Source of the DNA: a virus
Virus record (IMG/VR): IMGVR_UViG_3300046028_005287
Coordinates: 1-42,653 of that record
Reading direction: 5' to 3' (one strand)
Length of the DNA stretch: 42,653 nt
Below are positions 1 to 42,653 of the stretch, piece after piece; positions within the stretch are counted from its first letter, which is position 1; every line of letters starts with the position of its first letter. The position numbers and the translations under genes were made by a program. Below the pieces are notes generated by a model, which made no database searches, was not told the DNA's origin, and worked only from the letters and a program-made list of their open reading frames with translations.

Positions 1-23
1 ATTTGAATTATTTACACATCTAA

Positions 24-1511
24 TTAATTATGTTCCTGCCAGTTTACAATGCCCACAGCATCATCATTAGTTGTAGTGGCTAACGCTGCCAAACACCATA
101 TGTCTGATACACCTGCTATAGTTCTACCCAACTGTTGGCTAAAGTCTATTTCATTGCTAGTAACCTGAGCAGACCCGCCCTTATTAGACCCCACAAATAC
201 ACCTTGTGTTATTACTTTGCCGTCAGATAATGCTGTAGCAGATATGTCATACTCTACTGTGCTGTCTGTGTCAGCACTGGTCCAACTGGCGCCAGTCAGT
301 GTGGGATTGAGAATAATGCGATATGCAAAAGCTGCTTGTTGTAGTCCATACACATCGAATGCTGTAGGCACTACGATAGAGTCTAAGCATGTTGACTTCA
401 TACGCAAACATACTAATGGTCTATAAACTGTATTGCTTAGGTTTTTGCCTGTTAGTTCTGTTCCTATAGCACGGGTAAAACTGCGATTACTATAACCGCC
501 TTCTGACATAACTGTAGAACAGATTGCTCGCATTGTAGCTGCGGGTCCGGTGCTGATTAGTTCATATCGCAAGGGTAATGTAGCACTGGTCATATAGACC
601 TTGTTTAATATGTTGGCATGGTGAAAACTGTGACAAAGGATGAACTGTCCGTTAACAACAAATCCACATCGCACTGTCCCTACACCTAACCATTCTATAT
701 CTGTCCAGAAGATTTGTGCTTTGGTTACATCTAATGTTATTCCACTGGCTCCTGTACCATCTAATCTATCACCATTCCACGAAGCCTGGGCAAATTTTTC
801 TGTAGTGTCATCTACTGAACCAGAAGTGTATTTTCTAATAACAAGATTTTTTGTAGTGCCCGCTACTTCAAAGTAAATGCCGTTCTCTGCTCCAAAATAG
901 CCTGCTCGTTGTGTAACGCCTGCGGTAGGAGTGTTCATTACAAAGGTCAACAGAACCAATAGACTCTTACCAGGCTGGTAGGAAAATACTTGTTTAGTCT
1001 GACGAATGGCTGACCCCGCTCCTGTAGCGTCCATCAGAATAGAACTTTCGTTAGGTAAGAAAGAGGAAGTGGCAGCGCCTGTGTCCGCTTGGTCCCACTT
1101 GTATGTGTTGTCAAAGTAACGCAGTCCGCCATCAAACAAAGTATAAGGATTGCTTACACGCAGTCTACCAAACGCATCAGTAGCCGCTGCTCCTAAAGTT
1201 ACTGTGCTAGTGCCAGTTAGGGTAGCATTTACATTACCACCTATAGGCATATAAGATACATCCAGTATGCCGCTTGTGCCAACTTCTGTAATGTGCGTGT
1301 GGACTGGATTTCCTGCACTACTGGTAACATTAACAGTATCAATGAAATTGACGTTTCCTGTAATAGTGATATTTTCAGAACCAAGTGTAACAGGCAAAGG
1401 ATTAGATAATGAGACAATATCACCATTCGCATTATTAGCAAGCATCACCACCTCATATCTTTTTGATATGGTGGGGTCTAAAGAACCAGTCTCTTTTCTA
1501 AATTGTGCCAT
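24..1511 (-). CDS. Fibre-like or capsid-surface structural protein
   Basis: This 495-residue protein has no enzyme motif. Residues 40-125 are rich in short Thr/Val/Asn/Gly strands (for example NITITGNVNF), as in beta-structured phage fibre or decoration proteins. A segment near residues 112-130 (DAFGRLRVSNPYTLFDGG) resembles one I recall from other marine phage structural proteins. The rest is Gly/Thr/Ser rich with few Lys, typical of virion surface proteins. There is no signal peptide, membrane segment or capsid-targeting sequence. Its ATG overlaps the TAA of the upstream gene (TAATG), so it is probably translationally coupled to the late-promoter operon starting near 4722. Structural role is inferred from composition and context; receptor-binding fibre, whisker or head decoration cannot be separated. 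Confidence 0.55.
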   Translation of the reverse strand: MAQFRKETGSLDPTISKRYEVVMLANNANGDIVSLSNPLPVTLGSENITITGNVNFIDTVNVTSSAGNPVHTHITEVGTSGILDVSYMPIGGNVNATLTGTSTVTLGAAATDAFGRLRVSNPYTLFDGGLRYFDNTYKWDQADTGAATSSFLPNESSILMDATGAGSAIRQTKQVFSYQPGKSLLVLLTFVMNTPTAGVTQRAGYFGAENGIYFEVAGTTKNLVIRKYTSGSVDDTTEKFAQASWNGDRLDGTGASGITLDVTKAQIFWTDIEWLGVGTVRCGFVVNGQFILCHSFHHANILNKVYMTSATLPLRYELISTGPAATMRAICSTVMSEGGYSNRSFTRAIGTELTGKNLSNTVYRPLVCLRMKSTCLDSIVVPTAFDVYGLQQAAFAYRIILNPTLTGASWTSADTDSTVEYDISATALSDGKVITQGVFVGSNKGGSAQVTSNEIDFSQQLGRTIAGVSDIWCLAALATTTNDDAVGIVNWQEHN

Positions 1512-2581
1512 TAATTACAATTCCATTTACGCAATGCTTTATTGATACGTGAATCAGGGTCTCTTGCAGTCTTAGCTGAAGTCAATCTTTTCTTCATTCC
1601 GCCCATTCTCGCACAAAATGATTTACGGCGATTTGCTGCCTTTGAGCCAGCTTTCAATTTACTGGGCTCTGTTGTAACAGCAGTAGATAATTTTGAACCT
1701 GGATTTTCACGACGATATGAGTCAACACCTTTTTGATTCAAACCACCAGATTCTGATTTACCTTCTTTACGCTGCCATGCTGCAACTTCATCAACTTGTT
1801 CAACTTCCTCATTTGCTTTTTTTTCGATGGATTTACCAGCATATTTAACTAAAGCCTTATGTCCTCTTTTAGCATCTTTCAGTTTCTTGCCCAACTTAGG
1901 GTCAGCACGAAGCATCCAACCTGGTCGATGATTACCTTTTCCAGTATGAGATTCATCAACTTCCTCATTCATTTTATAACCACGGCTTTTCAAATCAGCA
2001 ACAACATCGTCATGTGATTTACTGTGCTGTTCTTTCTTTTTTGTTTTTGTGTGTTCAACTTCATAGTTATAACCACCCTCGCCACCTTTGTGCCAAATAT
2101 ATGCTTTGCCGTGTTCTGCATGTCTTAGAATACCAACAAGTTTCACTTCATCAATAGATTCAACTTCTTCTTTTTTCATTGAATTTTTTTTTATTTTATT
2201 TAGAGCACTGTTGACACCAGCGGTTCTTTTCTTAGTCCAAGCACCCTCATCTCCAACTTTTTTAACATAAGACGATAAAGTTCGTGTTGACAATTCTTCA
2301 ATAGATTCAACTTCTTCTTTTACATGCCCATATTTCTTTTTATACCAATCAGGCATACCATTCTTTTGTCTGAAATAGCGAACTGTTGCGGAATCGTTTG
2401 CTTGGTCACGATATTTGTTTTCTGCTGCTGTGTTATGACTTTTCATTGCCTCTGCTGCTTTATGTGCATCTTTAGCAATATAAGTTAATTCAGCATCAGT
2501 TTTCTTATGATAATCATGTCCTTCTAATGGATGCCTCTGTGAAGGACGACCCTCTGCGATATGTTGTTTTAATGACTTCAT
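1511..2581 (-). CDS. Modular capsid-targeted protein with EEVE linkers
   Basis: The 356-residue protein starts MKSLKQHIAEG, matching a T4-type capsid-targeting peptide with an IAE|G prohead-protease site. Four acidic linkers, at about 89-96 (EEVESIEE), 138-145 (EEVESIDE), 206-210 (EEVDE) and 258-265 (EEVEQVDE), split it into five very basic modules. Two linkers end in I-x-E, the T4 gp21 cleavage pattern. The last module (about 266-356) contains RRKSFCARMGGMKKRLTSAK and ends RKWNCN; it resembles the phage-specific DUF6321 group. I see no catalytic motif. Its start overlaps the stop of the 703-residue gene by four bases (ATGA). Likely role, by inference: an internal head protein cut into small basic DNA-associated peptides. 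The family name is from memory and moderately secure. Confidence 0.6.
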   Translation of the reverse strand: MKSLKQHIAEGRPSQRHPLEGHDYHKKTDAELTYIAKDAHKAAEAMKSHNTAAENKYRDQANDSATVRYFRQKNGMPDWYKKKYGHVKEEVESIEELSTRTLSSYVKKVGDEGAWTKKRTAGVNSALNKIKKNSMKKEEVESIDEVKLVGILRHAEHGKAYIWHKGGEGGYNYEVEHTKTKKKEQHSKSHDDVVADLKSRGYKMNEEVDESHTGKGNHRPGWMLRADPKLGKKLKDAKRGHKALVKYAGKSIEKKANEEVEQVDEVAAWQRKEGKSESGGLNQKGVDSYRRENPGSKLSTAVTTEPSKLKAGSKAANRRKSFCARMGGMKKRLTSAKTARDPDSRINKALRKWNCN

Positions 2582-4689
2582 GAAATGTTTCCTTTTTTCG
2601 TTCTAAATGAGGTTAGACTAATTCCTTGTTTTTTCAATTCATCATCTTTCTGGTCACCAATACTTGCACCAGTTTCATCACCCGTTAATTCTGAAACAGC
2701 TTTGCCCGTGTTTCTATCTATTTTCTCTTTATTATAGCCTGACATAGGAATGCCGACTTCTGTTCCATAATCAATCTCACTTATCGTCTTTTTTGTTTTT
2801 AATTTGACGAAATATAATTTTCCTTTTTTCTCCACTTGTCCATTTTTTCGATGTGCTTCCTTTGCTGCATTATCACGAATTGCAAATTTTCTCTTGTTTC
2901 CATCTTTATCACACACATAATCAGTTGATTCTCTGACCATTGGTTTTCCTAGTGTTAGAACATTTAATGCACCATTGTCGGATAAGGTTGTTCCTGTTTG
3001 TTCTTTAACATCACTCTTTAACAGTTTCAATGTCTTAGTTACTTCTTCTGCGCTATCACCTGTTACTGTTATTGAAACAGCTTCATTGATGAAATTATCA
3101 AAATCAGTATTGACTTGCTCTTTTACTTTAACTGGCTTTTTCTTTCTTGGTAGTCCTGAACCTGAACCTGAAATGGCTATCTCAACTTTTGGTGTTTTAT
3201 ACTTACCAACTTCGACCAATTTATCATGAACAGAGTGGTGTGTTACTTTACCATTCTTACCATATCTACCAAAGCCTAAGTATGAAAGACCTAACTTCAT
3301 TGCTTCCTGATATGCACCAGATTCTGTTGATGAAGGAACTCTCTGTGTTCCTTTTTTATCTATAGGTAGAGTGTCTTTTTTATTTAATTCGTTTGCTATC
3401 CAAAATTTTGATACATCGTTCCCAGGAGCTTTTGATGTGAACTCTTTTACTCTTTTGAATATGTCCTGAAGTTCTTGTTTTTTCTGCTTAACGATTTCTG
3501 GGTCAGAACTTCTTAAATCCTCTGAGTTATCAAATTCAACATATTTGTCGCCAAACAGTTTTGCATATTCTGTTCGGCTCTTTTGAACACCATCCCATTT
3601 TTCTTTTCTTATGTTCTCAGGTACAGTTCTACCGCCACGTTGACCGCGCTCAATGTTTCTCTGCTGTGATACTTCATCACGGGTATTAACAAGAACCATT
3701 GATGTGTCATATCCTAATTCTTCTAGTTTCTTTTTGATGGTTGAAACCTTCTCGTAATCATCACCTGTTCCATTGATGATTAGTCCATTTCTACCAAGCA
3801 GAGCCAATCTCTGGCGCAATTCTGTAACACTTTTTGCACGACCACGAACAAAGTCTCTCTGTTCGCGCTCAGATTCTGGCATTGTCATATTCAGTCCTTC
3901 TTTATCCATCAAGAACTCAAATGCTTTATCTGAATTGATTTCTACTAACCCATGACCATCAAGTGTGTTACTTAACACATAGTCTTTTCCTGAACCTGGT
4001 CCACCTGCTAGAAATACAGCTTTAAAAATAGCTTTGTCATGAACGCCTTCGATTATCAGTTTCTCAAAAACTGTGTCCATATCTGGTTGAACAAATTCGT
4101 GTATATTCATAGATAGTCTGATTGTTCGCATTAAACTTTTAGCCTCGTTATCGGATAGAGTCTCTGGTATACCTTTTCTGAAAGTCTTAAAGTCATTTTT
4201 TACTGCTGCCTCGCGCATTTTTGTGCCAGACATTCCAGCAGCGCCATCAGCATCAGGGTCGCGTTCACCTGCTGAAATGACTTCTGCGCTCTCAAAATTA
4301 AACTCTTTACCATTATACTTATCAAACAATTTCTGATACTCTGCAATTCTATCAGAACCCGCTACCATAATTATTTTGCTGTATTTTTGCTTACTTAGGT
4401 GTTTAGCAACTTCAATGAACGTGCGAACATCTTCATTTGCCTGCTCAAAATTGGCATATGAAAACATTTTACGAAGATATTTGATTTTCTGCTGAACAGA
4501 AAGAGGATTTTTCTTTGAATCTTGGCTGCGCGAAGCATATATTACATGGTCAGCACCAAGTTTTTTTGCTGTATCGACTACCTTTTTGACCAATAAACCG
4601 TGGCCTATTGTCGGCGGATTGAATCGGCCAAACGCGAAAACGATTGTTTTATTTTTATTGGCTTCTGCCAAAAAGTCTGAAAAATGCAT
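2578..4689 (-). CDS. Capsid-targeted nucleotidyltransferase/P-loop kinase polyprotein
   Basis: A 703-residue multidomain protein. Residues 1-10 (MHFSDFLAEA) form a T4-type capsid-targeting sequence with an LAE|A cleavage site. Residues 15-200 are an HxGH-type nucleotidyltransferase with GRFNPPTIGH (21-30) and SGTKMRE (154-160, ISxTxxR type), closest in style to NMN adenylyltransferases and other cytidylyltransferase-like enzymes. Residues 220-415 are a P-loop kinase (GGPGSGKD at 229-236) of the polynucleotide kinase/zeta-toxin style. The C-terminal 170 residues hold a VTGDSAEEVTKTLKLL module seen in other phage proteins, and no enzyme motif. Two more candidate protease sites, IIE214|G and INE536|A, fall at domain borders. 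Two overlapping TATAAATA boxes lie 33-48 bases upstream, and a GAGG ribosome site precedes the ATG. Substrates are unknown. Confidence 0.75.
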   Translation of the reverse strand: MHFSDFLAEANKNKTIVFAFGRFNPPTIGHGLLVKKVVDTAKKLGADHVIYASRSQDSKKNPLSVQQKIKYLRKMFSYANFEQANEDVRTFIEVAKHLSKQKYSKIIMVAGSDRIAEYQKLFDKYNGKEFNFESAEVISAGERDPDADGAAGMSGTKMREAAVKNDFKTFRKGIPETLSDNEAKSLMRTIRLSMNIHEFVQPDMDTVFEKLIIEGVHDKAIFKAVFLAGGPGSGKDYVLSNTLDGHGLVEINSDKAFEFLMDKEGLNMTMPESEREQRDFVRGRAKSVTELRQRLALLGRNGLIINGTGDDYEKVSTIKKKLEELGYDTSMVLVNTRDEVSQQRNIERGQRGGRTVPENIRKEKWDGVQKSRTEYAKLFGDKYVEFDNSEDLRSSDPEIVKQKKQELQDIFKRVKEFTSKAPGNDVSKFWIANELNKKDTLPIDKKGTQRVPSSTESGAYQEAMKLGLSYLGFGRYGKNGKVTHHSVHDKLVEVGKYKTPKVEIAISGSGSGLPRKKKPVKVKEQVNTDFDNFINEAVSITVTGDSAEEVTKTLKLLKSDVKEQTGTTLSDNGALNVLTLGKPMVRESTDYVCDKDGNKRKFAIRDNAAKEAHRKNGQVEKKGKLYFVKLKTKKTISEIDYGTEVGIPMSGYNKEKIDRNTGKAVSELTGDETGASIGDQKDDELKKQGISLTSFRTKKGNIS

Positions 4690-4713
4690 TTTTTTGCCTC
4701 TACAGCAAGTTGT

Positions 4714-5187
4714 TTATGTCTTATTTATATATTTATATGTTTCAACATAGTCTGTGCATACACCAAAAGGTTGAATTTCTTCTATCTCTTTTGTATTCCA
4801 GTATTGCTCTGGCATGACCAGAACTGTAAAATCATCGACTTTTGGTTTACCTGGATATGCCCATATTATGTTCTTATTGGTTAGTGTGTAATCATCGGTA
4901 TTGTGCCAAAAGTAATGAGGGAAAAACTCTAACTGTGAACAGTACCTTAGTGCTTCGGCATTTTTACAATGAATCCATAGATGTGCAACATGTTGAAATA
5001 ACCATTCTTGGTTAATCACATATTCACATTCATCATGGCCAAGATAGAGTTTTTGTTTATGGACGCGCAAATCAATCTCAACATCAAACACTAGATTTTC
5101 AGAAATTATACTATCAATATGGTCAGGATTATTCTCATTTGGCTTATCTGGTCCGTTTAAGTTACCACGATGTGATATTATAAGCAT
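4714..5187 (-). CDS. Glycerophosphodiester phosphodiesterase-like protein
   Basis: About 157 residues beginning MLIISHRGN. The HRG near the N-terminus, the acidic EIDLR near residue 40 and LGHD near residue 50 match the metal-binding pattern of GDPD/PI-PLC-like TIM-barrel proteins. It is shorter than typical GDPDs (around 240 residues), so it is a trimmed version, as in some polysaccharide loci. I place the start at the ATG whose first base is the last base of the upstream TGA; a TTG codon directly before it is less likely. It is the last gene of the glycan cassette, which suggests a role with sugar-phosphate or glycerol-phosphate substituents. Its 3' end holds the late promoter of the next gene. 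Activity is uncertain. Confidence 0.6.
   Translation of the reverse strand: MLIISHRGNLNGPDKPNENNPDHIDSIISENLVFDVEIDLRVHKQKLYLGHDECEYVINQEWLFQHVAHLWIHCKNAEALRYCSQLEFFPHYFWHNTDDYTLTNKNIIWAYPGKPKVDDFTVLVMPEQYWNTKEIEEIQPFGVCTDYVETYKYINKT
4722..4737 (-). promoter_or_regulatory. Two tandem T4-type late promoter boxes
   Basis: Two exact, adjoining TATAAATA copies on the minus strand (4737-4730 and 4729-4722), 33-48 bases upstream of the 703-residue capsid-targeted gene, within the end of the GDPD-like gene. They would drive the last three genes of the window late, as expected for head proteins. Confidence 0.8.
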
Positions 5188-5870
5188 CAATAATACTCCC
5201 TCTTACCGCCTTTTCGGACAACACAATTCATAATTTTTTGTGATATGACGTTAAGACCACAGTCACTTATTGCATTCAAAAGCAGTCCATGTGGTGGATT
5301 ATCGGCACTATTTGGATACTTCAAATCGAAAAATTCATTTATCATGAAGTTTGATAGCTCAACCATCTTGTCACGATTCGTAATGAAGATACAATCATTA
5401 GGAAACACATTTCCTGAATCGACTGTGATACTGTTTTCTATGTCCTGAAAGCTGAATTTTTCATAAATCAAATCGCACCGAGTTTTAATGACACAATCAT
5501 ACTTGCTTTCTGCTTCAAAGTGTTTCATCATTTGAATACCAATATTGAACTTTCTATATTGTTTATAGCAAATATCCAAATCCTTTAATGCAGAGTGCAT
5601 TCTCTCTTGGTCTTTTCTGATATCGACTTCATTTTCAATACAGAAACCTTTAACATTAAGACCATCAAACTTCGATGCAATCTGCTCTGTTGTCAGAACA
5701 ACATCATCAAAGTCTCTTATCCTACCCTTTATGAACGGATGATGGTCATACTGTAAATTGTATGTTGAAACATAAATGTCAGGATTCAAGTGACTGAATG
5801 TATCATGAAAACTCTGTTTACATTCATCCCACGTTCTGATATTGCCTACAAGAATGATTGCGGTTTTCAT
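5187..5870 (-). CDS. Phage-type glycosyltransferase-like protein
   Basis: A 227-residue protein starting MKTAIILVGNIRTWDEC. It shows an IVGxxRT-type opening, SYxxYD-like strands and a central KTRCDLIYEKF segment (about 130-140). That KxRxDL core is shared by a family of short glycosyltransferase-like proteins in phages and surface-polysaccharide loci. The acidic TRCD could be the nucleotide-sugar or metal site. It overlaps its neighbours at both ends (1 base downstream, 4 bases upstream), so it is tightly embedded in the cassette. No membrane anchor is visible, so it is probably cytosolic. The specific sugar and acceptor cannot be read. Confidence 0.55.
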   Translation of the reverse strand: MKTAIILVGNIRTWDECKQSFHDTFSHLNPDIYVSTYNLQYDHHPFIKGRIRDFDDVVLTTEQIASKFDGLNVKGFCIENEVDIRKDQERMHSALKDLDICYKQYRKFNIGIQMMKHFEAESKYDCVIKTRCDLIYEKFSFQDIENSITVDSGNVFPNDCIFITNRDKMVELSNFMINEFFDLKYPNSADNPPHGLLLNAISDCGLNVISQKIMNCVVRKGGKREYY

Positions 5871-6571
5871 GGCTTTAAAATATATGCAGTCGGTGCTTTT
5901 ATAAAAGTATTTTCTAGCTCAAGACCAAATTCGTTGACGAATCTATCAACAGCATTTGATTCACTCCAGCTATGATATGCATATTCATCAAATACGACAA
6001 CACCACCAGGAACAATTCTATCCCACAGATTATTCAGTGCGTCATACGTAGGTTTGTCCAAGTCCATGTCCAAGTAAAGAATACTGATTCTTAGACCAGG
6101 TCTTTCTTTTAAATATTGCTCTGTTGTGATACTAACATCACCTTGAACCAATTCATACTTATTACTAGAGAATCCAGCATTTTCAATTTTAGCTTTTATG
6201 CCTTCTATTGAAATCTCACTGTCTTGTAAATTATTATCACGGGTAAATACTTGCATCATTGTTTCTCTGTCGATATCATCTTCAAGAGCGTTGACAAAAT
6301 CACTACCAAAGAAATCAAAGCCAATGACTTTTTTCAAACTATTTGGTTCATACATATCCACTATCTTCAACCAAGAAAGCAATCCAGAACCTTTAAATAC
6401 TCCACATTCAACTATATCACCATGAAGATTTTTAGTCAAATCGTAAAAGTGTTTCCTTGACATGAGTTTATTGAAAACATTTCTATCGTTGCTGAAAATA
6501 AAATCATTGAAACTATCGTAAATCTTTTGATTAATGTCAATGCGACCATCTGTATTATATAAATTTGCCAT
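5867..6571 (-). CDS. TylF/MycF-family O-methyltransferase
   Basis: About 234 residues. The SAM-binding motif is GDIVECGVFKGSGLLSW (around residues 51-67), followed by VIGFDFFG. ISILYLDMDLDKPTYDAL and GGVVVFDEYAY hold the metal-binding Asp residues typical of TylF (macrocin O-methyltransferase) proteins. The family methylates sugar hydroxyls, and phage members usually sit in glycan clusters, as here. I chose the ATG at 6571 because GAGGAATATA lies just upstream; an in-frame TTG at 6583 is less likely. It overlaps the downstream gene by four bases. It probably caps or decorates the sugar made by the surrounding glycosyltransferases. The family is secure, the substrate unknown. Confidence 0.8.
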   Translation of the reverse strand: MANLYNTDGRIDINQKIYDSFNDFIFSNDRNVFNKLMSRKHFYDLTKNLHGDIVECGVFKGSGLLSWLKIVDMYEPNSLKKVIGFDFFGSDFVNALEDDIDRETMMQVFTRDNNLQDSEISIEGIKAKIENAGFSSNKYELVQGDVSITTEQYLKERPGLRISILYLDMDLDKPTYDALNNLWDRIVPGGVVVFDEYAYHSWSESNAVDRFVNEFGLELENTFIKAPTAYILKP

Positions 6572-6583
6572 TATATTCCTCAA

Positions 6584-7384
6584 TTAACTATTTAACCATT
6601 CTCTTACAGGTCCTTCTCTATCACCACTTCTATTATCTGAGATAATACCATGATACTTATGAATCACAAAACACTTATCTGTTCCAATGAAGTGTGAAAC
6701 AAGATTGTGAAATTTAGCACCACCCCAACTTGAATACTCTAAATTTATTTTGTCGAGTAGTTTAACAGTAATGAAATGACATGAAAAATCTGTTATGACA
6801 TAACAAGATGTAAATCGTATACCTTCATCTGTTACACTTACGCCGGGTCGATTGTGGAAGTCATTGTTATTGCTGCCTGTTTGGTCCTCAACGAAAAATG
6901 TTTTTTCATCAGAACTTATATATCGCTGTCTATCAGAATACTCTAGTATCTCATTATTACTAATTCGTTCCTTAGCACAGATGAATGGTGCAACAAAATA
7001 AACAACACAATCAGGTAAATTTAAAATTTCATTGAAGTAGTTTACTGATAGAATACAATCAGATTTCAATATCAATACTCTATCATCACCTGAATAATTC
7101 TGTTTCACATATGAAGAAATTGTTGCAACATCAGCACCAAGAGATTTTGGTGTATTTTCTTCATAATTAAATATTCTTAATTCATTGAAAAAATTACCAA
7201 GACTATAAATCTGAAACAAATTCACAAGAAATGAATTAGGCAATTCATGCTGGTGTGTATTATATAGGTAAAGACAATCAAATTTTTTATCTGTTGGTGT
7301 TTGCTTCGATAAACTATAAAATGTCAACTCAGCATGATTTTTTGTTAATGTTGAGTGTGTGATAAAGAAAACTATATTTTTCAT
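6584..7384 (-). CDS. GT-A-like glycosyltransferase, cassette member
   Basis: A 266-residue protein opening MKNIVFFITHSTLTKNH. TFYSLSKQTPTDKKFDCLYLYN resembles the first strands of GT-A glycosyltransferases, and VLILKSDCILS (about 105-115) could supply the DxD-type metal/nucleotide site. No signal peptide or transmembrane helix is visible. It begins inside the 3' end of the HAD/nucleotidyltransferase gene (four-base overlap), so the two are co-translated. The assignment rests on fold-like features and location; residues after about 150 are not recognisable. Confidence 0.5.
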   Translation of the reverse strand: MKNIVFFITHSTLTKNHAELTFYSLSKQTPTDKKFDCLYLYNTHQHELPNSFLVNLFQIYSLGNFFNELRIFNYEENTPKSLGADVATISSYVKQNYSGDDRVLILKSDCILSVNYFNEILNLPDCVVYFVAPFICAKERISNNEILEYSDRQRYISSDEKTFFVEDQTGSNNNDFHNRPGVSVTDEGIRFTSCYVITDFSCHFITVKLLDKINLEYSSWGGAKFHNLVSHFIGTDKCFVIHKYHGIISDNRSGDREGPVREWLNS

Positions 7385-8748
7385 TTATAGTGAGACAAAA
7401 AGTGATTCAAATCCTCAGGTGTTCCAAGACCCCACATACCACTAATCTCTTTATTTCTGATTTTCTTGCCATCTTGAATAGCTTCATTGAATACAGGACA
7501 GACATAGAACTCATTGTTGGTGCGAACATTCTTTTCAATCATTTGTTCAGCATATTTAACATAGTCCGAACCTTTTTTCCAGTAATAGATACCAACTGTA
7601 GCGTTATCTGAAATAGGATTCTTTTCTGCAACTTCATTAATAAATCCATCATCACCAATCTTAGCGAATGACCACTTAGGATGTGTTGCTTTGAATGTTA
7701 CTATTCCGCCATCAATATTGTCTGCTGTGAATGCATATAGACATTCATTTGAGTTCCACTCTACGAATTGGTCTGAGTTTGCCATCAAAAGAGGTTCATC
7801 ATTATCAATCAATTCTTTTGCAAGTAATGTGGTACATGCAGCACCCTCAGTGATACCATCGACCTGAACGATATCACAATTTGGTGCAATTAGATTCAAC
7901 ATCTGTTTGAGATTGTATTTCTCATAATGTTCTTTTTGGACAAGAAAGATATAATGTGCATCAACATTAAGATTCTGAACAACAACCTGAATCATTGGTG
8001 TGCCATTAACTTCAATCAAAGGTTTAGGAAACGTATAACCTGCTTGTGCAAATCTGCTTCCTGCACCTGCCATAGGAATAAGAACATTCATCTTTTTATT
8101 TCTCCAGGGTACATTAGTTCGTTTAGTATCATTCAAAATATCTACTGCTTCAATTATTTTATTCATTGTTAAATCATAAGGGTCTTTCACTGGCACAAGA
8201 TGTGCACCAGAATTCAGTGCACCTTCTCTACCAATGTGACTATCTTCGATAATCACTGTATTTTTAGGTAGAACATTCAGTGCTGTCATGCATTTCCAAT
8301 ACATTTCAGGAAATGGTTTTGTTCGACTCACATCTTCATTGCTCACGAAATAATCAACATACCTAAGAACACCAATACTCAGTAGTGATAACTTAACAGT
8401 TTCACGAATCGAATTGCTTGCAACAGCAATTTTTATGTCTTGCAGTTTCAACATCTTAAACATTTCAACAAGCATATGATTGACAGGAAATTCTTCTATC
8501 AACCGGAGTGTTGCTGATTGTTTGTTTCTCCAGACTAAATCAAAATACTCTCTACTCAATCCCTTTTCAGCAGATAGCATTTCTAACTTTTTAGTCGTAT
8601 TGAGACCATCATACCTGCTCAAGTGTTCCTCTTTACTAATGACCATTCTACTATCGACCATTTCAAGTGCAGAGTTTAATGCGTGATAGTGTAACTCTCT
8701 ACTATCAATTAATACGCCATCTAAATCAAATATTATAAGTTTGTTCAT
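7381..8748 (-). CDS. HAD phosphatase fused to sugar nucleotidyltransferase
   Basis: A 455-residue fusion. Residues 1-210 are a HAD-family beta-phosphoglucomutase-like phosphatase: FDLDGVLID (7-15), ASNS (110-113) and IIEDSHIG (166-173), the four canonical HAD motifs with an inserted cap. A linker leads to a second domain from about 220 (MNVLIPMAGAGSRFAQAGYT), with the GxGxRF signature and PKPL of nucleotide-sugar pyrophosphorylases. The pairing suggests one polypeptide trims or isomerises a sugar phosphate and activates it as an NDP-sugar for the neighbouring transferases. Key residues in both halves look intact. It overlaps both neighbours by four bases. The nucleotide and sugar are not predictable here. 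Confidence 0.8.
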   Translation of the reverse strand: MNKLIIFDLDGVLIDSRELHYHALNSALEMVDSRMVISKEEHLSRYDGLNTTKKLEMLSAEKGLSREYFDLVWRNKQSATLRLIEEFPVNHMLVEMFKMLKLQDIKIAVASNSIRETVKLSLLSIGVLRYVDYFVSNEDVSRTKPFPEMYWKCMTALNVLPKNTVIIEDSHIGREGALNSGAHLVPVKDPYDLTMNKIIEAVDILNDTKRTNVPWRNKKMNVLIPMAGAGSRFAQAGYTFPKPLIEVNGTPMIQVVVQNLNVDAHYIFLVQKEHYEKYNLKQMLNLIAPNCDIVQVDGITEGAACTTLLAKELIDNDEPLLMANSDQFVEWNSNECLYAFTADNIDGGIVTFKATHPKWSFAKIGDDGFINEVAEKNPISDNATVGIYYWKKGSDYVKYAEQMIEKNVRTNNEFYVCPVFNEAIQDGKKIRNKEISGMWGLGTPEDLNHFLSHYK

Positions 8749-9560
8749 ACTGTTTCATTAAATGAATTAAAAAGAACGAATGGGTCATGACCTAACTGAT
8801 GGTCGGGTATCGCATGTAGCTCAAACAATTCTGGCTCCATTAGATATGAGAGTAACCAAAGACCTTGGTCATCATCTACCATATCAATATCTAATAGCTT
8901 ATTAAAACTTTTTTCCATCAGATTTAACATTTCAGGCCACATCTTTTTATGTGCAACAACTTTTGCGCCTAAGATATAAACATCATTTGTGCCAACAATC
9001 GTTTCAATTGATTTACCATCATATTCTTTATATGAGAATAGATGAATTTTTTCCTGATTGAAATTATAGCTCCACTTTTCGCTGCTTGGTATGTTGCTTT
9101 CGCTGCGACAATATCCAAAATCAATCCATGCTACCATATCATTCTTAACAAGATTGTTTTGTATTGCGATGTTAGGAAACAAAGGTTTCAGATTAGTAAC
9201 AAGAACATAATCTTGATTCCAGTATTCAGGATTCTTCATCTGTGAAGGATGTATTCTCTGAATGAAACTTTGTTTTTCTTGTATGTCTTTAATGACCTTT
9301 CTCATTTCTGAGAATTGTTCAACAACATCAAATGGCACAACTGTAACCGTAGCATTGCAACCAACACATAGTTCTTTCAATCTTTCAACTAAATCGGTAG
9401 ATGTGAAAACAGTTATGTCAGTATGCAACTTAGTTAGGTGTTTAAATCTTTCAAGGTAAACATCAGATGACCTTTGGAGATAATGTGGTAGTCCTTTATC
9501 AGGTGTCCAATCACCACGGCCTATATCATAAAAAGCGGTAACAATAGAAATATCATCCAT
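8745..9560 (-). CDS. HtrL/YibB-WlaTC-type glycosyltransferase
   Basis: About 271 residues from MDDISIVTAFYDIGRGDW, the characteristic opening of HtrL/YibB and WlaTC-type proteins found in lipopolysaccharide and capsule loci. WIDFGYCRS (around 160-170) and DDDQGLW near the C-terminus fit the conserved acidic centre. An upstream in-frame start at 9653 would overlap the previous gene by about 100 bases. I prefer the ATG at 9560, preceded by TTGAGAAAAAAT, which leaves an 8-base overlap. Role: transfer of a sugar in the glycan cassette. Family moderately secure, specificity unknown. Confidence 0.7.
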   Translation of the reverse strand: MDDISIVTAFYDIGRGDWTPDKGLPHYLQRSSDVYLERFKHLTKLHTDITVFTSTDLVERLKELCVGCNATVTVVPFDVVEQFSEMRKVIKDIQEKQSFIQRIHPSQMKNPEYWNQDYVLVTNLKPLFPNIAIQNNLVKNDMVAWIDFGYCRSESNIPSSEKWSYNFNQEKIHLFSYKEYDGKSIETIVGTNDVYILGAKVVAHKKMWPEMLNLMEKSFNKLLDIDMVDDDQGLWLLSYLMEPELFELHAIPDHQLGHDPFVLFNSFNETV

Positions 9561-10392
9561 ATTTTTTCTCAATAGTTTCTTTCCATTGTGATATTCTATC
9601 ATACTGATGTGCGATTGTAAAGACTTCTCCTGTTGATGTTGCAATATTACCATCTACCATTATAGGACTTGGGTCAAGTAGTTTTGGTCGGAATTCGTTT
9701 ACTTTACTTGGGTCAGCGGTTGTTCCTAATTGACATGCCCAACCATTCTCAGAACGCAAATACAAGTTTGAAGATTTATATGGTTCCATTGATACCATAA
9801 AATTAAATGTCGATTGGTCGCAAATAGGAATAGGACGATTGATTGCAGCAGTAAAGATATTAATACACAAATCGCGTATGGCATGTCCTCTGCCAGCAAG
9901 AACACCTACATTATAGATTTCTTTATCTTTAAATTTATTGTGAATGTATGGACCATATGTCTCAAGGAGATTCTGATTACCCCATGGTTCATCCTCATAC
10001 AGCATACTCTCAGATGAAAATATACACTGTTTTCCTGAATTCAGTAATACCTTTTCAAGATACTCAACAGGATTTTTCTGAAAAACTACATCTTTAACAT
10101 CTGTTGTGATTACGAATCTATAATCTTTATCACTCAAATAATCATAGATGTGGAGGAATCTCTCGACATGAACAGCAAGTCTTGAATTGTAAACTAAGTC
10201 ACCATTATCATTTTGACCGAAACCAACAACTTTAAAGCCAGCATCTGCAACTTTAACAACAGTCTCTTTATCACAATTCATCAAAAATAATACTTTATCA
10301 CCCTCAAACCCGGATTGATTTATCGAATTAATCCAGTATTTTAATTTTGACCAATCATAATTCGTTGAACAACCAATTATCAAATCACGCAT
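9553..10392 (-). CDS. GT-A glycosyltransferase, first gene of glycan cassette
   Basis: A 279-residue protein starting MRDLIIGCSTNYDWSKLKYW. The RFVITTDVKDVVFQKNP segment (about 92-108) is a DxxD-type GT-A metal site. EIYNVGVLAGRG and CDQSTFNFM (about 190-200) fit the acceptor side of glycosyltransferases that read an extended sugar chain. Similar proteins occur in T4-like cyanophages. It is the first gene of seven overlapping genes running to 4714. No promoter is visible in the 18 bases before it, so it is probably read through from 10749. Soluble; no anchor. Confidence 0.7.
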   Translation of the reverse strand: MRDLIIGCSTNYDWSKLKYWINSINQSGFEGDKVLFLMNCDKETVVKVADAGFKVVGFGQNDNGDLVYNSRLAVHVERFLHIYDYLSDKDYRFVITTDVKDVVFQKNPVEYLEKVLLNSGKQCIFSSESMLYEDEPWGNQNLLETYGPYIHNKFKDKEIYNVGVLAGRGHAIRDLCINIFTAAINRPIPICDQSTFNFMVSMEPYKSSNLYLRSENGWACQLGTTADPSKVNEFRPKLLDPSPIMVDGNIATSTGEVFTIAHQYDRISQWKETIEKKYG

Positions 10393-10410
10393 AACAACTC
10401 CATTAAAAAA

Positions 10411-10749
10411 TTACTTATCTTTTATATATCTCTTAAAATTCACAATCTTTGAATTAACTTGACCCGGTGTATCTTTGACATAATTGTTTACCAAAGTGTC
10501 TGTTCCCTCTTGACCTGCACCCGATTGAGGAAGTATATCAGACTTGATTTCTTCTGCTACCATCTTAGCCAACAGTCTTGGCTCAACGCCTTTAAATCCC
10601 TTTGCTACTCTTGCGGCATAATATGAAACATCATGATTCTTTTCGGTTTTTCTTTTTAGAACATCTTTCAATGCATCCAGTGCTTTTTTATAATTATCTT
10701 TAAAAAATAATTTACCAATGTTGCCTAAGTCTTCCTTTATCTGAGACAT
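10411..10749 (-). CDS. Small conserved phage protein, unknown function
   Basis: A 112-residue, Lys-rich protein (MSQIKEDLGNIGKLFFKDNY...) predicted mostly helical, ending in a basic tail (NFKRYIKDK). I recognise no motif, signal peptide or membrane segment. It starts two bases after the stop of the 94-residue gene, implying co-translation, with a GAGGATAAC ribosome site upstream. It lies between the glycan cassette and the late ligase cluster. Function cannot be assigned. Confidence 0.6.
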   Translation of the reverse strand: MSQIKEDLGNIGKLFFKDNYKKALDALKDVLKRKTEKNHDVSYYAARVAKGFKGVEPRLLAKMVAEEIKSDILPQSGAGQEGTDTLVNNYVKDTPGQVNSKIVNFKRYIKDK

Positions 10750-10750
10750 G

Positions 10751-11035
10751 TTATCCTCTGGTCAAATTTAATATTTTTTGAATTTGTGTTTCAAGTGCTG
10801 TTCTTCGATTGGGCCATTTAATTATAGGCTGGTCTGCTGTTTGAAGAAGTTTAGTCAAAAAAGGCAAAATTAATTTCTCAACTTGATGCAACCTTGCCTT
10901 ATACTCCTCAACAGTTTCTTCCTTCTCTGCAATAACATCAGTGTATTCTTCCTCATCTACAGCAGTAAAACCGAAGTCATGAGAATCATCATATTCTTCA
11001 AGTATTTTATTGATATCATATTTAATTTCTGGCAT
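10751..11035 (-). CDS. Small conserved T4-like phage protein
   Basis: A 94-residue protein with an acidic N-terminal half (EEYDDSHDFGFTAVDEEEY) and a helical C-terminal half ending KWPNRRTALETQIQKILNLT. I recall the WPNR-containing C-terminus from short conserved proteins of marine T4-like phages, without a known function. The 5' end overlaps the end of the GIY-YIG gene by 14 bases, suggesting the endonuclease gene landed directly in front of it. Confidence 0.65.
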   Translation of the reverse strand: MPEIKYDINKILEEYDDSHDFGFTAVDEEEYTDVIAEKEETVEEYKARLHQVEKLILPFLTKLLQTADQPIIKWPNRRTALETQIQKILNLTRG

Positions 11036-11666
11036 TATTTACCTTTTCTATTTTCTGTATATCTTTATAAGGAAAACTATTGTTATAATAATGTCCCTTC
11101 ACAGTATTTTTGTTATATCCATTTTTCTCACACCATAACACTAAATTTTCTGTAATAATAGTATCACCATTCATATGGATTTTCCATTTTAGTGTTCTTG
11201 GACTGTCTCTTTTTCCTTTCCAGGGACTGACTTGGACGCCTTTTTTCCCTTTGTTCCAAGGAATTTTTCCCTTTAGTGCAGCAGACAATTTATCCTGGTG
11301 TTCTTTAGTTCTAGCAGGTTTGGGCTTTCTCATTTTATGTTTTGTTTCGTCACTCAATTTCCATTTTTTTCCTGTTTGATTCGGAGGAATATTTCCACCT
11401 TCATGTAAATTATAATCACCGAATTCTTTTATATACTCTATCTCTTTTTGTAGTGTTTCACTCTCATTATCACTTTCAAACAAAATTTCATACTTAAATG
11501 AGTTTTTACCGTATTTCCTTATGGCTTTATAAAAAGGATTATCACTTTTTTCAAAAACTGAAGGACTAAAATGTTCACGAATTCTATGTTCAACATTGGT
11601 TCTTTTAGTATATCCGATATAACTTTTGTTGTTTACTTTATTGGTTATCTTGTAAATTATAGGCAT
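11022..11666 (-). CDS. GIY-YIG homing endonuclease with NUMOD3-like repeats
   Basis: A 214-residue free-standing homing-type endonuclease. The N-terminal catalytic domain reads IIYKITNKVNNKSYIGYT, with GIY replaced by IIY, YIG present at 16-18 and a downstream Arg in EHRIREHF. Residues 95-150 hold NUMOD3-like DNA-binding helices (SDETKHKMRKPKPARTKEHQ, LSAALKGKIPWNKGKKG). The C-terminus ENLVLWCEKNGYNKNTVKGH is like the helix-turn-helix tail of phage homing nucleases. It is preceded by AGGAG and by a T4 late box at 11686-11693, and it overlaps the next gene by 14 bases. Expected role: spreading its own gene between related phages. Confidence 0.85.
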   Translation of the reverse strand: MPIIYKITNKVNNKSYIGYTKRTNVEHRIREHFSPSVFEKSDNPFYKAIRKYGKNSFKYEILFESDNESETLQKEIEYIKEFGDYNLHEGGNIPPNQTGKKWKLSDETKHKMRKPKPARTKEHQDKLSAALKGKIPWNKGKKGVQVSPWKGKRDSPRTLKWKIHMNGDTIITENLVLWCEKNGYNKNTVKGHYYNNSFPYKDIQKIEKVNNARN

Positions 11667-11685
11667 AATATTTTCTCCTACACAT

Positions 11686-11693
11686 TATTTATA
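11686..11693 (-). promoter_or_regulatory. T4-type late promoter box
   Basis: An exact TATAAATA on the minus strand, 20 bases before the ATG of the GIY-YIG gene. This is the T4 late promoter element read by gp55-RNA polymerase, and gp55 is encoded in this window. The short leader includes AGGAG. Confidence 0.75.
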
Positions 11694-11718
11694 AAATAAC
11701 AAACTTCAACGCATATAA

Positions 11719-12948
11719 TTACTTAGTCCATTGTTTTGCAACATTGAAATTGGCGTGGGCAAATTCAAGCCGGTCAACCAATTTTACCGCTCCACCAGTC
11801 AGTTTTGATACAGCAACAAAACCTTCTGGTGCAGTTATGCGATAACCATCATCAGTGCGAACGAATGTTTTTGTTACTTGATTCAGTTGACCTAGCTTAT
11901 TAACAATCATTAATTTGGCTTCGACAATCTTGTTCTGTAAATCAAGAATCAATTTTATCTGCTCGGCACTCTGGCGATAGAACCTCATGACTTCATTTTT
12001 TTCAATCAATCGCTTCTCTTTTGTGTCAGATTTTTTAGCAGATAGTATTTCTTTATTCATTCTATCTTCAACCCACTTAATAAGCTGTGTTGTATGTTGT
12101 GCTGTATTTTTTATTGCTTCACCAGCACGAACTTTTGTGTTATTGAATGTTTTTATCTGTATCTTATATACTTCACTTGATGCTATTCGATTAAGCGTGA
12201 GGGCATTAATCTGATTGAGCATTCTTCCTGCATCAGATAGAATGCCTGTAATCTGAATAGTTTCTTGTTTTGTAAATGATGCTGTGCCTGATGCATCAAT
12301 GAATGATGCGTCCCTGAACCAAACATCCTTTGTAGGTTTCAATCTACCTATATCAATATTGAAGGATGACTTCATATCTTCAATAGATTTACCTGTATAT
12401 GATGTGTGAAATACAATACCCATTTGTGCAACAGATATACTTTTAGCTAATTTAGAATCTTCAGGAACAGCATATACGATTGTATTAGGCTGAAATGTGA
12501 CATAACTCTCACCATCAATGACTTGCTTCTGTAAATCATCATTTGTGAACATCATATCGCCCTGCAGGATACCTTCAATACCCAACTTAGGTAAGTAGCG
12601 TAGGGCAATCTTCAGTTTATCATTCAAACCTTCTGAAGGATGATTATTGTCAATATCTTCATCGGTGTAATTCAGCTTTGCGTTTTTCGCAAAAACACTT
12701 TTTGTTCCAACAAAAAACTTACCATTCTCTGGATTGATGCCACATATAACAGCAGGCGCGCCATCCCATTTTGTTGTTGTGAATACTTTAGTGTCTGCAT
12801 GTCCTGCAAGCATATCACGCAATGAACGTAAGAAATTGATTGAATCTCTTGCGCCTCTAATGCCGAAATTAAGAACATCATCCTCGATATGCTCCAGGTG
12901 GACGTTCTTACCTTCTGTTGATTCTATTAAAAATTGTGAGAAGTTCAT
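11719..12948 (-). CDS. Capsid-targeted polynucleotide ligase-like protein
   Basis: A 409-residue protein. Residues 1-10 (MNFSQFLIES) nearly copy the capsid-targeting peptide of the 703-residue protein (MHFSDFLAEA) and end in an LIE|S protease site. Residues 60-63 (KWDG) form the KxDG nucleotidylation motif of ATP-dependent ligases. ILQGDMMF (127-134) fits motif III, and PEGFVAV (374-380) with VKLVDR (388-393) fits motifs IV and V. The catalytic set therefore looks complete, with an inserted helical region at about 225-350. It follows the 260-residue gene by two bases, downstream of a late promoter (13756-13763). RNA or DNA end joining is the likely chemistry, and delivery within the capsid is inferred. 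A capping-type or protein-modifying nucleotidyltransferase is the alternative. Confidence 0.7.
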   Translation of the reverse strand: MNFSQFLIESTEGKNVHLEHIEDDVLNFGIRGARDSINFLRSLRDMLAGHADTKVFTTTKWDGAPAVICGINPENGKFFVGTKSVFAKNAKLNYTDEDIDNNHPSEGLNDKLKIALRYLPKLGIEGILQGDMMFTNDDLQKQVIDGESYVTFQPNTIVYAVPEDSKLAKSISVAQMGIVFHTSYTGKSIEDMKSSFNIDIGRLKPTKDVWFRDASFIDASGTASFTKQETIQITGILSDAGRMLNQINALTLNRIASSEVYKIQIKTFNNTKVRAGEAIKNTAQHTTQLIKWVEDRMNKEILSAKKSDTKEKRLIEKNEVMRFYRQSAEQIKLILDLQNKIVEAKLMIVNKLGQLNQVTKTFVRTDDGYRITAPEGFVAVSKLTGGAVKLVDRLEFAHANFNVAKQWTK

Positions 12949-12950
12949 TT

Positions 12951-13733
12951 TTATATTTCTTTCGCTTTACTACCTATAACTTTTTTAGGTAATATTAATA
13001 TTCTGGCGCCACTATATGTTTTACCATCAACTTGATAATTTCTTCCTGACGTATATCGTGCTGCGATTATTGCCGTGTAGTCTCGTTTCATAAATTCAGA
13101 AACATCAGGATTATAACTAGCATGTGTAGTAAAATCCAATATATGATTATCACCACTTTTCGTGAATTTCACATCACCCTGACCTATAACATGAATATTA
13201 TCTATGTTGTATTGTGGAGAACCAAATTCTGGTCCATAAACCGCTTTACCAATAAGTTTTTTATCTTTTATAGTTCTATAAAATCTTTCTTTTTTTTCAA
13301 CAATAAGTTTTTGAATTTTTGAAATTGTTCTGAGAAATTCAATCACAGTTTTATCTTTTGATATTGAACCAGATTTTCTACCATCAGCTTTATCTGTTAT
13401 ACCACTGTATTGTTGAAATGAACCAGCATCTTTTCCCATTTTATGGGAAATAAAACAAATATCAATAAATTTTTTCTTACTTTCATCAAAAGTTACCAGT
13501 GCTATATCAGCTTTAGGTGTACCCTCAACTTTATTGGCGCCATATATGTTTTTAAAAATATGTTTTCCAACTTTTACAGTTATAGGTTTATTAATTTTAA
13601 ATATATATTGATTTATCTGTTGCAATACGGCAAGTTCACCTCTCTCTGTTGGAGAGGGTGAGTTCAATTTATATGATTTATTCAATGCATTATATTTGTA
13701 AAGTAAACCATGTATTTTTACAGAACCTGCCAT
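12951..13733 (-). CDS. Possible PD-(D/E)xK nuclease-like late protein
   Basis: A 260-residue basic protein (MAGSVKIHGLLYKYN...). Residues about 72-102 read TPKADIALVTFDESKKKF then IDICFISHKMGK. Spacing of Asp and Lys on adjacent strands resembles the PD-(D/E)xK core, but Ser replaces the usual acidic residue before xK, so activity is doubtful. No capsid-targeting sequence is present. A T4 late box lies 23-30 bases upstream and AAAGGAG directly before the start. It is co-transcribed with the capsid-targeted ligase-like gene, so the two may work together. Function otherwise unknown. Confidence 0.5.
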   Translation of the reverse strand: MAGSVKIHGLLYKYNALNKSYKLNSPSPTERGELAVLQQINQYIFKINKPITVKVGKHIFKNIYGANKVEGTPKADIALVTFDESKKKFIDICFISHKMGKDAGSFQQYSGITDKADGRKSGSISKDKTVIEFLRTISKIQKLIVEKKERFYRTIKDKKLIGKAVYGPEFGSPQYNIDNIHVIGQGDVKFTKSGDNHILDFTTHASYNPDVSEFMKRDYTAIIAARYTSGRNYQVDGKTYSGARILILPKKVIGSKAKEI

Positions 13734-13755
13734 TTAAATACTCCTTTTTGTTGAG

Positions 13756-13763
13756 TATTTATA
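13756..13763 (-). promoter_or_regulatory. T4-type late promoter box inside gp41 stop
   Basis: An exact TATAAATA whose central TAA is also the stop codon of the gp41 gene. It lies 23 bases before the start of the 260-residue gene and can drive that gene and the capsid-targeted ligase-like gene as a late unit. Confidence 0.8.
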
Positions 13764-15153
13764 CTTTAATTCCGCCGAACTTAGCTTTGAAATTATGTCG
13801 ATTATTCGATTCATATAGAGGCGTTTCATCTTGTATTTGTCCTGAATCAACAATTTTCTGTGCATTAGCCTCTACATCATACAATTTCATCTTCGATTTG
13901 TCAACACCTATAACAAATTTCTTGTTTATGGTGGGTGAACCATAGCGATTTTTAAGCTGTTTCACCATAATCTGGTTCAATTGCTCTAACTCCTCACTTG
14001 AAATCAGTGCAAACATGAAGTCTGCCGTTGCTGGTAGACCGAAGGATTCACTGGTATCTTCAAGACCAAGGTCTGTGTTGCTGAAACCACTCCGTGTTGT
14101 CTGTGTTGCAGAAAAGATAGGCACATTGAATTCAACAGCAAGACCACGAAGTTCTTCGGCAATAGCTTTGATGTAAGTATAAGAGTTCACTGATGGACTT
14201 ATTTTCATACGTGATGAACAACAAATATTCAAATAATCAATAAAAATGATATCAGGATAAAAGTTCTTTTTAAGTCTCAACTCATTCAACAGCGACCTGA
14301 AGTGACCAGAATGTGCTGATGCTGTAGGATATTCCTTGATAATCAGCTTACCCTGAACTTTAGACCGCATAGCACTGAATTTTCTATCATAATCTTCACG
14401 GGATATCATATGTAAATCATCTATTGATATGTTCAATAGGTTAGCATCAATACGTTCAGCAATTCGTTCCTCTGCCATTTCCATTGTGATATACAAAACA
14501 TTAAAACCCTGACTGATACATGATGCTGACATATGACACATGAACAGTGATTTACCAACACCAGTACCTGCAAGCGCAATATTAAGTGTCTTGGGCGTTA
14601 CACCACCCTTTGTTATCTTATTGAAAAAGTCTAAGTCAAAAGGTATTTTCTTCTCTTTCTTATGATAGAATTCATAGCGAGAATCATGTTGGTTGATATA
14701 ATCATGACCCACATTAGAATCGAATGAAACACCAAGTGCAGTAGATAAAAGTTCTGGAATCTGACCCTTTGTCTTAGTGTTAGATTTATCATCAAGAATG
14801 GAAACTGATTCCATGATAGCATTGAAGATTGCTTTATCTTGACAGAACTTTTCAGTATGCTCAACCAACCATTCGATGGGTGTTGTTTCATCTTTTGAAC
14901 GATGTAAATCATTCAGTATATCATTTACACCTCTCAACTGTTCATCTGTTACATCTTTTCTCTCATTGAAATTGATAATCAGTGCTTCATATGTGGGCAA
15001 ATTTTTATATTTGTTTACGTATGCATCAATTTCAGTAAATAGAAGTCTTTCATTTCCATCTGTGAAGTATTGTTTTGAAATAAACGGTAAAACTTTTCGT
15101 GTGTATTCCTCACAATAAATCAGATTCTTCAGGATTGTCTGCTCTAGTCTCAT
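13759..15153 (-). CDS. 41: Replicative DNA helicase, T4 gp41-like
   Basis: A 464-residue DnaB-family hexameric helicase that unwinds DNA ahead of the polymerase and works with the primase. The N-terminal helical domain covers about 1-140. The RecA-like motor begins near 165, with Walker A AGTGVGKS (195-202), an ITMEM segment and Walker B-like IIFIDYLNI, then SATQTTR. Length is close to T4 gp41 (475). It overlaps the upstream 120-residue gene by 44 bases and sits just downstream of uvsX, as in T4 relatives. All key motifs look intact. Confidence 0.95.
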   Translation of the reverse strand: MRLEQTILKNLIYCEEYTRKVLPFISKQYFTDGNERLLFTEIDAYVNKYKNLPTYEALIINFNERKDVTDEQLRGVNDILNDLHRSKDETTPIEWLVEHTEKFCQDKAIFNAIMESVSILDDKSNTKTKGQIPELLSTALGVSFDSNVGHDYINQHDSRYEFYHKKEKKIPFDLDFFNKITKGGVTPKTLNIALAGTGVGKSLFMCHMSASCISQGFNVLYITMEMAEERIAERIDANLLNISIDDLHMISREDYDRKFSAMRSKVQGKLIIKEYPTASAHSGHFRSLLNELRLKKNFYPDIIFIDYLNICCSSRMKISPSVNSYTYIKAIAEELRGLAVEFNVPIFSATQTTRSGFSNTDLGLEDTSESFGLPATADFMFALISSEELEQLNQIMVKQLKNRYGSPTINKKFVIGVDKSKMKLYDVEANAQKIVDSGQIQDETPLYESNNRHNFKAKFGGIKV

Positions 15154-15472
15154 TATTCACCAATAGTTCTGTTAATATATCACCCACAAGTATATCAAAT
15201 TTTTCGTCAGTAATCAACTGGTCAAGCGTTAGATTACCTGTCTTAAAAAATTCATAATTGTAGGACAATTTAGGATATCCATCTGATTCCGAAAACTTAG
15301 CATAAACGTAATAATAAATCACATCACGATATTCACCCTGTAAAAGGTGAATACCGCTTAAATCGCTATCTTCAAAATGATGGAATTTATAGTCAACACC
15401 TTCTTTTAGTGTCTTATTCTTCCTGAACAGAGACTTCAGTTTTTCCCATAATATTTCCATTTGCAATCGCAT
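15110..15472 (-). CDS. Conserved hypothetical between uvsX and gp41
   Basis: A 120-residue acidic protein (KNKTLKEGVDYKFHHFEDSD...) rich in Tyr, with alternating strand/helix character. It overlaps uvsX by 59 bases and gp41 by 44 bases, which suggests tight translational coupling in the replication operon. Two in-frame ATGs (15472 and 15460) are possible, neither with a clear ribosome site. I recall similar small proteins at this position in T4-like marine phages, but no function. Confidence 0.65.
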   Translation of the reverse strand: MRLQMEILWEKLKSLFRKNKTLKEGVDYKFHHFEDSDLSGIHLLQGEYRDVIYYYVYAKFSESDGYPKLSYNYEFFKTGNLTLDQLITDEKFDILVGDILTELLVNNETRADNPEESDLL

Positions 15473-16463
15473 ATTTTTGCCTAATGTATGTTTTAAATTC
15501 TTCGTTTGCTAGAATTTCATCCCAGAATTCTGCTGTCTGTGTTGCATCAAGGCGATATTTCGGACCAGTTTCACCTGTTGACTTATCGACTTTTGCATAC
15601 CAACCATTTGATGGCTTAATAACAAAACCACCCTCAAGTGCAACATCAAGCAGACCAGAATACTTATTCATGCCACCATCAAATGATACTGTGATGGGTA
15701 TCTTAGACTTTTCTTTTACATAACGAGATTTTTCAACGTTGATAATAAAGTTATACCCAAGAAGTTCTGTTCCATCTTTATCTTGTTGACGACCGATAAT
15801 GAAAATGTTGTCAGAAGAATAATAAGAACCTGTTCCACCACCAACAATATCTTTTGGATACAAACCAATTTCTTTATATGTGTGATTAACAACCACCATT
15901 GGAATATCTTTAATCGTTAGATGTGGTGTTATCATACGGAACAAACTCTTGATTTGTTTTGCACGTGACATATCAGCAACGGATTTTCCATCAAGTGCAT
16001 CTTCAACTTCTTTTTTAGATGCAAGGTTACCAATAGAGTCGATAACGATAAACAACCTCTCACCACGTTCAACATCTTTTAACTGCTGCATGATATCAAA
16101 CTTCAATTGTTCGATATCTGTGATTGGCGTATGGATAACACGTTCCATATCAATTTCAAATGATTCAAAGTATTTCTTTGGTGTACCAAATTCTGAATCA
16201 TAGAATAACATTACTGCATCGGCATATTTCTGCATATATGATTTAGCAAGTAATAGTGAGAATGCTGTTTTAAAATGCTTTGATGGACCAGCAAACATTG
16301 TAAGACCAGGTGTAAGACCACCCTCTAAATCGGCAGATAGCGCCACATTCATCATAGGTACTTCTGTCTGAATCATATCTTTTTCTGAAAAGAACTTTGA
16401 TTTAGATAAAATAGCACTGTCTTTAATTGTGCTATTCTTTTTAATCTTGTCAAGTAAACTCAT
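15414..16463 (-). CDS. uvsX: UvsX RecA-like recombinase
   Basis: UvsX forms filaments on single-stranded DNA and drives strand exchange in recombination-dependent replication. From MSLLDKIKKN the protein is 349 residues. It aligns by eye with T4 UvsX: SKFFSEKD, VPMMNVALSADLEGGL, GPSKHFKT (Walker A, 59-66), VMLFYDSEFG, FIVIDSIGNLASKKE and VVVNHTY. It is shorter at the C-terminus than T4 (391). The start at 16463 has AGAGGA upstream and matches the T4 N-terminus. A second in-frame ATG at 16556 also has a good AGGAG and would add 31 residues. The UvsY partner is encoded at 39190-39624. Confidence 0.95.
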   Translation of the reverse strand: MSLLDKIKKNSTIKDSAILSKSKFFSEKDMIQTEVPMMNVALSADLEGGLTPGLTMFAGPSKHFKTAFSLLLAKSYMQKYADAVMLFYDSEFGTPKKYFESFEIDMERVIHTPITDIEQLKFDIMQQLKDVERGERLFIVIDSIGNLASKKEVEDALDGKSVADMSRAKQIKSLFRMITPHLTIKDIPMVVVNHTYKEIGLYPKDIVGGGTGSYYSSDNIFIIGRQQDKDGTELLGYNFIINVEKSRYVKEKSKIPITVSFDGGMNKYSGLLDVALEGGFVIKPSNGWYAKVDKSTGETGPKYRLDATQTAEFWDEILANEEFKTYIRQKYAIANGNIMGKTEVSVQEE

Positions 16464-16566
16464 ATTAATTCCTCTTAATTTTTTGGGGAGTATCGGTATT
16501 TCATAATGCATCGAATGATACTTTTCTTCGGTAGGTTTGTTGTATCCTATTGCCATAATATAACTC

Positions 16567-17310
16567 CTATTTCATTTCAAATACATCTTTTTTTGCGACT
16601 GTTATATATGATTCTACACCATTTGATACACTGGTGTCAACCCTTTTTCGTTGATTATATGTCTGATTAAAGGCAATCAATAACAATACCGCCAATGGGT
16701 CAAACACGATGATAATCATTATGATAACTATCCTTACTGCTTTATCTATGATTTCGGTATCAGTTTTTCCGTATAAAAATTCAGCAATATACTTAATAGG
16801 ACCCATTTCTACCGACAATTTATTGCCCTCTCTTAAAAGAGGTAATTTTTGCTTGTTTAAATCAGATAGTTCCTGCTGAACAGCTTTGATATCTTTATCG
16901 GTATTTCTGCTTATCTTCGTTGCATCATCACCTGCTTTTTTCAGCAAGTAATCTAATCGACCCTTTAGTATCTTTTCCTGCTGCTCAATAGTTTTTATCT
17001 GAACACTATTGTCAGTAGATACAGAACTTGTTTCAATATGTGCTTTTGAGAGGAATCCAAATATACCCATTGATGTAATCATCATTAATATGAAAATTGC
17101 CATCAAAAAATATACCCTCATAATCCTAGCGGTAATATTCCAGTTATTGTAAAGAAATGAAACTGTTACTAACTTAGCACACTCTAAAACAGAACCCATT
17201 ATGACGATATGCCAAAATGAGCCAGGAAAGATTTCTGTTAAACCTATGACAGAATAAAAAGCCGCGATTGCTGATAGTGCAATCGCAGTTATAAAGGTAA
17301 GAAAAATCAT
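16567..17310 (-). CDS. Membrane protein with central coiled coil
   Basis: A 247-residue integral membrane protein. Hydrophobic segments lie near residues 1-27, 32-55 and 65-88, and another near 190-215 (IVIIMIIIVFDPLAVLLLIAF). A charged helical region (about 105-165) with Glu/Lys/Gln heptads is probably coiled coil. The segments MITSMGIFGFLSKAHIE and IVFDPLAVLLLIA recur in proteins I recall from marine T4-like phages at the same place next to polymerase and uvsX, with unknown function. It lies between gp43 and uvsX in the replication operon, so it may tether replication to the host membrane; that is inference. Confidence 0.75.
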   Translation of the reverse strand: MIFLTFITAIALSAIAAFYSVIGLTEIFPGSFWHIVIMGSVLECAKLVTVSFLYNNWNITARIMRVYFLMAIFILMMITSMGIFGFLSKAHIETSSVSTDNSVQIKTIEQQEKILKGRLDYLLKKAGDDATKISRNTDKDIKAVQQELSDLNKQKLPLLREGNKLSVEMGPIKYIAEFLYGKTDTEIIDKAVRIVIIMIIIVFDPLAVLLLIAFNQTYNQRKRVDTSVSNGVESYITVAKKDVFEMK

Positions 17311-17317
17311 CTATCAA

Positions 17318-19858
17318 TCAACCGAAGAAACTTTCTAGTGTGTTTACTTTCTCTGACTTCCAACCAATACAGTCAAGGATGATACTCACTGGTGCAAGAA
17401 ACGTTTTTTCAAATTGCATATCATAGTCGATATATTGAGTAAGACCAAATTCAACAGGCAATCTAACCGGATACGAGATGACAGTATCTTTAAATGGATT
17501 TGGTTGTTTCAGATACGTGAACTTAATCTTTTCACCCTCTTGAATCAAAGGATACTTGTTTTCTAATTTCAATCTTTTCAGATTATAGTTATATAAGATA
17601 GCGCCCTTGACATGGATAGGTGTTCCTTTTTTATACAGAGTGTTTCTATCTGAATATTCAGAGATACCATTCACGCCTCTTGGAAATGAAATTTCTTCAA
17701 CAGGAAGACCATTAAATTCTGATTTGAATTTACTAATAAACATCTGAACATCATTTTCGTCGCCATTCAAAATCGTATGAATAATGCCCTTCATTTTAGT
17801 GCGTATCGAAGCTGGCGTTGATGATTTGACCATCTCCAATCCCATAACTTTCATCTTCGGTACACTATATTGAACACCCTCATTATTATAAACATTAAGG
17901 ATATATCGTTTCTTCGCAGTCCAGATACCTTTATTAGCAAGTGCTTCACGCTTCATTTGCATTTTTTGTTTGTATGCATGAGTGTATTCAGCCAATTCCT
18001 TATAACTTTCATCAAGAAACTGTTGAATTTTATCTTCACAGATTTTGTCCATGAACGAGATTGTTTTCTCAGTATCTTGTGTCTGCGAGACAACTTTATC
18101 AACAAGTGGGCCAAAATTAAGATATATTGAATCCGTATCCGATGCAATAACATAGTCTTTATCCGTTTTCAATAAATTGTTCATGAAAGAATTTAATTTA
18201 TTTTCAATCCAACGAATTGATAATTGACCAGCGAGTGTAACAGCAAGAGCAATTCTCAAATCATAGAATCTGAAATATTGTGAACCTAAAGCGCCATATG
18301 CTGAGTTAAGACCCACCTTCTTCGCAAGCTGTAGATTATTGTACCGAGAAACAAGTTTATTTAGTTCATATTTTTCATCCGCAGTCTTTGCTTTCTCATA
18401 ATCTTTTTGTGCTTCAATCATTTTCTTTTTGAACTTTTTTCTATCCTCATACATTTCATCTAATAATTTAGGAAGAAACCCCTCTTTATCTGTTCTGAAA
18501 AATTGACCATTAGGTGTTATTGTTGCACCATCTAGTTTTGATAACTCAACACCCGATTTAAGCATTTTCTCAACTGAAACACCTTGACTAATGATTTCAC
18601 GCATTGCATCAGTATAATCTTCCGGTTCAATTAACGTTTCAGGTGACAGATTATATTGCATCATCAAGTGAGGATAGAGTGAATTCAAGTCGAAACTTGC
18701 TACCCACTTATGTAAACCTATCTGTGGCGATTTAACATAAGCACCTTCAAATGCTGATTGTTTATCATTTATCTGCATAGGAGGAACAACAATGTTTTTC
18801 TTTAGCAGATAACAATACGTCAAAGAATCCCACAATCTTGTTTGCATGAAAATATCTGTGTAATTACTTTTTGCGTCATATGCAATGGTCAAGGCTAACT
18901 CAAAAAGTTTTAGTTTATCATCAAGACCCAAAACAAGGTCCAAGTCTATGATATTATATTCAATAAATTTCTGAAAATTCATTTTATAGAGTTGATGCAG
19001 ACTATCATATTCATCATATGACAGTTTCTTTCTACCCAATTCAACATTAGCGATATTATCAAGGCGATATGATTCTTGTGATTTGCCCTCTGGCGCATAC
19101 CATTTGTAAAGTTCTTGATAATCAAGTGTAGCTACACCTAGCAATTCATATGCTTTTTTCGGTGAATTCATAACGAAAACATCGCGCTCACTAATTATGT
19201 TCCATGGAGATAATTTCTTGGTTTCATTCTCACCTAGAACTTTTCTGAATCTGTTGATGATATATGGTATATCAAAAAACTTTACATTCCATCCACTGAT
19301 TGCATCAGGATAAGCATCAATCCATTCAGCAAGAAACTTTTTACATAGGTCATGTTCATCTTTACATTTGATATAAACAACATTGCCTTCATCATTGTTT
19401 ACGAAATCACCACATGCAAATACACGTGTCTTATGTTTAACATGAAACTTAATTGATATCGAAGTAATTGGTTCATTTGCAAGATAAGGGTCAGGAAAAC
19501 CATTCTCAGAACCAACCTCGATATCCATTACCGCTATGTGAATCTCGTCGTAATCCCAATCGAAATCGTCACTAAAACAATCAGCAATGAAAGCATATTC
19601 ATACTTTGTGTTACCATAAATCTTGAAATTGTTTACGTCCTTATAACTATTAGCGAAATCTCTTGCTTCTCTCATGGAAGCAAATTTCATAGGCTCTAAA
19701 CACTCACCATTAAGAGTTTTATAATTGGTACTTTTATTAGAGGGCAAAAATAAAGTCGGCGCATATGGAATTTTCATCCTTACGCGCCGACCGTCTTTTA
19801 CACCTCTGTAGAGAATGTTGTTACCAACATTCAAAACACTGGTATAATAGTCACTCAT
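17318..19858 (-). CDS. 43: DNA polymerase, T4 gp43-like family B
   Basis: An 846-residue family B polymerase (T4 gp43 is 898). The proofreading exonuclease shows MDIEVGSENG (D112, E114) and later WNVKFFDIPYI. The polymerase domain has FDLNSLYPHLMMQYN (motif A), KKVGLNSAYGALG (motif B) and ASDTDSIYLNFG (motif C), followed by a KKRYI motif. All catalytic acids are present and no intein interrupts motif A, B or C. It begins two bases after the stop of an Sm-like gene. RegA and the clamp and loader genes lie upstream in the same direction. Confidence 0.97.
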   Translation of the reverse strand: MSDYYTSVLNVGNNILYRGVKDGRRVRMKIPYAPTLFLPSNKSTNYKTLNGECLEPMKFASMREARDFANSYKDVNNFKIYGNTKYEYAFIADCFSDDFDWDYDEIHIAVMDIEVGSENGFPDPYLANEPITSISIKFHVKHKTRVFACGDFVNNDEGNVVYIKCKDEHDLCKKFLAEWIDAYPDAISGWNVKFFDIPYIINRFRKVLGENETKKLSPWNIISERDVFVMNSPKKAYELLGVATLDYQELYKWYAPEGKSQESYRLDNIANVELGRKKLSYDEYDSLHQLYKMNFQKFIEYNIIDLDLVLGLDDKLKLFELALTIAYDAKSNYTDIFMQTRLWDSLTYCYLLKKNIVVPPMQINDKQSAFEGAYVKSPQIGLHKWVASFDLNSLYPHLMMQYNLSPETLIEPEDYTDAMREIISQGVSVEKMLKSGVELSKLDGATITPNGQFFRTDKEGFLPKLLDEMYEDRKKFKKKMIEAQKDYEKAKTADEKYELNKLVSRYNNLQLAKKVGLNSAYGALGSQYFRFYDLRIALAVTLAGQLSIRWIENKLNSFMNNLLKTDKDYVIASDTDSIYLNFGPLVDKVVSQTQDTEKTISFMDKICEDKIQQFLDESYKELAEYTHAYKQKMQMKREALANKGIWTAKKRYILNVYNNEGVQYSVPKMKVMGLEMVKSSTPASIRTKMKGIIHTILNGDENDVQMFISKFKSEFNGLPVEEISFPRGVNGISEYSDRNTLYKKGTPIHVKGAILYNYNLKRLKLENKYPLIQEGEKIKFTYLKQPNPFKDTVISYPVRLPVEFGLTQYIDYDMQFEKTFLAPVSIILDCIGWKSEKVNTLESFFG

Positions 19859-19860
19859 TA

Positions 19861-20154
19861 TTATTTAAACATATCTACAGTTGCAATTTGGATTCCTGAA
19901 CCGAAATGTTTGTTGTATTGATTTTGGAGTTCTGTGTTTGGTGTATTGACAGTCATTACATCATTCTTACTGATTGTGATTCCTGTCGCAAATTCATCAC
20001 ATAGTTCGAGGAATGGACTAAAACCAACTGACAGTTGGCCATTCTGTTGCTGCATCATAACAACAGCAGGCTTTTTAATAACATAGTCTACCGTTCGTTC
20101 TTCTACGTCTGCAATAATGTTCATGCCGATTTTAGTCGTAATAAATTTAATCAT
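19861..20154 (-). CDS. Small Sm-like phage protein
   Basis: A 97-residue protein (MIKFITTKIGMNIIADVEER...). The strand pattern, with an early TKxGMNIIADV, a KKPAVVM strand and a late VMTV strand, resembles small Sm/LSm-like barrels recurrent in T4-like marine phages. The gene at 37127-37549 has the same pattern, so the two are probably paralogues. It sits directly before DNA polymerase and overlaps the preceding 81-residue gene by eight bases. A role in RNA binding or oligomeric assembly is possible but unproven. Confidence 0.6.
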   Translation of the reverse strand: MIKFITTKIGMNIIADVEERTVDYVIKKPAVVMMQQQNGQLSVGFSPFLELCDEFATGITISKNDVMTVNTPNTELQNQYNKHFGSGIQIATVDMFK

Positions 20155-20392
20155 TTAGATTCACCTCAAAAGAAGGCTCAAGAACATCGAGCGTTACCCA
20201 TTTTTTAGGGAAAAGCATTTCCCTACCACGAAAATCTTCCATATTATAAGTTGGGTCATCAACTAAGCCAATCAGTTCAACCATATCGTCCAATTCCCGA
20301 TGATACAGGTCATACTTATATGCTCTCGGAAGTTTCTTTTCCTCAGCGATTTTCTTAGCGACTTTCCACAGCGCAACATTATGAATGTCCAT
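20147..20392 (-). CDS. Small conserved protein, first gene of polymerase operon
   Basis: An 81-residue protein (MDIHNVALWKVAKKIAEEKK...) with a helical N-terminus and mixed charge. I do not recognise a family. It is the first gene after a perfect consensus promoter (20416-20444), and GAGAGGTG lies before its ATG. It overlaps the Sm-like gene by eight bases, so it leads an early operon that includes DNA polymerase. Confidence 0.65.
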   Translation of the reverse strand: MDIHNVALWKVAKKIAEEKKLPRAYKYDLYHRELDDMVELIGLVDDPTYNMEDFRGREMLFPKKWVTLDVLEPSFEVNLND

Positions 20393-20415
20393 TTACACCT
20401 CTCATTAAAAATACT

Positions 20416-20444
20416 ATTATATACTTAGACTGCTCATTTGTCAA
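20416..20444 (-). promoter_or_regulatory. Consensus early promoter for the polymerase operon
   Basis: Reading the minus strand: TTGACA (20444-20439), a 17-base spacer, TATAAT (20421-20416). Both boxes are perfect sigma70 consensus. Transcription would start near 20409, 17 bases before the first gene. Confidence 0.9.
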
Positions 20445-20450
20445 TAGAAA

Positions 20451-20810
20451 TTATTGACTTTTACCCACATACTTTTTAAAATCAGGTTCTTTCCAGTCTG
20501 ATGGTTTCATGATTTTACCATCATCGCGCTTAATAACTTTACCTGTTTCTCCATCAATCTTTTCCAGATTAGTTCGCGTGACTTCACCCCATGCACCCTC
20601 AATATCAAACTGTTTCATGTAACAGTAACCGATGATAACCCAAATCATGTCCATGCAAGCATCTAACTGTTCAACATCATCATTATCATTTACCGCATCA
20701 ATGAATTCCTGAAATTCTTCATATATCAACCTCAGGTACAGCTTTTTGTTGTTTTCAGATGATACTTGGTCACATGCGTCAATAAATTTTTTAACGTCAT
20801 TATGATACAT
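20451..20810 (-). CDS. MazG-like nucleotide pyrophosphohydrolase
   Basis: A 119-residue all-helical protein. LIYEEFQEFIDAV supplies the ExxE pair and LDACMDMIWVIIGY the following acidic pair, the metal-binding pattern of MazG-type NTP pyrophosphohydrolases. The C-terminal RTNLEKIDGETGKVIKRDDG is usual for short phage MazG-like proteins. Likely role: hydrolysis of (d)NTPs, damaged nucleotides or alarmone-type molecules during infection. It ends upstream of the consensus promoter at 20416-20444. The substrate is unknown. Confidence 0.8.
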   Translation of the reverse strand: MYHNDVKKFIDACDQVSSENNKKLYLRLIYEEFQEFIDAVNDNDDVEQLDACMDMIWVIIGYCYMKQFDIEGAWGEVTRTNLEKIDGETGKVIKRDDGKIMKPSDWKEPDFKKYVGKSQ

Positions 20811-20813
20811 AAA

Positions 20814-20978
20814 TTATTCTGCTGCCTTTGCTTTTGTAGTCATTTTTTTGATATTATTCTTTTCCATTTGATTTGCGATAAAGATTTTTTTGTAAAAGCT
20901 AAAATCTGATTTATCGTCAATGAGTGCAAGCATACGCTTTGCTGGTTGATTCAACCTAAAGTTCTTATCAGTTTTCAT
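20814..20978 (-). CDS. Short basic protein of 54 residues
   Basis: A short gene read directly from the sequence: starts MKTDKNFRLNQPAKRMLALI and ends KMTTKAKAAE. It is Lys rich and helical. GGAGATAGT precedes the ATG, and a strong terminator hairpin (20995-21016) lies just upstream. I recall similar N-termini from small conserved proteins of T4-like marine phages. No function is known; the basic character would allow nucleic-acid binding. Confidence 0.65.
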   Translation of the reverse strand: MKTDKNFRLNQPAKRMLALIDDKSDFSFYKKIFIANQMEKNNIKKMTTKAKAAE

Positions 20979-20994
20979 ACTATCTCCATATTAA

Positions 20995-21016
20995 AAGAGG
21001 GAGTTTCCTCCCTCTT
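20995..21016 (-). terminator. Intrinsic terminator after Hsp20
   Basis: On the minus strand AAGAGGGAG, a GAAA tetraloop, then CTCCCTCTT: a perfect 9-bp stem followed by TTAATAT. It ends transcription of the Hsp20 gene five bases after its stop. Confidence 0.85.
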
Positions 21017-21019
21017 GGT

Positions 21020-21487
21020 TCACTCGTTTAAAAGTTGTGGTTTTTGAAACGAAATAGAGTCACCTATTTCAATTTTTTGTGGTTTATGTTCTTTAGGAAT
21101 AATATTCTCCAATCCTACACGAAGAATACCATCTTTAAATTCAGCACCACAAACAACAACAGAATCAGCTAGTTTGAATGTCTTAGTGAATGCACGTGTT
21201 CCAATACCCTTGTAGAGATATTGGACATTCGATTCACTTTCAAGTTTTGCTTTTGATTCGATTGTCAATACACTTTTTTCAAGTGTGATATCAATATCAT
21301 CTTGTTTTAATCCTGCAACAGCCAATTCGATAACGTATTGGTTGTCATTAAACTTGATGATATTATGTGGGGGAAACTTATCCACTGAATGAGTAGTTTT
21401 CAACATTGATTCAAGATTATCTAAAATGCTGTCGAAACCCACTGAGCGATAAGCTAATGGTTCAAAAGAAATACGTCCTACTGTCAT
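21020..21487 (-). CDS. Small heat-shock protein, Hsp20/IbpA-like
   Basis: A 155-residue alpha-crystallin-domain chaperone. The core is about residues 40-135, with YVIELAVAGLKQDDIDITLE, LTIESKAK, RAFTKTFKLAD and GILRVGLENIIP, which are the ordered beta strands of IbpA-type proteins. Such proteins hold unfolding proteins in a soluble state and are common in marine T4-like phages. AAGGAG precedes the ATG and a terminator follows, so it is probably a single-gene unit. Whether it serves head assembly or host stress is not shown. Confidence 0.92.
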   Translation of the reverse strand: MTVGRISFEPLAYRSVGFDSILDNLESMLKTTHSVDKFPPHNIIKFNDNQYVIELAVAGLKQDDIDITLEKSVLTIESKAKLESESNVQYLYKGIGTRAFTKTFKLADSVVVCGAEFKDGILRVGLENIIPKEHKPQKIEIGDSISFQKPQLLNE

Positions 21488-21521
21488 ATCATTCTCCTTA
21501 TAATTAAGCGAGTTAAAATTA

Positions 21522-21540
21522 GTGACCCCGAAGGCGTCAC
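21522..21540 (-). terminator. UUCG-loop hairpin terminator
   Basis: On the minus strand GTGACGCC, TTCG, GGGTCAC: a C(UUCG)G-capped stem with one bulged G, followed by TAATTTTAA. It lies five bases past the stop of the 58-residue gene and would end the clamp-loader/regA unit. The U-tract is weak. Confidence 0.65.
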
Positions 21541-21544
21541 ATTT

Positions 21545-21721
21545 CTATTTATTCAGGACTTTAAAGGCCGAACGATTCACAAGAAAATTTCTTTTCTTAT
21601 TTTCCTCCTTAAAAACCCGAATAAATGAAATTCCGTCAATATCTTTTGTTTCTTTTATATCAAAACAAAAAACAATATCACCACTAAAAATGTTTTCTAG
21701 TTTCACTACTTTGTTTTTCAT
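21545..21721 (-). CDS. Short hypothetical protein of 58 residues
   Basis: A short gene read directly: starts MKNKVVKLENIFSGDIVF and ends NRSAFKVLNK, with a strand-rich centre (GISFIRVFKEE). It begins 15 bases after the regA stop and is followed at once by a UUCG hairpin, so it is the last gene of that unit. The ribosome site is weak (GGTAG). I do not recognise the protein. Confidence 0.55.
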   Translation of the reverse strand: MKNKVVKLENIFSGDIVFCFDIKETKDIDGISFIRVFKEENKKRNFLVNRSAFKVLNK

Positions 21722-21735
21722 AATTATCTACCATA

Positions 21736-22134
21736 TTATAACTTACGTTTACCCATGTTATATTTACTAACTAATTCCCATTCACTTTTTTCTCTGAATG
21801 AGATTATTTTTATTTGATGTATAGGTGCCATGTTTTCTTCTATCTTTTTCATATTAACGATAGTAATTAAACCCCAATCTTGCAATAATTTTGCTATAGA
21901 ATTTCTTCGTTGAATATCATCTTCTGAGATATTAGCTGGCTTACCATCTAATAAAAACATCTCTTTGAAATGAACTACGTAATAAAGACCCTGTTTATGC
22001 AAAATGTGGCACGATTGATATAGCGTTCGTTCTTTACGAGAAGATACTCCGATTCTTGTTAATGTCTCTTTTACCTTCAAAAAATCATCAGGATTCTCTA
22101 ACGTAATCTCAATAAAATGTGATAAGTTGTCCAT
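21736..22134 (-). CDS. regA: RegA translational repressor
   Basis: A 132-residue homologue of T4 RegA (122), an RNA-binding protein that blocks ribosome access on many early mRNAs. The match to T4 is clear by eye: EITLENPDDFLKVKETLTRI, TLYQSCHILHKQGLYYVVHF, LLQDWGLI, ISFREKSEWELV. The N-terminus has six extra residues. It follows gp62 by one base, so it is in the T4 order 45-44-62-regA-43, though here Hsp20, MazG and small genes separate it from polymerase. Confidence 0.95.
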   Translation of the reverse strand: MDNLSHFIEITLENPDDFLKVKETLTRIGVSSRKERTLYQSCHILHKQGLYYVVHFKEMFLLDGKPANISEDDIQRRNSIAKLLQDWGLITIVNMKKIEENMAPIHQIKIISFREKSEWELVSKYNMGKRKL

Positions 22135-22135
22135 A

Positions 22136-22519
22136 TCATTTCCTCAATCCACCTATATCGGTTTTTTCTTTTAATTGTTCTATTTGTTCTTCACTCAGTA
22201 GATTGAGGACTTCACGGGCTCTAATGTCTGAGAATCCATAATATATCTTTATGCATTCTAAATCATCATTTTTAACTGGCTTAATCCACTTAGCAAATGG
22301 TCTTTTTCTTGACCTAATGCTATTTAGCAAAAAATCATTTTGCATTTTTTTGTCTAAGTGGTGCCTACGATTCATTTCATTTGCATATATGATACAGTCC
22401 ATATGATAGGAAAGACTGCGATTTATAAGAAATGGTTGATATTCCTTCTCAGTTTGGTCATCAACAATCAGATTTTTCTTGCCTTGAAGGATATCATTTA
22501 CAAAGTCAAATGGGTTCAT
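22136..22519 (-). CDS. 62: Clamp loader small subunit, gp62-like
   Basis: A 127-residue protein (MNPFDFVNDILQGKKNLI...) that fits the short gp62 form of T4-like marine phages; T4 gp62 is 187. The segments YQPFLINRSLSYHMDCIIYANEMN and RPFAKW are family features. It partners gp44 in the ATP-driven clamp loader that puts gp45 on primed DNA. It overlaps the upstream GIY-YIG gene by four bases and precedes regA by one. Confidence 0.88.
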   Translation of the reverse strand: MNPFDFVNDILQGKKNLIVDDQTEKEYQPFLINRSLSYHMDCIIYANEMNRRHHLDKKMQNDFLLNSIRSRKRPFAKWIKPVKNDDLECIKIYYGFSDIRAREVLNLLSEEQIEQLKEKTDIGGLRK

Positions 22520-23052
22520 GCCATTTTCCTTATGCCAACTTTATCTATCGTGCAATCATAATTGCATTTGAAATCAGACATTTCAAAAAATCTATATGAT
22601 TTATAATTCTCTTTATTGAAAAGTGGTTTAATCACTTCATTTAAAGAATTTTCCACATCAAAAATTGTGTGTGGTTTATATAACATAGCATCATTCAAAA
22701 TGAAATACTTAAAACTGAAATTATCAAAATTAGTCGAAAAAATAGACCTATATTTATAGGCAGCATAATGTGTTTCATTTTTCGATTCTGTTCCTCTTAC
22801 ACCAGAAATGAATCTTGAAATTCTATTATGAATACAAGAGTCACTTGCGCCCACATACAGTGCTTGTTCATCTTTATATAAAACATAAATGCCTGTTTTT
22901 TTCGACAACACAACATCTGTCTTAAAACCTCTACCTGTAGCAAATCTAACAGTGATAGGATGATATTCCTGTTGACGGATATTTTCATATATCACATCAG
23001 TATAATCTTTAATTTCTATATCAAATGCATTAGTTAATTTATTAAATCTCAT
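22516..23052 (-). CDS. GIY-YIG nuclease-like protein between gp44 and gp62
   Basis: A 178-residue protein. GIYVLYKDEQALYVG (54-68) is a complete GIY-YIG core. Arg78 (HNRISRF) and the later VENSLNEVIKPLFNKEN supply the Arg and Glu-bearing KPxxN elements. The first 50 residues are an unrecognised N-terminal domain. No NUMOD repeats are visible, unlike the gene at 11022. It separates clamp-loader genes 44 and 62, with a 47-residue membrane protein before it. No strong ribosome site is seen, so translation is probably coupled to the TGA three bases upstream. It could be a homing-type nuclease or a repair nuclease. Confidence 0.75.
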   Translation of the reverse strand: MRFNKLTNAFDIEIKDYTDVIYENIRQQEYHPITVRFATGRGFKTDVVLSKKTGIYVLYKDEQALYVGASDSCIHNRISRFISGVRGTESKNETHYAAYKYRSIFSTNFDNFSFKYFILNDAMLYKPHTIFDVENSLNEVIKPLFNKENYKSYRFFEMSDFKCNYDCTIDKVGIRKMA

Positions 23053-23055
23053 GAT

Positions 23056-23199
23056 TCATTTCGCAAGGAGATAAAGACCAATGTTGGCAAAAGCGTAACC
23101 AGTATATGCTATAGCAAGTCCAATATTACCTTTTACACCCTGCTCAATAGCAACATAGGCATATATCAGACCTGTTAAAGCGATTAACCAGCCACTCAT
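23056..23199 (-). CDS. Short membrane protein of 47 residues after gp44
   Basis: A short gene read directly: starts MSGWLIALTGLIYAYVAIEQ and ends IGLYLLAK. Two hydrophobic stretches (about 3-17 and 27-46) flank EQGVKGN, giving a small two-helix membrane hairpin. Its ATG overlaps the TGA of gp44 (ATGA). I recall very similar short proteins at this position in T4-like cyanophages, so it is a conserved gene. Function unknown. Confidence 0.8.
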   Translation of the reverse strand: MSGWLIALTGLIYAYVAIEQGVKGNIGLAIAYTGYAFANIGLYLLAK

Positions 23200-24128
23200 T
23201 TAAATTCCACATTCACCATCAATTCAGTAAGACATGCTACCAAATTAATTTCAGAGTCAGCAACAAACGCCTGTTTATACTGATAATCAGCAAGAATCAC
23301 TACAGCCTGTGGAATACTAGCTGGCTGTAGAATCTCATAAAGATTATCATATATCTTACGATAAAACGTTGCCGTATCGACGGTATTTGATGCTACCCAT
23401 TTTCTAATAGCACCGAAGTCTTTTTCTCTTAGATGTTTGATAATGTCAACAATAGATACATCCGCTATCTGTGTTAAAACATTAGCATCAATGTTACCAA
23501 ACTTTGAAAACCTCTGCAATTCATTTAGCACACGCCGAAAATCAGGAAAGTGTTTGTTGATAAGTTCAGCAACAACCTTATCGTTATATTGGACTTTTTC
23601 TTTTGTCAGTATATCTTGAACTCGTTTAAAGAACAGTGAGGCCATCTTCACTTTTTCACCATTCTTTAATGAAAAATCAATTACTGCACATCTACTATGT
23701 AGAGGTTCAATGATTTTGTTTTTGTAATTACATGTGAAAATGAAAGAACAGTTTTTAGAATATTCTTCAATCGCATTCCTAAGAGCAGGCTGCGTCGAAT
23801 TAGGATTCAGATAATCAGCCTCATCAATGATGATAACCTTACGGCCTCCCTTCAATGACATAGTGGAAGCATATGACTTTATCTTGGTACGAAACGTATC
23901 AATACCAGATTCATCTGAGCCGTTAATTACTAGATAATCGCAATCAACCTGTTCACACATTGCCTTAGCAACAGTAGTTTTACCAACACCAGCACCACCA
24001 GAAAGCAACAGATTAGGTATAGTCTTTTGATTAACATATTCCTGAAAAGGCTTTTTCAGCCTATCAGGAAGTATGCAATCTTCAATCGTTTTTGGACGAT
24101 ATGCTTCTACCCACAAGAAATGTTCCAT
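23196..24128 (-). CDS. 44: Clamp loader large subunit, gp44-like
   Basis: A 310-residue AAA+ ATPase (T4 gp44 is 319). Walker A GGAGVGKT (44-51), Walker B VIIIDEAD (98-105), sensor FIFTCNYKNKI and the SRC arginine-finger motif (HSRCAVIDF) are all present. With gp62 it loads the gp45 clamp at primer ends. It begins 28 bases after gp45, in the T4 order. No odd features. Confidence 0.95.
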   Translation of the reverse strand: MEHFLWVEAYRPKTIEDCILPDRLKKPFQEYVNQKTIPNLLLSGGAGVGKTTVAKAMCEQVDCDYLVINGSDESGIDTFRTKIKSYASTMSLKGGRKVIIIDEADYLNPNSTQPALRNAIEEYSKNCSFIFTCNYKNKIIEPLHSRCAVIDFSLKNGEKVKMASLFFKRVQDILTKEKVQYNDKVVAELINKHFPDFRRVLNELQRFSKFGNIDANVLTQIADVSIVDIIKHLREKDFGAIRKWVASNTVDTATFYRKIYDNLYEILQPASIPQAVVILADYQYKQAFVADSEINLVACLTELMVNVEFK

Positions 24129-24156
24129 TCACAAACTCCATAATAAAATAAAAAAA

Positions 24157-24837
24157 TTACTTAGAACTATACGTTGAACCGGGCTGGGTTGTTATCCAAT
24201 ACTGTAGATTGATATCTTTATTTTTGAAGTGTGAGATACCCTTGGTTGAAATACTAATTTCGTAATTGCCAGGAATAATCTTCCATGCTTGCTCTTTAAA
24301 AATCATGTTGTATGTTGAACCATCTCCATCACCAAGTTCAAGTTCACTTGTTGATGCAGAATCAGTCTTAACATCGAAACATTTTGCATAGACTTTCTCT
24401 CCATCAGAAAGAATACCAATATTAGGAGATGAAAGGATATTTACTGACCTCTTGATAACTTCAAGGTCGTCAGCACTGAGTTCAAATTTAATATCTGATT
24501 CTGGCATCTGAACATTCTTTTCTGGTGGTAGAACAATCATTTCTTCTGTAGTGAATCTATAGTTGATGGTATTTCTACCAGAAAGATTAGTGATTTTCAT
24601 TGCTGTATCGCCAATCTCAATCTCAGGAATATCTTTTTGTAAAGACAAAACTGAAAGCAAACTTGTCAAATCATAGATGCCAAATTTCCTATCAAACTTT
24701 TCTTCACACACATATTCAGCAACAATATCTTTATCGTTACCAATCGTGCGAATGACACTACCCGGTTTAATAAAAATACCAGGATTAAAAAGAGAAAAGT
24801 TCTTCAATACGTCAATTGTTTTTTGTGAAAATTTCAT
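24157..24837 (-). CDS. 45: Sliding clamp, gp45-like
   Basis: A 226-residue clamp (T4 gp45 is 228): FSQKTIDVLKNFSLFNPGIF, then IVAEYVCEEKFDRKFGIYDL, and a C-terminus KDINLQYWITTQPGSTYSSK. It tethers polymerase and, in T4, activates late transcription with gp55 and gp33. It has its own promoter (24861-24889) with an inverted repeat in the spacer. The late boxes in this window fit a gp45/gp55 system. Confidence 0.93.
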   Translation of the reverse strand: MKFSQKTIDVLKNFSLFNPGIFIKPGSVIRTIGNDKDIVAEYVCEEKFDRKFGIYDLTSLLSVLSLQKDIPEIEIGDTAMKITNLSGRNTINYRFTTEEMIVLPPEKNVQMPESDIKFELSADDLEVIKRSVNILSSPNIGILSDGEKVYAKCFDVKTDSASTSELELGDGDGSTYNMIFKEQAWKIIPGNYEISISTKGISHFKNKDINLQYWITTQPGSTYSSK

Positions 24838-24860
24838 TATATACTCTCAATTAAAAATTA

Positions 24861-24889
24861 ATTATATCAAACTATTTGATACATTTCAA
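24861..24889 (-). promoter_or_regulatory. Early promoter for sliding clamp, with spacer palindrome
   Basis: Minus strand: TTGAAA (24889-24884), 17-base spacer, TATAAT (24866-24861). The spacer holds TATCAAA-TAG-TTTGATA, a perfect 7-3-7 inverted repeat (24865-24881). The -35 box overlaps the 3' end of the dNMP kinase gene. Confidence 0.8.
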
Positions 24890-25477
24890 TACATCATCTA
24901 CTTTATTACCTAGGTCTGCTAACGTTCCGTTGTTTTCAATTAGATAATCATGCCAACAACCAATCCAATCTGTTTCTGAGGTATGAATGTCCACATTAGG
25001 ATATGAATACATTGTTGGGTGCTGATTGTAATTAACGAAGTCATTAAACCAAACTGGGTCCTCACCACGTTTAACACGGATAATGATACCGCCATTATCT
25101 TGTATATGCTTTACTTCATTCTTGAACCGAACATCAGTAACTACTATATCACGACCCTTTGCACGATTCAATAGTGAAACTACCCATATATCAGGATGAA
25201 AAACATTTCTACCTGCTTCGGTTCCCATTAACTGTAATGCTAGTCTTGGTGAAAATGGTTCACTGAATCTCTCAGACCAAAACGCATCAGGTTCTTCACG
25301 CCATTTTCTTGATAGTTCTGTATCACCCTCAAGTAATTCACGAGGCCATCCAAAGATAACTGAACATGCATCTTTTAATGGTGCAGCAAAACTATCTTTA
25401 TGAAAACCCTTATCAACAAATAATTCACCGACAGTGCCTTTTCCACTGCCGATAAATCCTATTAGACCAACAATCAT
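24872..25477 (-). CDS. Deoxynucleoside monophosphate kinase, T4 gp1-like
   Basis: A 201-residue kinase with P-loop GFIGSGKGT (7-15), DSFAAPLKDACSVIFGWPRE, LQLMGTEAGRNVFHPDIWV and VVTDVRFKNEV, the pattern of phage dNMP kinases such as T4 gp1. It phosphorylates dNMPs to supply phage DNA synthesis; T4 gp1 also accepts hydroxymethyl-dCMP. It overlaps the upstream glycosyltransferase gene by four bases. Whether it accepts a modified base matters because a TAGT-type glycosyltransferase is encoded nearby. Confidence 0.88.
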   Translation of the reverse strand: MIVGLIGFIGSGKGTVGELFVDKGFHKDSFAAPLKDACSVIFGWPRELLEGDTELSRKWREEPDAFWSERFSEPFSPRLALQLMGTEAGRNVFHPDIWVVSLLNRAKGRDIVVTDVRFKNEVKHIQDNGGIIIRVKRGEDPVWFNDFVNYNQHPTMYSYPNVDIHTSETDWIGCWHDYLIENNGTLADLGNKVDDVLKCIK

Positions 25478-26289
25478 AGTGAACCGGTCAATTCAGCAAT
25501 CTTAGGTAGATTACCTGTAAAGGGATATGTGCCAATATGTTGTGTTTTCATCCAAGGACACAGATAGATTTTACCTTGAATTTTACGCCATAGTTGACAG
25601 AACATGTAATCTTCTGAAAGATATCTATCAGAACCACCACCTGTTGCACTATCAATCGTATCAATGATGGTATCAAAGTATGCATGGATATAGCGAGAAC
25701 CATCAAAGTTTTTCTGCCCGACATGGTCAGGTTTATATCTCAATTGCGGATAAGCCTTTTCCATCTTCACAAATACTTCCCGCTTAATCAACATGAAGCC
25801 AGTACCAATTTCTAATACTTCAAGAGGTTCAGTAACAGAAAATTGCTGTGTGCCTTTTACCACATTGAATACATAATCACCTACCAGATTCTCAAGTTCA
25901 TTAGCAGGTAAATTGGGATTAGTTCTTGCTGCCTTTGCGATATTATTCCAGTTGATAGACTTTTTGGGATAGGGTGCACCAATAACATCTTTATCTAAAG
26001 CAAGGAGTGCAATAACATCTTGTGGGTTATAATGAATGTCCGAGTCAATGAATAATAGGTGTGTGCTATCAGAACGGAGAAATTCATCAGTAAGATAATT
26101 ACGTGCGCGAGTAATTAGTGATTCATTGAACAGAAATGAGAACTTTGTTTCCACGCCATAATTCGCCATAAGCATTTGCAAGTCAAGACATGATTTCATA
26201 TACATGCCGTGTGACATGCCACCATACATAGGTGTTGCAATGAAGATTTTGTTTTTCTTTAATTCATCAATTTTAACTTTTATTTCCAT
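25474..26289 (-). CDS. GT-A glycosyltransferase-like protein
   Basis: A 271-residue protein. IFIATPMYGGMSHGMYMKSC opens the domain, and LLFIDSDIHYNPQDV (about 77-91) carries a DSD-type metal site. VIGAPYPKK, EVLEIGTGFMLIKREVF and LSEDYMFCQLW (about 225-235) complete a GT-A layout seen in many T4-like phages. The first ATG has no strong ribosome site. It lies among replication genes rather than in the glycan cassette, so DNA or virion glycosylation are both possible. Confidence 0.75.
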   Translation of the reverse strand: MEIKVKIDELKKNKIFIATPMYGGMSHGMYMKSCLDLQMLMANYGVETKFSFLFNESLITRARNYLTDEFLRSDSTHLLFIDSDIHYNPQDVIALLALDKDVIGAPYPKKSINWNNIAKAARTNPNLPANELENLVGDYVFNVVKGTQQFSVTEPLEVLEIGTGFMLIKREVFVKMEKAYPQLRYKPDHVGQKNFDGSRYIHAYFDTIIDTIDSATGGGSDRYLSEDYMFCQLWRKIQGKIYLCPWMKTQHIGTYPFTGNLPKIAELTGSL

Positions 26290-26305
26290 AAATTATCCAT
26301 AAAAA

Positions 26306-26337
26306 AGAGGCGACACAATTATATATGTGTCACCTCT
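26306..26337 (-). terminator. Strong intrinsic terminator after winged-helix gene
   Basis: Minus strand: AGAGGTGACACA, an 8-base loop, TGTGTCGCCTCT (12 bp with one G-U), then TTTTTT. It lies 18 bases after the stop of the 85-residue gene. Confidence 0.9.
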
Positions 26338-26354
26338 ATAGATTAGACTACAAA

Positions 26355-26612
26355 TTAGGCAAATGCTTTTGAACCAAGAGCCTGATATGCAGCAGCAACC
26401 ATAGCACGATTAGGTTTACCAAGACGATATGCTGTGGTCTCACCATTGCGTGTTTTCAAAACATTAGTGTAAATGCTGTAACCTTCTGCACGAAGTTTAG
26501 AAATAACAGCGGAAAGATTGCTGATACCGAATTGATGTCCGGCTTGACGTTCTGTGATATCGCGTCCAGATTGGAAAAATTTAACTAGACGTTCTTTTTG
26601 TGATTTAGTCAT
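26355..26612 (-). CDS. Small winged-helix DNA-binding protein
   Basis: An 85-residue basic protein. DITERQAGHQFGISNLSAVISKLRAEGY (about 19-46) is a clear helix-turn-helix with a recognition helix, and YTNVLKTRNGETTAYRLG forms the wing. It stands alone between a near-consensus promoter with a structured leader (26613-26711) and a strong terminator, so it is an independent early transcript. ATGAGGTTATT precedes the ATG. A regulatory role, perhaps of its own leader or of phage promoters, is inference. Confidence 0.8.
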   Translation of the reverse strand: MTKSQKERLVKFFQSGRDITERQAGHQFGISNLSAVISKLRAEGYSIYTNVLKTRNGETTAYRLGKPNRAMVAAAYQALGSKAFA

Positions 26613-26630
26613 AATAACCTCATTTAATTT

Positions 26631-26675
26631 GTATCGCTCAATTCAATTGCTCGGAAGGCGATACTTTCTGCCGAG
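26631..26675 (-). promoter_or_regulatory. Possible mRNA pseudoknot in winged-helix gene leader
   Basis: In the roughly 64-base leader, minus strand, CTCGG (26675-26671) pairs with CCGAG (26654-26650), and AAG can add to CTT inside. The loop TATCGC (26663-26658) is fully complementary to the downstream GCGATA, within GCGATAC at 26637-26631. This allows an H-type pseudoknot or two alternative hairpins, ending about 9 bases before the GAGG ribosome site. No covariation evidence is available. Confidence 0.55.
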
Positions 26676-26682
26676 TGTTTAT

Positions 26683-26711
26683 ATAATACTATAAAAATAA
26701 GTGCATGTCAA
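26683..26711 (-). promoter_or_regulatory. Early promoter for winged-helix gene
   Basis: Minus strand: TTGACA (26711-26706), 17-base spacer, TATTAT (26688-26683). Its -35 box overlaps the 3' arm of the terminator of the AAA+ gene upstream. Confidence 0.8.
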
Positions 26712-26736
26712 CCATATTCAAGGCAAACATGCACTT
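26699..26736 (-). terminator. Terminator hairpin of AAA+ gene overlapping next promoter
   Basis: Minus strand: AAGTGCATGT, an 18-base loop, ACATGCACTT, a perfect 10-bp stem followed by ATTTTTAT. It begins 18 bases after the AAA+ gene stop. The long loop makes it weaker than the others here. Confidence 0.65.
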
Positions 26737-26753
26737 TGTTACTACGATTACCT

Positions 26754-27917
26754 TTAGAACGGAATCTCACCCGCAACAGGGCGACCAGCAGCGTCAGGCT
26801 GTGCGGCATCAACACCAGAATCAATCTTAGTGTAGAGGTCAAGGAAAGAAACTTTCGTATCTTCATTAAAGCGGTTCAAACACAGTTGAATTGCTTTTTT
26901 CTTATCACCAAACACACCATACGTTTTAACGATGTGAACCAAACGGCGGGTAGAAATAACCTCGTCAGCAGCATCTTCCTCAAACGTTTTGCGAATAACA
27001 TCTGCCCATGACACAAGTTTTTCAGCAAACTCACTATCACCTTTACCAACAGATTCAAGTTCTTTGGTAATGATTTTCTTTTCGATAGCAACAGGAGGCC
27101 AAGTTTGTTCCATCGTATTCAGAAAACGTTCAAGGAACGCTTCATTCAGAATGTTGGTGAACATATAGCGACCATCTTCGCTGCCCTTACCTTTGGTGTT
27201 AGCAGTTGCGACAATCGTAAAACCTTCGGTAGGATAAACAATTTCATTCTTTTTCTTCAACAGAAAAGGCTTACCCTCAAGCACCCGTTGCAGAGTAGAA
27301 AGATTTTGTGAACCATAGTCGATTTCGTCAATACACAGAACTGCACCCAGCCGCGCCGCAACAGTCACAGGACCATCACGCCACACCATTTCGCCATTGA
27401 TAAGCACGAAGTTACCCAGAAGGTCACCTTCATCGGTATCAGGTGTCATTGATACACAGATAAATTTGCGTTTGGCTTTTGCACATGCCTGTTCAACAGA
27501 CATTGTTTTACCATTACCAGAGTGACCAGTAATCAGAATCGGATAGAATACTTTAGATTCTATGATAGCAAGAACATCATCAAAATTACCAAAGGGCACA
27601 TAGTTCTTATATACTTTTGGAACGATATCATTAATTTCGATATCAGTTTCAACACTTGAAATATGTTTTTTAGCCATAGGAATAATTTGTGCTGCCATCG
27701 CCACACTTTCAATGGGTGCAGATTTTACAACAGCACCACGAACAAAATACTTGCCACGACCAGCACGATTCTCAGGGTCTTTGGTGAACCACTGAGGAAA
27801 CTTAATTTTCAGGTTCTTACAAATGACATTAATATCTTCGACAGTCAGGGTATCTTTACCAAATTGTTTGACTGCTTCCAGAAACTTAGAACGAACTTCA
27901 AGATTCGGCTTACGCAT
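26754..27917 (-). CDS. MoxR/CobS-like AAA+ ATPase
   Basis: A 387-residue protein. An N-terminal region (1-100) with a possible DNA- or partner-binding fold precedes an AAA+ domain with Walker A GHSGNGKT (131-138), Walker B VLCIDEID (about 193-200), sensor ATANTKGKG and an arginine finger (LERF). It is the kind of protein often labelled CobS in phages. It pairs with the VWA/metalloprotease-like gene just upstream, the classical MoxR-VWA arrangement, in which the ATPase remodels a target chosen by the VWA protein. It has its own perfect promoter (27954-27982). A true cobaltochelatase role is unlikely because no cobalamin genes are near. Confidence 0.85.
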   Translation of the reverse strand: MRKPNLEVRSKFLEAVKQFGKDTLTVEDINVICKNLKIKFPQWFTKDPENRAGRGKYFVRGAVVKSAPIESVAMAAQIIPMAKKHISSVETDIEINDIVPKVYKNYVPFGNFDDVLAIIESKVFYPILITGHSGNGKTMSVEQACAKAKRKFICVSMTPDTDEGDLLGNFVLINGEMVWRDGPVTVAARLGAVLCIDEIDYGSQNLSTLQRVLEGKPFLLKKKNEIVYPTEGFTIVATANTKGKGSEDGRYMFTNILNEAFLERFLNTMEQTWPPVAIEKKIITKELESVGKGDSEFAEKLVSWADVIRKTFEEDAADEVISTRRLVHIVKTYGVFGDKKKAIQLCLNRFNEDTKVSFLDLYTKIDSGVDAAQPDAAGRPVAGEIPF

Positions 27918-27953
27918 GATATAAAAACATCTCCATTTACATTATATACTACT

Positions 27954-27982
27954 ATTATACACCATTAACACGCAAATGTCAA
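27954..27982 (-). promoter_or_regulatory. Consensus early promoter for AAA+ gene
   Basis: Minus strand: TTGACA (27982-27977), 17-base spacer, TATAAT (27959-27954), both perfect and flanked by TA upstream and AG downstream as in the other copies. Confidence 0.9.
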
Positions 27983-28010
27983 TAGCATATTTCTCAATAA
28001 AAACAATAAC

Positions 28011-30200
28011 TTATACAGCAATATCACCAATAAACTGATTAACCAGAACGCGATTACTTTTTCGCTTGGTATACATCTTGGTAAATGCACTTTTCAGTTT
28101 ACGCACTGATGCACCATCTTCGACAACCATTTCATCAAAGTTTGTTTCAAGTGATTTACCACCAAGAATAAAGAAAAACTTGGCATAACCAGGATTACTT
28201 GAAACAAGAACCTTATCTGCCCGCATTTTTTGACGCAGAATGTCAGTTTCGGGTATACTACGAATTCGGTATTCATCCCATCTGTTTTTGGAATGAATTT
28301 TTGAATATTTCACGCCATTAACATAGTAGCGCCTTACGATTTCAGTTTTAATTCGACCAGCCGAATCAGGCACAATAAAGAAACCAAACACTTTAACACC
28401 TGTCGTTTTAGTGAACCAATTAAAAATTGATGTGCGAATAGCATCATTACCATGGAGGGTAAAATCAATATACTCATTGATTTTATGTTTCTTATCTACA
28501 AGATAATAATTACCTTGTTCCCGAGACATAGCAATTGATACATTATTAGATATGAACCGATTGCAATAATCAGCATCGCCATCATGCACAATTGCCAGGT
28601 TAACGATATCAAGTTTTCTAGTATTGCGGAATTTTTCAACAATAGGTTTCAATGCAATTATCGCTTGAGTCAGCGGAGTGTTCGACAATCCTTCAGAAGG
28701 AGGAATTTCATAATGAGATTCATATTTACCCTTAAGTAGGGCAAGGTTACCCATTGCATTGATAAACTCTGAATTACGCATTTCAGAATTGAGATATTCT
28801 CGCAAAGAAACATCAGTCATAGCCAGTGCACCTTCTTCAATGGGAAAAGATTTACGACCAGTTTCACCAGGAAAATCTAAAGCGCGACCACGTGTGCAAT
28901 TACCAAAACCATACACAACAAAAGGAATATTCACTTTACGACAAAACATCGCAAGAACCATAATTTGTTCGATAGCACCGTTGAAATTATGACTCATGCT
29001 GCCAGAACGGTCAAGCAACAGCACAAGACCATGTGATTTACCCTTAGGCACTTTGGTAATCTTACGAAAGATGGTATCTTCTAATTGATACTTGTAAATC
29101 TTATTGATATCAATATCGCCTGTTGCAGAGACTTTACGCTTTGAATACGCAGACGCGGCCTTACGCATTTCAAATTCTTTTACCATAAGATTGACGTAAT
29201 TATCATTCTTTTGTTTGAATTTTTTCAGTTCTTCCGCTTTATTTGTTTTATTTCTACTTCTGAAATGGTCATTCATCAAGTCATGAACACGGAACTGAGG
29301 CGTAATAACATGTTCCAAATTCACTTGAGGAAGTTTGATGTAGTAATAAGGCAAACATTTTTCATCAAGCAGAGAAAGTTCATTTTTACGAAACTCTTTA
29401 TCGGTCTTACACTCAGGCTCAAATTGGTCACTGTCAGAATCCGCAGATTCTTTTTCATGATTAATATCACCCGATTCTTCATCGTCAGCTTCATCTTCGG
29501 ATTCATCGCCAGCTTCACCATCAGCATCACCATCAGCTCCATCTTCGGATTCTTCATCTTCAAAATCAGATTCAGCATCACCTGGTTCGGCACTTGGGAC
29601 TTTAACCCATTTCTGTTCCTGGTCTTCCTTCATCTTTTTCTGTTCACCTTTACAGTAGGCAAACAAATCGTCAGTAATAGAAACAACATCACTCCACACT
29701 TCACAGTTTTCAATGCGATTCACAAATACCATTTCATCATCTGTGAAATTGACGCCTGCGGAAATGCCACATTTAAAGTGAATGTTGATTTTATCAATCA
29801 ACGACATTTTATTGATGTTAAACATTTGACCAAAGAAACCATCATCACACAGTCGATTATATGCTGTAATAAATGACCGTTTGATACCAGGATAACGGCG
29901 CTTGATTTTCTTTTCAATCCGTGCATCCTCAACTACGTTAAGGAAGTGTTTGTAGTTTGCACCTTTAGTGGAAACACTATCATGCCAACCTTCAAGTGGC
30001 GTATCAAGTGCATGACCAACTTCATGACCCATGAAAAGGTCATAAAGTTCGCTGGTCATATCTTTCCAAATGGGACAGGTAAGAACCCGAGACTTCATAT
30101 CAAAACTCGCGGTGCTTACCTGCTTATGCTCAATAGTAAGATTTTCAGTGGCTAAGAGTTTAGCCAATTGATTTTTTGACGCAATAGTATAGTTAGACAT
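28011..30200 (-). CDS. VWA/CobT-like protein with HExxH-type metalloprotease motif
   Basis: About 729 residues from MSNYTIASKN. Residues 59-63 (HEVGH) and NVVEDARIE (88-96) give a zinc-metalloprotease pattern with a likely third ligand in the ED pair. Residues 206-260 are an extremely acidic Asp/Glu/Ser stretch like that of CobT. A von Willebrand A domain follows, with MIDAS motif DRSGSM at 397-402 and later conserved Thr/Asp-bearing segments such as TPLTQAI and IVHDGDADYC. The ATG at 30200 is preferred over an upstream TTG. It is transcribed from its own perfect promoter, with a leader of only about 20 bases and no clear ribosome site. It probably acts with the AAA+ ATPase downstream on an unknown target. 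Confidence 0.85.
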   Translation of the reverse strand: MSNYTIASKNQLAKLLATENLTIEHKQVSTASFDMKSRVLTCPIWKDMTSELYDLFMGHEVGHALDTPLEGWHDSVSTKGANYKHFLNVVEDARIEKKIKRRYPGIKRSFITAYNRLCDDGFFGQMFNINKMSLIDKINIHFKCGISAGVNFTDDEMVFVNRIENCEVWSDVVSITDDLFAYCKGEQKKMKEDQEQKWVKVPSAEPGDAESDFEDEESEDGADGDADGEAGDESEDEADDEESGDINHEKESADSDSDQFEPECKTDKEFRKNELSLLDEKCLPYYYIKLPQVNLEHVITPQFRVHDLMNDHFRSRNKTNKAEELKKFKQKNDNYVNLMVKEFEMRKAASAYSKRKVSATGDIDINKIYKYQLEDTIFRKITKVPKGKSHGLVLLLDRSGSMSHNFNGAIEQIMVLAMFCRKVNIPFVVYGFGNCTRGRALDFPGETGRKSFPIEEGALAMTDVSLREYLNSEMRNSEFINAMGNLALLKGKYESHYEIPPSEGLSNTPLTQAIIALKPIVEKFRNTRKLDIVNLAIVHDGDADYCNRFISNNVSIAMSREQGNYYLVDKKHKINEYIDFTLHGNDAIRTSIFNWFTKTTGVKVFGFFIVPDSAGRIKTEIVRRYYVNGVKYSKIHSKNRWDEYRIRSIPETDILRQKMRADKVLVSSNPGYAKFFFILGGKSLETNFDEMVVEDGASVRKLKSAFTKMYTKRKSNRVLVNQFIGDIAV

Positions 30201-30227
30201 AATATAAATTATCAATTGTGAAGTGCT

Positions 30228-30256
30228 ATTATAGCAACATATTCACCATATGTCAA
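30228..30256 (-). promoter_or_regulatory. Consensus early promoter for VWA gene
   Basis: Minus strand: TTGACA (30256-30251), 17-base spacer, TATAAT (30233-30228), both perfect. The expected start near 30222 leaves about 20 bases before the ATG at 30200. Confidence 0.9.
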
Positions 30257-30275
30257 TAGCTGCTAAGTTATTGAT

Positions 30276-31118
30276 TTAAAAGAATTTTTCTATGAGTGCT
30301 ATATTAGCTGATTTATTCTTTTTCCAATATGTTGGCCTATTATTCCAGCAGTTTGTTTCCACACTGATATATCCATTAACTCGTAACAGAGCATTGAACA
30401 TTTTACTCATTTGTTTACCATCATAATAATCACCATTAAACTCATACTCATTAAAATGACCGATTGCTTTTCCATTAAAGGTATTTGCTATAATGAGGTG
30501 TCTCGGATTATATTTAAGTAGTAACTCACGTAGGTGACTTATAGGACTTTGAAAGTGTTCAAAATATTCTGATGCGAATAATAAATCAACTTCGGTAGTT
30601 GGTAAATCATCAACAATTTTTATTCCTTCTGTTTGTTCAAATCGTTTCGCTATTTTATACTGAGGTGTGTCTTTTATATTTGTTCCATAAACTGTTGCAC
30701 TTGGAAATAATTCTTTAAGGGCAACAGTAGTATATGCAAAACCACAACCAACATCAAGTATAGTATTGACGTTTTCCATATCATCAATAATACTTTTAGT
30801 GAAAAGAGATTTTTTATTTGATATATCACGAATGTATCTTCTAGAATAATTCATCCAACATAACCAAACTTCACAAAAATAATATGGGTCAGAGTAAACA
30901 GAATAATCTGGCTGTTTTTTATCAAGAGATTCATACCATCGTTTCTCTATACCCAAGACTTCAATTATATCACATTCAGGAATAACTATTCCTCTATGTC
31001 TCTTTATAAAATTTTTCGTGATGAAAAATGCCCTATCAACATCAAGTGGCACATACTCTGAACAGTTTTTCAAGAATTCTTTTAAGTCACTATCGGTTAC
31101 TTTACTGAGAATTGTCAT
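30276..31118 (-). CDS. Class I SAM-dependent methyltransferase-like protein
   Basis: A 280-residue protein. NTILDVGCGFAYTTVALKEL (about 116-135) is motif I of class I methyltransferases, TVYGTNI the following acidic-strand position (Asp replaced) and DLLFASEYFEHF the post-motif. No DNA-methylase catalytic motif such as DPPY or PC is visible, so a small-molecule, sugar or base-modification substrate is more likely. It overlaps the glycosyltransferase gene upstream by 17 bases, which ties the two functionally. Target unknown. Confidence 0.75.
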   Translation of the reverse strand: MTILSKVTDSDLKEFLKNCSEYVPLDVDRAFFITKNFIKRHRGIVIPECDIIEVLGIEKRWYESLDKKQPDYSVYSDPYYFCEVWLCWMNYSRRYIRDISNKKSLFTKSIIDDMENVNTILDVGCGFAYTTVALKELFPSATVYGTNIKDTPQYKIAKRFEQTEGIKIVDDLPTTEVDLLFASEYFEHFQSPISHLRELLLKYNPRHLIIANTFNGKAIGHFNEYEFNGDYYDGKQMSKMFNALLRVNGYISVETNCWNNRPTYWKKNKSANIALIEKFF

Positions 31119-32016
31119 TATTATAATCTGTGATTAGTTTCATACCATAATTGTTTACACCAGTTGGAACAAAAGCATTCTTTTTAAGTCTGAGTTTGTT
31201 AGACTTGAATGGAGTGTAATCAACAAAGTGGTGCCAGCGTCCATACCTAAACACAATCTTGGTCACATCAGGATGCATATCATATAGCATCTGAGATTTC
31301 TTGACTGTACCAGATGAATTCAATTTACCATCACGCCATTTTTCTTTATCATCACCAAATTCTTTATGGTAGAATTCTTCGGTATTACCACCCTTTAATG
31401 TCTGTGTTGCTGCTTTTCCCTGCAAGAATGCATTGAATTGAACAGTGCAATCACCATCTTTCAATACACGAAGGCAAATATCAGTATCTTCGTTGTATCT
31501 ACCACGCCACTTGTGTTTGCACTCATTGTCAATCAAAAGACAAGAATATATTCGTGTGTTCGTAACAAATGGTGGATACTTACTATCTGGTGCTATGAAA
31601 AATCTGTATTGAAAACCAGAGATAGGAATATTTTCATACCTATCAACGAAATCTTCTGCTGCACGAAATATAGCACCAGAGCCAACACGAATTCTTTTAT
31701 TCTTATGCAATCTATAGAAATCATCTATGTTATCATCTAATACCCAATGTTTCTTCGCACCTACTGAGATTGAATGGTCCCAACACCAATTTCTTGCTCT
31801 ACCGGGTCCATCTCCATGATTACTGAAAGGCAGTATCAGTAGAGTAACATAAGGACGAATTTTAAATGTATCAAGTGCTTTTTCATATGCATCTTTATCC
31901 TGTGGCTCAATAGCAATAGAATGTGGCACTTTCATTCGTGAAAGTGAGCGAGAGGTCAACATAGATTCATGACGACCTTTTGATATGATGTAAACAGGAT
32001 AACGAGGATTAGTCAT
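31102..32016 (-). CDS. TET/JBP-associated-type glycosyltransferase (TAGT)
   Basis: A 304-residue protein that I recognise as the phage TAGT type by its ordered motifs: YIISKGR (9-15), IAIEPQDKDAY, GRARNWCWDH (72-81), HWVLDDNIDDF (90-100), ISGFQYRFF, RIYSCLLIDNE, WRGRYNEDTDICLRVLKDGD (170-189) and GGNTEEFYH. DDN and NEDTD are the probable sugar-nucleotide and metal sites. The family was proposed to glycosylate oxidised 5-methylpyrimidines in phage DNA. Its neighbours are a methyltransferase (overlapping) and a 123-residue companion. No TET/JBP oxygenase is in the window, so its substrate base is open. Confidence 0.8.
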   Translation of the reverse strand: MTNPRYPVYIISKGRHESMLTSRSLSRMKVPHSIAIEPQDKDAYEKALDTFKIRPYVTLLILPFSNHGDGPGRARNWCWDHSISVGAKKHWVLDDNIDDFYRLHKNKRIRVGSGAIFRAAEDFVDRYENIPISGFQYRFFIAPDSKYPPFVTNTRIYSCLLIDNECKHKWRGRYNEDTDICLRVLKDGDCTVQFNAFLQGKAATQTLKGGNTEEFYHKEFGDDKEKWRDGKLNSSGTVKKSQMLYDMHPDVTKIVFRYGRWHHFVDYTPFKSNKLRLKKNAFVPTGVNNYGMKLITDYNNDNSQ

Positions 32017-32018
32017 TA

Positions 32019-32390
32019 TTATTCCTCAATCCACCGCAGAACAGACATATTTTCTTTCTCTCTCTTTGGATACCAGAAACTTTTTGTCTTGTCGCTGATT
32101 TCCAAATTATCATCCATGTGTTTCTTATACAACTCAGAAAACTTTTTAAATTCCTCGTCGGTTCTAAAATTGATGATTAGTTTTCTAACAGCTTGTTTAT
32201 CTTCCTGATGAAACTCAGGCATACCATGCCAGTGTTTTTCCCATTCTTTCAAGTTTTTTTCTGGGTCTGGTTCTTCAATACCCATGAATGTGAACACTGA
32301 CTTGGGCTTATCATCATCATTCTTTTTACCTACAAAATTATCATATTCGGTAGATTCTTCTACGTTCATATTGCGATTTTTACTACTCAT
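32019..32390 (-). CDS. TAGT-linked small acidic protein
   Basis: A 123-residue protein with an acidic disordered N-terminus and a compact C-terminal part: KLIINFRTDEEFKKFSELY and DKTKSFWYPKRE. This FRTxEEF...TKSFWYP pattern recurs in small phage proteins, sometimes next to modification genes, without a known function. It lies two bases before the TAGT gene start and overlaps the deformylase end by four bases, so the three are co-translated. Confidence 0.6.
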   Translation of the reverse strand: MSSKNRNMNVEESTEYDNFVGKKNDDDKPKSVFTFMGIEEPDPEKNLKEWEKHWHGMPEFHQEDKQAVRKLIINFRTDEEFKKFSELYKKHMDDNLEISDKTKSFWYPKREKENMSVLRWIEE

Positions 32391-32968
32391 GATTTTCTTA
32401 CCCTCTTAGCAATTTTCTTGAATAACTTAGTCTGACGTTCTCTTGCTAATTTTAACGCAAAAGGACCAACATGTGCGGTAAATGTTTTTCCTTCCATATG
32501 TTCCATTTCATGTTGGAAAATCTGTGCAGTTAAGCCATCAAAGGTATGTGTTTTTTTCTCACCAGATTCAGTATAATATTCAACCTCTACTGAATCATGT
32601 CTTGGTATATTCAAATATAAACCAGGATAGGAAAGACAACCTTCTCTTTTTCTTTTATCATTACCACTAAAATTTATAATTTTAGGGTTAATACATGCCA
32701 TTTGAAAAAATTCATTACCTATAATGAAAACTCTTTCATTAACACCACACTGATTAGCAGACAGTCCTATGCCACCATTTATCTGCATGGTCATTTTCAA
32801 TCGTGCTATCAGTTTTGACATTATAGGATTAGGCAAACTCTCTACAATATACTCTGGGATTTGATTGTGAAGTATAGAATCATCATCTTTAACCAACACA
32901 AACGGTACCACTTCATCATTGACTTTCTGTATAACACTATTCTCTGTATTAATAACTAATTCACTCAT
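32387..32968 (-). CDS. def: Peptide deformylase
   Basis: A 193-residue metalloenzyme removing N-formyl groups from new proteins. All three motifs are intact: GIGLSANQCG (66-75), EGCLS (109-113, Cys ligand) and QHEMEHMEG (152-160, two His ligands plus catalytic Glu). Phage deformylases are known from marine T4-like phages, where faster processing of host or phage proteins is suspected. It overlaps gp46 by four bases. Length is slightly above the usual 170-180. Confidence 0.93.
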   Translation of the reverse strand: MSELVINTENSVIQKVNDEVVPFVLVKDDDSILHNQIPEYIVESLPNPIMSKLIARLKMTMQINGGIGLSANQCGVNERVFIIGNEFFQMACINPKIINFSGNDKRKREGCLSYPGLYLNIPRHDSVEVEYYTESGEKKTHTFDGLTAQIFQHEMEHMEGKTFTAHVGPFALKLARERQTKLFKKIAKRVRKS

Positions 32969-34677
32969 TTTGATATCCTACTAAAGTTGTTGACCTTCTC
33001 AAATTTAATTATTGACCTAAACTTATCTTGCAATATATCACCTTTATGACTGATAACAAATAGATTCACATCTTCTAACAGATGTAATATGTTCATCAAA
33101 TACTCTGTTCCATTTGTATCAAGACTTGAATCAAATACTTCGTCAAGGATTAATATATTGGTGTTTGTTGAATTTTTTAATTTAGCAATAGTTCTCCAAG
33201 TGAGCATCAACGCCATGTCGATACGCTGTTTCTCACCTTCACTGAAGGATGCATAACTAAATTCATCACGATGCCTGGATTTTATTGTCTCCTTAAATGA
33301 TTCATCTAAATTAAAATTCACAAAAAAATCAAATGAAGCCAGATATTTGTTGACTACCTTGTTTATGATAGGCAAATATTGCTTGATGATTTTGGTTTTT
33401 ATTCCTGTATCTTTAAGTAGTATCGACGCAGAATCAAGATATACCTTATCATCTATCAACGATTTTCTATGTTCCTCGAGGATAACAAGGTGTTGCTTCA
33501 TTTCATTTAACTTAGTTATCTCTGATTCTAAACCTGTTTTGTTTTTACGCAGTTCGTCAATCTGTTTACCCAACTTATCAATAAACTTTTTTGTTTCTTG
33601 AATAGAGGTTGAGTTGGTTGCAACATTGATTTGGAGACCCTGCAATGTTTTTTGCTTCTCATATATCTTGTTAAGTTTGTTTTGAAATTCCAATATATTG
33701 GATTCCAGTTTACTTAATCCTTGCTGTGATTCAGCTACCTTTTTATCAAGAGATTCTATTTGATGATTCTTAAATGCAGCTTGCATTTCTTGTCTGCATG
33801 TTGGACAATCATCATTATTCTGGAAGAACACAATGTCTTTCTTGAATTTTGAAATGTTATTCTCTATCTGTGACTCAAGTTTGGTAACAGATTTAAGATT
33901 GTTTTCAAGATTCATTTTATCAGAGATTTCTGATATAACAGCATTGATTTCTGCTGTCAGAGTGCTAGTGTTCGCATTTATCTTTCCAATATTATCTTCA
34001 TGTATCTTTATTTCGTTTTCGTACCGTGTGACATATTCTTCATCATTCTGTTTTAGTTTGTCGATATGTGATTGCTGTAAATCAATTGTTGCAGACTTCA
34101 TTTCAATACTCTGCTTGTTTGAAGATACATTTTCTTTATTCAATTGTACCTTGTCTTTCAAGACAGTGTTCATCGTTGAAAATATTTGAATGTCAAGCAA
34201 ATCTTCAATAATTGCTCTACGGTCTGCTGCGGACAATTGCATGAAAGGAACGAATGAAGCAGAACCCAAAATAACAATCTGGGTAAATGATTTGTAGTTC
34301 AATTTCAATATGAACTTCTCAAGATAATCCTGATAATCACGGATTGCAGCATCTTGATTTAACAGTTCATTGTTACAATAAATCTCAAAAACAGCAGGCT
34401 TAATACCTCTGACGATACGATATTCTTTTTTGCCAATAGAAAACTCACATTCAACCAAACAGTCCTTTAAATTGATACTGTTGACTAATTGTGGTTTATT
34501 GATATTACGAAATGCTTTACCGAAAAGAACAAAACATACTGCATCAAGCATAGTAGATTTGCCTGAACCGTTTGCTCCTACAATCAGGGTGTTTGATGAT
34601 TTATTCAGAAAAATTTCTTGGAAATAATTGCCTGTGCTTAGGAAGTTCTTCCATTTAAGTTTTTTAAAGTAAAGCAT
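32965..34677 (-). CDS. 46: Recombination nuclease subunit gp46, Rad50-like
   Basis: A 570-residue SMC-type ATPase (T4 gp46 is 560). Walker A is GANGSGKST (34-42), and a long coiled coil spans about 175-440 with a zinc hook CPTC (291-294). The C-terminal half has the ABC signature (SFSEGEKQRIDMAL) and Walker B LILDEVFDSSLD. With gp47 it resects double-strand ends for recombination-dependent replication. Start and stop touch the neighbouring genes. Confidence 0.95.
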   Translation of the reverse strand: MLYFKKLKWKNFLSTGNYFQEIFLNKSSNTLIVGANGSGKSTMLDAVCFVLFGKAFRNINKPQLVNSINLKDCLVECEFSIGKKEYRIVRGIKPAVFEIYCNNELLNQDAAIRDYQDYLEKFILKLNYKSFTQIVILGSASFVPFMQLSAADRRAIIEDLLDIQIFSTMNTVLKDKVQLNKENVSSNKQSIEMKSATIDLQQSHIDKLKQNDEEYVTRYENEIKIHEDNIGKINANTSTLTAEINAVISEISDKMNLENNLKSVTKLESQIENNISKFKKDIVFFQNNDDCPTCRQEMQAAFKNHQIESLDKKVAESQQGLSKLESNILEFQNKLNKIYEKQKTLQGLQINVATNSTSIQETKKFIDKLGKQIDELRKNKTGLESEITKLNEMKQHLVILEEHRKSLIDDKVYLDSASILLKDTGIKTKIIKQYLPIINKVVNKYLASFDFFVNFNLDESFKETIKSRHRDEFSYASFSEGEKQRIDMALMLTWRTIAKLKNSTNTNILILDEVFDSSLDTNGTEYLMNILHLLEDVNLFVISHKGDILQDKFRSIIKFEKVNNFSRISK

Positions 34678-35006
34678 TAGTGGTTTCTTTTTCCATCAAA
34701 CACACAAACGAAATACAAATCTTCATTATAATTATTATGGACGCGATGGAATTCACCGTCAGGTATAAAGAAAATATCACCAGGTGAAACGCTAAATTCT
34801 TGTTTACCAATTTCAATACTACCTAAACCTGAAATAAACATATAGATTTCTTCCTGACCTTCATGTTTATGTCCACGTGTTGATTGGAACTTATGTAATG
34901 TTGTGCTACTCAAAATCATATTTTTCAGGAACTTATTGTCCTTAAGCAGGTAAACATCTGTATCTTTTACAACTTCTCCTCCTATATCACGAATCTTAAC
35001 CCTCAT
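34677..35006 (-). CDS. Cupin-fold small protein between gp46 and gp47
   Basis: A 109-residue single-domain cupin. GHKHEGQEEIYMFISGLG (about 54-71) holds the first metal motif (two His and Glu), and GDIFFIPDGEFHRVHN the second (His). The metal set is complete, so it may bind Fe or Mn; substrate unknown. It overlaps gp47 by four bases and abuts gp46, splitting the usually adjacent pair. It resembles sugar isomerase-type or sensor cupins; neither can be chosen. Confidence 0.8.
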   Translation of the reverse strand: MRVKIRDIGGEVVKDTDVYLLKDNKFLKNMILSSTTLHKFQSTRGHKHEGQEEIYMFISGLGSIEIGKQEFSVSPGDIFFIPDGEFHRVHNNYNEDLYFVCVFDGKRNH

Positions 35007-36067
35007 TCCATTTTCTCCATTGATTCCACATATAACGTTTTCATTAACACTTTCAGCTTATCAGATTTAACGGGCAATGTCAACCCATCAATATACTTGT
35101 TCAGAATTGTCATTGTATCTTCTGCCTGATTGATAATTTCATCATCATCAGTGATATCTGTTTCGGTAAAATCTTCAACAATAGAAATATCAGATGCACC
35201 AATTCGGTAAAGATTCTCTAACACAGTATCAAACAAATATGGATTCTGCTTATTGATTACCACTATTTTTATGTAAGTTTCTTTTAAAGCAGAGTAGTCA
35301 TACTTTTTCCAGTATTCAAAGTCTTGTGAAACGTCATCATAATTTATTTTATGAAATATATGGTATGGATTTTCAATGAATTCAATTTCACGGGTTTCTG
35401 TATCAAACACATGGAATCCTCGCTTATCACCATAATCTGCCCAGGTAATTTCATATTGATTACCTAAATATGTGATGTTACCTTGTGTAGATTTATGGTG
35501 AAAGTGACCTGATAGAACGGTATCAAACTTCTCAAATAGTTTGACATCCATACCTTCATGACAAATATTGCCTCTATCCATTTCAAAACCGGAAATTTCA
35601 AAGTGACCAAAAACAATTTCACTCTTTGTTTCATTCAAGAATTGTAGTGTTGAATCATAGTTGCTGGAATTAATCCAAGGAACTAGGCATACTTTAGTTC
35701 CATCATATTCACGTTCAACAGGATTAATGAAAACATTTATGTTTTTGTAATGGTCGAATAATTCCTGCATCGAATTAATTTCGTTTGTGTTTTTATAGGT
35801 AACATCATGATTACCTACAATTACATCCATTTTTATATTGTTGTCCGCTAAAACGTCGAAGAATCTTTTTCTCCAAGAATTCAGGGTAACATAGTTAATA
35901 AACTTCCGCCTATCAACAACATCACCTAAATGACAAACCTGTTGGATGTTATTCTCTTTCAAGTATGGAAAGAATATATTTTCCCAAAACTTGAAAAAGA
36001 ATTCATTAAATATTGAACTGTCACCTCTGGCTCCGGCGTGGGTGTCATTTATTATGGCTATCCGCAT
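35003..36067 (-). CDS. 47: Recombination nuclease subunit gp47, Mre11-like
   Basis: A 354-residue metallophosphoesterase (T4 gp47 is 339). Metal motifs are in order: NDTHAGARG, HLGDVVDRRKF, VIVGNHDV, IVFGHFEISGF and LSGHFHHKS. It forms the nuclease partner of gp46. The C-terminal part is an acidic tail region. It overlaps the TagD-like gene upstream by 23 bases. Confidence 0.95.
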   Translation of the reverse strand: MRIAIINDTHAGARGDSSIFNEFFFKFWENIFFPYLKENNIQQVCHLGDVVDRRKFINYVTLNSWRKRFFDVLADNNIKMDVIVGNHDVTYKNTNEINSMQELFDHYKNINVFINPVEREYDGTKVCLVPWINSSNYDSTLQFLNETKSEIVFGHFEISGFEMDRGNICHEGMDVKLFEKFDTVLSGHFHHKSTQGNITYLGNQYEITWADYGDKRGFHVFDTETREIEFIENPYHIFHKINYDDVSQDFEYWKKYDYSALKETYIKIVVINKQNPYLFDTVLENLYRIGASDISIVEDFTETDITDDDEIINQAEDTMTILNKYIDGLTLPVKSDKLKVLMKTLYVESMEKME

Positions 36068-36497
36068 TGGGTTCTCTTTTCACATATTCACGCACATATG
36101 TTCTTGTGCGTAGTTCACTACTACTAAAATGGTGGTCACGACGATTAAAAACTATATCAATGCCACGGGAATTGCAAATATCTTTACCTGTAAAGTCTTG
36201 ATTTTTGTATTCCTCACCAATGATTCTAACATTAATCGGGAAGGATTGCAAGATTTCTTTTAGGTCATTTTCGCTAGAATACGGTACAATTTCATCAACA
36301 TACTTTACCGCTTTAAGCTGAATGTACCGTTCAACTACCGATTGTATGGGTTTGTTCTTAGTGTCTGGTCTATCAATTGTTGGGTCAGTTTGGAGACCCA
36401 CAATCAAATAATCACATTTTGTTTTTGCTTCCTCAAGCATAAGAATATGCCCAGCGTGAAGTAAATCAAATGCGCTGCAAGTAAATCCTACTCTCAT
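36045..36497 (-). CDS. TagD-like nucleotidyltransferase
   Basis: About 150 residues. GFTCSAFDLLHAGHI contains the HxGH motif, and FSSSELRTR the xSSxxR motif, as in glycerol-3-phosphate or related cytidylyltransferases. Residues between (VERYIQLKAVKYVDEIV) are typical. I chose the ATG at 36497 with GAGGTGATT just upstream rather than a GTG at 36503. Likely reaction: activation of a small phosphate compound as CDP or ADP derivative. It is separate from the larger nucleotidyltransferase at 2578-4689. Substrate unknown. Confidence 0.85.
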   Translation of the reverse strand: MRVGFTCSAFDLLHAGHILMLEEAKTKCDYLIVGLQTDPTIDRPDTKNKPIQSVVERYIQLKAVKYVDEIVPYSSENDLKEILQSFPINVRIIGEEYKNQDFTGKDICNSRGIDIVFNRRDHHFSSSELRTRTYVREYVKREPNADSHNK

Positions 36498-36504
36498 AAT
36501 CACC

Positions 36505-37065
36505 TCAAATTTCGTCTAGTTGTTGAACATTTGTTTCAATAAAATTTTCGATACCTTTCGTGATACCTTTTTTCTTTTTCTTAGACTTTTTAGTTTCTTC
36601 AAATGTATGAATGAACTCTGATATATTATCATACATTGCAAAAGGTTTAATGTTTCCATTCTCATCCTCGTAAAGTGCATCTTCACCGAGAATGCCACAC
36701 TGTTCTGTTGCTTTATATTTTACATATAATTGTTTTTTCTCGCGGGCAATTCTCCTAAGAAATGCAAAATATATTATTTGGGTAAAATAAGCAAATGGAT
36801 TTTTAGATTTGTTTGGGTCAAAATTTCTGAAATACAGAATACAGTTTTCTATTGCGTCACCTATCATTTCCTCTTTGAAGGAATACATTACAAAGTTTGG
36901 TTTTCTTGCTAGATGTTCGGCAATCTTCATAAAACATTCGCCAATATAATTAGGTATTGATGGCTCCAGTTTATTTTGTTTTTTTGCTTCTGAACATCTT
37001 TCATGATAGTCTACCAACGCATTTAAAAAATCTGTGTTGTTTACATAGTGTGCTTTTTTACTCAT
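36505..37065 (-). CDS. 55: Late-transcription sigma factor gp55
   Basis: A 186-residue protein matching T4 gp55 (185), a minimal sigma factor that directs host RNA polymerase to TATAAATA. Recognisable segments: NALVDYHERCSEAKKQNK, PPNYIGECF-like PNYIGECFMKIAEHLARKPNF, FRNFDPNKSKNPFAYFTQIIYFAFLRRIARE. It ends with a basic Lys stretch and LDEI tail used for clamp binding in T4. Its presence matches the late boxes in the window. Confidence 0.93.
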   Translation of the reverse strand: MSKKAHYVNNTDFLNALVDYHERCSEAKKQNKLEPSIPNYIGECFMKIAEHLARKPNFVMYSFKEEMIGDAIENCILYFRNFDPNKSKNPFAYFTQIIYFAFLRRIAREKKQLYVKYKATEQCGILGEDALYEDENGNIKPFAMYDNISEFIHTFEETKKSKKKKKGITKGIENFIETNVQQLDEI

Positions 37066-37084
37066 TATTTACCTTCTTTTTCTA

Positions 37085-37113
37085 TTGACAGGCATATACC
37101 AGTGCGATATAAT
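37085..37113 (+). promoter_or_regulatory. Perfect promoter on the opposite strand
   Basis: On the plus strand TTGACA (37085-37090), a 17-base spacer, TATAAT (37108-37113), flanked by CTA upstream like the minus-strand early promoters. All genes here run the other way, so it would make an antisense RNA into the Sm-like gene and uvsW. An inverted repeat (37131-37139 with 37170-37178) lies downstream; no terminator was found. Confidence 0.75.
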
Positions 37114-37126
37114 GCTGTGTCGCCTT

Positions 37127-37549
37127 TCAATGAATCAATTTATTAGCTTTAGGTTGAGACTGAAAGAGTATTGATTCATCAAAGTCACTAATGTCCTCAT
37201 TATCCAATTCATCATCAAACATCTGATAATCATATTCATCATCAGATGGTGGTGCAGCATCTATCTGCTCATACAAATCAATAATAGTTTTATTATAGAA
37301 TTCAATAAGAGAATCTTTTAGTTCTACAATAAAAAGAACATCATCATTATATATACATGCTTGATTGTTCTTTAACAATTCGATTGGCAACCAAGGTATC
37401 ATCATCATTATATTTTTACCTTCAGGAGACCTTTTCATCAAAACTGTCATAGGCTCATGAACCATTATAGTTTCTTTATCATCATTTTGCTTATAGTTAG
37501 CAATAATATCTTCACCACTTTGCATTCTGATTAATACAACTTGATTCAT
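37127..37549 (-). CDS. Sm-like small phage protein with acidic tail
   Basis: A 140-residue protein. The first 95 residues (MNQVVLIRMQSGEDIIANYK..., EPMTVLM, MMMIPWLPIELLKNNQ, VLFIVE) form an Sm-like strand pattern like the protein at 19861-20154, with a short helix (FYNKTIIDLYEQ). The last 45 residues are very acidic. Such proteins recur in T4-like marine phages. It overlaps the C-terminal UvsW ORF by four bases and lies over the antisense promoter. Function unknown. Confidence 0.6.
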   Translation of the reverse strand: MNQVVLIRMQSGEDIIANYKQNDDKETIMVHEPMTVLMKRSPEGKNIMMMIPWLPIELLKNNQACIYNDDVLFIVELKDSLIEFYNKTIIDLYEQIDAAPPSDDEYDYQMFDDELDNEDISDFDESILFQSQPKANKLIH

Positions 37550-38460
37550 AGTTTTAATCCTATTTCGTAAAATTTGTATTCAAACTTTTCTTCTTCGTAT
37601 ATTTTAACACGTTCAATGAAATGTTTCAATGTAAAGTTGGTATATTTACCTATTCTCAAATCATCTGATATATCATATAATGTAGCTTCATCTTTATTAT
37701 CACCTATTCTAAGACCTCTACCAATTGATTGAAGATTTCTGATTCTCGATTTTGATGGTGAAGCAAAAACAACATTATGGAGATTCTTGATATTAATACC
37801 TGTTGAAAATGTTCCATATGATGCAATGATAATAGCATCTTTTTCCTTTTCTGTTATCTCACGAATAGATTCGCGTATTTCAACATCTGTGCCACCAAAA
37901 ACAAAAAAGACTTTTCTTTTACCCTTTTCATCATTGATTAAATCAAATAGAACTCTACCATGTTTCTCAACAAACTGGAATAATATAAGTGAATTGCCGT
38001 TTAGTGATAATGCTAAATTTTTAATGAATCTATTTCTATGTGGATTAGAAACAATATAATCAATTTCTGTTTTATATTCCCAACTTTCTTTTCTTGCTAG
38101 TTTACAAATTTCTTCTGGATATTTTAATATGAGACATTTGATTTTGAATGCAGCCAGATATTTGTTATCCATCAATTCTTTTGTTGTTGTTGCCTTATAC
38201 ACATGTCCAAAAAGACCTTCTAAAACTAATTTGTGAGTGTTTGTTCCATCTAGTGTACCTGTGCAACCAATCCGATATGCAGCATTAACAAGTCCTGTCA
38301 TGATTGTTGTTAATGATTTAGCTTTAAATAAATGGGCTTCATCTCCTAAAACGAAATCAAACTGCTCAAAATATTCAGGTGAGTTTTTGTAAATTGATTG
38401 CCAGGTGGATATGATAAAAGGTGATGGTATTTGTATATTTTCTATTTTTTTAATTTTCAT
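37546..38460 (-). CDS. uvsW: UvsW helicase, C-terminal half as a separate ORF
   Basis: A 304-residue ORF holding the second part of UvsW: ISTWQSIYKN, VLGDEAHLF (DEAH box, 40-43), TGTLDG (motif III-like), IIASYGTFSTGINIKNLHNVV and QSIGRGLRIG (motif VI). The Walker A half is the separate upstream ORF. Residues 1-12 (MKIKKIENIQIP) are not UvsW-like and probably belong to an insertion. It has no ribosome site but begins two bases after the stop of the first half, in another frame, so reinitiation would be needed. UvsW remodels recombination and origin intermediates. Confidence 0.85.
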   Translation of the reverse strand: MKIKKIENIQIPSPFIISTWQSIYKNSPEYFEQFDFVLGDEAHLFKAKSLTTIMTGLVNAAYRIGCTGTLDGTNTHKLVLEGLFGHVYKATTTKELMDNKYLAAFKIKCLILKYPEEICKLARKESWEYKTEIDYIVSNPHRNRFIKNLALSLNGNSLILFQFVEKHGRVLFDLINDEKGKRKVFFVFGGTDVEIRESIREITEKEKDAIIIASYGTFSTGINIKNLHNVVFASPSKSRIRNLQSIGRGLRIGDNKDEATLYDISDDLRIGKYTNFTLKHFIERVKIYEEEKFEYKFYEIGLKL

Positions 38461-38462
38461 AT

Positions 38463-39206
38463 TTATAATAATTCATCTTCAATTGATAAATTTTTAGCCA
38501 ATATTGTACCTCTTTTTGTTTTTAATTGTTGATTAGGCTTAAAATAACAAACTTCATTATTCTCTAAGGTTACTTTTATTCTATCCACCTTTGGATTTTT
38601 ATCTTTTCCTGCCATTATTATTGATATTTCATCATCAACATTGAAATCTTTATCATTTTTTGAGTAATCCCCGAAGTCATTAAACATTTGATAACAAAGA
38701 GATGTAGTTGGAACTACAAGTATACCTTTTTTTGTTGTTGTCTGTAGGTATCTGACAACAAGATATAAAAATAGAGATTTACCTGATGCTGTTGGTGATA
38801 ATAGCATCAATCTTTTGTTTCTGATTGATTGAAGAAACGATTTTAATTGATAATCACGGACTTCTAATTCTTTAGGTAAATTTAGTGTTGATATAAAATC
38901 AACTGCTTCTTTTACTGAAAATTCTTGTGTTACGGTTATATCTGAGTCTATTTCTAAAGTGTAATTACGTTCTTCGCAGAATTTTTGTATGTAAGGAACA
39001 AGACCGTGATATATCGTGAATGTTCTTAGGTCAGCAAGTCTTATTTTACCATCCCACAGTTTTTTCTTAAACGCTGGTGTGAATTGAAATCCAGGAACAT
39101 AAAATTCAAAGTAGATTGATAATTCTTGTGCAATATGTTTCTCACACTCAAATTTTATATACGCTTCATTTAACTTATGAAGTTTTAAATCAATTTCCAC
39201 CGACAA
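38463..39206 (-). CDS. uvsW: UvsW helicase, N-terminal half with intein-like tail
   Basis: A 247-residue ORF. Residues 1-200 match the first part of UvsW: FVPGF-like YVPGFQFTPAFKKKLWDGKI, VRDYQLKSFLQ and Walker A SPTASGKS (137-144), then VVPTTSLCYQMFNDF. The last 40 residues are foreign: VTLENNEVCYF, LKTKRGTILAKNLSIEDELL, resembling the block-B part of a Hint/intein domain. The stop TAA is followed by the second half in a different frame. Active-site intein residues (Cys1, TxxH) and the endonuclease are missing, so self-splicing is not expected. It overlaps uvsY by 17 bases. Confidence 0.85.
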   Translation of the reverse strand: MSVEIDLKLHKLNEAYIKFECEKHIAQELSIYFEFYVPGFQFTPAFKKKLWDGKIRLADLRTFTIYHGLVPYIQKFCEERNYTLEIDSDITVTQEFSVKEAVDFISTLNLPKELEVRDYQLKSFLQSIRNKRLMLLSPTASGKSLFLYLVVRYLQTTTKKGILVVPTTSLCYQMFNDFGDYSKNDKDFNVDDEISIIMAGKDKNPKVDRIKVTLENNEVCYFKPNQQLKTKRGTILAKNLSIEDELL

Positions 39207-39624
39207 ATCTTTCCCATGCTATAAAGTCCTTCAATTGGAAGGTTCTTGAATTTAATTCTTTTAATACGCTCATGCAAACATCAACAATTTCATCATGCAT
39301 TTCTTTTTTCTTTTTACATTCAAACAAATCTTCATCGCTTTCCATGTATATTGAAACATCTGCTTTAAGTATATAAGGGAACGGTTGCCAACCATTTTGT
39401 TCAAGTGATTTTTGGTCCATCTTACCTGTATAATATTCCCACTTCAAGCGTTTCAGTTTATTGAAATTGAATTCTTCATTCTTTGAAAGTTTTCTATTAT
39501 TAGATAGAATAGTCAGATATTTGCTATGCAGTATAGGTATATTAATCAATTCACGACCAGGTTCTGTTCTATCTACAACAGAATCTTTTTTCCACATATC
39601 TAAAACATTTTGTAAATCATTCAT
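39190..39624 (-). CDS. uvsY: UvsY recombination mediator
   Basis: A 144-residue protein (T4 UvsY is 137) that loads UvsX onto single-stranded DNA. It keeps the T4-like layout: an N-terminal DLQNVLDMWKKDSVVDRTE, the LKRLKWEYYTGKMDQ segment, and a C-terminal LKELNSRTFQLKDFIAWERF. I start it at 39624, where AAAGGAGATATT precedes ATG; an upstream reading lacks this. It overlaps the UvsW N-half by 17 bases, the usual T4 neighbour. Confidence 0.9.
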   Translation of the reverse strand: MNDLQNVLDMWKKDSVVDRTEPGRELINIPILHSKYLTILSNNRKLSKNEEFNFNKLKRLKWEYYTGKMDQKSLEQNGWQPFPYILKADVSIYMESDEDLFECKKKKEMHDEIVDVCMSVLKELNSRTFQLKDFIAWERFVGGN

Positions 39625-39643
39625 AGAATATCTCCTTTGATGG

Positions 39644-39672
39644 AGTATAACACACATCAATAATTATTGCAA
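39644..39672 (-). promoter_or_regulatory. Possible promoter upstream of uvsY
   Basis: Minus strand: TTGCAA (39672-39667), 17-base spacer, TATACT (39649-39644). The -35 matches only four of six. Start near 39637 would fit the ATG at 39624. Confidence 0.5.
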
Positions 39673-39694
39673 CTTAAAAATTTATTATTACCTA

Positions 39695-40222
39695 TTAAAA
39701 CAGCTTTTCGATATCGTAATATGCATATCTGAAAGTAGCATCTGCTGTCATTATGTTTTCAGGACTATCTGATGCAGAAACGACAAAGGTGGATAATGAA
39801 ATTGGAAAACAATCAACAAATTTAAATCTATAATAAGGTGTATTAGATGATGAATATAGTGTGATAGATGCATCCGAATACTGCGGAGTTTTTGTTGAAC
39901 CGCCACTGACGCCTTTTGATAGTTTACCCAATCTTACATATTCTTCAAATTCAGAAGGAAATGTCATTGCACGAACCCAATCGTGTATTTCCAACCATGA
40001 TTTAAGTTCTTCATCTATAATGAAGGTAACATTTAGTAAATCATAAATTATTTTTTCGCCCGGTGAATATAAGTCAACAAATGGTGTATTTCTTACTGCT
40101 TCTGATAAAGAAACTCCAGGTATAGATACGCCTTGGCAAAAAAATTGCATATTAGGAATACGCCCAAAAGATAGCGTAAACTTATTAGGATGTAATGTGT
40201 TTATGTTTGTTGGTGTAGTCAT
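39695..40222 (-). CDS. Tail-tube-like structural protein
   Basis: A 175-residue protein: FTLSFGRIPNMQFFCQGVSIPGVSL, then YDLLNVTFIIDEELKSWLEIHDWV and a beta-rich end (DATFRYAYYDIEKLF). This resembles T4 gp19-type tube proteins or related baseplate-tube initiators in T4-like phages, but is shorter and lacks clear identity to gp19. Its position next to uvsY, separated from gp23 by a homing-type gene, is that of a small structural gene in relatives. A late box lies only six bases from the ATG. Whether it is the main tube subunit is uncertain. Confidence 0.65.
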   Translation of the reverse strand: MTTPTNINTLHPNKFTLSFGRIPNMQFFCQGVSIPGVSLSEAVRNTPFVDLYSPGEKIIYDLLNVTFIIDEELKSWLEIHDWVRAMTFPSEFEEYVRLGKLSKGVSGGSTKTPQYSDASITLYSSSNTPYYRFKFVDCFPISLSTFVVSASDSPENIMTADATFRYAYYDIEKLF

Positions 40223-40227
40223 ATCTT

Positions 40228-40235
40228 TATTTATA
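40228..40235 (-). promoter_or_regulatory. Late promoter box abutting the tube-like gene
   Basis: TATAAATA, minus strand, ending six bases before the ATG at 40222; its TAA is also the stop of the HNH gene. A late start here would be almost leaderless, so it may act poorly or be coincidental. Confidence 0.45.
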
Positions 40236-40788
40236 GTGCCTTTTTACAAGACCATCCTTTAACCAAAGATTTATGCATATTTCCTTGGTCTAAATTGTTT
40301 TCTCTACAGAATTTAGATAAATTGGTTATTTCAAAAATTTTTCCTTCAGAATTTGTTATTACATATTTTTTTTGTCTAATTTCTGCGACCCTTTGTTTCT
40401 GGTAATCTGTATTTTTCTTTCCTTTTAATGATTCTGAAATATTCTTTTTATGTTTATCTGATAAAAGTTTACCTTTTTTAGATTGACTTATTTTCCTTTT
40501 GGAATCTTCTGAATATCTAAACGTTTTTCTGAAATTACTAATCTTGTCACCAAAACCTTCTGGTTTCTTTTTTCCTTTTTGTGCCATAGCTAAACCTTTT
40601 AATATTTCATCTTTTCCTATGCACCCAGATAAACCTTTCCATGCATAATAATCTTCTATTTTACCATATTGTTCATATAAAATGCGATGTGCATCTGCAT
40701 GTTCTTCTATTGTCAATTCAATTAGATTGGTTGATTCATTTGTTCCTCCAGCATGTTTTGGTATAATGTGATGTTTATGTTTTATCAT
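40231..40788 (-). CDS. HNH/NUMOD3 homing endonuclease
   Basis: A 185-residue protein. The N-terminus HKHHIIPKHAGGTNESTNLIEL and EEHADAH (about 3-33) is an HNH nuclease core. Residues 90-130 (YSEDSKRKISQSKKGKLLSD, NISESLKGKK) are NUMOD3 DNA-binding repeats. FEITNLSKFCRENNLDQGN near the end is a NUMOD1-like helix-turn-helix. It is a free-standing homing gene inserted between gp23 and the tube-like gene, with a late box (40824-40831). Its stop codon lies inside the next gene's late box. Confidence 0.88.
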   Translation of the reverse strand: MIKHKHHIIPKHAGGTNESTNLIELTIEEHADAHRILYEQYGKIEDYYAWKGLSGCIGKDEILKGLAMAQKGKKKPEGFGDKISNFRKTFRYSEDSKRKISQSKKGKLLSDKHKKNISESLKGKKNTDYQKQRVAEIRQKKYVITNSEGKIFEITNLSKFCRENNLDQGNMHKSLVKGWSCKKAL

Positions 40789-40823
40789 TTTTATTTTTTT
40801 CCAATTTACTAATATTATGTAAT

Positions 40824-40831
40824 TATTTATA
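40824..40831 (-). promoter_or_regulatory. T4-type late promoter box of HNH gene
   Basis: An exact TATAAATA on the minus strand, 36 bases before the HNH start, directly adjoining the U-tract of the gp23 terminator. Confidence 0.75.
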
Positions 40832-40833
40832 AA

Positions 40834-40861
40834 AAAATGGACTTCCGAAGAAGTCCATTTT
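40834..40861 (-). terminator. UUCG-capped terminator after gp23
   Basis: Minus strand: AAAATGGACTTC, TTCG, GAAGTCCATTTT, a perfect 12-bp stem with a C(UUCG)G cap and T-tract. It matches the T4 style of terminator and would end the capsid operon 55 bases after the gp23 stop. Confidence 0.9.
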
Positions 40862-40867
40862 AAGTTT

Positions 40868-40909
40868 ATTGTTATCGTTTATTATAATTATTATATCAAA
40901 GATAACAAT
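40868..40909 (-). repeat. Inverted repeat just after gp23 stop
   Basis: ATTGTTATC (40868-40876) and GATAACAAT (40901-40909) form a perfect 9-bp arm pair with a 24-base AT-rich loop, between the gp23 stop and the UUCG terminator. It could protect the mRNA 3' end; no function shown. Confidence 0.5.
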
Positions 40910-40915
40910 ACTAAC

Positions 40916-42250
40916 TCACATTATATTTGAGACTTTAAATGCGCGATAGTAAACGTTACTCATTGCATTAATTGCACCAAGACCTTGTGTTGCGCCATCC
41001 GAAAATGGATTAGCAACTAGACCATAACGTGTCTTGAAGCCAATTTTTGGTTGGAAGGTATTAGTATCAACAGCACGAACCATTTGTAGAGGAACGTATG
41101 GGCAGTAGAAAATACCTGCGTCATATGCATTGCTTCCTTTGTAACCAACAACAGCAAATTCTGATGTTGATGATGTTGGGAAGTATGGGTCAATGTAAAC
41201 TTTGATACGACCAAACATTGTTCCTGCAAATGTGTTACCTGTATCGTCAACTGTTAGGTTAACTTGACCTTGTAGTGCTGATTGATAGTCAAGTAGACCA
41301 GCCATTGCTAGAGCAGAAGCAACATCTGATGAACAAATCATCATGTTACCTTTACCACGACGAGTTAATTTAGCAATTACGTTAGCTTCACGTTCGATTT
41401 GGAATGCAAGACCCTTAACTTTTTCAACCATCCAACGACCGTTTGAATCTGTATCAAGGTCAAAAGTACCTTTGGTTGTTGTACCAACTTGGCAACCAAC
41501 TTTAGCTGTTGCGTAAACGGTACGTAGAACTTCACGATTAATTTCAGCAAGAATTTCTGCTGAAAGAATATTTGAAAGTTCTGTTTCTGCGTCAAGACCG
41601 TGAACTGCTTTAAGGTCTTGTGCAAGTTCCATTGAGTATTCTGCTTTCAATGCACGTGACTTAGCAGTTACAGATACTTTCTCAATTGAGAAGCCCATTT
41701 CAAGAGGCGTTAGACCTTCAGCGGTACCTGTTGCCATTGCAACACCATTCACAACGCTTGAAGAAAATACGTTCTGATTACCCAATGCTGTGTTAGCAGC
41801 AAGAGAGATATCAGTCTGTGAACCTGTACCTGAGTAACCAGTATTAGCTTCATTGTAGAATGATTCTACGCCAGAAGCAGCAACGTTACGCTCTGTGCCA
41901 TACATTGAACGCATTGCGAAAATCAAACCAGTTGGACCAGTCATTGGCTGAACACCGCAAATATCATAAGCGATTAGATTAGGCAATGAACGGCGAACTA
42001 AACTGATAAGAATTGGGTCGAAACCAGCAACAGGACCTTGTGCTGCTGAACCACCGCTGAAACCACCTGTACCTGCTGAGTTAGTTGGTGATGCTTCCTG
42101 AAGGATGCCACCAGCTTTAATCATTTCTTGAGCTTGATTCTCAAGAATAACAGCAGTTACCGCTCTGCGATATGGGTCTTTAATTGCAGGTAATGCTTCG
42201 TGGTCAAGAACTGAATTCCACTTAGTTTGTAGTTGTTCTGATAGATACAT
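40916..42250 (-). CDS. 23: Major capsid protein gp23
   Basis: A 444-residue precursor (T4 gp23 is 521). A scaffold-associated N-terminus (1-52) ends GGILQE|ASP, an LxE-A prohead-protease site, so the mature protein begins at A53 and is about 392 residues. Capsid core features: DPILISLVRRSLPNLIAYDICGVQPM, GPTGLIFAMRSMYG, and a C-terminus KIGFKTRYGLVANPF. The shared I/L-x-E site gives the protease rule used here for the capsid-targeted enzymes. AAGGAGATATAA precedes the ATG; a strong terminator follows. Confidence 0.96.
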   Translation of the reverse strand: MYLSEQLQTKWNSVLDHEALPAIKDPYRRAVTAVILENQAQEMIKAGGILQEASPTNSAGTGGFSGGSAAQGPVAGFDPILISLVRRSLPNLIAYDICGVQPMTGPTGLIFAMRSMYGTERNVAASGVESFYNEANTGYSGTGSQTDISLAANTALGNQNVFSSSVVNGVAMATGTAEGLTPLEMGFSIEKVSVTAKSRALKAEYSMELAQDLKAVHGLDAETELSNILSAEILAEINREVLRTVYATAKVGCQVGTTTKGTFDLDTDSNGRWMVEKVKGLAFQIEREANVIAKLTRRGKGNMMICSSDVASALAMAGLLDYQSALQGQVNLTVDDTGNTFAGTMFGRIKVYIDPYFPTSSTSEFAVVGYKGSNAYDAGIFYCPYVPLQMVRAVDTNTFQPKIGFKTRYGLVANPFSDGATQGLGAINAMSNVYYRAFKVSNIM

Positions 42251-42286
42251 TTATATCTCCTTGTTATTTTTTTAATTTAGACTTTG

Positions 42287-42653
42287 TTATGGTTTTGATT
42301 TAGAAATTGCTTTTGATACGGCATCAACATAGTAGTCACTAATAACTGTGTTGGTACCATCTTCTACCTTTTCATGAAGTTGTTCAACGTCAGTCTTTTT
42401 GACATCTGATGGAAAGTAGTTTTCGCGGATTGTTTCAAGTTTATGTGTGTATTCTTCCTCTGTGGAGAATTCAACGCTCTCTGCGAGTGTTTTGATTTTT
42501 TCAACTTGAGTTGCGTTTAAACCTTCTGTAACTTCAACGGTAATTTGTTGTTTTGTTGCTTCTATTAATGCGCTACGTGTTTCAACATTGCGCTCAATTT
42601 CTTCATTCAATCTTGTTTGGAGTTCACCAACTTGATTTGAAAGTTCTTCGACC
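42287..42653 (-). CDS. 22: Prohead scaffold gp22, partial (5' end outside window)
   Basis: The reading frame is open to the window edge (VEELSNQVGELQTRLNEEIE...), so only the C-terminal 121 or so residues are seen. It is almost entirely helical coiled coil, charged, with no Cys or Trp, as expected of the core scaffold gp22. LIE|A and LAE|S fit the protease that shreds gp22 during maturation. It lies 36 bases before gp23, the T4 order. Confidence 0.85.
   Translation of the reverse strand, partial: VEELSNQVGELQTRLNEEIERNVETRSALIEATKQQITVEVTEGLNATQVEKIKTLAESVEFSTEEEYTHKLETIRENYFPSDVKKTDVEQLHEKVEDGTNTVISDYYVDAVSKAISKSKP

Follow-up and report, generated by a model that had tools for sequence, protein, structure and literature searches.

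Three proteins encoded in the 42,653-nt window, the whole stretch of DNA analysed here, are very likely packaged as cargo in the head of a marine T4-like phage (Kyanoviridae-type), with loading like that of the T4 capsid-targeting peptide (CTS) and cutting of the gp21 type. The evidence in hand comprises the peptides, their conservation, a junction rule within the tagged proteins, and the virion location of nucleotidylyltransferase (NMNAT) and DUF6321 orthologues by published mass spectrometry. The arrangement reads as a variant of T4 internal-protein packaging in which enzymes are the cargo. All feature coordinates below are on the minus strand.

CTS-like leaders at three gene starts

The leaders are MHFSDFLAE|A, residues 1-9 of a 703-aa NMNAT-kinase protein (gene 2578-4689; leader 4663..4689, predicted helix 3-10), MNFSQFLIE|S, residues 1-9 of a 409-aa DUF6267 protein (gene 11719-12948; leader 12922..12948), and MKSLKQHIAE|G, residues 1-10 of a 356-aa bead protein (gene 1511-2581; leader 2552..2581). 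A sequence-only reading of this DNA had reported three T4-type N-terminal peptides, and all three were recovered, each at the predicted gene start of its ORF. In the T4 IPIII peptide, positions 4 and 7 matter for targeting and positions 8 and 10 for processing (PMC9026906). The conserved residues of the leaders are the same ones: the 9-10-aa peptides follow the T4 CTS pattern, with hydrophobic or aromatic residues at 4 and 7, I or L at 8 and E at 10. Ahead of the first Phe, both 9-residue leaders are one residue shorter, and position 7 of the bead leader is H. In structure models, the leaders and the junction peptides described below form disordered stretches or isolated helices. As a T4 control, a wider motif picked up IPII, IPIII, gp24 and gp2.

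The motif is short and its pattern was defined after the fact, as would suit a chance likeness of short N-termini, but we consider such a likeness extremely improbable. The 49 window proteins, 13,377 residues in all, contain five matches to the octamer [FYL]xx[FYHL][LI]xE[ASG], and every match (5/5) fell in the three tagged proteins, as the three N-termini and two internal copies in the 703-aa protein. Composition shuffles gave a mean of 0.77 matches overall and 0.014 at N-termini, and three N-terminal matches were reached in 0/2000 shuffles; the octamer p-values are descriptive, since the pattern was written after the three peptides had been seen. Against the CTS-like rate at internal Met codons of the compared phage genomes (4/2410), three CTS-like gene starts out of 48 give a Poisson p of ~8e-5. 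The independent tests of the motif are those in other phages, where its conservation and its enrichment in virion proteomes also argue against chance. For the NMNAT, chance resemblance was ruled out by the homologue data.

Tagged proteins in cyanophage virions

Published mass spectrometry has detected NMNAT orthologues in virions purified from S-SM1, S-SZBM1, S-CREM2 and S-SCSM1, and the virion proteins of S-SCSM1 and S-CREM2 also include DUF6321 'beads' (PMC10665884, PMC9602691, PMC9146016, PMC3037559). All four of these NMNAT orthologues (4/4) begin with a CTS, namely MKKFSAFLNE|A in S-SM1, MRFRQFIIE|A in S-SZBM1, MKNFSSFLTE|A in S-CREM2 and MKSFLQFLKE|A in S-SCSM1. The earlier claim that T4-type capsid-targeting peptides sit on virion cargo is supported by these NMNAT orthologues and by the DUF6321 proteins. 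In S-CREM2, 5/6 CTS-like gene starts are those of proteins in the virion list, among them a SAM lyase, a kinase and the nucleotidyltransferase (hypergeometric p 0.003). When S-CREM2 and S-SCSM1 were pooled, a CTS-like start was associated with being a virion protein (Fisher p 0.001); published 'virion' lists such as these may include contaminants. S-SCSM1 gp030 has a textbook CTS, yet it is not noted among the virion proteins.

In the accessible text, the authors of the S-SCSM1 and S-CREM2 studies leave carry-over open, and the cyanophage reports do not state a route into the virion; the CTS offers a mechanism. No clear CTS was seen in the 100 kb scanned of HTVC008M, a related Pelagibacter phage, and we found no literature report of cleavage at such sites in marine phages. 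T4-GC190 looked like a counter-example, since it is virion-associated while Syn1_161 has no CTS, but it was rejected as one: the proteome came from S-SM1, whose protein has a CTS.

These virion data also bear on whether the N-terminal helix could instead serve some cellular complex, as a peptide for docking or membrane association, with no tie to head assembly. The leader helix is amphipathic, and the DUF6267 and NMNAT genes adjoin the replication genes uvsX and gp41. Nevertheless, this is very unlikely, since tagged proteins occur in virions, and cellular docking predicts neither a conserved Glu at 9/10 followed by a domain start nor the [LI]xE common to gp23 and gp22.

The NMNAT-kinase and DUF6267 proteins

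The leader of the 703-aa protein is followed by a nucleotidylyltransferase (NMNAT/cytidylyltransferase-like) domain (residues 10-204, 4078..4662; motif GRFNPPTIGH), with matches to Pfam CTP_transf_like, phrog_3041/395 and, in the PDB, NadR and NadD. The CTP_transf_like domain with GRFxPPTxGH places it among the NMNAT/cytidylyltransferase-like nucleotidylyltransferases. A P-loop kinase (Zeta_toxin/AAA_33-like) domain comes next (~residues 215-420, 3430..4047; PDB matches to polynucleotide kinase and NMP kinases). NadR (PDB 6gyf), the best fold match (E=1.1e-7), likewise has an NMNAT domain and then a P-loop kinase. However, the phage protein lies far under the NCBIfam nadR equivalog cut-off (21.5 bits against 341), and a predicted cleavable junction likely separates its domains. 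NMNAT homologues keep the leader as M[KRH]FxxF[IL]xE; the CTS is absent from some NMNATs (Syn1, IMG/VR L011-L021).

The body of the DUF6267 protein (11719..12921) is putatively covalent-nucleotidyltransferase (ligase)-like, with K60xDG, Q129GD, E375G and K389 conserved. Motif I (KxDG) of the covalent nucleotidyltransferases, here K60-W/Y-D62-G63, is invariant in 24/24 DUF6267 sequences. Residues 1-17 are disordered in the AF2 model (pLDDT 77). The top matches in a fold search of the PDB include DNA/RNA ligases and capping enzymes, with weak scores (E=0.12 at best), and a sequence search against the PDB gave coiled-coil noise only. Directly upstream, in a putative shared late unit, is a gene with no CTS (12951..13733); an uncharacterised ORF of ~250-500 aa precedes DUF6267 in other phages too.

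Alignment of the N-termini across related phages, proposed earlier as a check, gave a divided answer: the peptide is kept in homologues, but many cyanophage DUF6267 proteins, which begin MAKNTHLEH..., and some NMNATs are without it. The earlier refuting condition, homologues without the N-terminal peptide, therefore holds in part. We examined the objection that homologues lacking the peptide make it non-functional, and the absence itself is true for those two groups.

It is possible, though unlikely, that prohead-core targeting is real but that only the NMNAT and the beads are cargo, with the DUF6267 tag vestigial or DUF6267 riding with the NMNAT. DUF6267 has no CTS in most cyanophages, and S-SZBM1_141, a DUF6267 protein without the leader, is absent from the S-SZBM1 virion proteome. 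The tags on DUF6267 and NMNAT, in that order, also tend to be alternatives (16 loci -/+, 12 +/-, 3 +/+ and 3 -/-); the loci are not independent, and Melnitz, if no other of the three -/-, was missed by the pattern. Where DUF6267 does have the leader, however, it is well kept (MNFSQFLTEA, MNFKDFLVEA, MKFSEYITEA, MKSLRTYIAED), and it is found in C48C1, Melnitz and the soil phage DLP_6 as well.

Domains start directly after [LIVM]-x-E

Within the 703-aa protein, one internal octamer copy, DTVFEKLIIE|G (E214|G215; 4048..4077), joins the NMNAT to the kinase as a helix in a low-confidence linker, and a second, NTDFDNFINE|A (E536|A537; 3082..3111), is a helix (528-537) inside a disordered stretch. 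Both copies are at domain boundaries. They were overlooked in the first reading, as were the acidic [LIV][DE]E linkers repeated within the bead protein. The model of the 703-aa protein is poor past the two domains (pLDDT 60), so the C-terminal part was read for helix and disorder only.

The beads of the 356-aa protein are small, mostly basic and joined by acidic [LIV]-x-E linkers. Bead 1 (GRPSQRHPLEGHDYHKK...; 2294..2551) closes with the linker EEVESIEE|, bead 2 (LSTRTLSSYVKK...; 2147..2293) with EEVESIDE|, bead 3 (VKLVGILRHAEHGK...; 1952..2146) with NEEVDE| and bead 4 (SHTGKGNHRPGW...; 1787..1951; pI 9.9) with EEVEQVDE|. Bead 5 is a DUF6321 domain (1511..1786, stop codon included; pI 10.9; Pfam PF19846 E=1.7e-17) that passes the Pfam gathering score, at 64.2 bits against 28.5.

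Domains in tagged proteins begin directly after [LIVM]-x-E, regardless of whether this motif closes an N-terminal CTS or lies in a linker within the protein, and this junction rule is new here. The GRPSQ bead follows [LIVM]xE in 19/19 contexts (5 N-terminal CTS, 14 internal), and the rule holds in 15/15 genuine cases of the LS..TL..Y bead and 6/6 of the HicA-like bead. The kinase junction E|G is kept in every context and lies near the N-terminus where the kinase is a separate ORF. The CTS behaves as a module, added to or missing from one and the same enzyme body. Because domains start right after [LIVM]-x-E, whether N-terminal or internal, the junction rule indicates from sequence that these would be cargo polyproteins cut by a gp21-type prohead protease.

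Domain structure, rather than cleavage, could instead explain why E|G is conserved where the beads and the kinase begin, with the proteins remaining whole in the head; the residues directly after the kinase junction Glu (GVHDxxIFKAVF) are themselves conserved. This seems improbable to us, since unrelated domains obey the one rule while the sequence upstream is otherwise unrelated, and a given domain may come after an N-terminal CTS in one phage but after an internal linker in a different one. It is reasonably likely that marine T4-like phages make cargo polyproteins of this kind, in which enzymes and basic beads on repeated targeting/cleavage peptides would be loaded whole and cut in the head by the prohead protease, with domains (NMNAT, kinase, HicA-like, DUF6321) able to occur either as a tagged gene of their own or as one bead of a string, and to be swapped between the two.

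Proposed route and related systems

The route that we infer, from docking on the scaffold through cleavage and separation of the units to injection and the enzymes' role, is as follows. The N-terminal 9-10-residue helix (x-F-x-x-F-[LI]-x-E) would dock the precursor on the prohead's gp22 scaffold core, like the T4 CTS. Activated gp21 protease would cut after the Glu of [LI]-x-E, freeing the cargo into the head. Since the peptide recurs in the 703-aa protein, at the NMNAT/kinase border and before the C-terminal part, the protease would split off separate enzymes; from the 356-aa protein it would release five or more DNA-associated peptides. The cargo would exit with the DNA at infection, and the host thus probably receives, together with the phage DNA, enzymes that are already made and small pieces that bind DNA. 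The likely role would be NAD/nucleotide or nucleic-acid-end chemistry at the first moment of infection, as a counter-defence or take-over kit.

T4 IPI/IPII/IPIII and Alt, which have a CTS and are gp21-processed (PMC9026906, PMC3012670), share with the proteins here a ~10-residue peptide (MKTYQEFIAE|A in T4) and gp21-type [LI]xE sites in gp23 and gp22; the putative late-type promoters upstream of two of the units here would be a further likeness. In contrast, the cargo here is unrelated to the T4 IPs, consisting of the bead string and two enzymes, a nucleotidyltransferase-kinase and a ligase-like one, and the peptides recur inside proteins. The phiKZ/SPN3US ejection proteins, which gp175/gp245 cut (PMC5694885, PMC9026906), are head proteins that also undergo cleavage after Glu prior to ejection, in some cases at more than one site, but they have mostly far longer propeptides (SPN3US), an S/A-x-E motif (phiKZ) and different cargo. 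Polyvalent proteins (PMC5512222) and P1 DdrB/DarA are multi-domain conflict proteins that are thought to be packaged and are in some cases processed. Some of these have their own peptidase domains, whereas here the prohead protease would cut at CTS-like linkers.

T4-like phages are among the commonest marine viruses. Several T4-like virion proteomes contain enzymes whose presence is unexplained or suspected to be carry-over. A readable tag would allow the proteins carried into the host to be predicted from sequence, and it gives concrete cut-site predictions that can be tested on existing virion mass-spectrometry data. Tagging of this kind hints that delivery is modular and could serve a wide range of effectors.

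Late boxes and head-protein sites

Two tandem T4-type late boxes (TATAAATA; 4722..4737) lie ahead of the NMNAT-kinase/bead unit, in which 2578-4689 is first, and another (TATAAATA; 13756..13763) lies 30 nt ahead of the pair 12951-13733/11719-12948. The bead gene lacks a box; it overlaps the gene ahead of it and would therefore be transcribed together with that gene. The late boxes had been taken to agree with packaging. Their placement ahead of the two units stands, but their number is not above chance: the window has eight TATAAATA sites, all on the coding strand (8/8), and 19/100 shuffles reach that count. The gp21 protease gene is absent from the 42,653-nt window and lies outside the contig. 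As had been claimed, the capsid protein has a matching site: GILQE|ASP was read in gp23 (40916-42250), with the maturation-type LQE|A at residues 50-53 (42092..42103). The gp22 fragment (42287-42610) has an LIE|A site as well (SALIE|A; 42557..42568).

Three proteins begin with peptides resembling the T4 capsid targeting sequence

The window comes from the genome of a T4-like marine myovirus and covers part of it, holding the gp22 end, gp23, gp19, uvsY, uvsW, gp55, gp47, gp46, gp45, gp44, gp62, regA, gp43, uvsX and gp41, where names other than gp22 and gp23 were assigned from gene order and sequence by reading. The genes of interest all lie on the minus strand. The sequence-only reading had proposed that three proteins carry T4-type capsid targeting sequences (CTS, N-terminal peptides of about 10 residues), and each peptide was found at a predicted gene start, in the position claimed. 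MHFSDFLAEA begins the 703-aa protein (2578-4689, minus strand), MNFSQFLIES the 409-aa protein (11719-12948, minus) and MKSLKQHIAEG the 356-aa protein (1511-2581, minus). Pfam and PHROGs identify the 703-aa protein as a CTP_transf_like nucleotidyltransferase with a Zeta_toxin/AAA_33 kinase behind it (NMNAT-kinase) and the 409-aa protein as DUF6267; the 356-aa protein ends in DUF6321.

In T4 IPIII, residues 4 and 7 act in targeting and 8 and 10 in processing, and gp21, the prohead protease, cleaves after [LI]xE (PMC9026906). The N-terminus of T4 IPII and IPIII reads MKTYQEFIAE/A (the slash marks the predicted cut). The window peptides share hydrophobic residues at both targeting positions, except for His at the second in the 356-aa protein, and I/L preceding x-E, with Glu at 9 or 10. 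In the T4 segment examined, a wider form of the motif matches IPII, IPIII, gp24, gp2 and the unassigned gene e.5.

The octamer [FYL]xx[FYHL][LI]xE[ASG] has five matches in 49 window proteins (13,377 aa), all within these three: one at each N-terminus and two more inside the 703-aa protein, at E214/G directly ahead of the kinase and at E536/A ahead of the C-terminal part. Shuffled window proteins gave a mean of 0.77 matches anywhere and 0.014 at N-termini, and never three at N-termini; since the pattern was composed post hoc from the peptides themselves, the independent virion-proteome and homologue tests outweigh these statistics.

CTS-bearing internal proteins are already known in T-even phages, and the CTS has been suggested to let T4-like phages carry various proteins (PMC9026906). 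Within the open-access papers searched, "capsid targeting sequence" and "cyanophage" co-occur only in one T4 review, the latter in its reference list, and DUF6267 and DUF6321 are not mentioned. Carrying a CTS on marine enzymes, and repeating the peptide internally, both appear to be new.

Orthologues in cyanophage virions

Four published cyanophage virion proteomes include the nucleotidyltransferase, those of S-SM1 (T4-GC190; PMC3037559), S-SZBM1 (S-SZBM1_140; PMC9146016), S-CREM2 (gp154; PMC10665884) and, as NMNAT, S-SCSM1 (PMC9602691). Their N-termini, read from sequence, are MKKFSAFLNE/A, MRFRQFIIE/A, MKNFSSFLTE/A and MKSFLQFLKE/A, respectively. The DUF6321 proteins S-SCSM1 gp029 and S-CREM2 gp137 are also virion proteins. 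A strict pattern scan of annotated S-CREM2 starts gave six matches, five of them on the published virion list: gp6 (SAM hydrolase, Pfam S-AdoMet_lyase), gp13, gp14 (APH/ChoK-like kinase), gp136 and gp154 (hypergeometric p = 0.003; pooled with S-SCSM1, one of two, Fisher p = 0.001). S-CREM2 gp12, a Cas9-annotated virion protein, has RFASFMAE/A near its N-terminus. Counting against the association, S-SCSM1 gp030 has a good CTS yet no virion note. The proposal that these proteins are loaded into the head is favored for NMNAT and DUF6321 through orthologues. DUF6267 is a candidate for packaging, and its leader-free form was undetected in the S-SZBM1 proteome, where neighbors 139 and 140 were detected. 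Virion location is that of orthologues only; leader and junction sequences were observed directly.

The S-CREM2 virion proteins with CTS-like N-terminal peptides, namely the SAM lyase, APH-like kinase, gp13 and gp12, are encoded at 3837-5081 and 7704-12846. A head-carried SAM lyase could serve as an immediate anti-restriction agent.

Leaders across homologues

Of 57 distinct NMNAT contexts, about 40 retain the leader M[KRHD]FxxF[LI]xE. DUF6267 homologues form two classes: about 16 of 30 have a leader and the others lack it (MAKNTHLEH...). DUF6267 leaders include MLTLINFSKYITE/D in Melnitz, MLDFKNFITE/Q in C48C1 and MKFTQFLAE/S in the soil phage DLP_6. The peptide is a detachable module, because the DUF6267 body aligns without it. 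No clear CTS was seen within the scanned part of HTVC008M. Among 34 loci with both genes, counted without correction for relatedness, the CTS is on NMNAT only in 16, DUF6267 only in 12, both in three and neither in three. The tags tend to alternate; one tag may serve a complex, or the pattern may merely reflect two clades.

A 260-aa protein without a Pfam match (12951-13733, minus) lies between gp41 and DUF6267. An uncharacterized ORF also directly precedes DUF6267 in other phages (Melnitz gene 15 starts MQGFKTFLSE/A), and S-SCSM1 gp282, from the corresponding cluster, is a virion protein. Across the 100 kb scanned in Melnitz, CTS-like gene starts all fall within one 10-kb cluster (12203-13288, 13272-14528 and 21306-21701), one being an unassigned 131-aa protein, MKNFKNHIAEE.

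A glutamate junction rule in bead strings

The 356-aa protein can be read as a leader followed by five beads, small domains joined by [LIV]-x-E linkers, with predicted splits after E10, E96, E145, E210 and E265; pI is 9.9 for the fourth bead and 10.9 for the fifth. The bead starting GRPSQRHPLEGH occurs in 19 distinct contexts, five after an N-terminal CTS (such as MKSFKTFIAE/, MKNFKTFITE/ and MKSLKQHIAE/) and 14 after an internal, mostly acidic linker (such as EEVEELDE/, KEEVELTE/ and EETQLDE/). Glu immediately precedes it in 19/19, with L/I/V/M two residues ahead of the Glu. The LS..TL..Y bead obeys the rule in all 15 genuine cases and a HicA-like bead (PF07927, E = 1.9e-10) in 6/6. In all its contexts the kinase opens with E/G[VIL]xD, both where it is fused behind NMNAT and where a separate ORF encodes it and has the Glu close to the start. 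These contexts share descent, so counts are not independent events; upstream sequences nonetheless differ. Two further LS..TL..Y matches were set aside as unrelated sequence.

The HicA-toxin domain bead, starting MPESSMKTRDVHAH between [LM]xE/ linkers, occurs in marine phage bead proteins at loci L105, L112, L131, L062, L063, L071 and L074, and is a possible packaged effector. DLP_6 (4721-6889) fuses a nucleotidyltransferase to a very basic bead behind GEDLTE/; a similar bead in C48C1 is a separate gene, MLSFKQFVSE/.

Predicted structures and possible roles

The AF2 model of DUF6267 (mean pLDDT 77) has residues 1-17 disordered. Calling this protein ligase-like, as the sequence-only reading did, is reasonable, given an invariant K60xDG in the alignment and ATP-dependent DNA ligases as best PDB matches, above RNA ligases and capping enzymes, but unproven, as the matches are weak (E 0.12 and up). 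QGD131, E375G and K389 sit at the expected places of ligase motifs III-V. The 703-aa model has two domains, best matching NadR (6gyf, E = 1.1e-7), then NadD-type NMNATs and polynucleotide/NMP kinases among others; for each of the two internal CTS-like peptides it predicts a short helix within a linker of low confidence.

By analogy with T4, the leader would dock onto the gp22 scaffold core, gp21 would cut after [LI]xE to release cargo inside the head, and the cargo would be ejected together with the DNA. If packaged, the enzymes would be in place ahead of any phage gene expression. Because NMNAT plus kinase resembles NadR in combination, NAD repair against NAD-depleting defenses is one possible role. 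Nucleic-acid repair is another, fitted by the kinase and ligase pair, and we prefer neither.

Late boxes and neighboring genes

Late boxes had been cited as agreeing with this packaging. Two TATAAATA boxes do precede the NMNAT-kinase/bead unit and one the 12951-13733/DUF6267 unit, even though DUF6267 adjoins gp41, and all eight boxes in the window are on the coding strand, but their number there is not above chance. A GIY-YIG ORF (11022-11666) and an HNH ORF (40231-40788) have late boxes of their own. Between the two cargo units lies a block of glycosyltransferase, sugar-nucleotide and methyltransferase-like genes (4714-10392). UvsW (37546-39206) is in two ORFs, the first ending in an intein-like stretch (NNEVCYFKPNQQLKTKRGTILAKNLSIEDELL), which suggests a split or decayed intein.

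Follow-up and report, generated by a model that had tools for sequence, protein, structure and literature searches.

A predicted capsid-targeted polyprotein of a T4-like phage with putative head protease sites at the borders of its enzyme domains

The window, by which we mean the whole stretch of DNA that was analysed, is a 42.6-kb virus record from a T4-like phage, with genes for a sliding clamp, a clamp loader, a deoxynucleoside monophosphate kinase and a gp23-type capsid protein. The nearest named relatives of this phage are the Kyanoviridae, and we place it in freshwater. The gene under study lies on the minus strand and its features are as follows, with the grounds for each in brackets.

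2578..4689, minus strand: intact polyprotein ORF of 703 aa with an ATG start, predicted to be capsid-targeted and consisting of a nucleotidyltransferase (NTase), a kinase, a mini-domain and a C-terminal region
4663..4689, minus strand: MHFSDFLAE, residues 1-9, an N-terminus like a capsid-targeting sequence (CTS), predicted cut after E9 (conservation, T4 CTS form, modelled helix)
4096..4653, minus strand: NTase domain of the HIGH superfamily, NadD/PPAT/NMNAT-like, residues 13-198 (PF01467, PHROG cytidyltransferase, fold match)
4096..4104, minus strand: IHE198, candidate additional cut site at the NTase C-terminus (kept in relatives; border site of a third clade)
4048..4095, minus strand: low-confidence linker, residues 199-214, ending in IIE214|G (pLDDT, conservation)
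3370..4047, minus strand: P-loop kinase domain, like polynucleotide kinase, zeta and UMP-CMP kinase, residues 215-440 (PF06414, PF13671, fold match)
3205..3318, minus strand: small module with GLSYLGFGRYGKNGKVTHHSVHDKLVEV, residues 458-495 (mini-fold in the model)
3082..3105, minus strand: DFDNFINE, residues 529-536, internal motif like a targeting peptide, predicted cut INE536|A (pLDDT, module contexts)
2581..3081, minus strand: C-terminal modules (AVSITVTGD... and a mini-domain near 590-632), residues 537-703 (reshuffled among relatives)

The domain assignments agree across methods. Pfam places CTP_transf_like (PF01467) at residues 19-128 and a Zeta_toxin/AAA_33 kinase at 223-374 (PF06414 at E 2e-12, together with PF13671), and the 47.3 bits for PF06414, against a gathering score of 22.3, put the kinase in that Pfam family; the PHROG match of the NTase is a cytidyltransferase. 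In an AlphaFold2 model built from 34 sequences, the NTase fold resembles PPAT (Z 14.7, 2.9 A, 153 aligned) and NadD, and the kinase resembles the polynucleotide kinase 4gp7 (Z 15.4, 3.3 A, 166 aligned). Since the structural matches span about 13-198 and about 216-424, with 13-196 and 220-420 covered, the best NTase match ending at 197 and the kinase matches starting at 216-221, E214 falls in the domain border, and the kinase match begins one residue past the scissile bond predicted there. The NTase and the kinase are modelled with confidence, mini-domains are seen at 458-495 and near 590-632, residues 3-10 form a helix, and pLDDT is below 50 at 199-212, 501-526, 528-544, 553-588 and 634-676. 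The three sites named in the first-pass annotation, LAE with E9 as its last residue, IIE (residues 212-214) and INE (534-536), are indeed present and E9, E214 and E536 are all outside the confident folds, while E117, E176, E250, E324 and E493 are within folded stretches. A copy of the protein that is 96% identical and has the same layout is carried by one other locus (L001), and about 100 non-redundant NTase-kinase relatives were found; among the phage records of the collection there was no single locus covering 80% of the protein. From these matches we infer that the two domains act as an NTase and a kinase.

The same annotation had cautioned that LxE and IxE triplets arise by chance, and this caution was warranted: the 703-aa protein holds 10 [LI]xE triplets, such triplets turn up at 1.4% of positions as background, and 15% of random stretches of 13 residues contain one. 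Because the triplet is so common, neither its count nor a single linker in one protein goes beyond chance, and triplet counting was discarded as evidence in itself. It had also proposed that the border sites should be kept in homologues while nearby triplets drift. Among 36 non-redundant relatives, the fraction keeping [LI]xE was 0.91 at E9 (35 scored) and 1.00 at E214, as predicted, and the expectation was largely borne out at E536, where the full triplet is kept in 0.65 and the Glu alone in 28 of 31 relatives. The other triplets were kept in 0.08 (E117), 0.03 (E176), 0.47 (E324), 0.40 (E493) and 0.10 (E638), so that drift was seen for most of those inside domains, but not for LVE250 (0.81) and IHE198 (0.69). 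The conservation of LVE250 is probably structural, since it lies within the kinase and its P2 residue is nearly fixed (Thr in 28 of 36). At IHE198 the Glu is present in 35 of the 36 relatives, and a third clade has LHE or LNE at this position as its sole border site; thus IHE198 is possibly a fourth cut site, at the end of the NTase.

The manner in which relatives were collected bears on how E214 is read. Both the 36 relatives and a set of 122 EG-border kinases were picked by the EGVHD/EG motif, which makes the 100% at P1 and P1' of E214 partly circular and leaves P3 and P2 free. P3 is Leu or Ile in 120 of the 122, and on the tree of these kinases P2 changed about 66 times, P3 23 times, and P1 and P1' not at all; P2 at E214 is among the most variable positions and P3 nearly only Leu or Ile. 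Selection by HMM avoids the EG motif, and here the [LI]xE triplet was scored within 13 residues N-terminal of the kinase core, leaving out 25 representatives with a partial kinase HMM match or in which the P-loop pattern was not found. The triplet was present at the border in 69 of 77 NTase-kinase fusions, 77 of 77 kinase-only proteins and both of the kinase-first ones, against 15% of random windows. In the NTase-kinase fusions the border site also goes together with an N-terminal targeting peptide (64 with both, two with the peptide only, four with the border site only, six with neither; Fisher p 2e-5), and we regard this correlation as weak support, because the sequences without a CTS fall in few clades and there are four counterexamples. 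Those four fusions have no recognisable targeting peptide and still have the border site, and in the two that have only the peptide the scored residues contain no [LI]xE; part of the role of the border Glu-Gly could therefore lie in the kinase fold.

The strongest support comes, in our judgement, from aligning the predicted T4-style targeting peptides of standalone kinases with the internal border site. Pelagibacter phage HTVC008M, Methylophilales phage Melnitz and many contigs carry the kinase as a gene of its own. It starts as MIPFILKEG|LYDPGIFKAFFLAGGPGSGK in HTVC008M and as MKTFAELQEG|VYDPNIFKAIFLAGGPGSGK in Melnitz, with the cut predicted between the E and the G in each, and about 60 further contig representatives have standalone kinases with starts such as MKQFKQIIQEG. 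The fusions keep [LI]xEG at the very position where the standalone kinases end their targeting peptide, and the window protein has IIEG there. As the N-terminal peptide of the standalone kinase ends in [LI]xEG, the internal E214 site is the counterpart of a predicted N-terminal processing site. The arrangement of the domains varies among relatives, with the two domains apart, in reverse order or joined to other partners. In one contig (L205) a single chain holds a kinase, a PAP2-like phosphatase, a pol-beta-like NTase and a cytidylyltransferase, with IQE, IRE, LQE and LKE at the borders.

On the same kind of comparison, site 536 is a junction of the same sort as the E214 border. The module that follows it (AVSITVTGD..., the AVTVTxGD module) recurs in differing contexts, with a Glu before it in 14 of 14 and [LI]xE in 12 of 14. 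The suggestion that DFDNFINEA resembles a second targeting peptide held up, as relatives carry VNEEFENFLSE, VNEQFEEFLNE and similar peptides at this junction. Other, unrelated modules behave alike, starting immediately behind a Glu that has L, I, V, M or F two residues ahead of it: a Glu precedes the DLRxWF module in 31 of 31 cases, with varied upstream contexts and no P3 residue other than L, I, F, V or M, the YxLSDS module in 6 of 6, and the SIIDIPR module, which has both N-terminal and internal copies, in 46 of 47. The GRPSQRHPLE module stands directly after (L/I/M)xE in 10 of 10 contexts, and in the window it follows the MKSLKQHIAE start of the protein next to the polyprotein. The SIDKGIEPG module has the preceding Glu in 26 of 26 and fits [LI]xE in only 6 of 26, because its P3 is mostly Val or Gln. 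A module similar to residues 458-495 follows the N-terminal targeting peptide of the NTase protein of S-H38 (L017). A motif-blind test with BLAST gave the same picture. Of the homology starts at which both sequences open with a hydrophobic residue, 24-28% have a Glu at +2 in both, compared with 4-6% within alignments; one residue further on the excess is small or nil. In a scan of all residues, Glu was the most enriched at homology starts (about 3.3-3.5x at offset 0 and 2.6-3.2x at offset 2) and remained so with the kinase pairs excluded; the frequency of Glu at module starts is inflated, since linkers are generally Glu-rich. When the boundary test was split by whether a targeting peptide is present, the values stayed alike (30%, 26% and 29% vs 5-7%), and the split had no clean negative group, as the loci are rich in virion genes.

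L/I-x-E is the motif after which T4 gp21 cleaves, and a CTS of 10 residues at the N-terminus of T4 IPIII is enough for packaging (PMC9026906). The MHFSDFLAE|A start of the window protein has the same form as the T4 CTS, an N-terminal peptide of about 10 residues that ends in (L/I)xE. The specificity of the protease in this phage is suggested by the predicted maturation site of its own capsid protein.

42095..42103, minus strand: LQE52|A, predicted maturation site of the gp23-type major capsid protein (same position in relatives)

The corresponding site is LSE52|A in S-H38 and in the phage of L009, and LGE52|I in HTVC008M. A gp21 gene is not within the 42.6-kb window, and a search of the longer relatives G009 and W01-W04 found gp21 (PF03420) in them. 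Virion data come from relatives of the NTase, which were found by mass spectrometry in S-SCSM1 (PMC9602691) and S-CREM2 (PMC10665884), with S-SZBM1 cited as another case (PMC10665884); according to the authors of both studies, such detections may include abundant co-purified proteins. The S-SCSM1 NTase starts with MKSFLQFLKE|A and that of S-SZBM1 with MRFRQFIIE|A, and ORFs 89, 90, 92 and 93 of S-SCSM1, beside the NTase gene, are also annotated as virion proteins. The NTases of the jumbo phages RaK2 and PAC2 are without such an N-terminal targeting peptide.

Taken together, these findings support the polyprotein reading of the first-pass annotation, and we consider it probable that the gene encodes a capsid-targeted polyprotein that is cut by a gp21-type prohead protease into the NTase, the kinase with its mini-domain and the C-terminal parts; packaging and cleavage of the 703-aa protein itself we infer from its relatives and its sequence. 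It can be hypothesized that residues 1-9 act as a T4-style capsid-targeting sequence and bring the chain into the prohead core, and that the protease then cuts after E9, E214 (perhaps also E198) and E536 during head maturation. The products would be the targeting peptide, an enzyme of the adenylyl/cytidylyltransferase fold (about 10 to 198 or 214), the kinase with the small module (215-536) and the C-terminal part (537-703). These pieces would remain in the capsid and presumably enter the host with the DNA, where their most likely role would be in the nucleotide or NAD metabolism of the host early in infection. The internal sites may derive from N-terminal targeting peptides of packaged proteins that were once separate, or may mimic such peptides, and under this proposal gene fusion would have retained them because they are cut. 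Extending this to the whole T4-like branch, we see about an even chance that a general system of modular polyproteins loads the head, in which small proteins and enzymes are linked into chains and reshuffled at will, always joined by a removable hydrophobic-x-Glu peptide and freed in the capsid by the prohead protease, so that the peptide would be address label, processing site and recombination joint in one.

The protein could instead be an uncut bifunctional enzyme like NadR, which performs phosphorylation and then adenylylation on one chain, with the border triplet as the remnant of an old gene start; we think this unlikely. NadR (NMN adenylyltransferase and ribosylnicotinamide kinase) does share the domain order, NTase then P-loop kinase, its chains are the top Foldseek matches, and NadR serving NAD synthesis is known from phages (PMC9503650). 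A weak NCBIfam nadR match covers residues 14-80, far under the cut-off, and the 21.5 bits for TIGR01526 against a cut-off of 341 leave the protein outside the NadR family. Unlike NadR, the domains individually match PPAT/NadD and polynucleotide kinase/zeta, the kinase folds listed being those of polynucleotide kinase, phosphoseryl-tRNA kinase and zeta, and the phage domains occur separate and shuffled, as in the four-enzyme chain of L205. Moreover, a remnant site would be expected to decay, and yet P3 and P1 persist while P2 and other linker residues turn over.

It is rather improbable that Leu/Ile-x-Glu-Gly structurally caps the kinase, as similar Glu starts would cap the other modules, and is kept for folding and not for cutting. 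The Gly, Asp and Phe-Lys-Ala after the border Glu are also nearly fixed, and the fusions that keep the triplet without a targeting peptide fit such a cap. However, residue 214 adjoins a low-confidence stretch of the model, the third clade keeps LxE despite a different sequence and a spacing shifted by one residue, clades with neither CTS nor border site still possess the kinase, and a hydrophobic-x-Glu start is common to unrelated modules. The repeated peptides might also be docking motifs for the prohead core, i.e. several targeting sequences within the chain that would increase packaging, with cutting absent or incomplete. The F-x-x-[FL]-[LI]-x-E pattern of the N-terminal targeting peptide does recur in the linkers, and in the T4 CTS the targeting residues are distinct from the processing residues (PMC9026906); nevertheless, it is the processing positions, P3 and P1, that are most conserved at the border, while the Phe of the targeting position is present in only 31 of 62 fusions, and we give this explanation a slim chance. 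We thus favour a packaged polyprotein that is cut at its domain borders.

Such a polyprotein would share features with several known systems. Like T4 IPI-III and Alt, it has a short N-terminal peptide ending in (L/I)xE, with predicted packaging and then removal by the prohead protease (PMC9026906), but the T4 internal proteins lose terminal peptides only, while here conserved sites also part folded enzymes. Several internal (L/I)xE sites in one gp21 substrate are known from T4 gp22, gp67 and gp68 (PMC9026906), whose cuts clear scaffold from the head, whereas those predicted here would separate folded domains. Polyvalent proteins (Iyer et al. 2017, PMC5512222) likewise have several enzyme domains per chain and are predicted to be packaged and injected, and the NTase and kinase (and the four enzyme domains of L205) agree with their definition by at least two unrelated enzymatic domains. 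However, peptidase domains within the chain are credited with releasing them (PMC5512222), and none was found here, where the sites fit a head protease acting in trans; Pfam found no domains of the polyvalent set (ART, MPTase, ParB-like and so on) in the 703-aa protein or five relatives. In the giant phages phiKZ and SPN3US a gp21 relative also processes head proteins after a short Glu-ended motif (PMC10052503), but the SPN3US cuts remove N-terminal propeptides and the C-terminus of the protease itself, not domain from domain (PMC10052503).

Capsid-targeting peptides, gp21 cleavage, scaffolds with multiple cuts and multidomain injected proteins are therefore already known. In the open-access literature we found no earlier description of capsid-targeting sequences or prohead-protease polyproteins in cyanophages, nor of a head protease parting the folded enzymes of one packaged chain or of targeting peptides as exchangeable joints; the phage proteases compared there remove propeptides or clear scaffolds. 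If the proposal is true, polyprotein processing would have a counterpart in bacterial viruses, in which several folded proteins are freed by the head protease, and it would explain the endless fusing and splitting of NTase, kinase, phosphatase and small-module genes in marine and freshwater T4-like phages. It would also provide a sequence rule that predicts packaged and injected proteins together with their mature ends, and suggest how one gene could deliver several proteins in T4-type heads.

An N-terminal [LI]xE was rejected as a stand-alone predictor of packaging, since 8 of the 50 ORFs of the window match, several of them probably unrelated or unpackaged. Two other genes of the window have starts that resemble targeting peptides.

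2552..2581, minus strand: MKSLKQHIAE|G, targeting-peptide-like start of the DUF6321 protein (1511-2581) that adjoins the polyprotein (the module that follows, GRPSQRHPLEGH, has (L/I/M)xE immediately ahead of it in all 10 of its contexts)
12922..12948, minus strand: MNFSQFLIE|S, targeting-peptide-like start of a candidate packaged protein (11719-12948)

Relatives of the second of these adjoin the NTase gene in HTVC008M and Melnitz-1.

Within the nucleotidyltransferase (NTase)-kinase ORF, a further triplet lies at the end of the NTase:
4096-4104: IHE198, residue 198 of the ORF
The glutamate at this position is kept in 35 of 36 relatives, and in a third clade the counterpart of IHE198 (KGMGLHES) is the sole border site. 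IHE198 may be a fourth cut, trimming the linker. In a clade of NTase-kinase fusions (L089, L096, L098, L104 and L107) where the NTase begins at the very N-terminus (MSKATFTFGR...), the border has MSE or no triplet at all, providing a natural test of whether packaging loss is coupled with site loss. In the contig L205, every domain border of a four-enzyme ORF carries (L/I)xE:
L205:1111-4656: 1181 aa; kinase, PAP2-like phosphatase, pol-beta-like NTase and cytidylyltransferase

Another protein of the window is a candidate for packaging (slashes mark predicted cuts):
11719-12948 (-): 409 aa, N-terminus MNFSQFLIE/S
Genes adjoining the NTase gene in the phages HTVC008M and Melnitz-1 are related to it. 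The DUF6321 protein beside the ORF looks like a second polyprotein, and the module at its start is reshuffled from one relative to another:
1511-2581 (-): N-terminus MKSLKQHIAE/GRPSQRHPLE; internal linkers EEVESIEE/L and EEVESIDE/V

By eye only, two ORFs suggest that mobile endonucleases are present in the window:
40231-40788: HNH-like
11022-11666: GIY-YIG-like
Also by eye only, two neighbouring ORFs (37546-39206, minus strand) look like a single helicase, split or interrupted.

Follow-up and report, generated by a model that had tools for sequence, protein, structure and literature searches.

The short leader of a stand-alone winged-helix gene in a virus record raises the question of whether it folds into an RNA pseudoknot and, if so, whether that fold controls translation. 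The window analysed here is a 42,653-base virus record that encodes a T4-like DNA polymerase, sliding clamp and major head protein, and the stretch in question lies on its minus strand, to which all features below belong. The presumed regulated gene (26355–26612, 85 codons) encodes a winged-helix product of the HTH_39 family (PF14090, phrog_4973), and is flanked upstream by a CobS-like AAA gene (26754–27917) and on the other side by a phrog_1574 gene (25474–26289). A sigma70-like promoter, TTGACA-17-TATTAT (26711–26683), matches the consensus at 11 of 12 positions and places the predicted transcript start at about 26676, and a terminator-like hairpin with a 12-pair stem and a T run (26337–26306) directly follows the HTH_39 stop codon. 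These two signals bear out the single-gene transcript proposed in an earlier sequence-only reading. Leaders of the window group have promoters that score 10–12 of 12 and are positioned as in the window. The −35 box of the HTH_39 promoter is overlapped by an inverted repeat with arms of 9 bp (AAGTGCATG/CATGCACTT) and a trailing T-rich run (26736–26699), which probably serve as terminator for the AAA gene upstream; similar repeats occupy the same place at loci L005–L013 (AAGACCC...GGGTCTT) and L038–L070 (TGACACAG...CTGTGTCA). The AAA gene is itself preceded by a perfect 12/12 sigma70 consensus promoter, TTGACA-17-TATAAT (27982–27954).

Between the promoter and the ribosome site of the HTH_39 gene, the leader can form an H-type pseudoknot (26675–26631) in the order CTCGG-CAGAAA-GTATCGC-CTT-CCGAG-CAATTGAATTGA-GCGATAC, followed by 9 nt, GAGG and ATG. 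Stem S1 (5 bp) pairs CTCGG (26675–26671) with CCGAG (26654–26650), and stem S2 (7 bp) pairs GTATCGC (26664–26658), which lies within the S1 loop, with GCGATAC (26637–26631), the strands being assigned from the sequence and from covariation in relatives. Loops L1, L2 and L3 comprise 6, 3 and 12 nt, respectively, with CAATTGAATTGA forming L3 (26649–26638); two extra S1 pairs (G-C and A-U) are possible inside a C·U mismatch, which would reduce L1 to 3 nt and L2 to 0. The Shine–Dalgarno (SD) sequence GAGG (26621–26618) lies 9 nt past the pseudoknot, and the ATG start codon (26612–26610) is 18 nt from its end. The complementarity between the hairpin loop and the downstream segment, originally described as 6 bp, is thus real and one pair longer. 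In dinucleotide shuffles of the 65-nt window leader alone, an equally good H-type pseudoknot arose in 3 of 4,000, and across 1.95 Mb of strand a loose pseudoknot scan of all fetched DNA returned 2,556 scores that were fairly good, or about one per 0.8 kb. Because the generic scan is so noisy, a single sequence is weak evidence, and conservation decides.

Three scans of viral contigs, run with the window protein and two alignments, gathered a first set of some 170 homologous loci. In this set, 37 distinct leaders carry an H-type pseudoknot adjoining the ribosome site that no more than 2 of 60 shuffles equalled. A second set, from a further scan with a query of a different subfamily, shares a few loci with the first, and 42 of its 54 distinct leaders have a pseudoknot beating all 60 shuffles. 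We aligned 19 of the 37 first-set pseudoknot leaders (alignment A6, MAFFT) and 27 of the second-set pseudoknot leaders (alignment A10), guided in both cases by sequence and not by structure; the misregistered alignments A3 (first), A4 and A5 (core) were left out of the covariation counts. In A6, 94.7% of the cells are paired, with the window-type S1 lying one column out of register so that its S1 pairs are partly counted as broken, and double changes occur at 7 of 12 pairs (28 doubly changed cells). The corresponding values in A10 are 93.8% and 11 of 16 pairs (63 doubly changed cells). The covariation scores were 0.42 for A6 and 0.45 for A10, compared with 0.22 ± 0.02 and 0.21 ± 0.02 after shuffling (0 of 500 shuffles in each case); as the shuffles ignore relatedness, these counts represent support and not probabilities. 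In a slide control on A6, shifted registers dropped to 21–58% paired. Both S1 and S2 contribute to the covariation in A6, and RNAalifold recovers S2 independently. When the window is aligned with only its three nearest relatives, every pair is kept and S2 does not vary, indicating that the S2 covariation derives from more distant leaders. In A10, the signal comes mostly from S1, with double changes at all 10 of its pairs, and S2 is nearly invariant, covarying at one pair only (A-U, G-U and G-C). Covariation in homologous leaders, which had been named as a way to check the fold, is therefore found in two sets, for S1 in both and for S2 mainly in the window's group. The abundance of double changes, together with the slide control, makes it very secure, as a conclusion from comparing sequences, that the predicted pseudoknot is conserved through compensatory change. 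The H-type pseudoknot that the sequence-only reading had placed in this leader, close to the ribosome site, thus holds both on the sequence and on its conservation in homologues.

The L352–L400 leaders in A10 have an invariant unpaired GA before S2 and an invariant GG after it. These bases hint that sequence may be read besides shape, as at a recognised site; they could form non-canonical pairs or act as contact points. Further afield, a distant blastn search of the locus against named phages gave no match, a tblastn search found seven weak homologues, with no convincing pseudoknot in the three leaders inspected (L175–L177), and a genome-contig search gave no confirmed relative.

In most first-set relatives, S1 has at least 5 bp and S2 has 5–8 bp, the two stems abut (L2 = 0), L1 spans 1–4 nt and the S1 loop spans 9–12 nt; the window has the widest geometry of the set (L1 6, L2 3). 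The absent L2 and the nearly fixed S1 loop fit simultaneous coaxial helices, and a variable L3 (3–16 nt) together with short L1 and L2 is what an RNA H-type fold permits. The pseudoknot ends 5–13 nt before the SD sequence (s.d. 1.8) and 17–25 nt before the start codon in 34 leaders. The distance from promoter to pseudoknot is 7–12 nt in the window group versus 30–53 nt in the L020–L032 clade; the longer distances for L071, L083, L085 and L094 are unreliable, as they probably reflect promoter-like matches inside upstream genes. Many second-set copies lie 5–8 nt past the stop codon of the upstream gene, where no clear promoter is seen, and the ATG is still 17–25 nt away. Since the distance to the ATG and SD sequence is constant and that to the promoter is variable, the element is tied to the ribosome site rather than to the 5′ end, which favours a role in translation initiation over that of a pure 5′ stabiliser. 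The predicted structure and placement of the pseudoknot are well supported.

Within the material searched, the pseudoknot precedes genes of the HTH_39 family only. One pseudoknot pattern has 27 matches across the collection, all of them before HTH_39 genes, and the same holds for every match to a second pattern that truly has S1. A third pattern, searched at the DNA level, was dropped because its matches were mostly GC-rich chance sites. A covariance model gave two significant sites, one each in the window and a 160-kb phage and each preceding an HTH_39 gene; the model is not fully sensitive, as it missed a divergent copy in a second phage. In a stricter leader-wide scan, which allowed an L2 of 0–1 only and hence missed the window's own element, the top candidates included the 160-kb phage's HTH_39 leader along with terminator hairpins and ORFs that were likely miscalled. 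The 12 records searched contain one HTH_39 match apiece. The pseudoknot persists while the upstream neighbour varies, including CobS-like AAA, HNH-like, small and RpoZ-like proteins as judged by eye. At L420, L428 and L080, the gene just upstream of HTH_39 resembles, again by eye, the omega (RpoZ) subunit of RNA polymerase.

On a tree of 74 HTH_39 proteins, few columns of which support its branching, the pseudoknot label requires five changes. The pseudoknot occurs throughout the window's clade (23 rows) and also in a second, distinct clade embedded among homologues with a 5′-proximal hairpin only; its history may be one of ancestral presence followed by loss, or of several independent gains. 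At L033–L036 and L101–L174, which have their own promoter, the pseudoknot is replaced by a short hairpin near the predicted transcript start, such as CTTGC-AAAAC-GCAAG, and variants including CTTGT/ACAAG preserve the pairing by compensatory change. The leaders L020, L023 and L025–L032 apparently have both a 5′-end hairpin and an SD-adjoining pseudoknot, which suggests that the two are separable modules. Several operon-internal HTH_39 copies, such as L014–L019, have no pseudoknot in their leaders. The large hairpin-only clade and these pseudoknot-free operon-internal leaders indicate that the HTH_39 family does not always depend on the pseudoknot.

The winged-helix assignment of the product, made initially from the sequence alone, is upheld by a match to HTH_39 (PF14090) at 36.4 bits (cut-off 21.3, E = 4.7 × 10−9). 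An AlphaFold2 model built from a 74-row alignment (mean pLDDT 84, pTM 0.65) adopts a winged helix with three helices, a two-stranded wing and a C-terminal helix. Its PDB matches are DNA-binding folds of the MarR, PadR and BirA types, with ribosomal entries lower in the Foldseek list, and their Z scores of about 8 indicate a shared common fold and nothing beyond. Among solved structures, the protein has no clear sequence relative, and its fold is of the DNA-binding type, with no RNA-binding signature found. The modelled fold would be compatible with either DNA or RNA as the target, and does not decide between them. A search of the literature outside subscription papers returned nothing on point for HTH_39, PF14090 or such leaders.

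We infer that the pseudoknot controls translation and, going a step further, that its ligand would be the encoded protein and its effect repression. In the proposed mechanism, the pseudoknot, whose end is some 9 nt upstream of the SD sequence, would fall under the footprint of a 30S subunit. Once folded, it would be recognised by a trans-acting factor, for which the gene's own product, a basic winged-helix protein, is the likeliest candidate once it has accumulated, and the bound factor would block or trap the initiating ribosome, thereby limiting synthesis of the HTH_39 protein. The single-gene transcript and the gene-specific element near the ribosome site are consistent, by analogy, with autogenous control like that of T4 gene 32. 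Our judgement is evenly balanced on whether the pseudoknot is a cis-acting translational operator with, most likely, the gene's own product as its ligand. The same leader could instead serve a constitutive, ligand-free function, preventing upstream sequence from pairing with the ribosome site and protecting the mRNA. The freedom of the sequence to vary between groups while the geometry persists would suit such an insulating element, as would the window-group fold, which begins 7–12 nt past the −10 box and thus near the 5′ end, and the 5′-proximal hairpins that the sister clade carries instead. However, the pseudoknot lies away from the 5′ end in the L020–L032 clade and in the intercistronic copies, it accompanies one gene only in the genomes scanned, a restriction that a generic element need not have, and the invariant unpaired bases of one subfamily also count against this explanation, which we consider unlikely while still according it real weight.

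Those invariant positions would suit a riboswitch, or an operator that answers to a different factor of phage or host, such as a phage single-strand-binding protein or a metabolite. Short H-type pseudoknots do serve as riboswitch aptamers. However, a comparison of the window and 12 relatives with Rfam 15, riboswitches included, gave only sub-threshold matches and none above the gathering threshold. The regulated gene encodes a regulator of unknown function and has neighbours that vary from locus to locus, and the sequence differs greatly between subfamilies. Most small-molecule aptamers are not so variable, and we regard this reading as improbable. The DNA-binding-type fold of the product, together with a site directly downstream of the promoter in the window, might alternatively mean that S1 and S2 are inverted repeats, interleaved in the DNA, whose arms serve the winged-helix protein as operator half-sites. 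A gap between the S2 arms that ranges from 8 to 24 bases, combined with short L1 and L2, is wrong for a rigid DNA site, in one subfamily the element sits between two cistrons and no promoter is clearly seen, and the other two GTATCGC sites of the window fall inside coding ORFs; a DNA operator is therefore very improbable. The suggestion in the sequence-only reading that the two pairings could be alternatives in a switch is not supported. In such an attenuator, S1 and S2 would be mutually exclusive and one state would hide the SD sequence; the 5′ strand of S1 in the window is indeed able to pair with the SD sequence, and the S1′ strand ACCTC complements the GAGGT SD sequences of the L023–L032 group. 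However, SD accessibility shows no consistent or conserved difference between the nested and the pseudoknot-locked states across 23 leaders, and abutting helices with L2 = 0 suit simultaneous formation, leaving a switch hardly credible.

Extending the autogenous reading to the whole family, we propose tentatively, and leaning slightly against it, a new and widespread class of phage RNA operator in which a winged-helix protein represses its own translation through an H-type pseudoknot. If this is true, a DNA-binding-type fold reads an RNA pseudoknot. The conserved leader element gives phrog_4973, a family of unknown function, a testable role. Whether a winged helix can read such a structure is the question that the locus raises, and the natural alignment of leaders is ready-made for testing it.

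Known systems differ from the HTH_39 leader in informative ways. T7 Gp5.7 represses transcription from host RNA-polymerase promoters, and the abstract that describes it mentions no leader pseudoknot. The rpsO gene, which encodes ribosomal protein S15, is under autogenous translational control through an autoregulatory pseudoknot operator (PMC3014915). It resembles the HTH_39 system in using a pseudoknot operator and differs in being a host ribosomal gene. In rpsO, the SD region is part of the knot; in the HTH_39 leader, the SD sequence lies outside it. The gene 32 operator of T4, T2 and RB69 mediates autogenous repression by gp32, with structure counting more than sequence (PMC535899), and the T2 pseudoknot consists of two coaxial helices (PMC3014915). 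The likeness to T4 gene 32 drawn in the sequence-only reading stands in so far as both are H-type pseudoknots in phage leaders, upstream of the ribosome site of a gene for a nucleic-acid-binding protein; the coaxial helices of T2 likewise find a parallel in the L2 = 0 geometry of most HTH_39 relatives. Membership of the gene 32 system does not follow. The gene 32 leader has a less structured stretch of more than 40 nt with UUAAA repeats, covered by gp32, between the pseudoknot and the start codon (PMC535899). By contrast, the corresponding distance in HTH_39 leaders is 18 nt in the window and 17–25 nt in relatives, with no long A/U-rich tract, and the product is a winged helix rather than a gp32-type single-strand-binding protein; on these two grounds, the HTH_39 leader is not a member of the gene 32 system. 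Moreover, the phages with the HTH_39 pseudoknot are known here from metagenomic contigs alone. A 2010 review remarked that viruses may offer no example of such control other than gene 32 (PMC3014915), and this sets the value of a direct test: a covarying leader pseudoknot that lacks an Rfam match is found here on a different, common phage gene family, and autogenous control, if true, would make it a second phage example besides gene 32.
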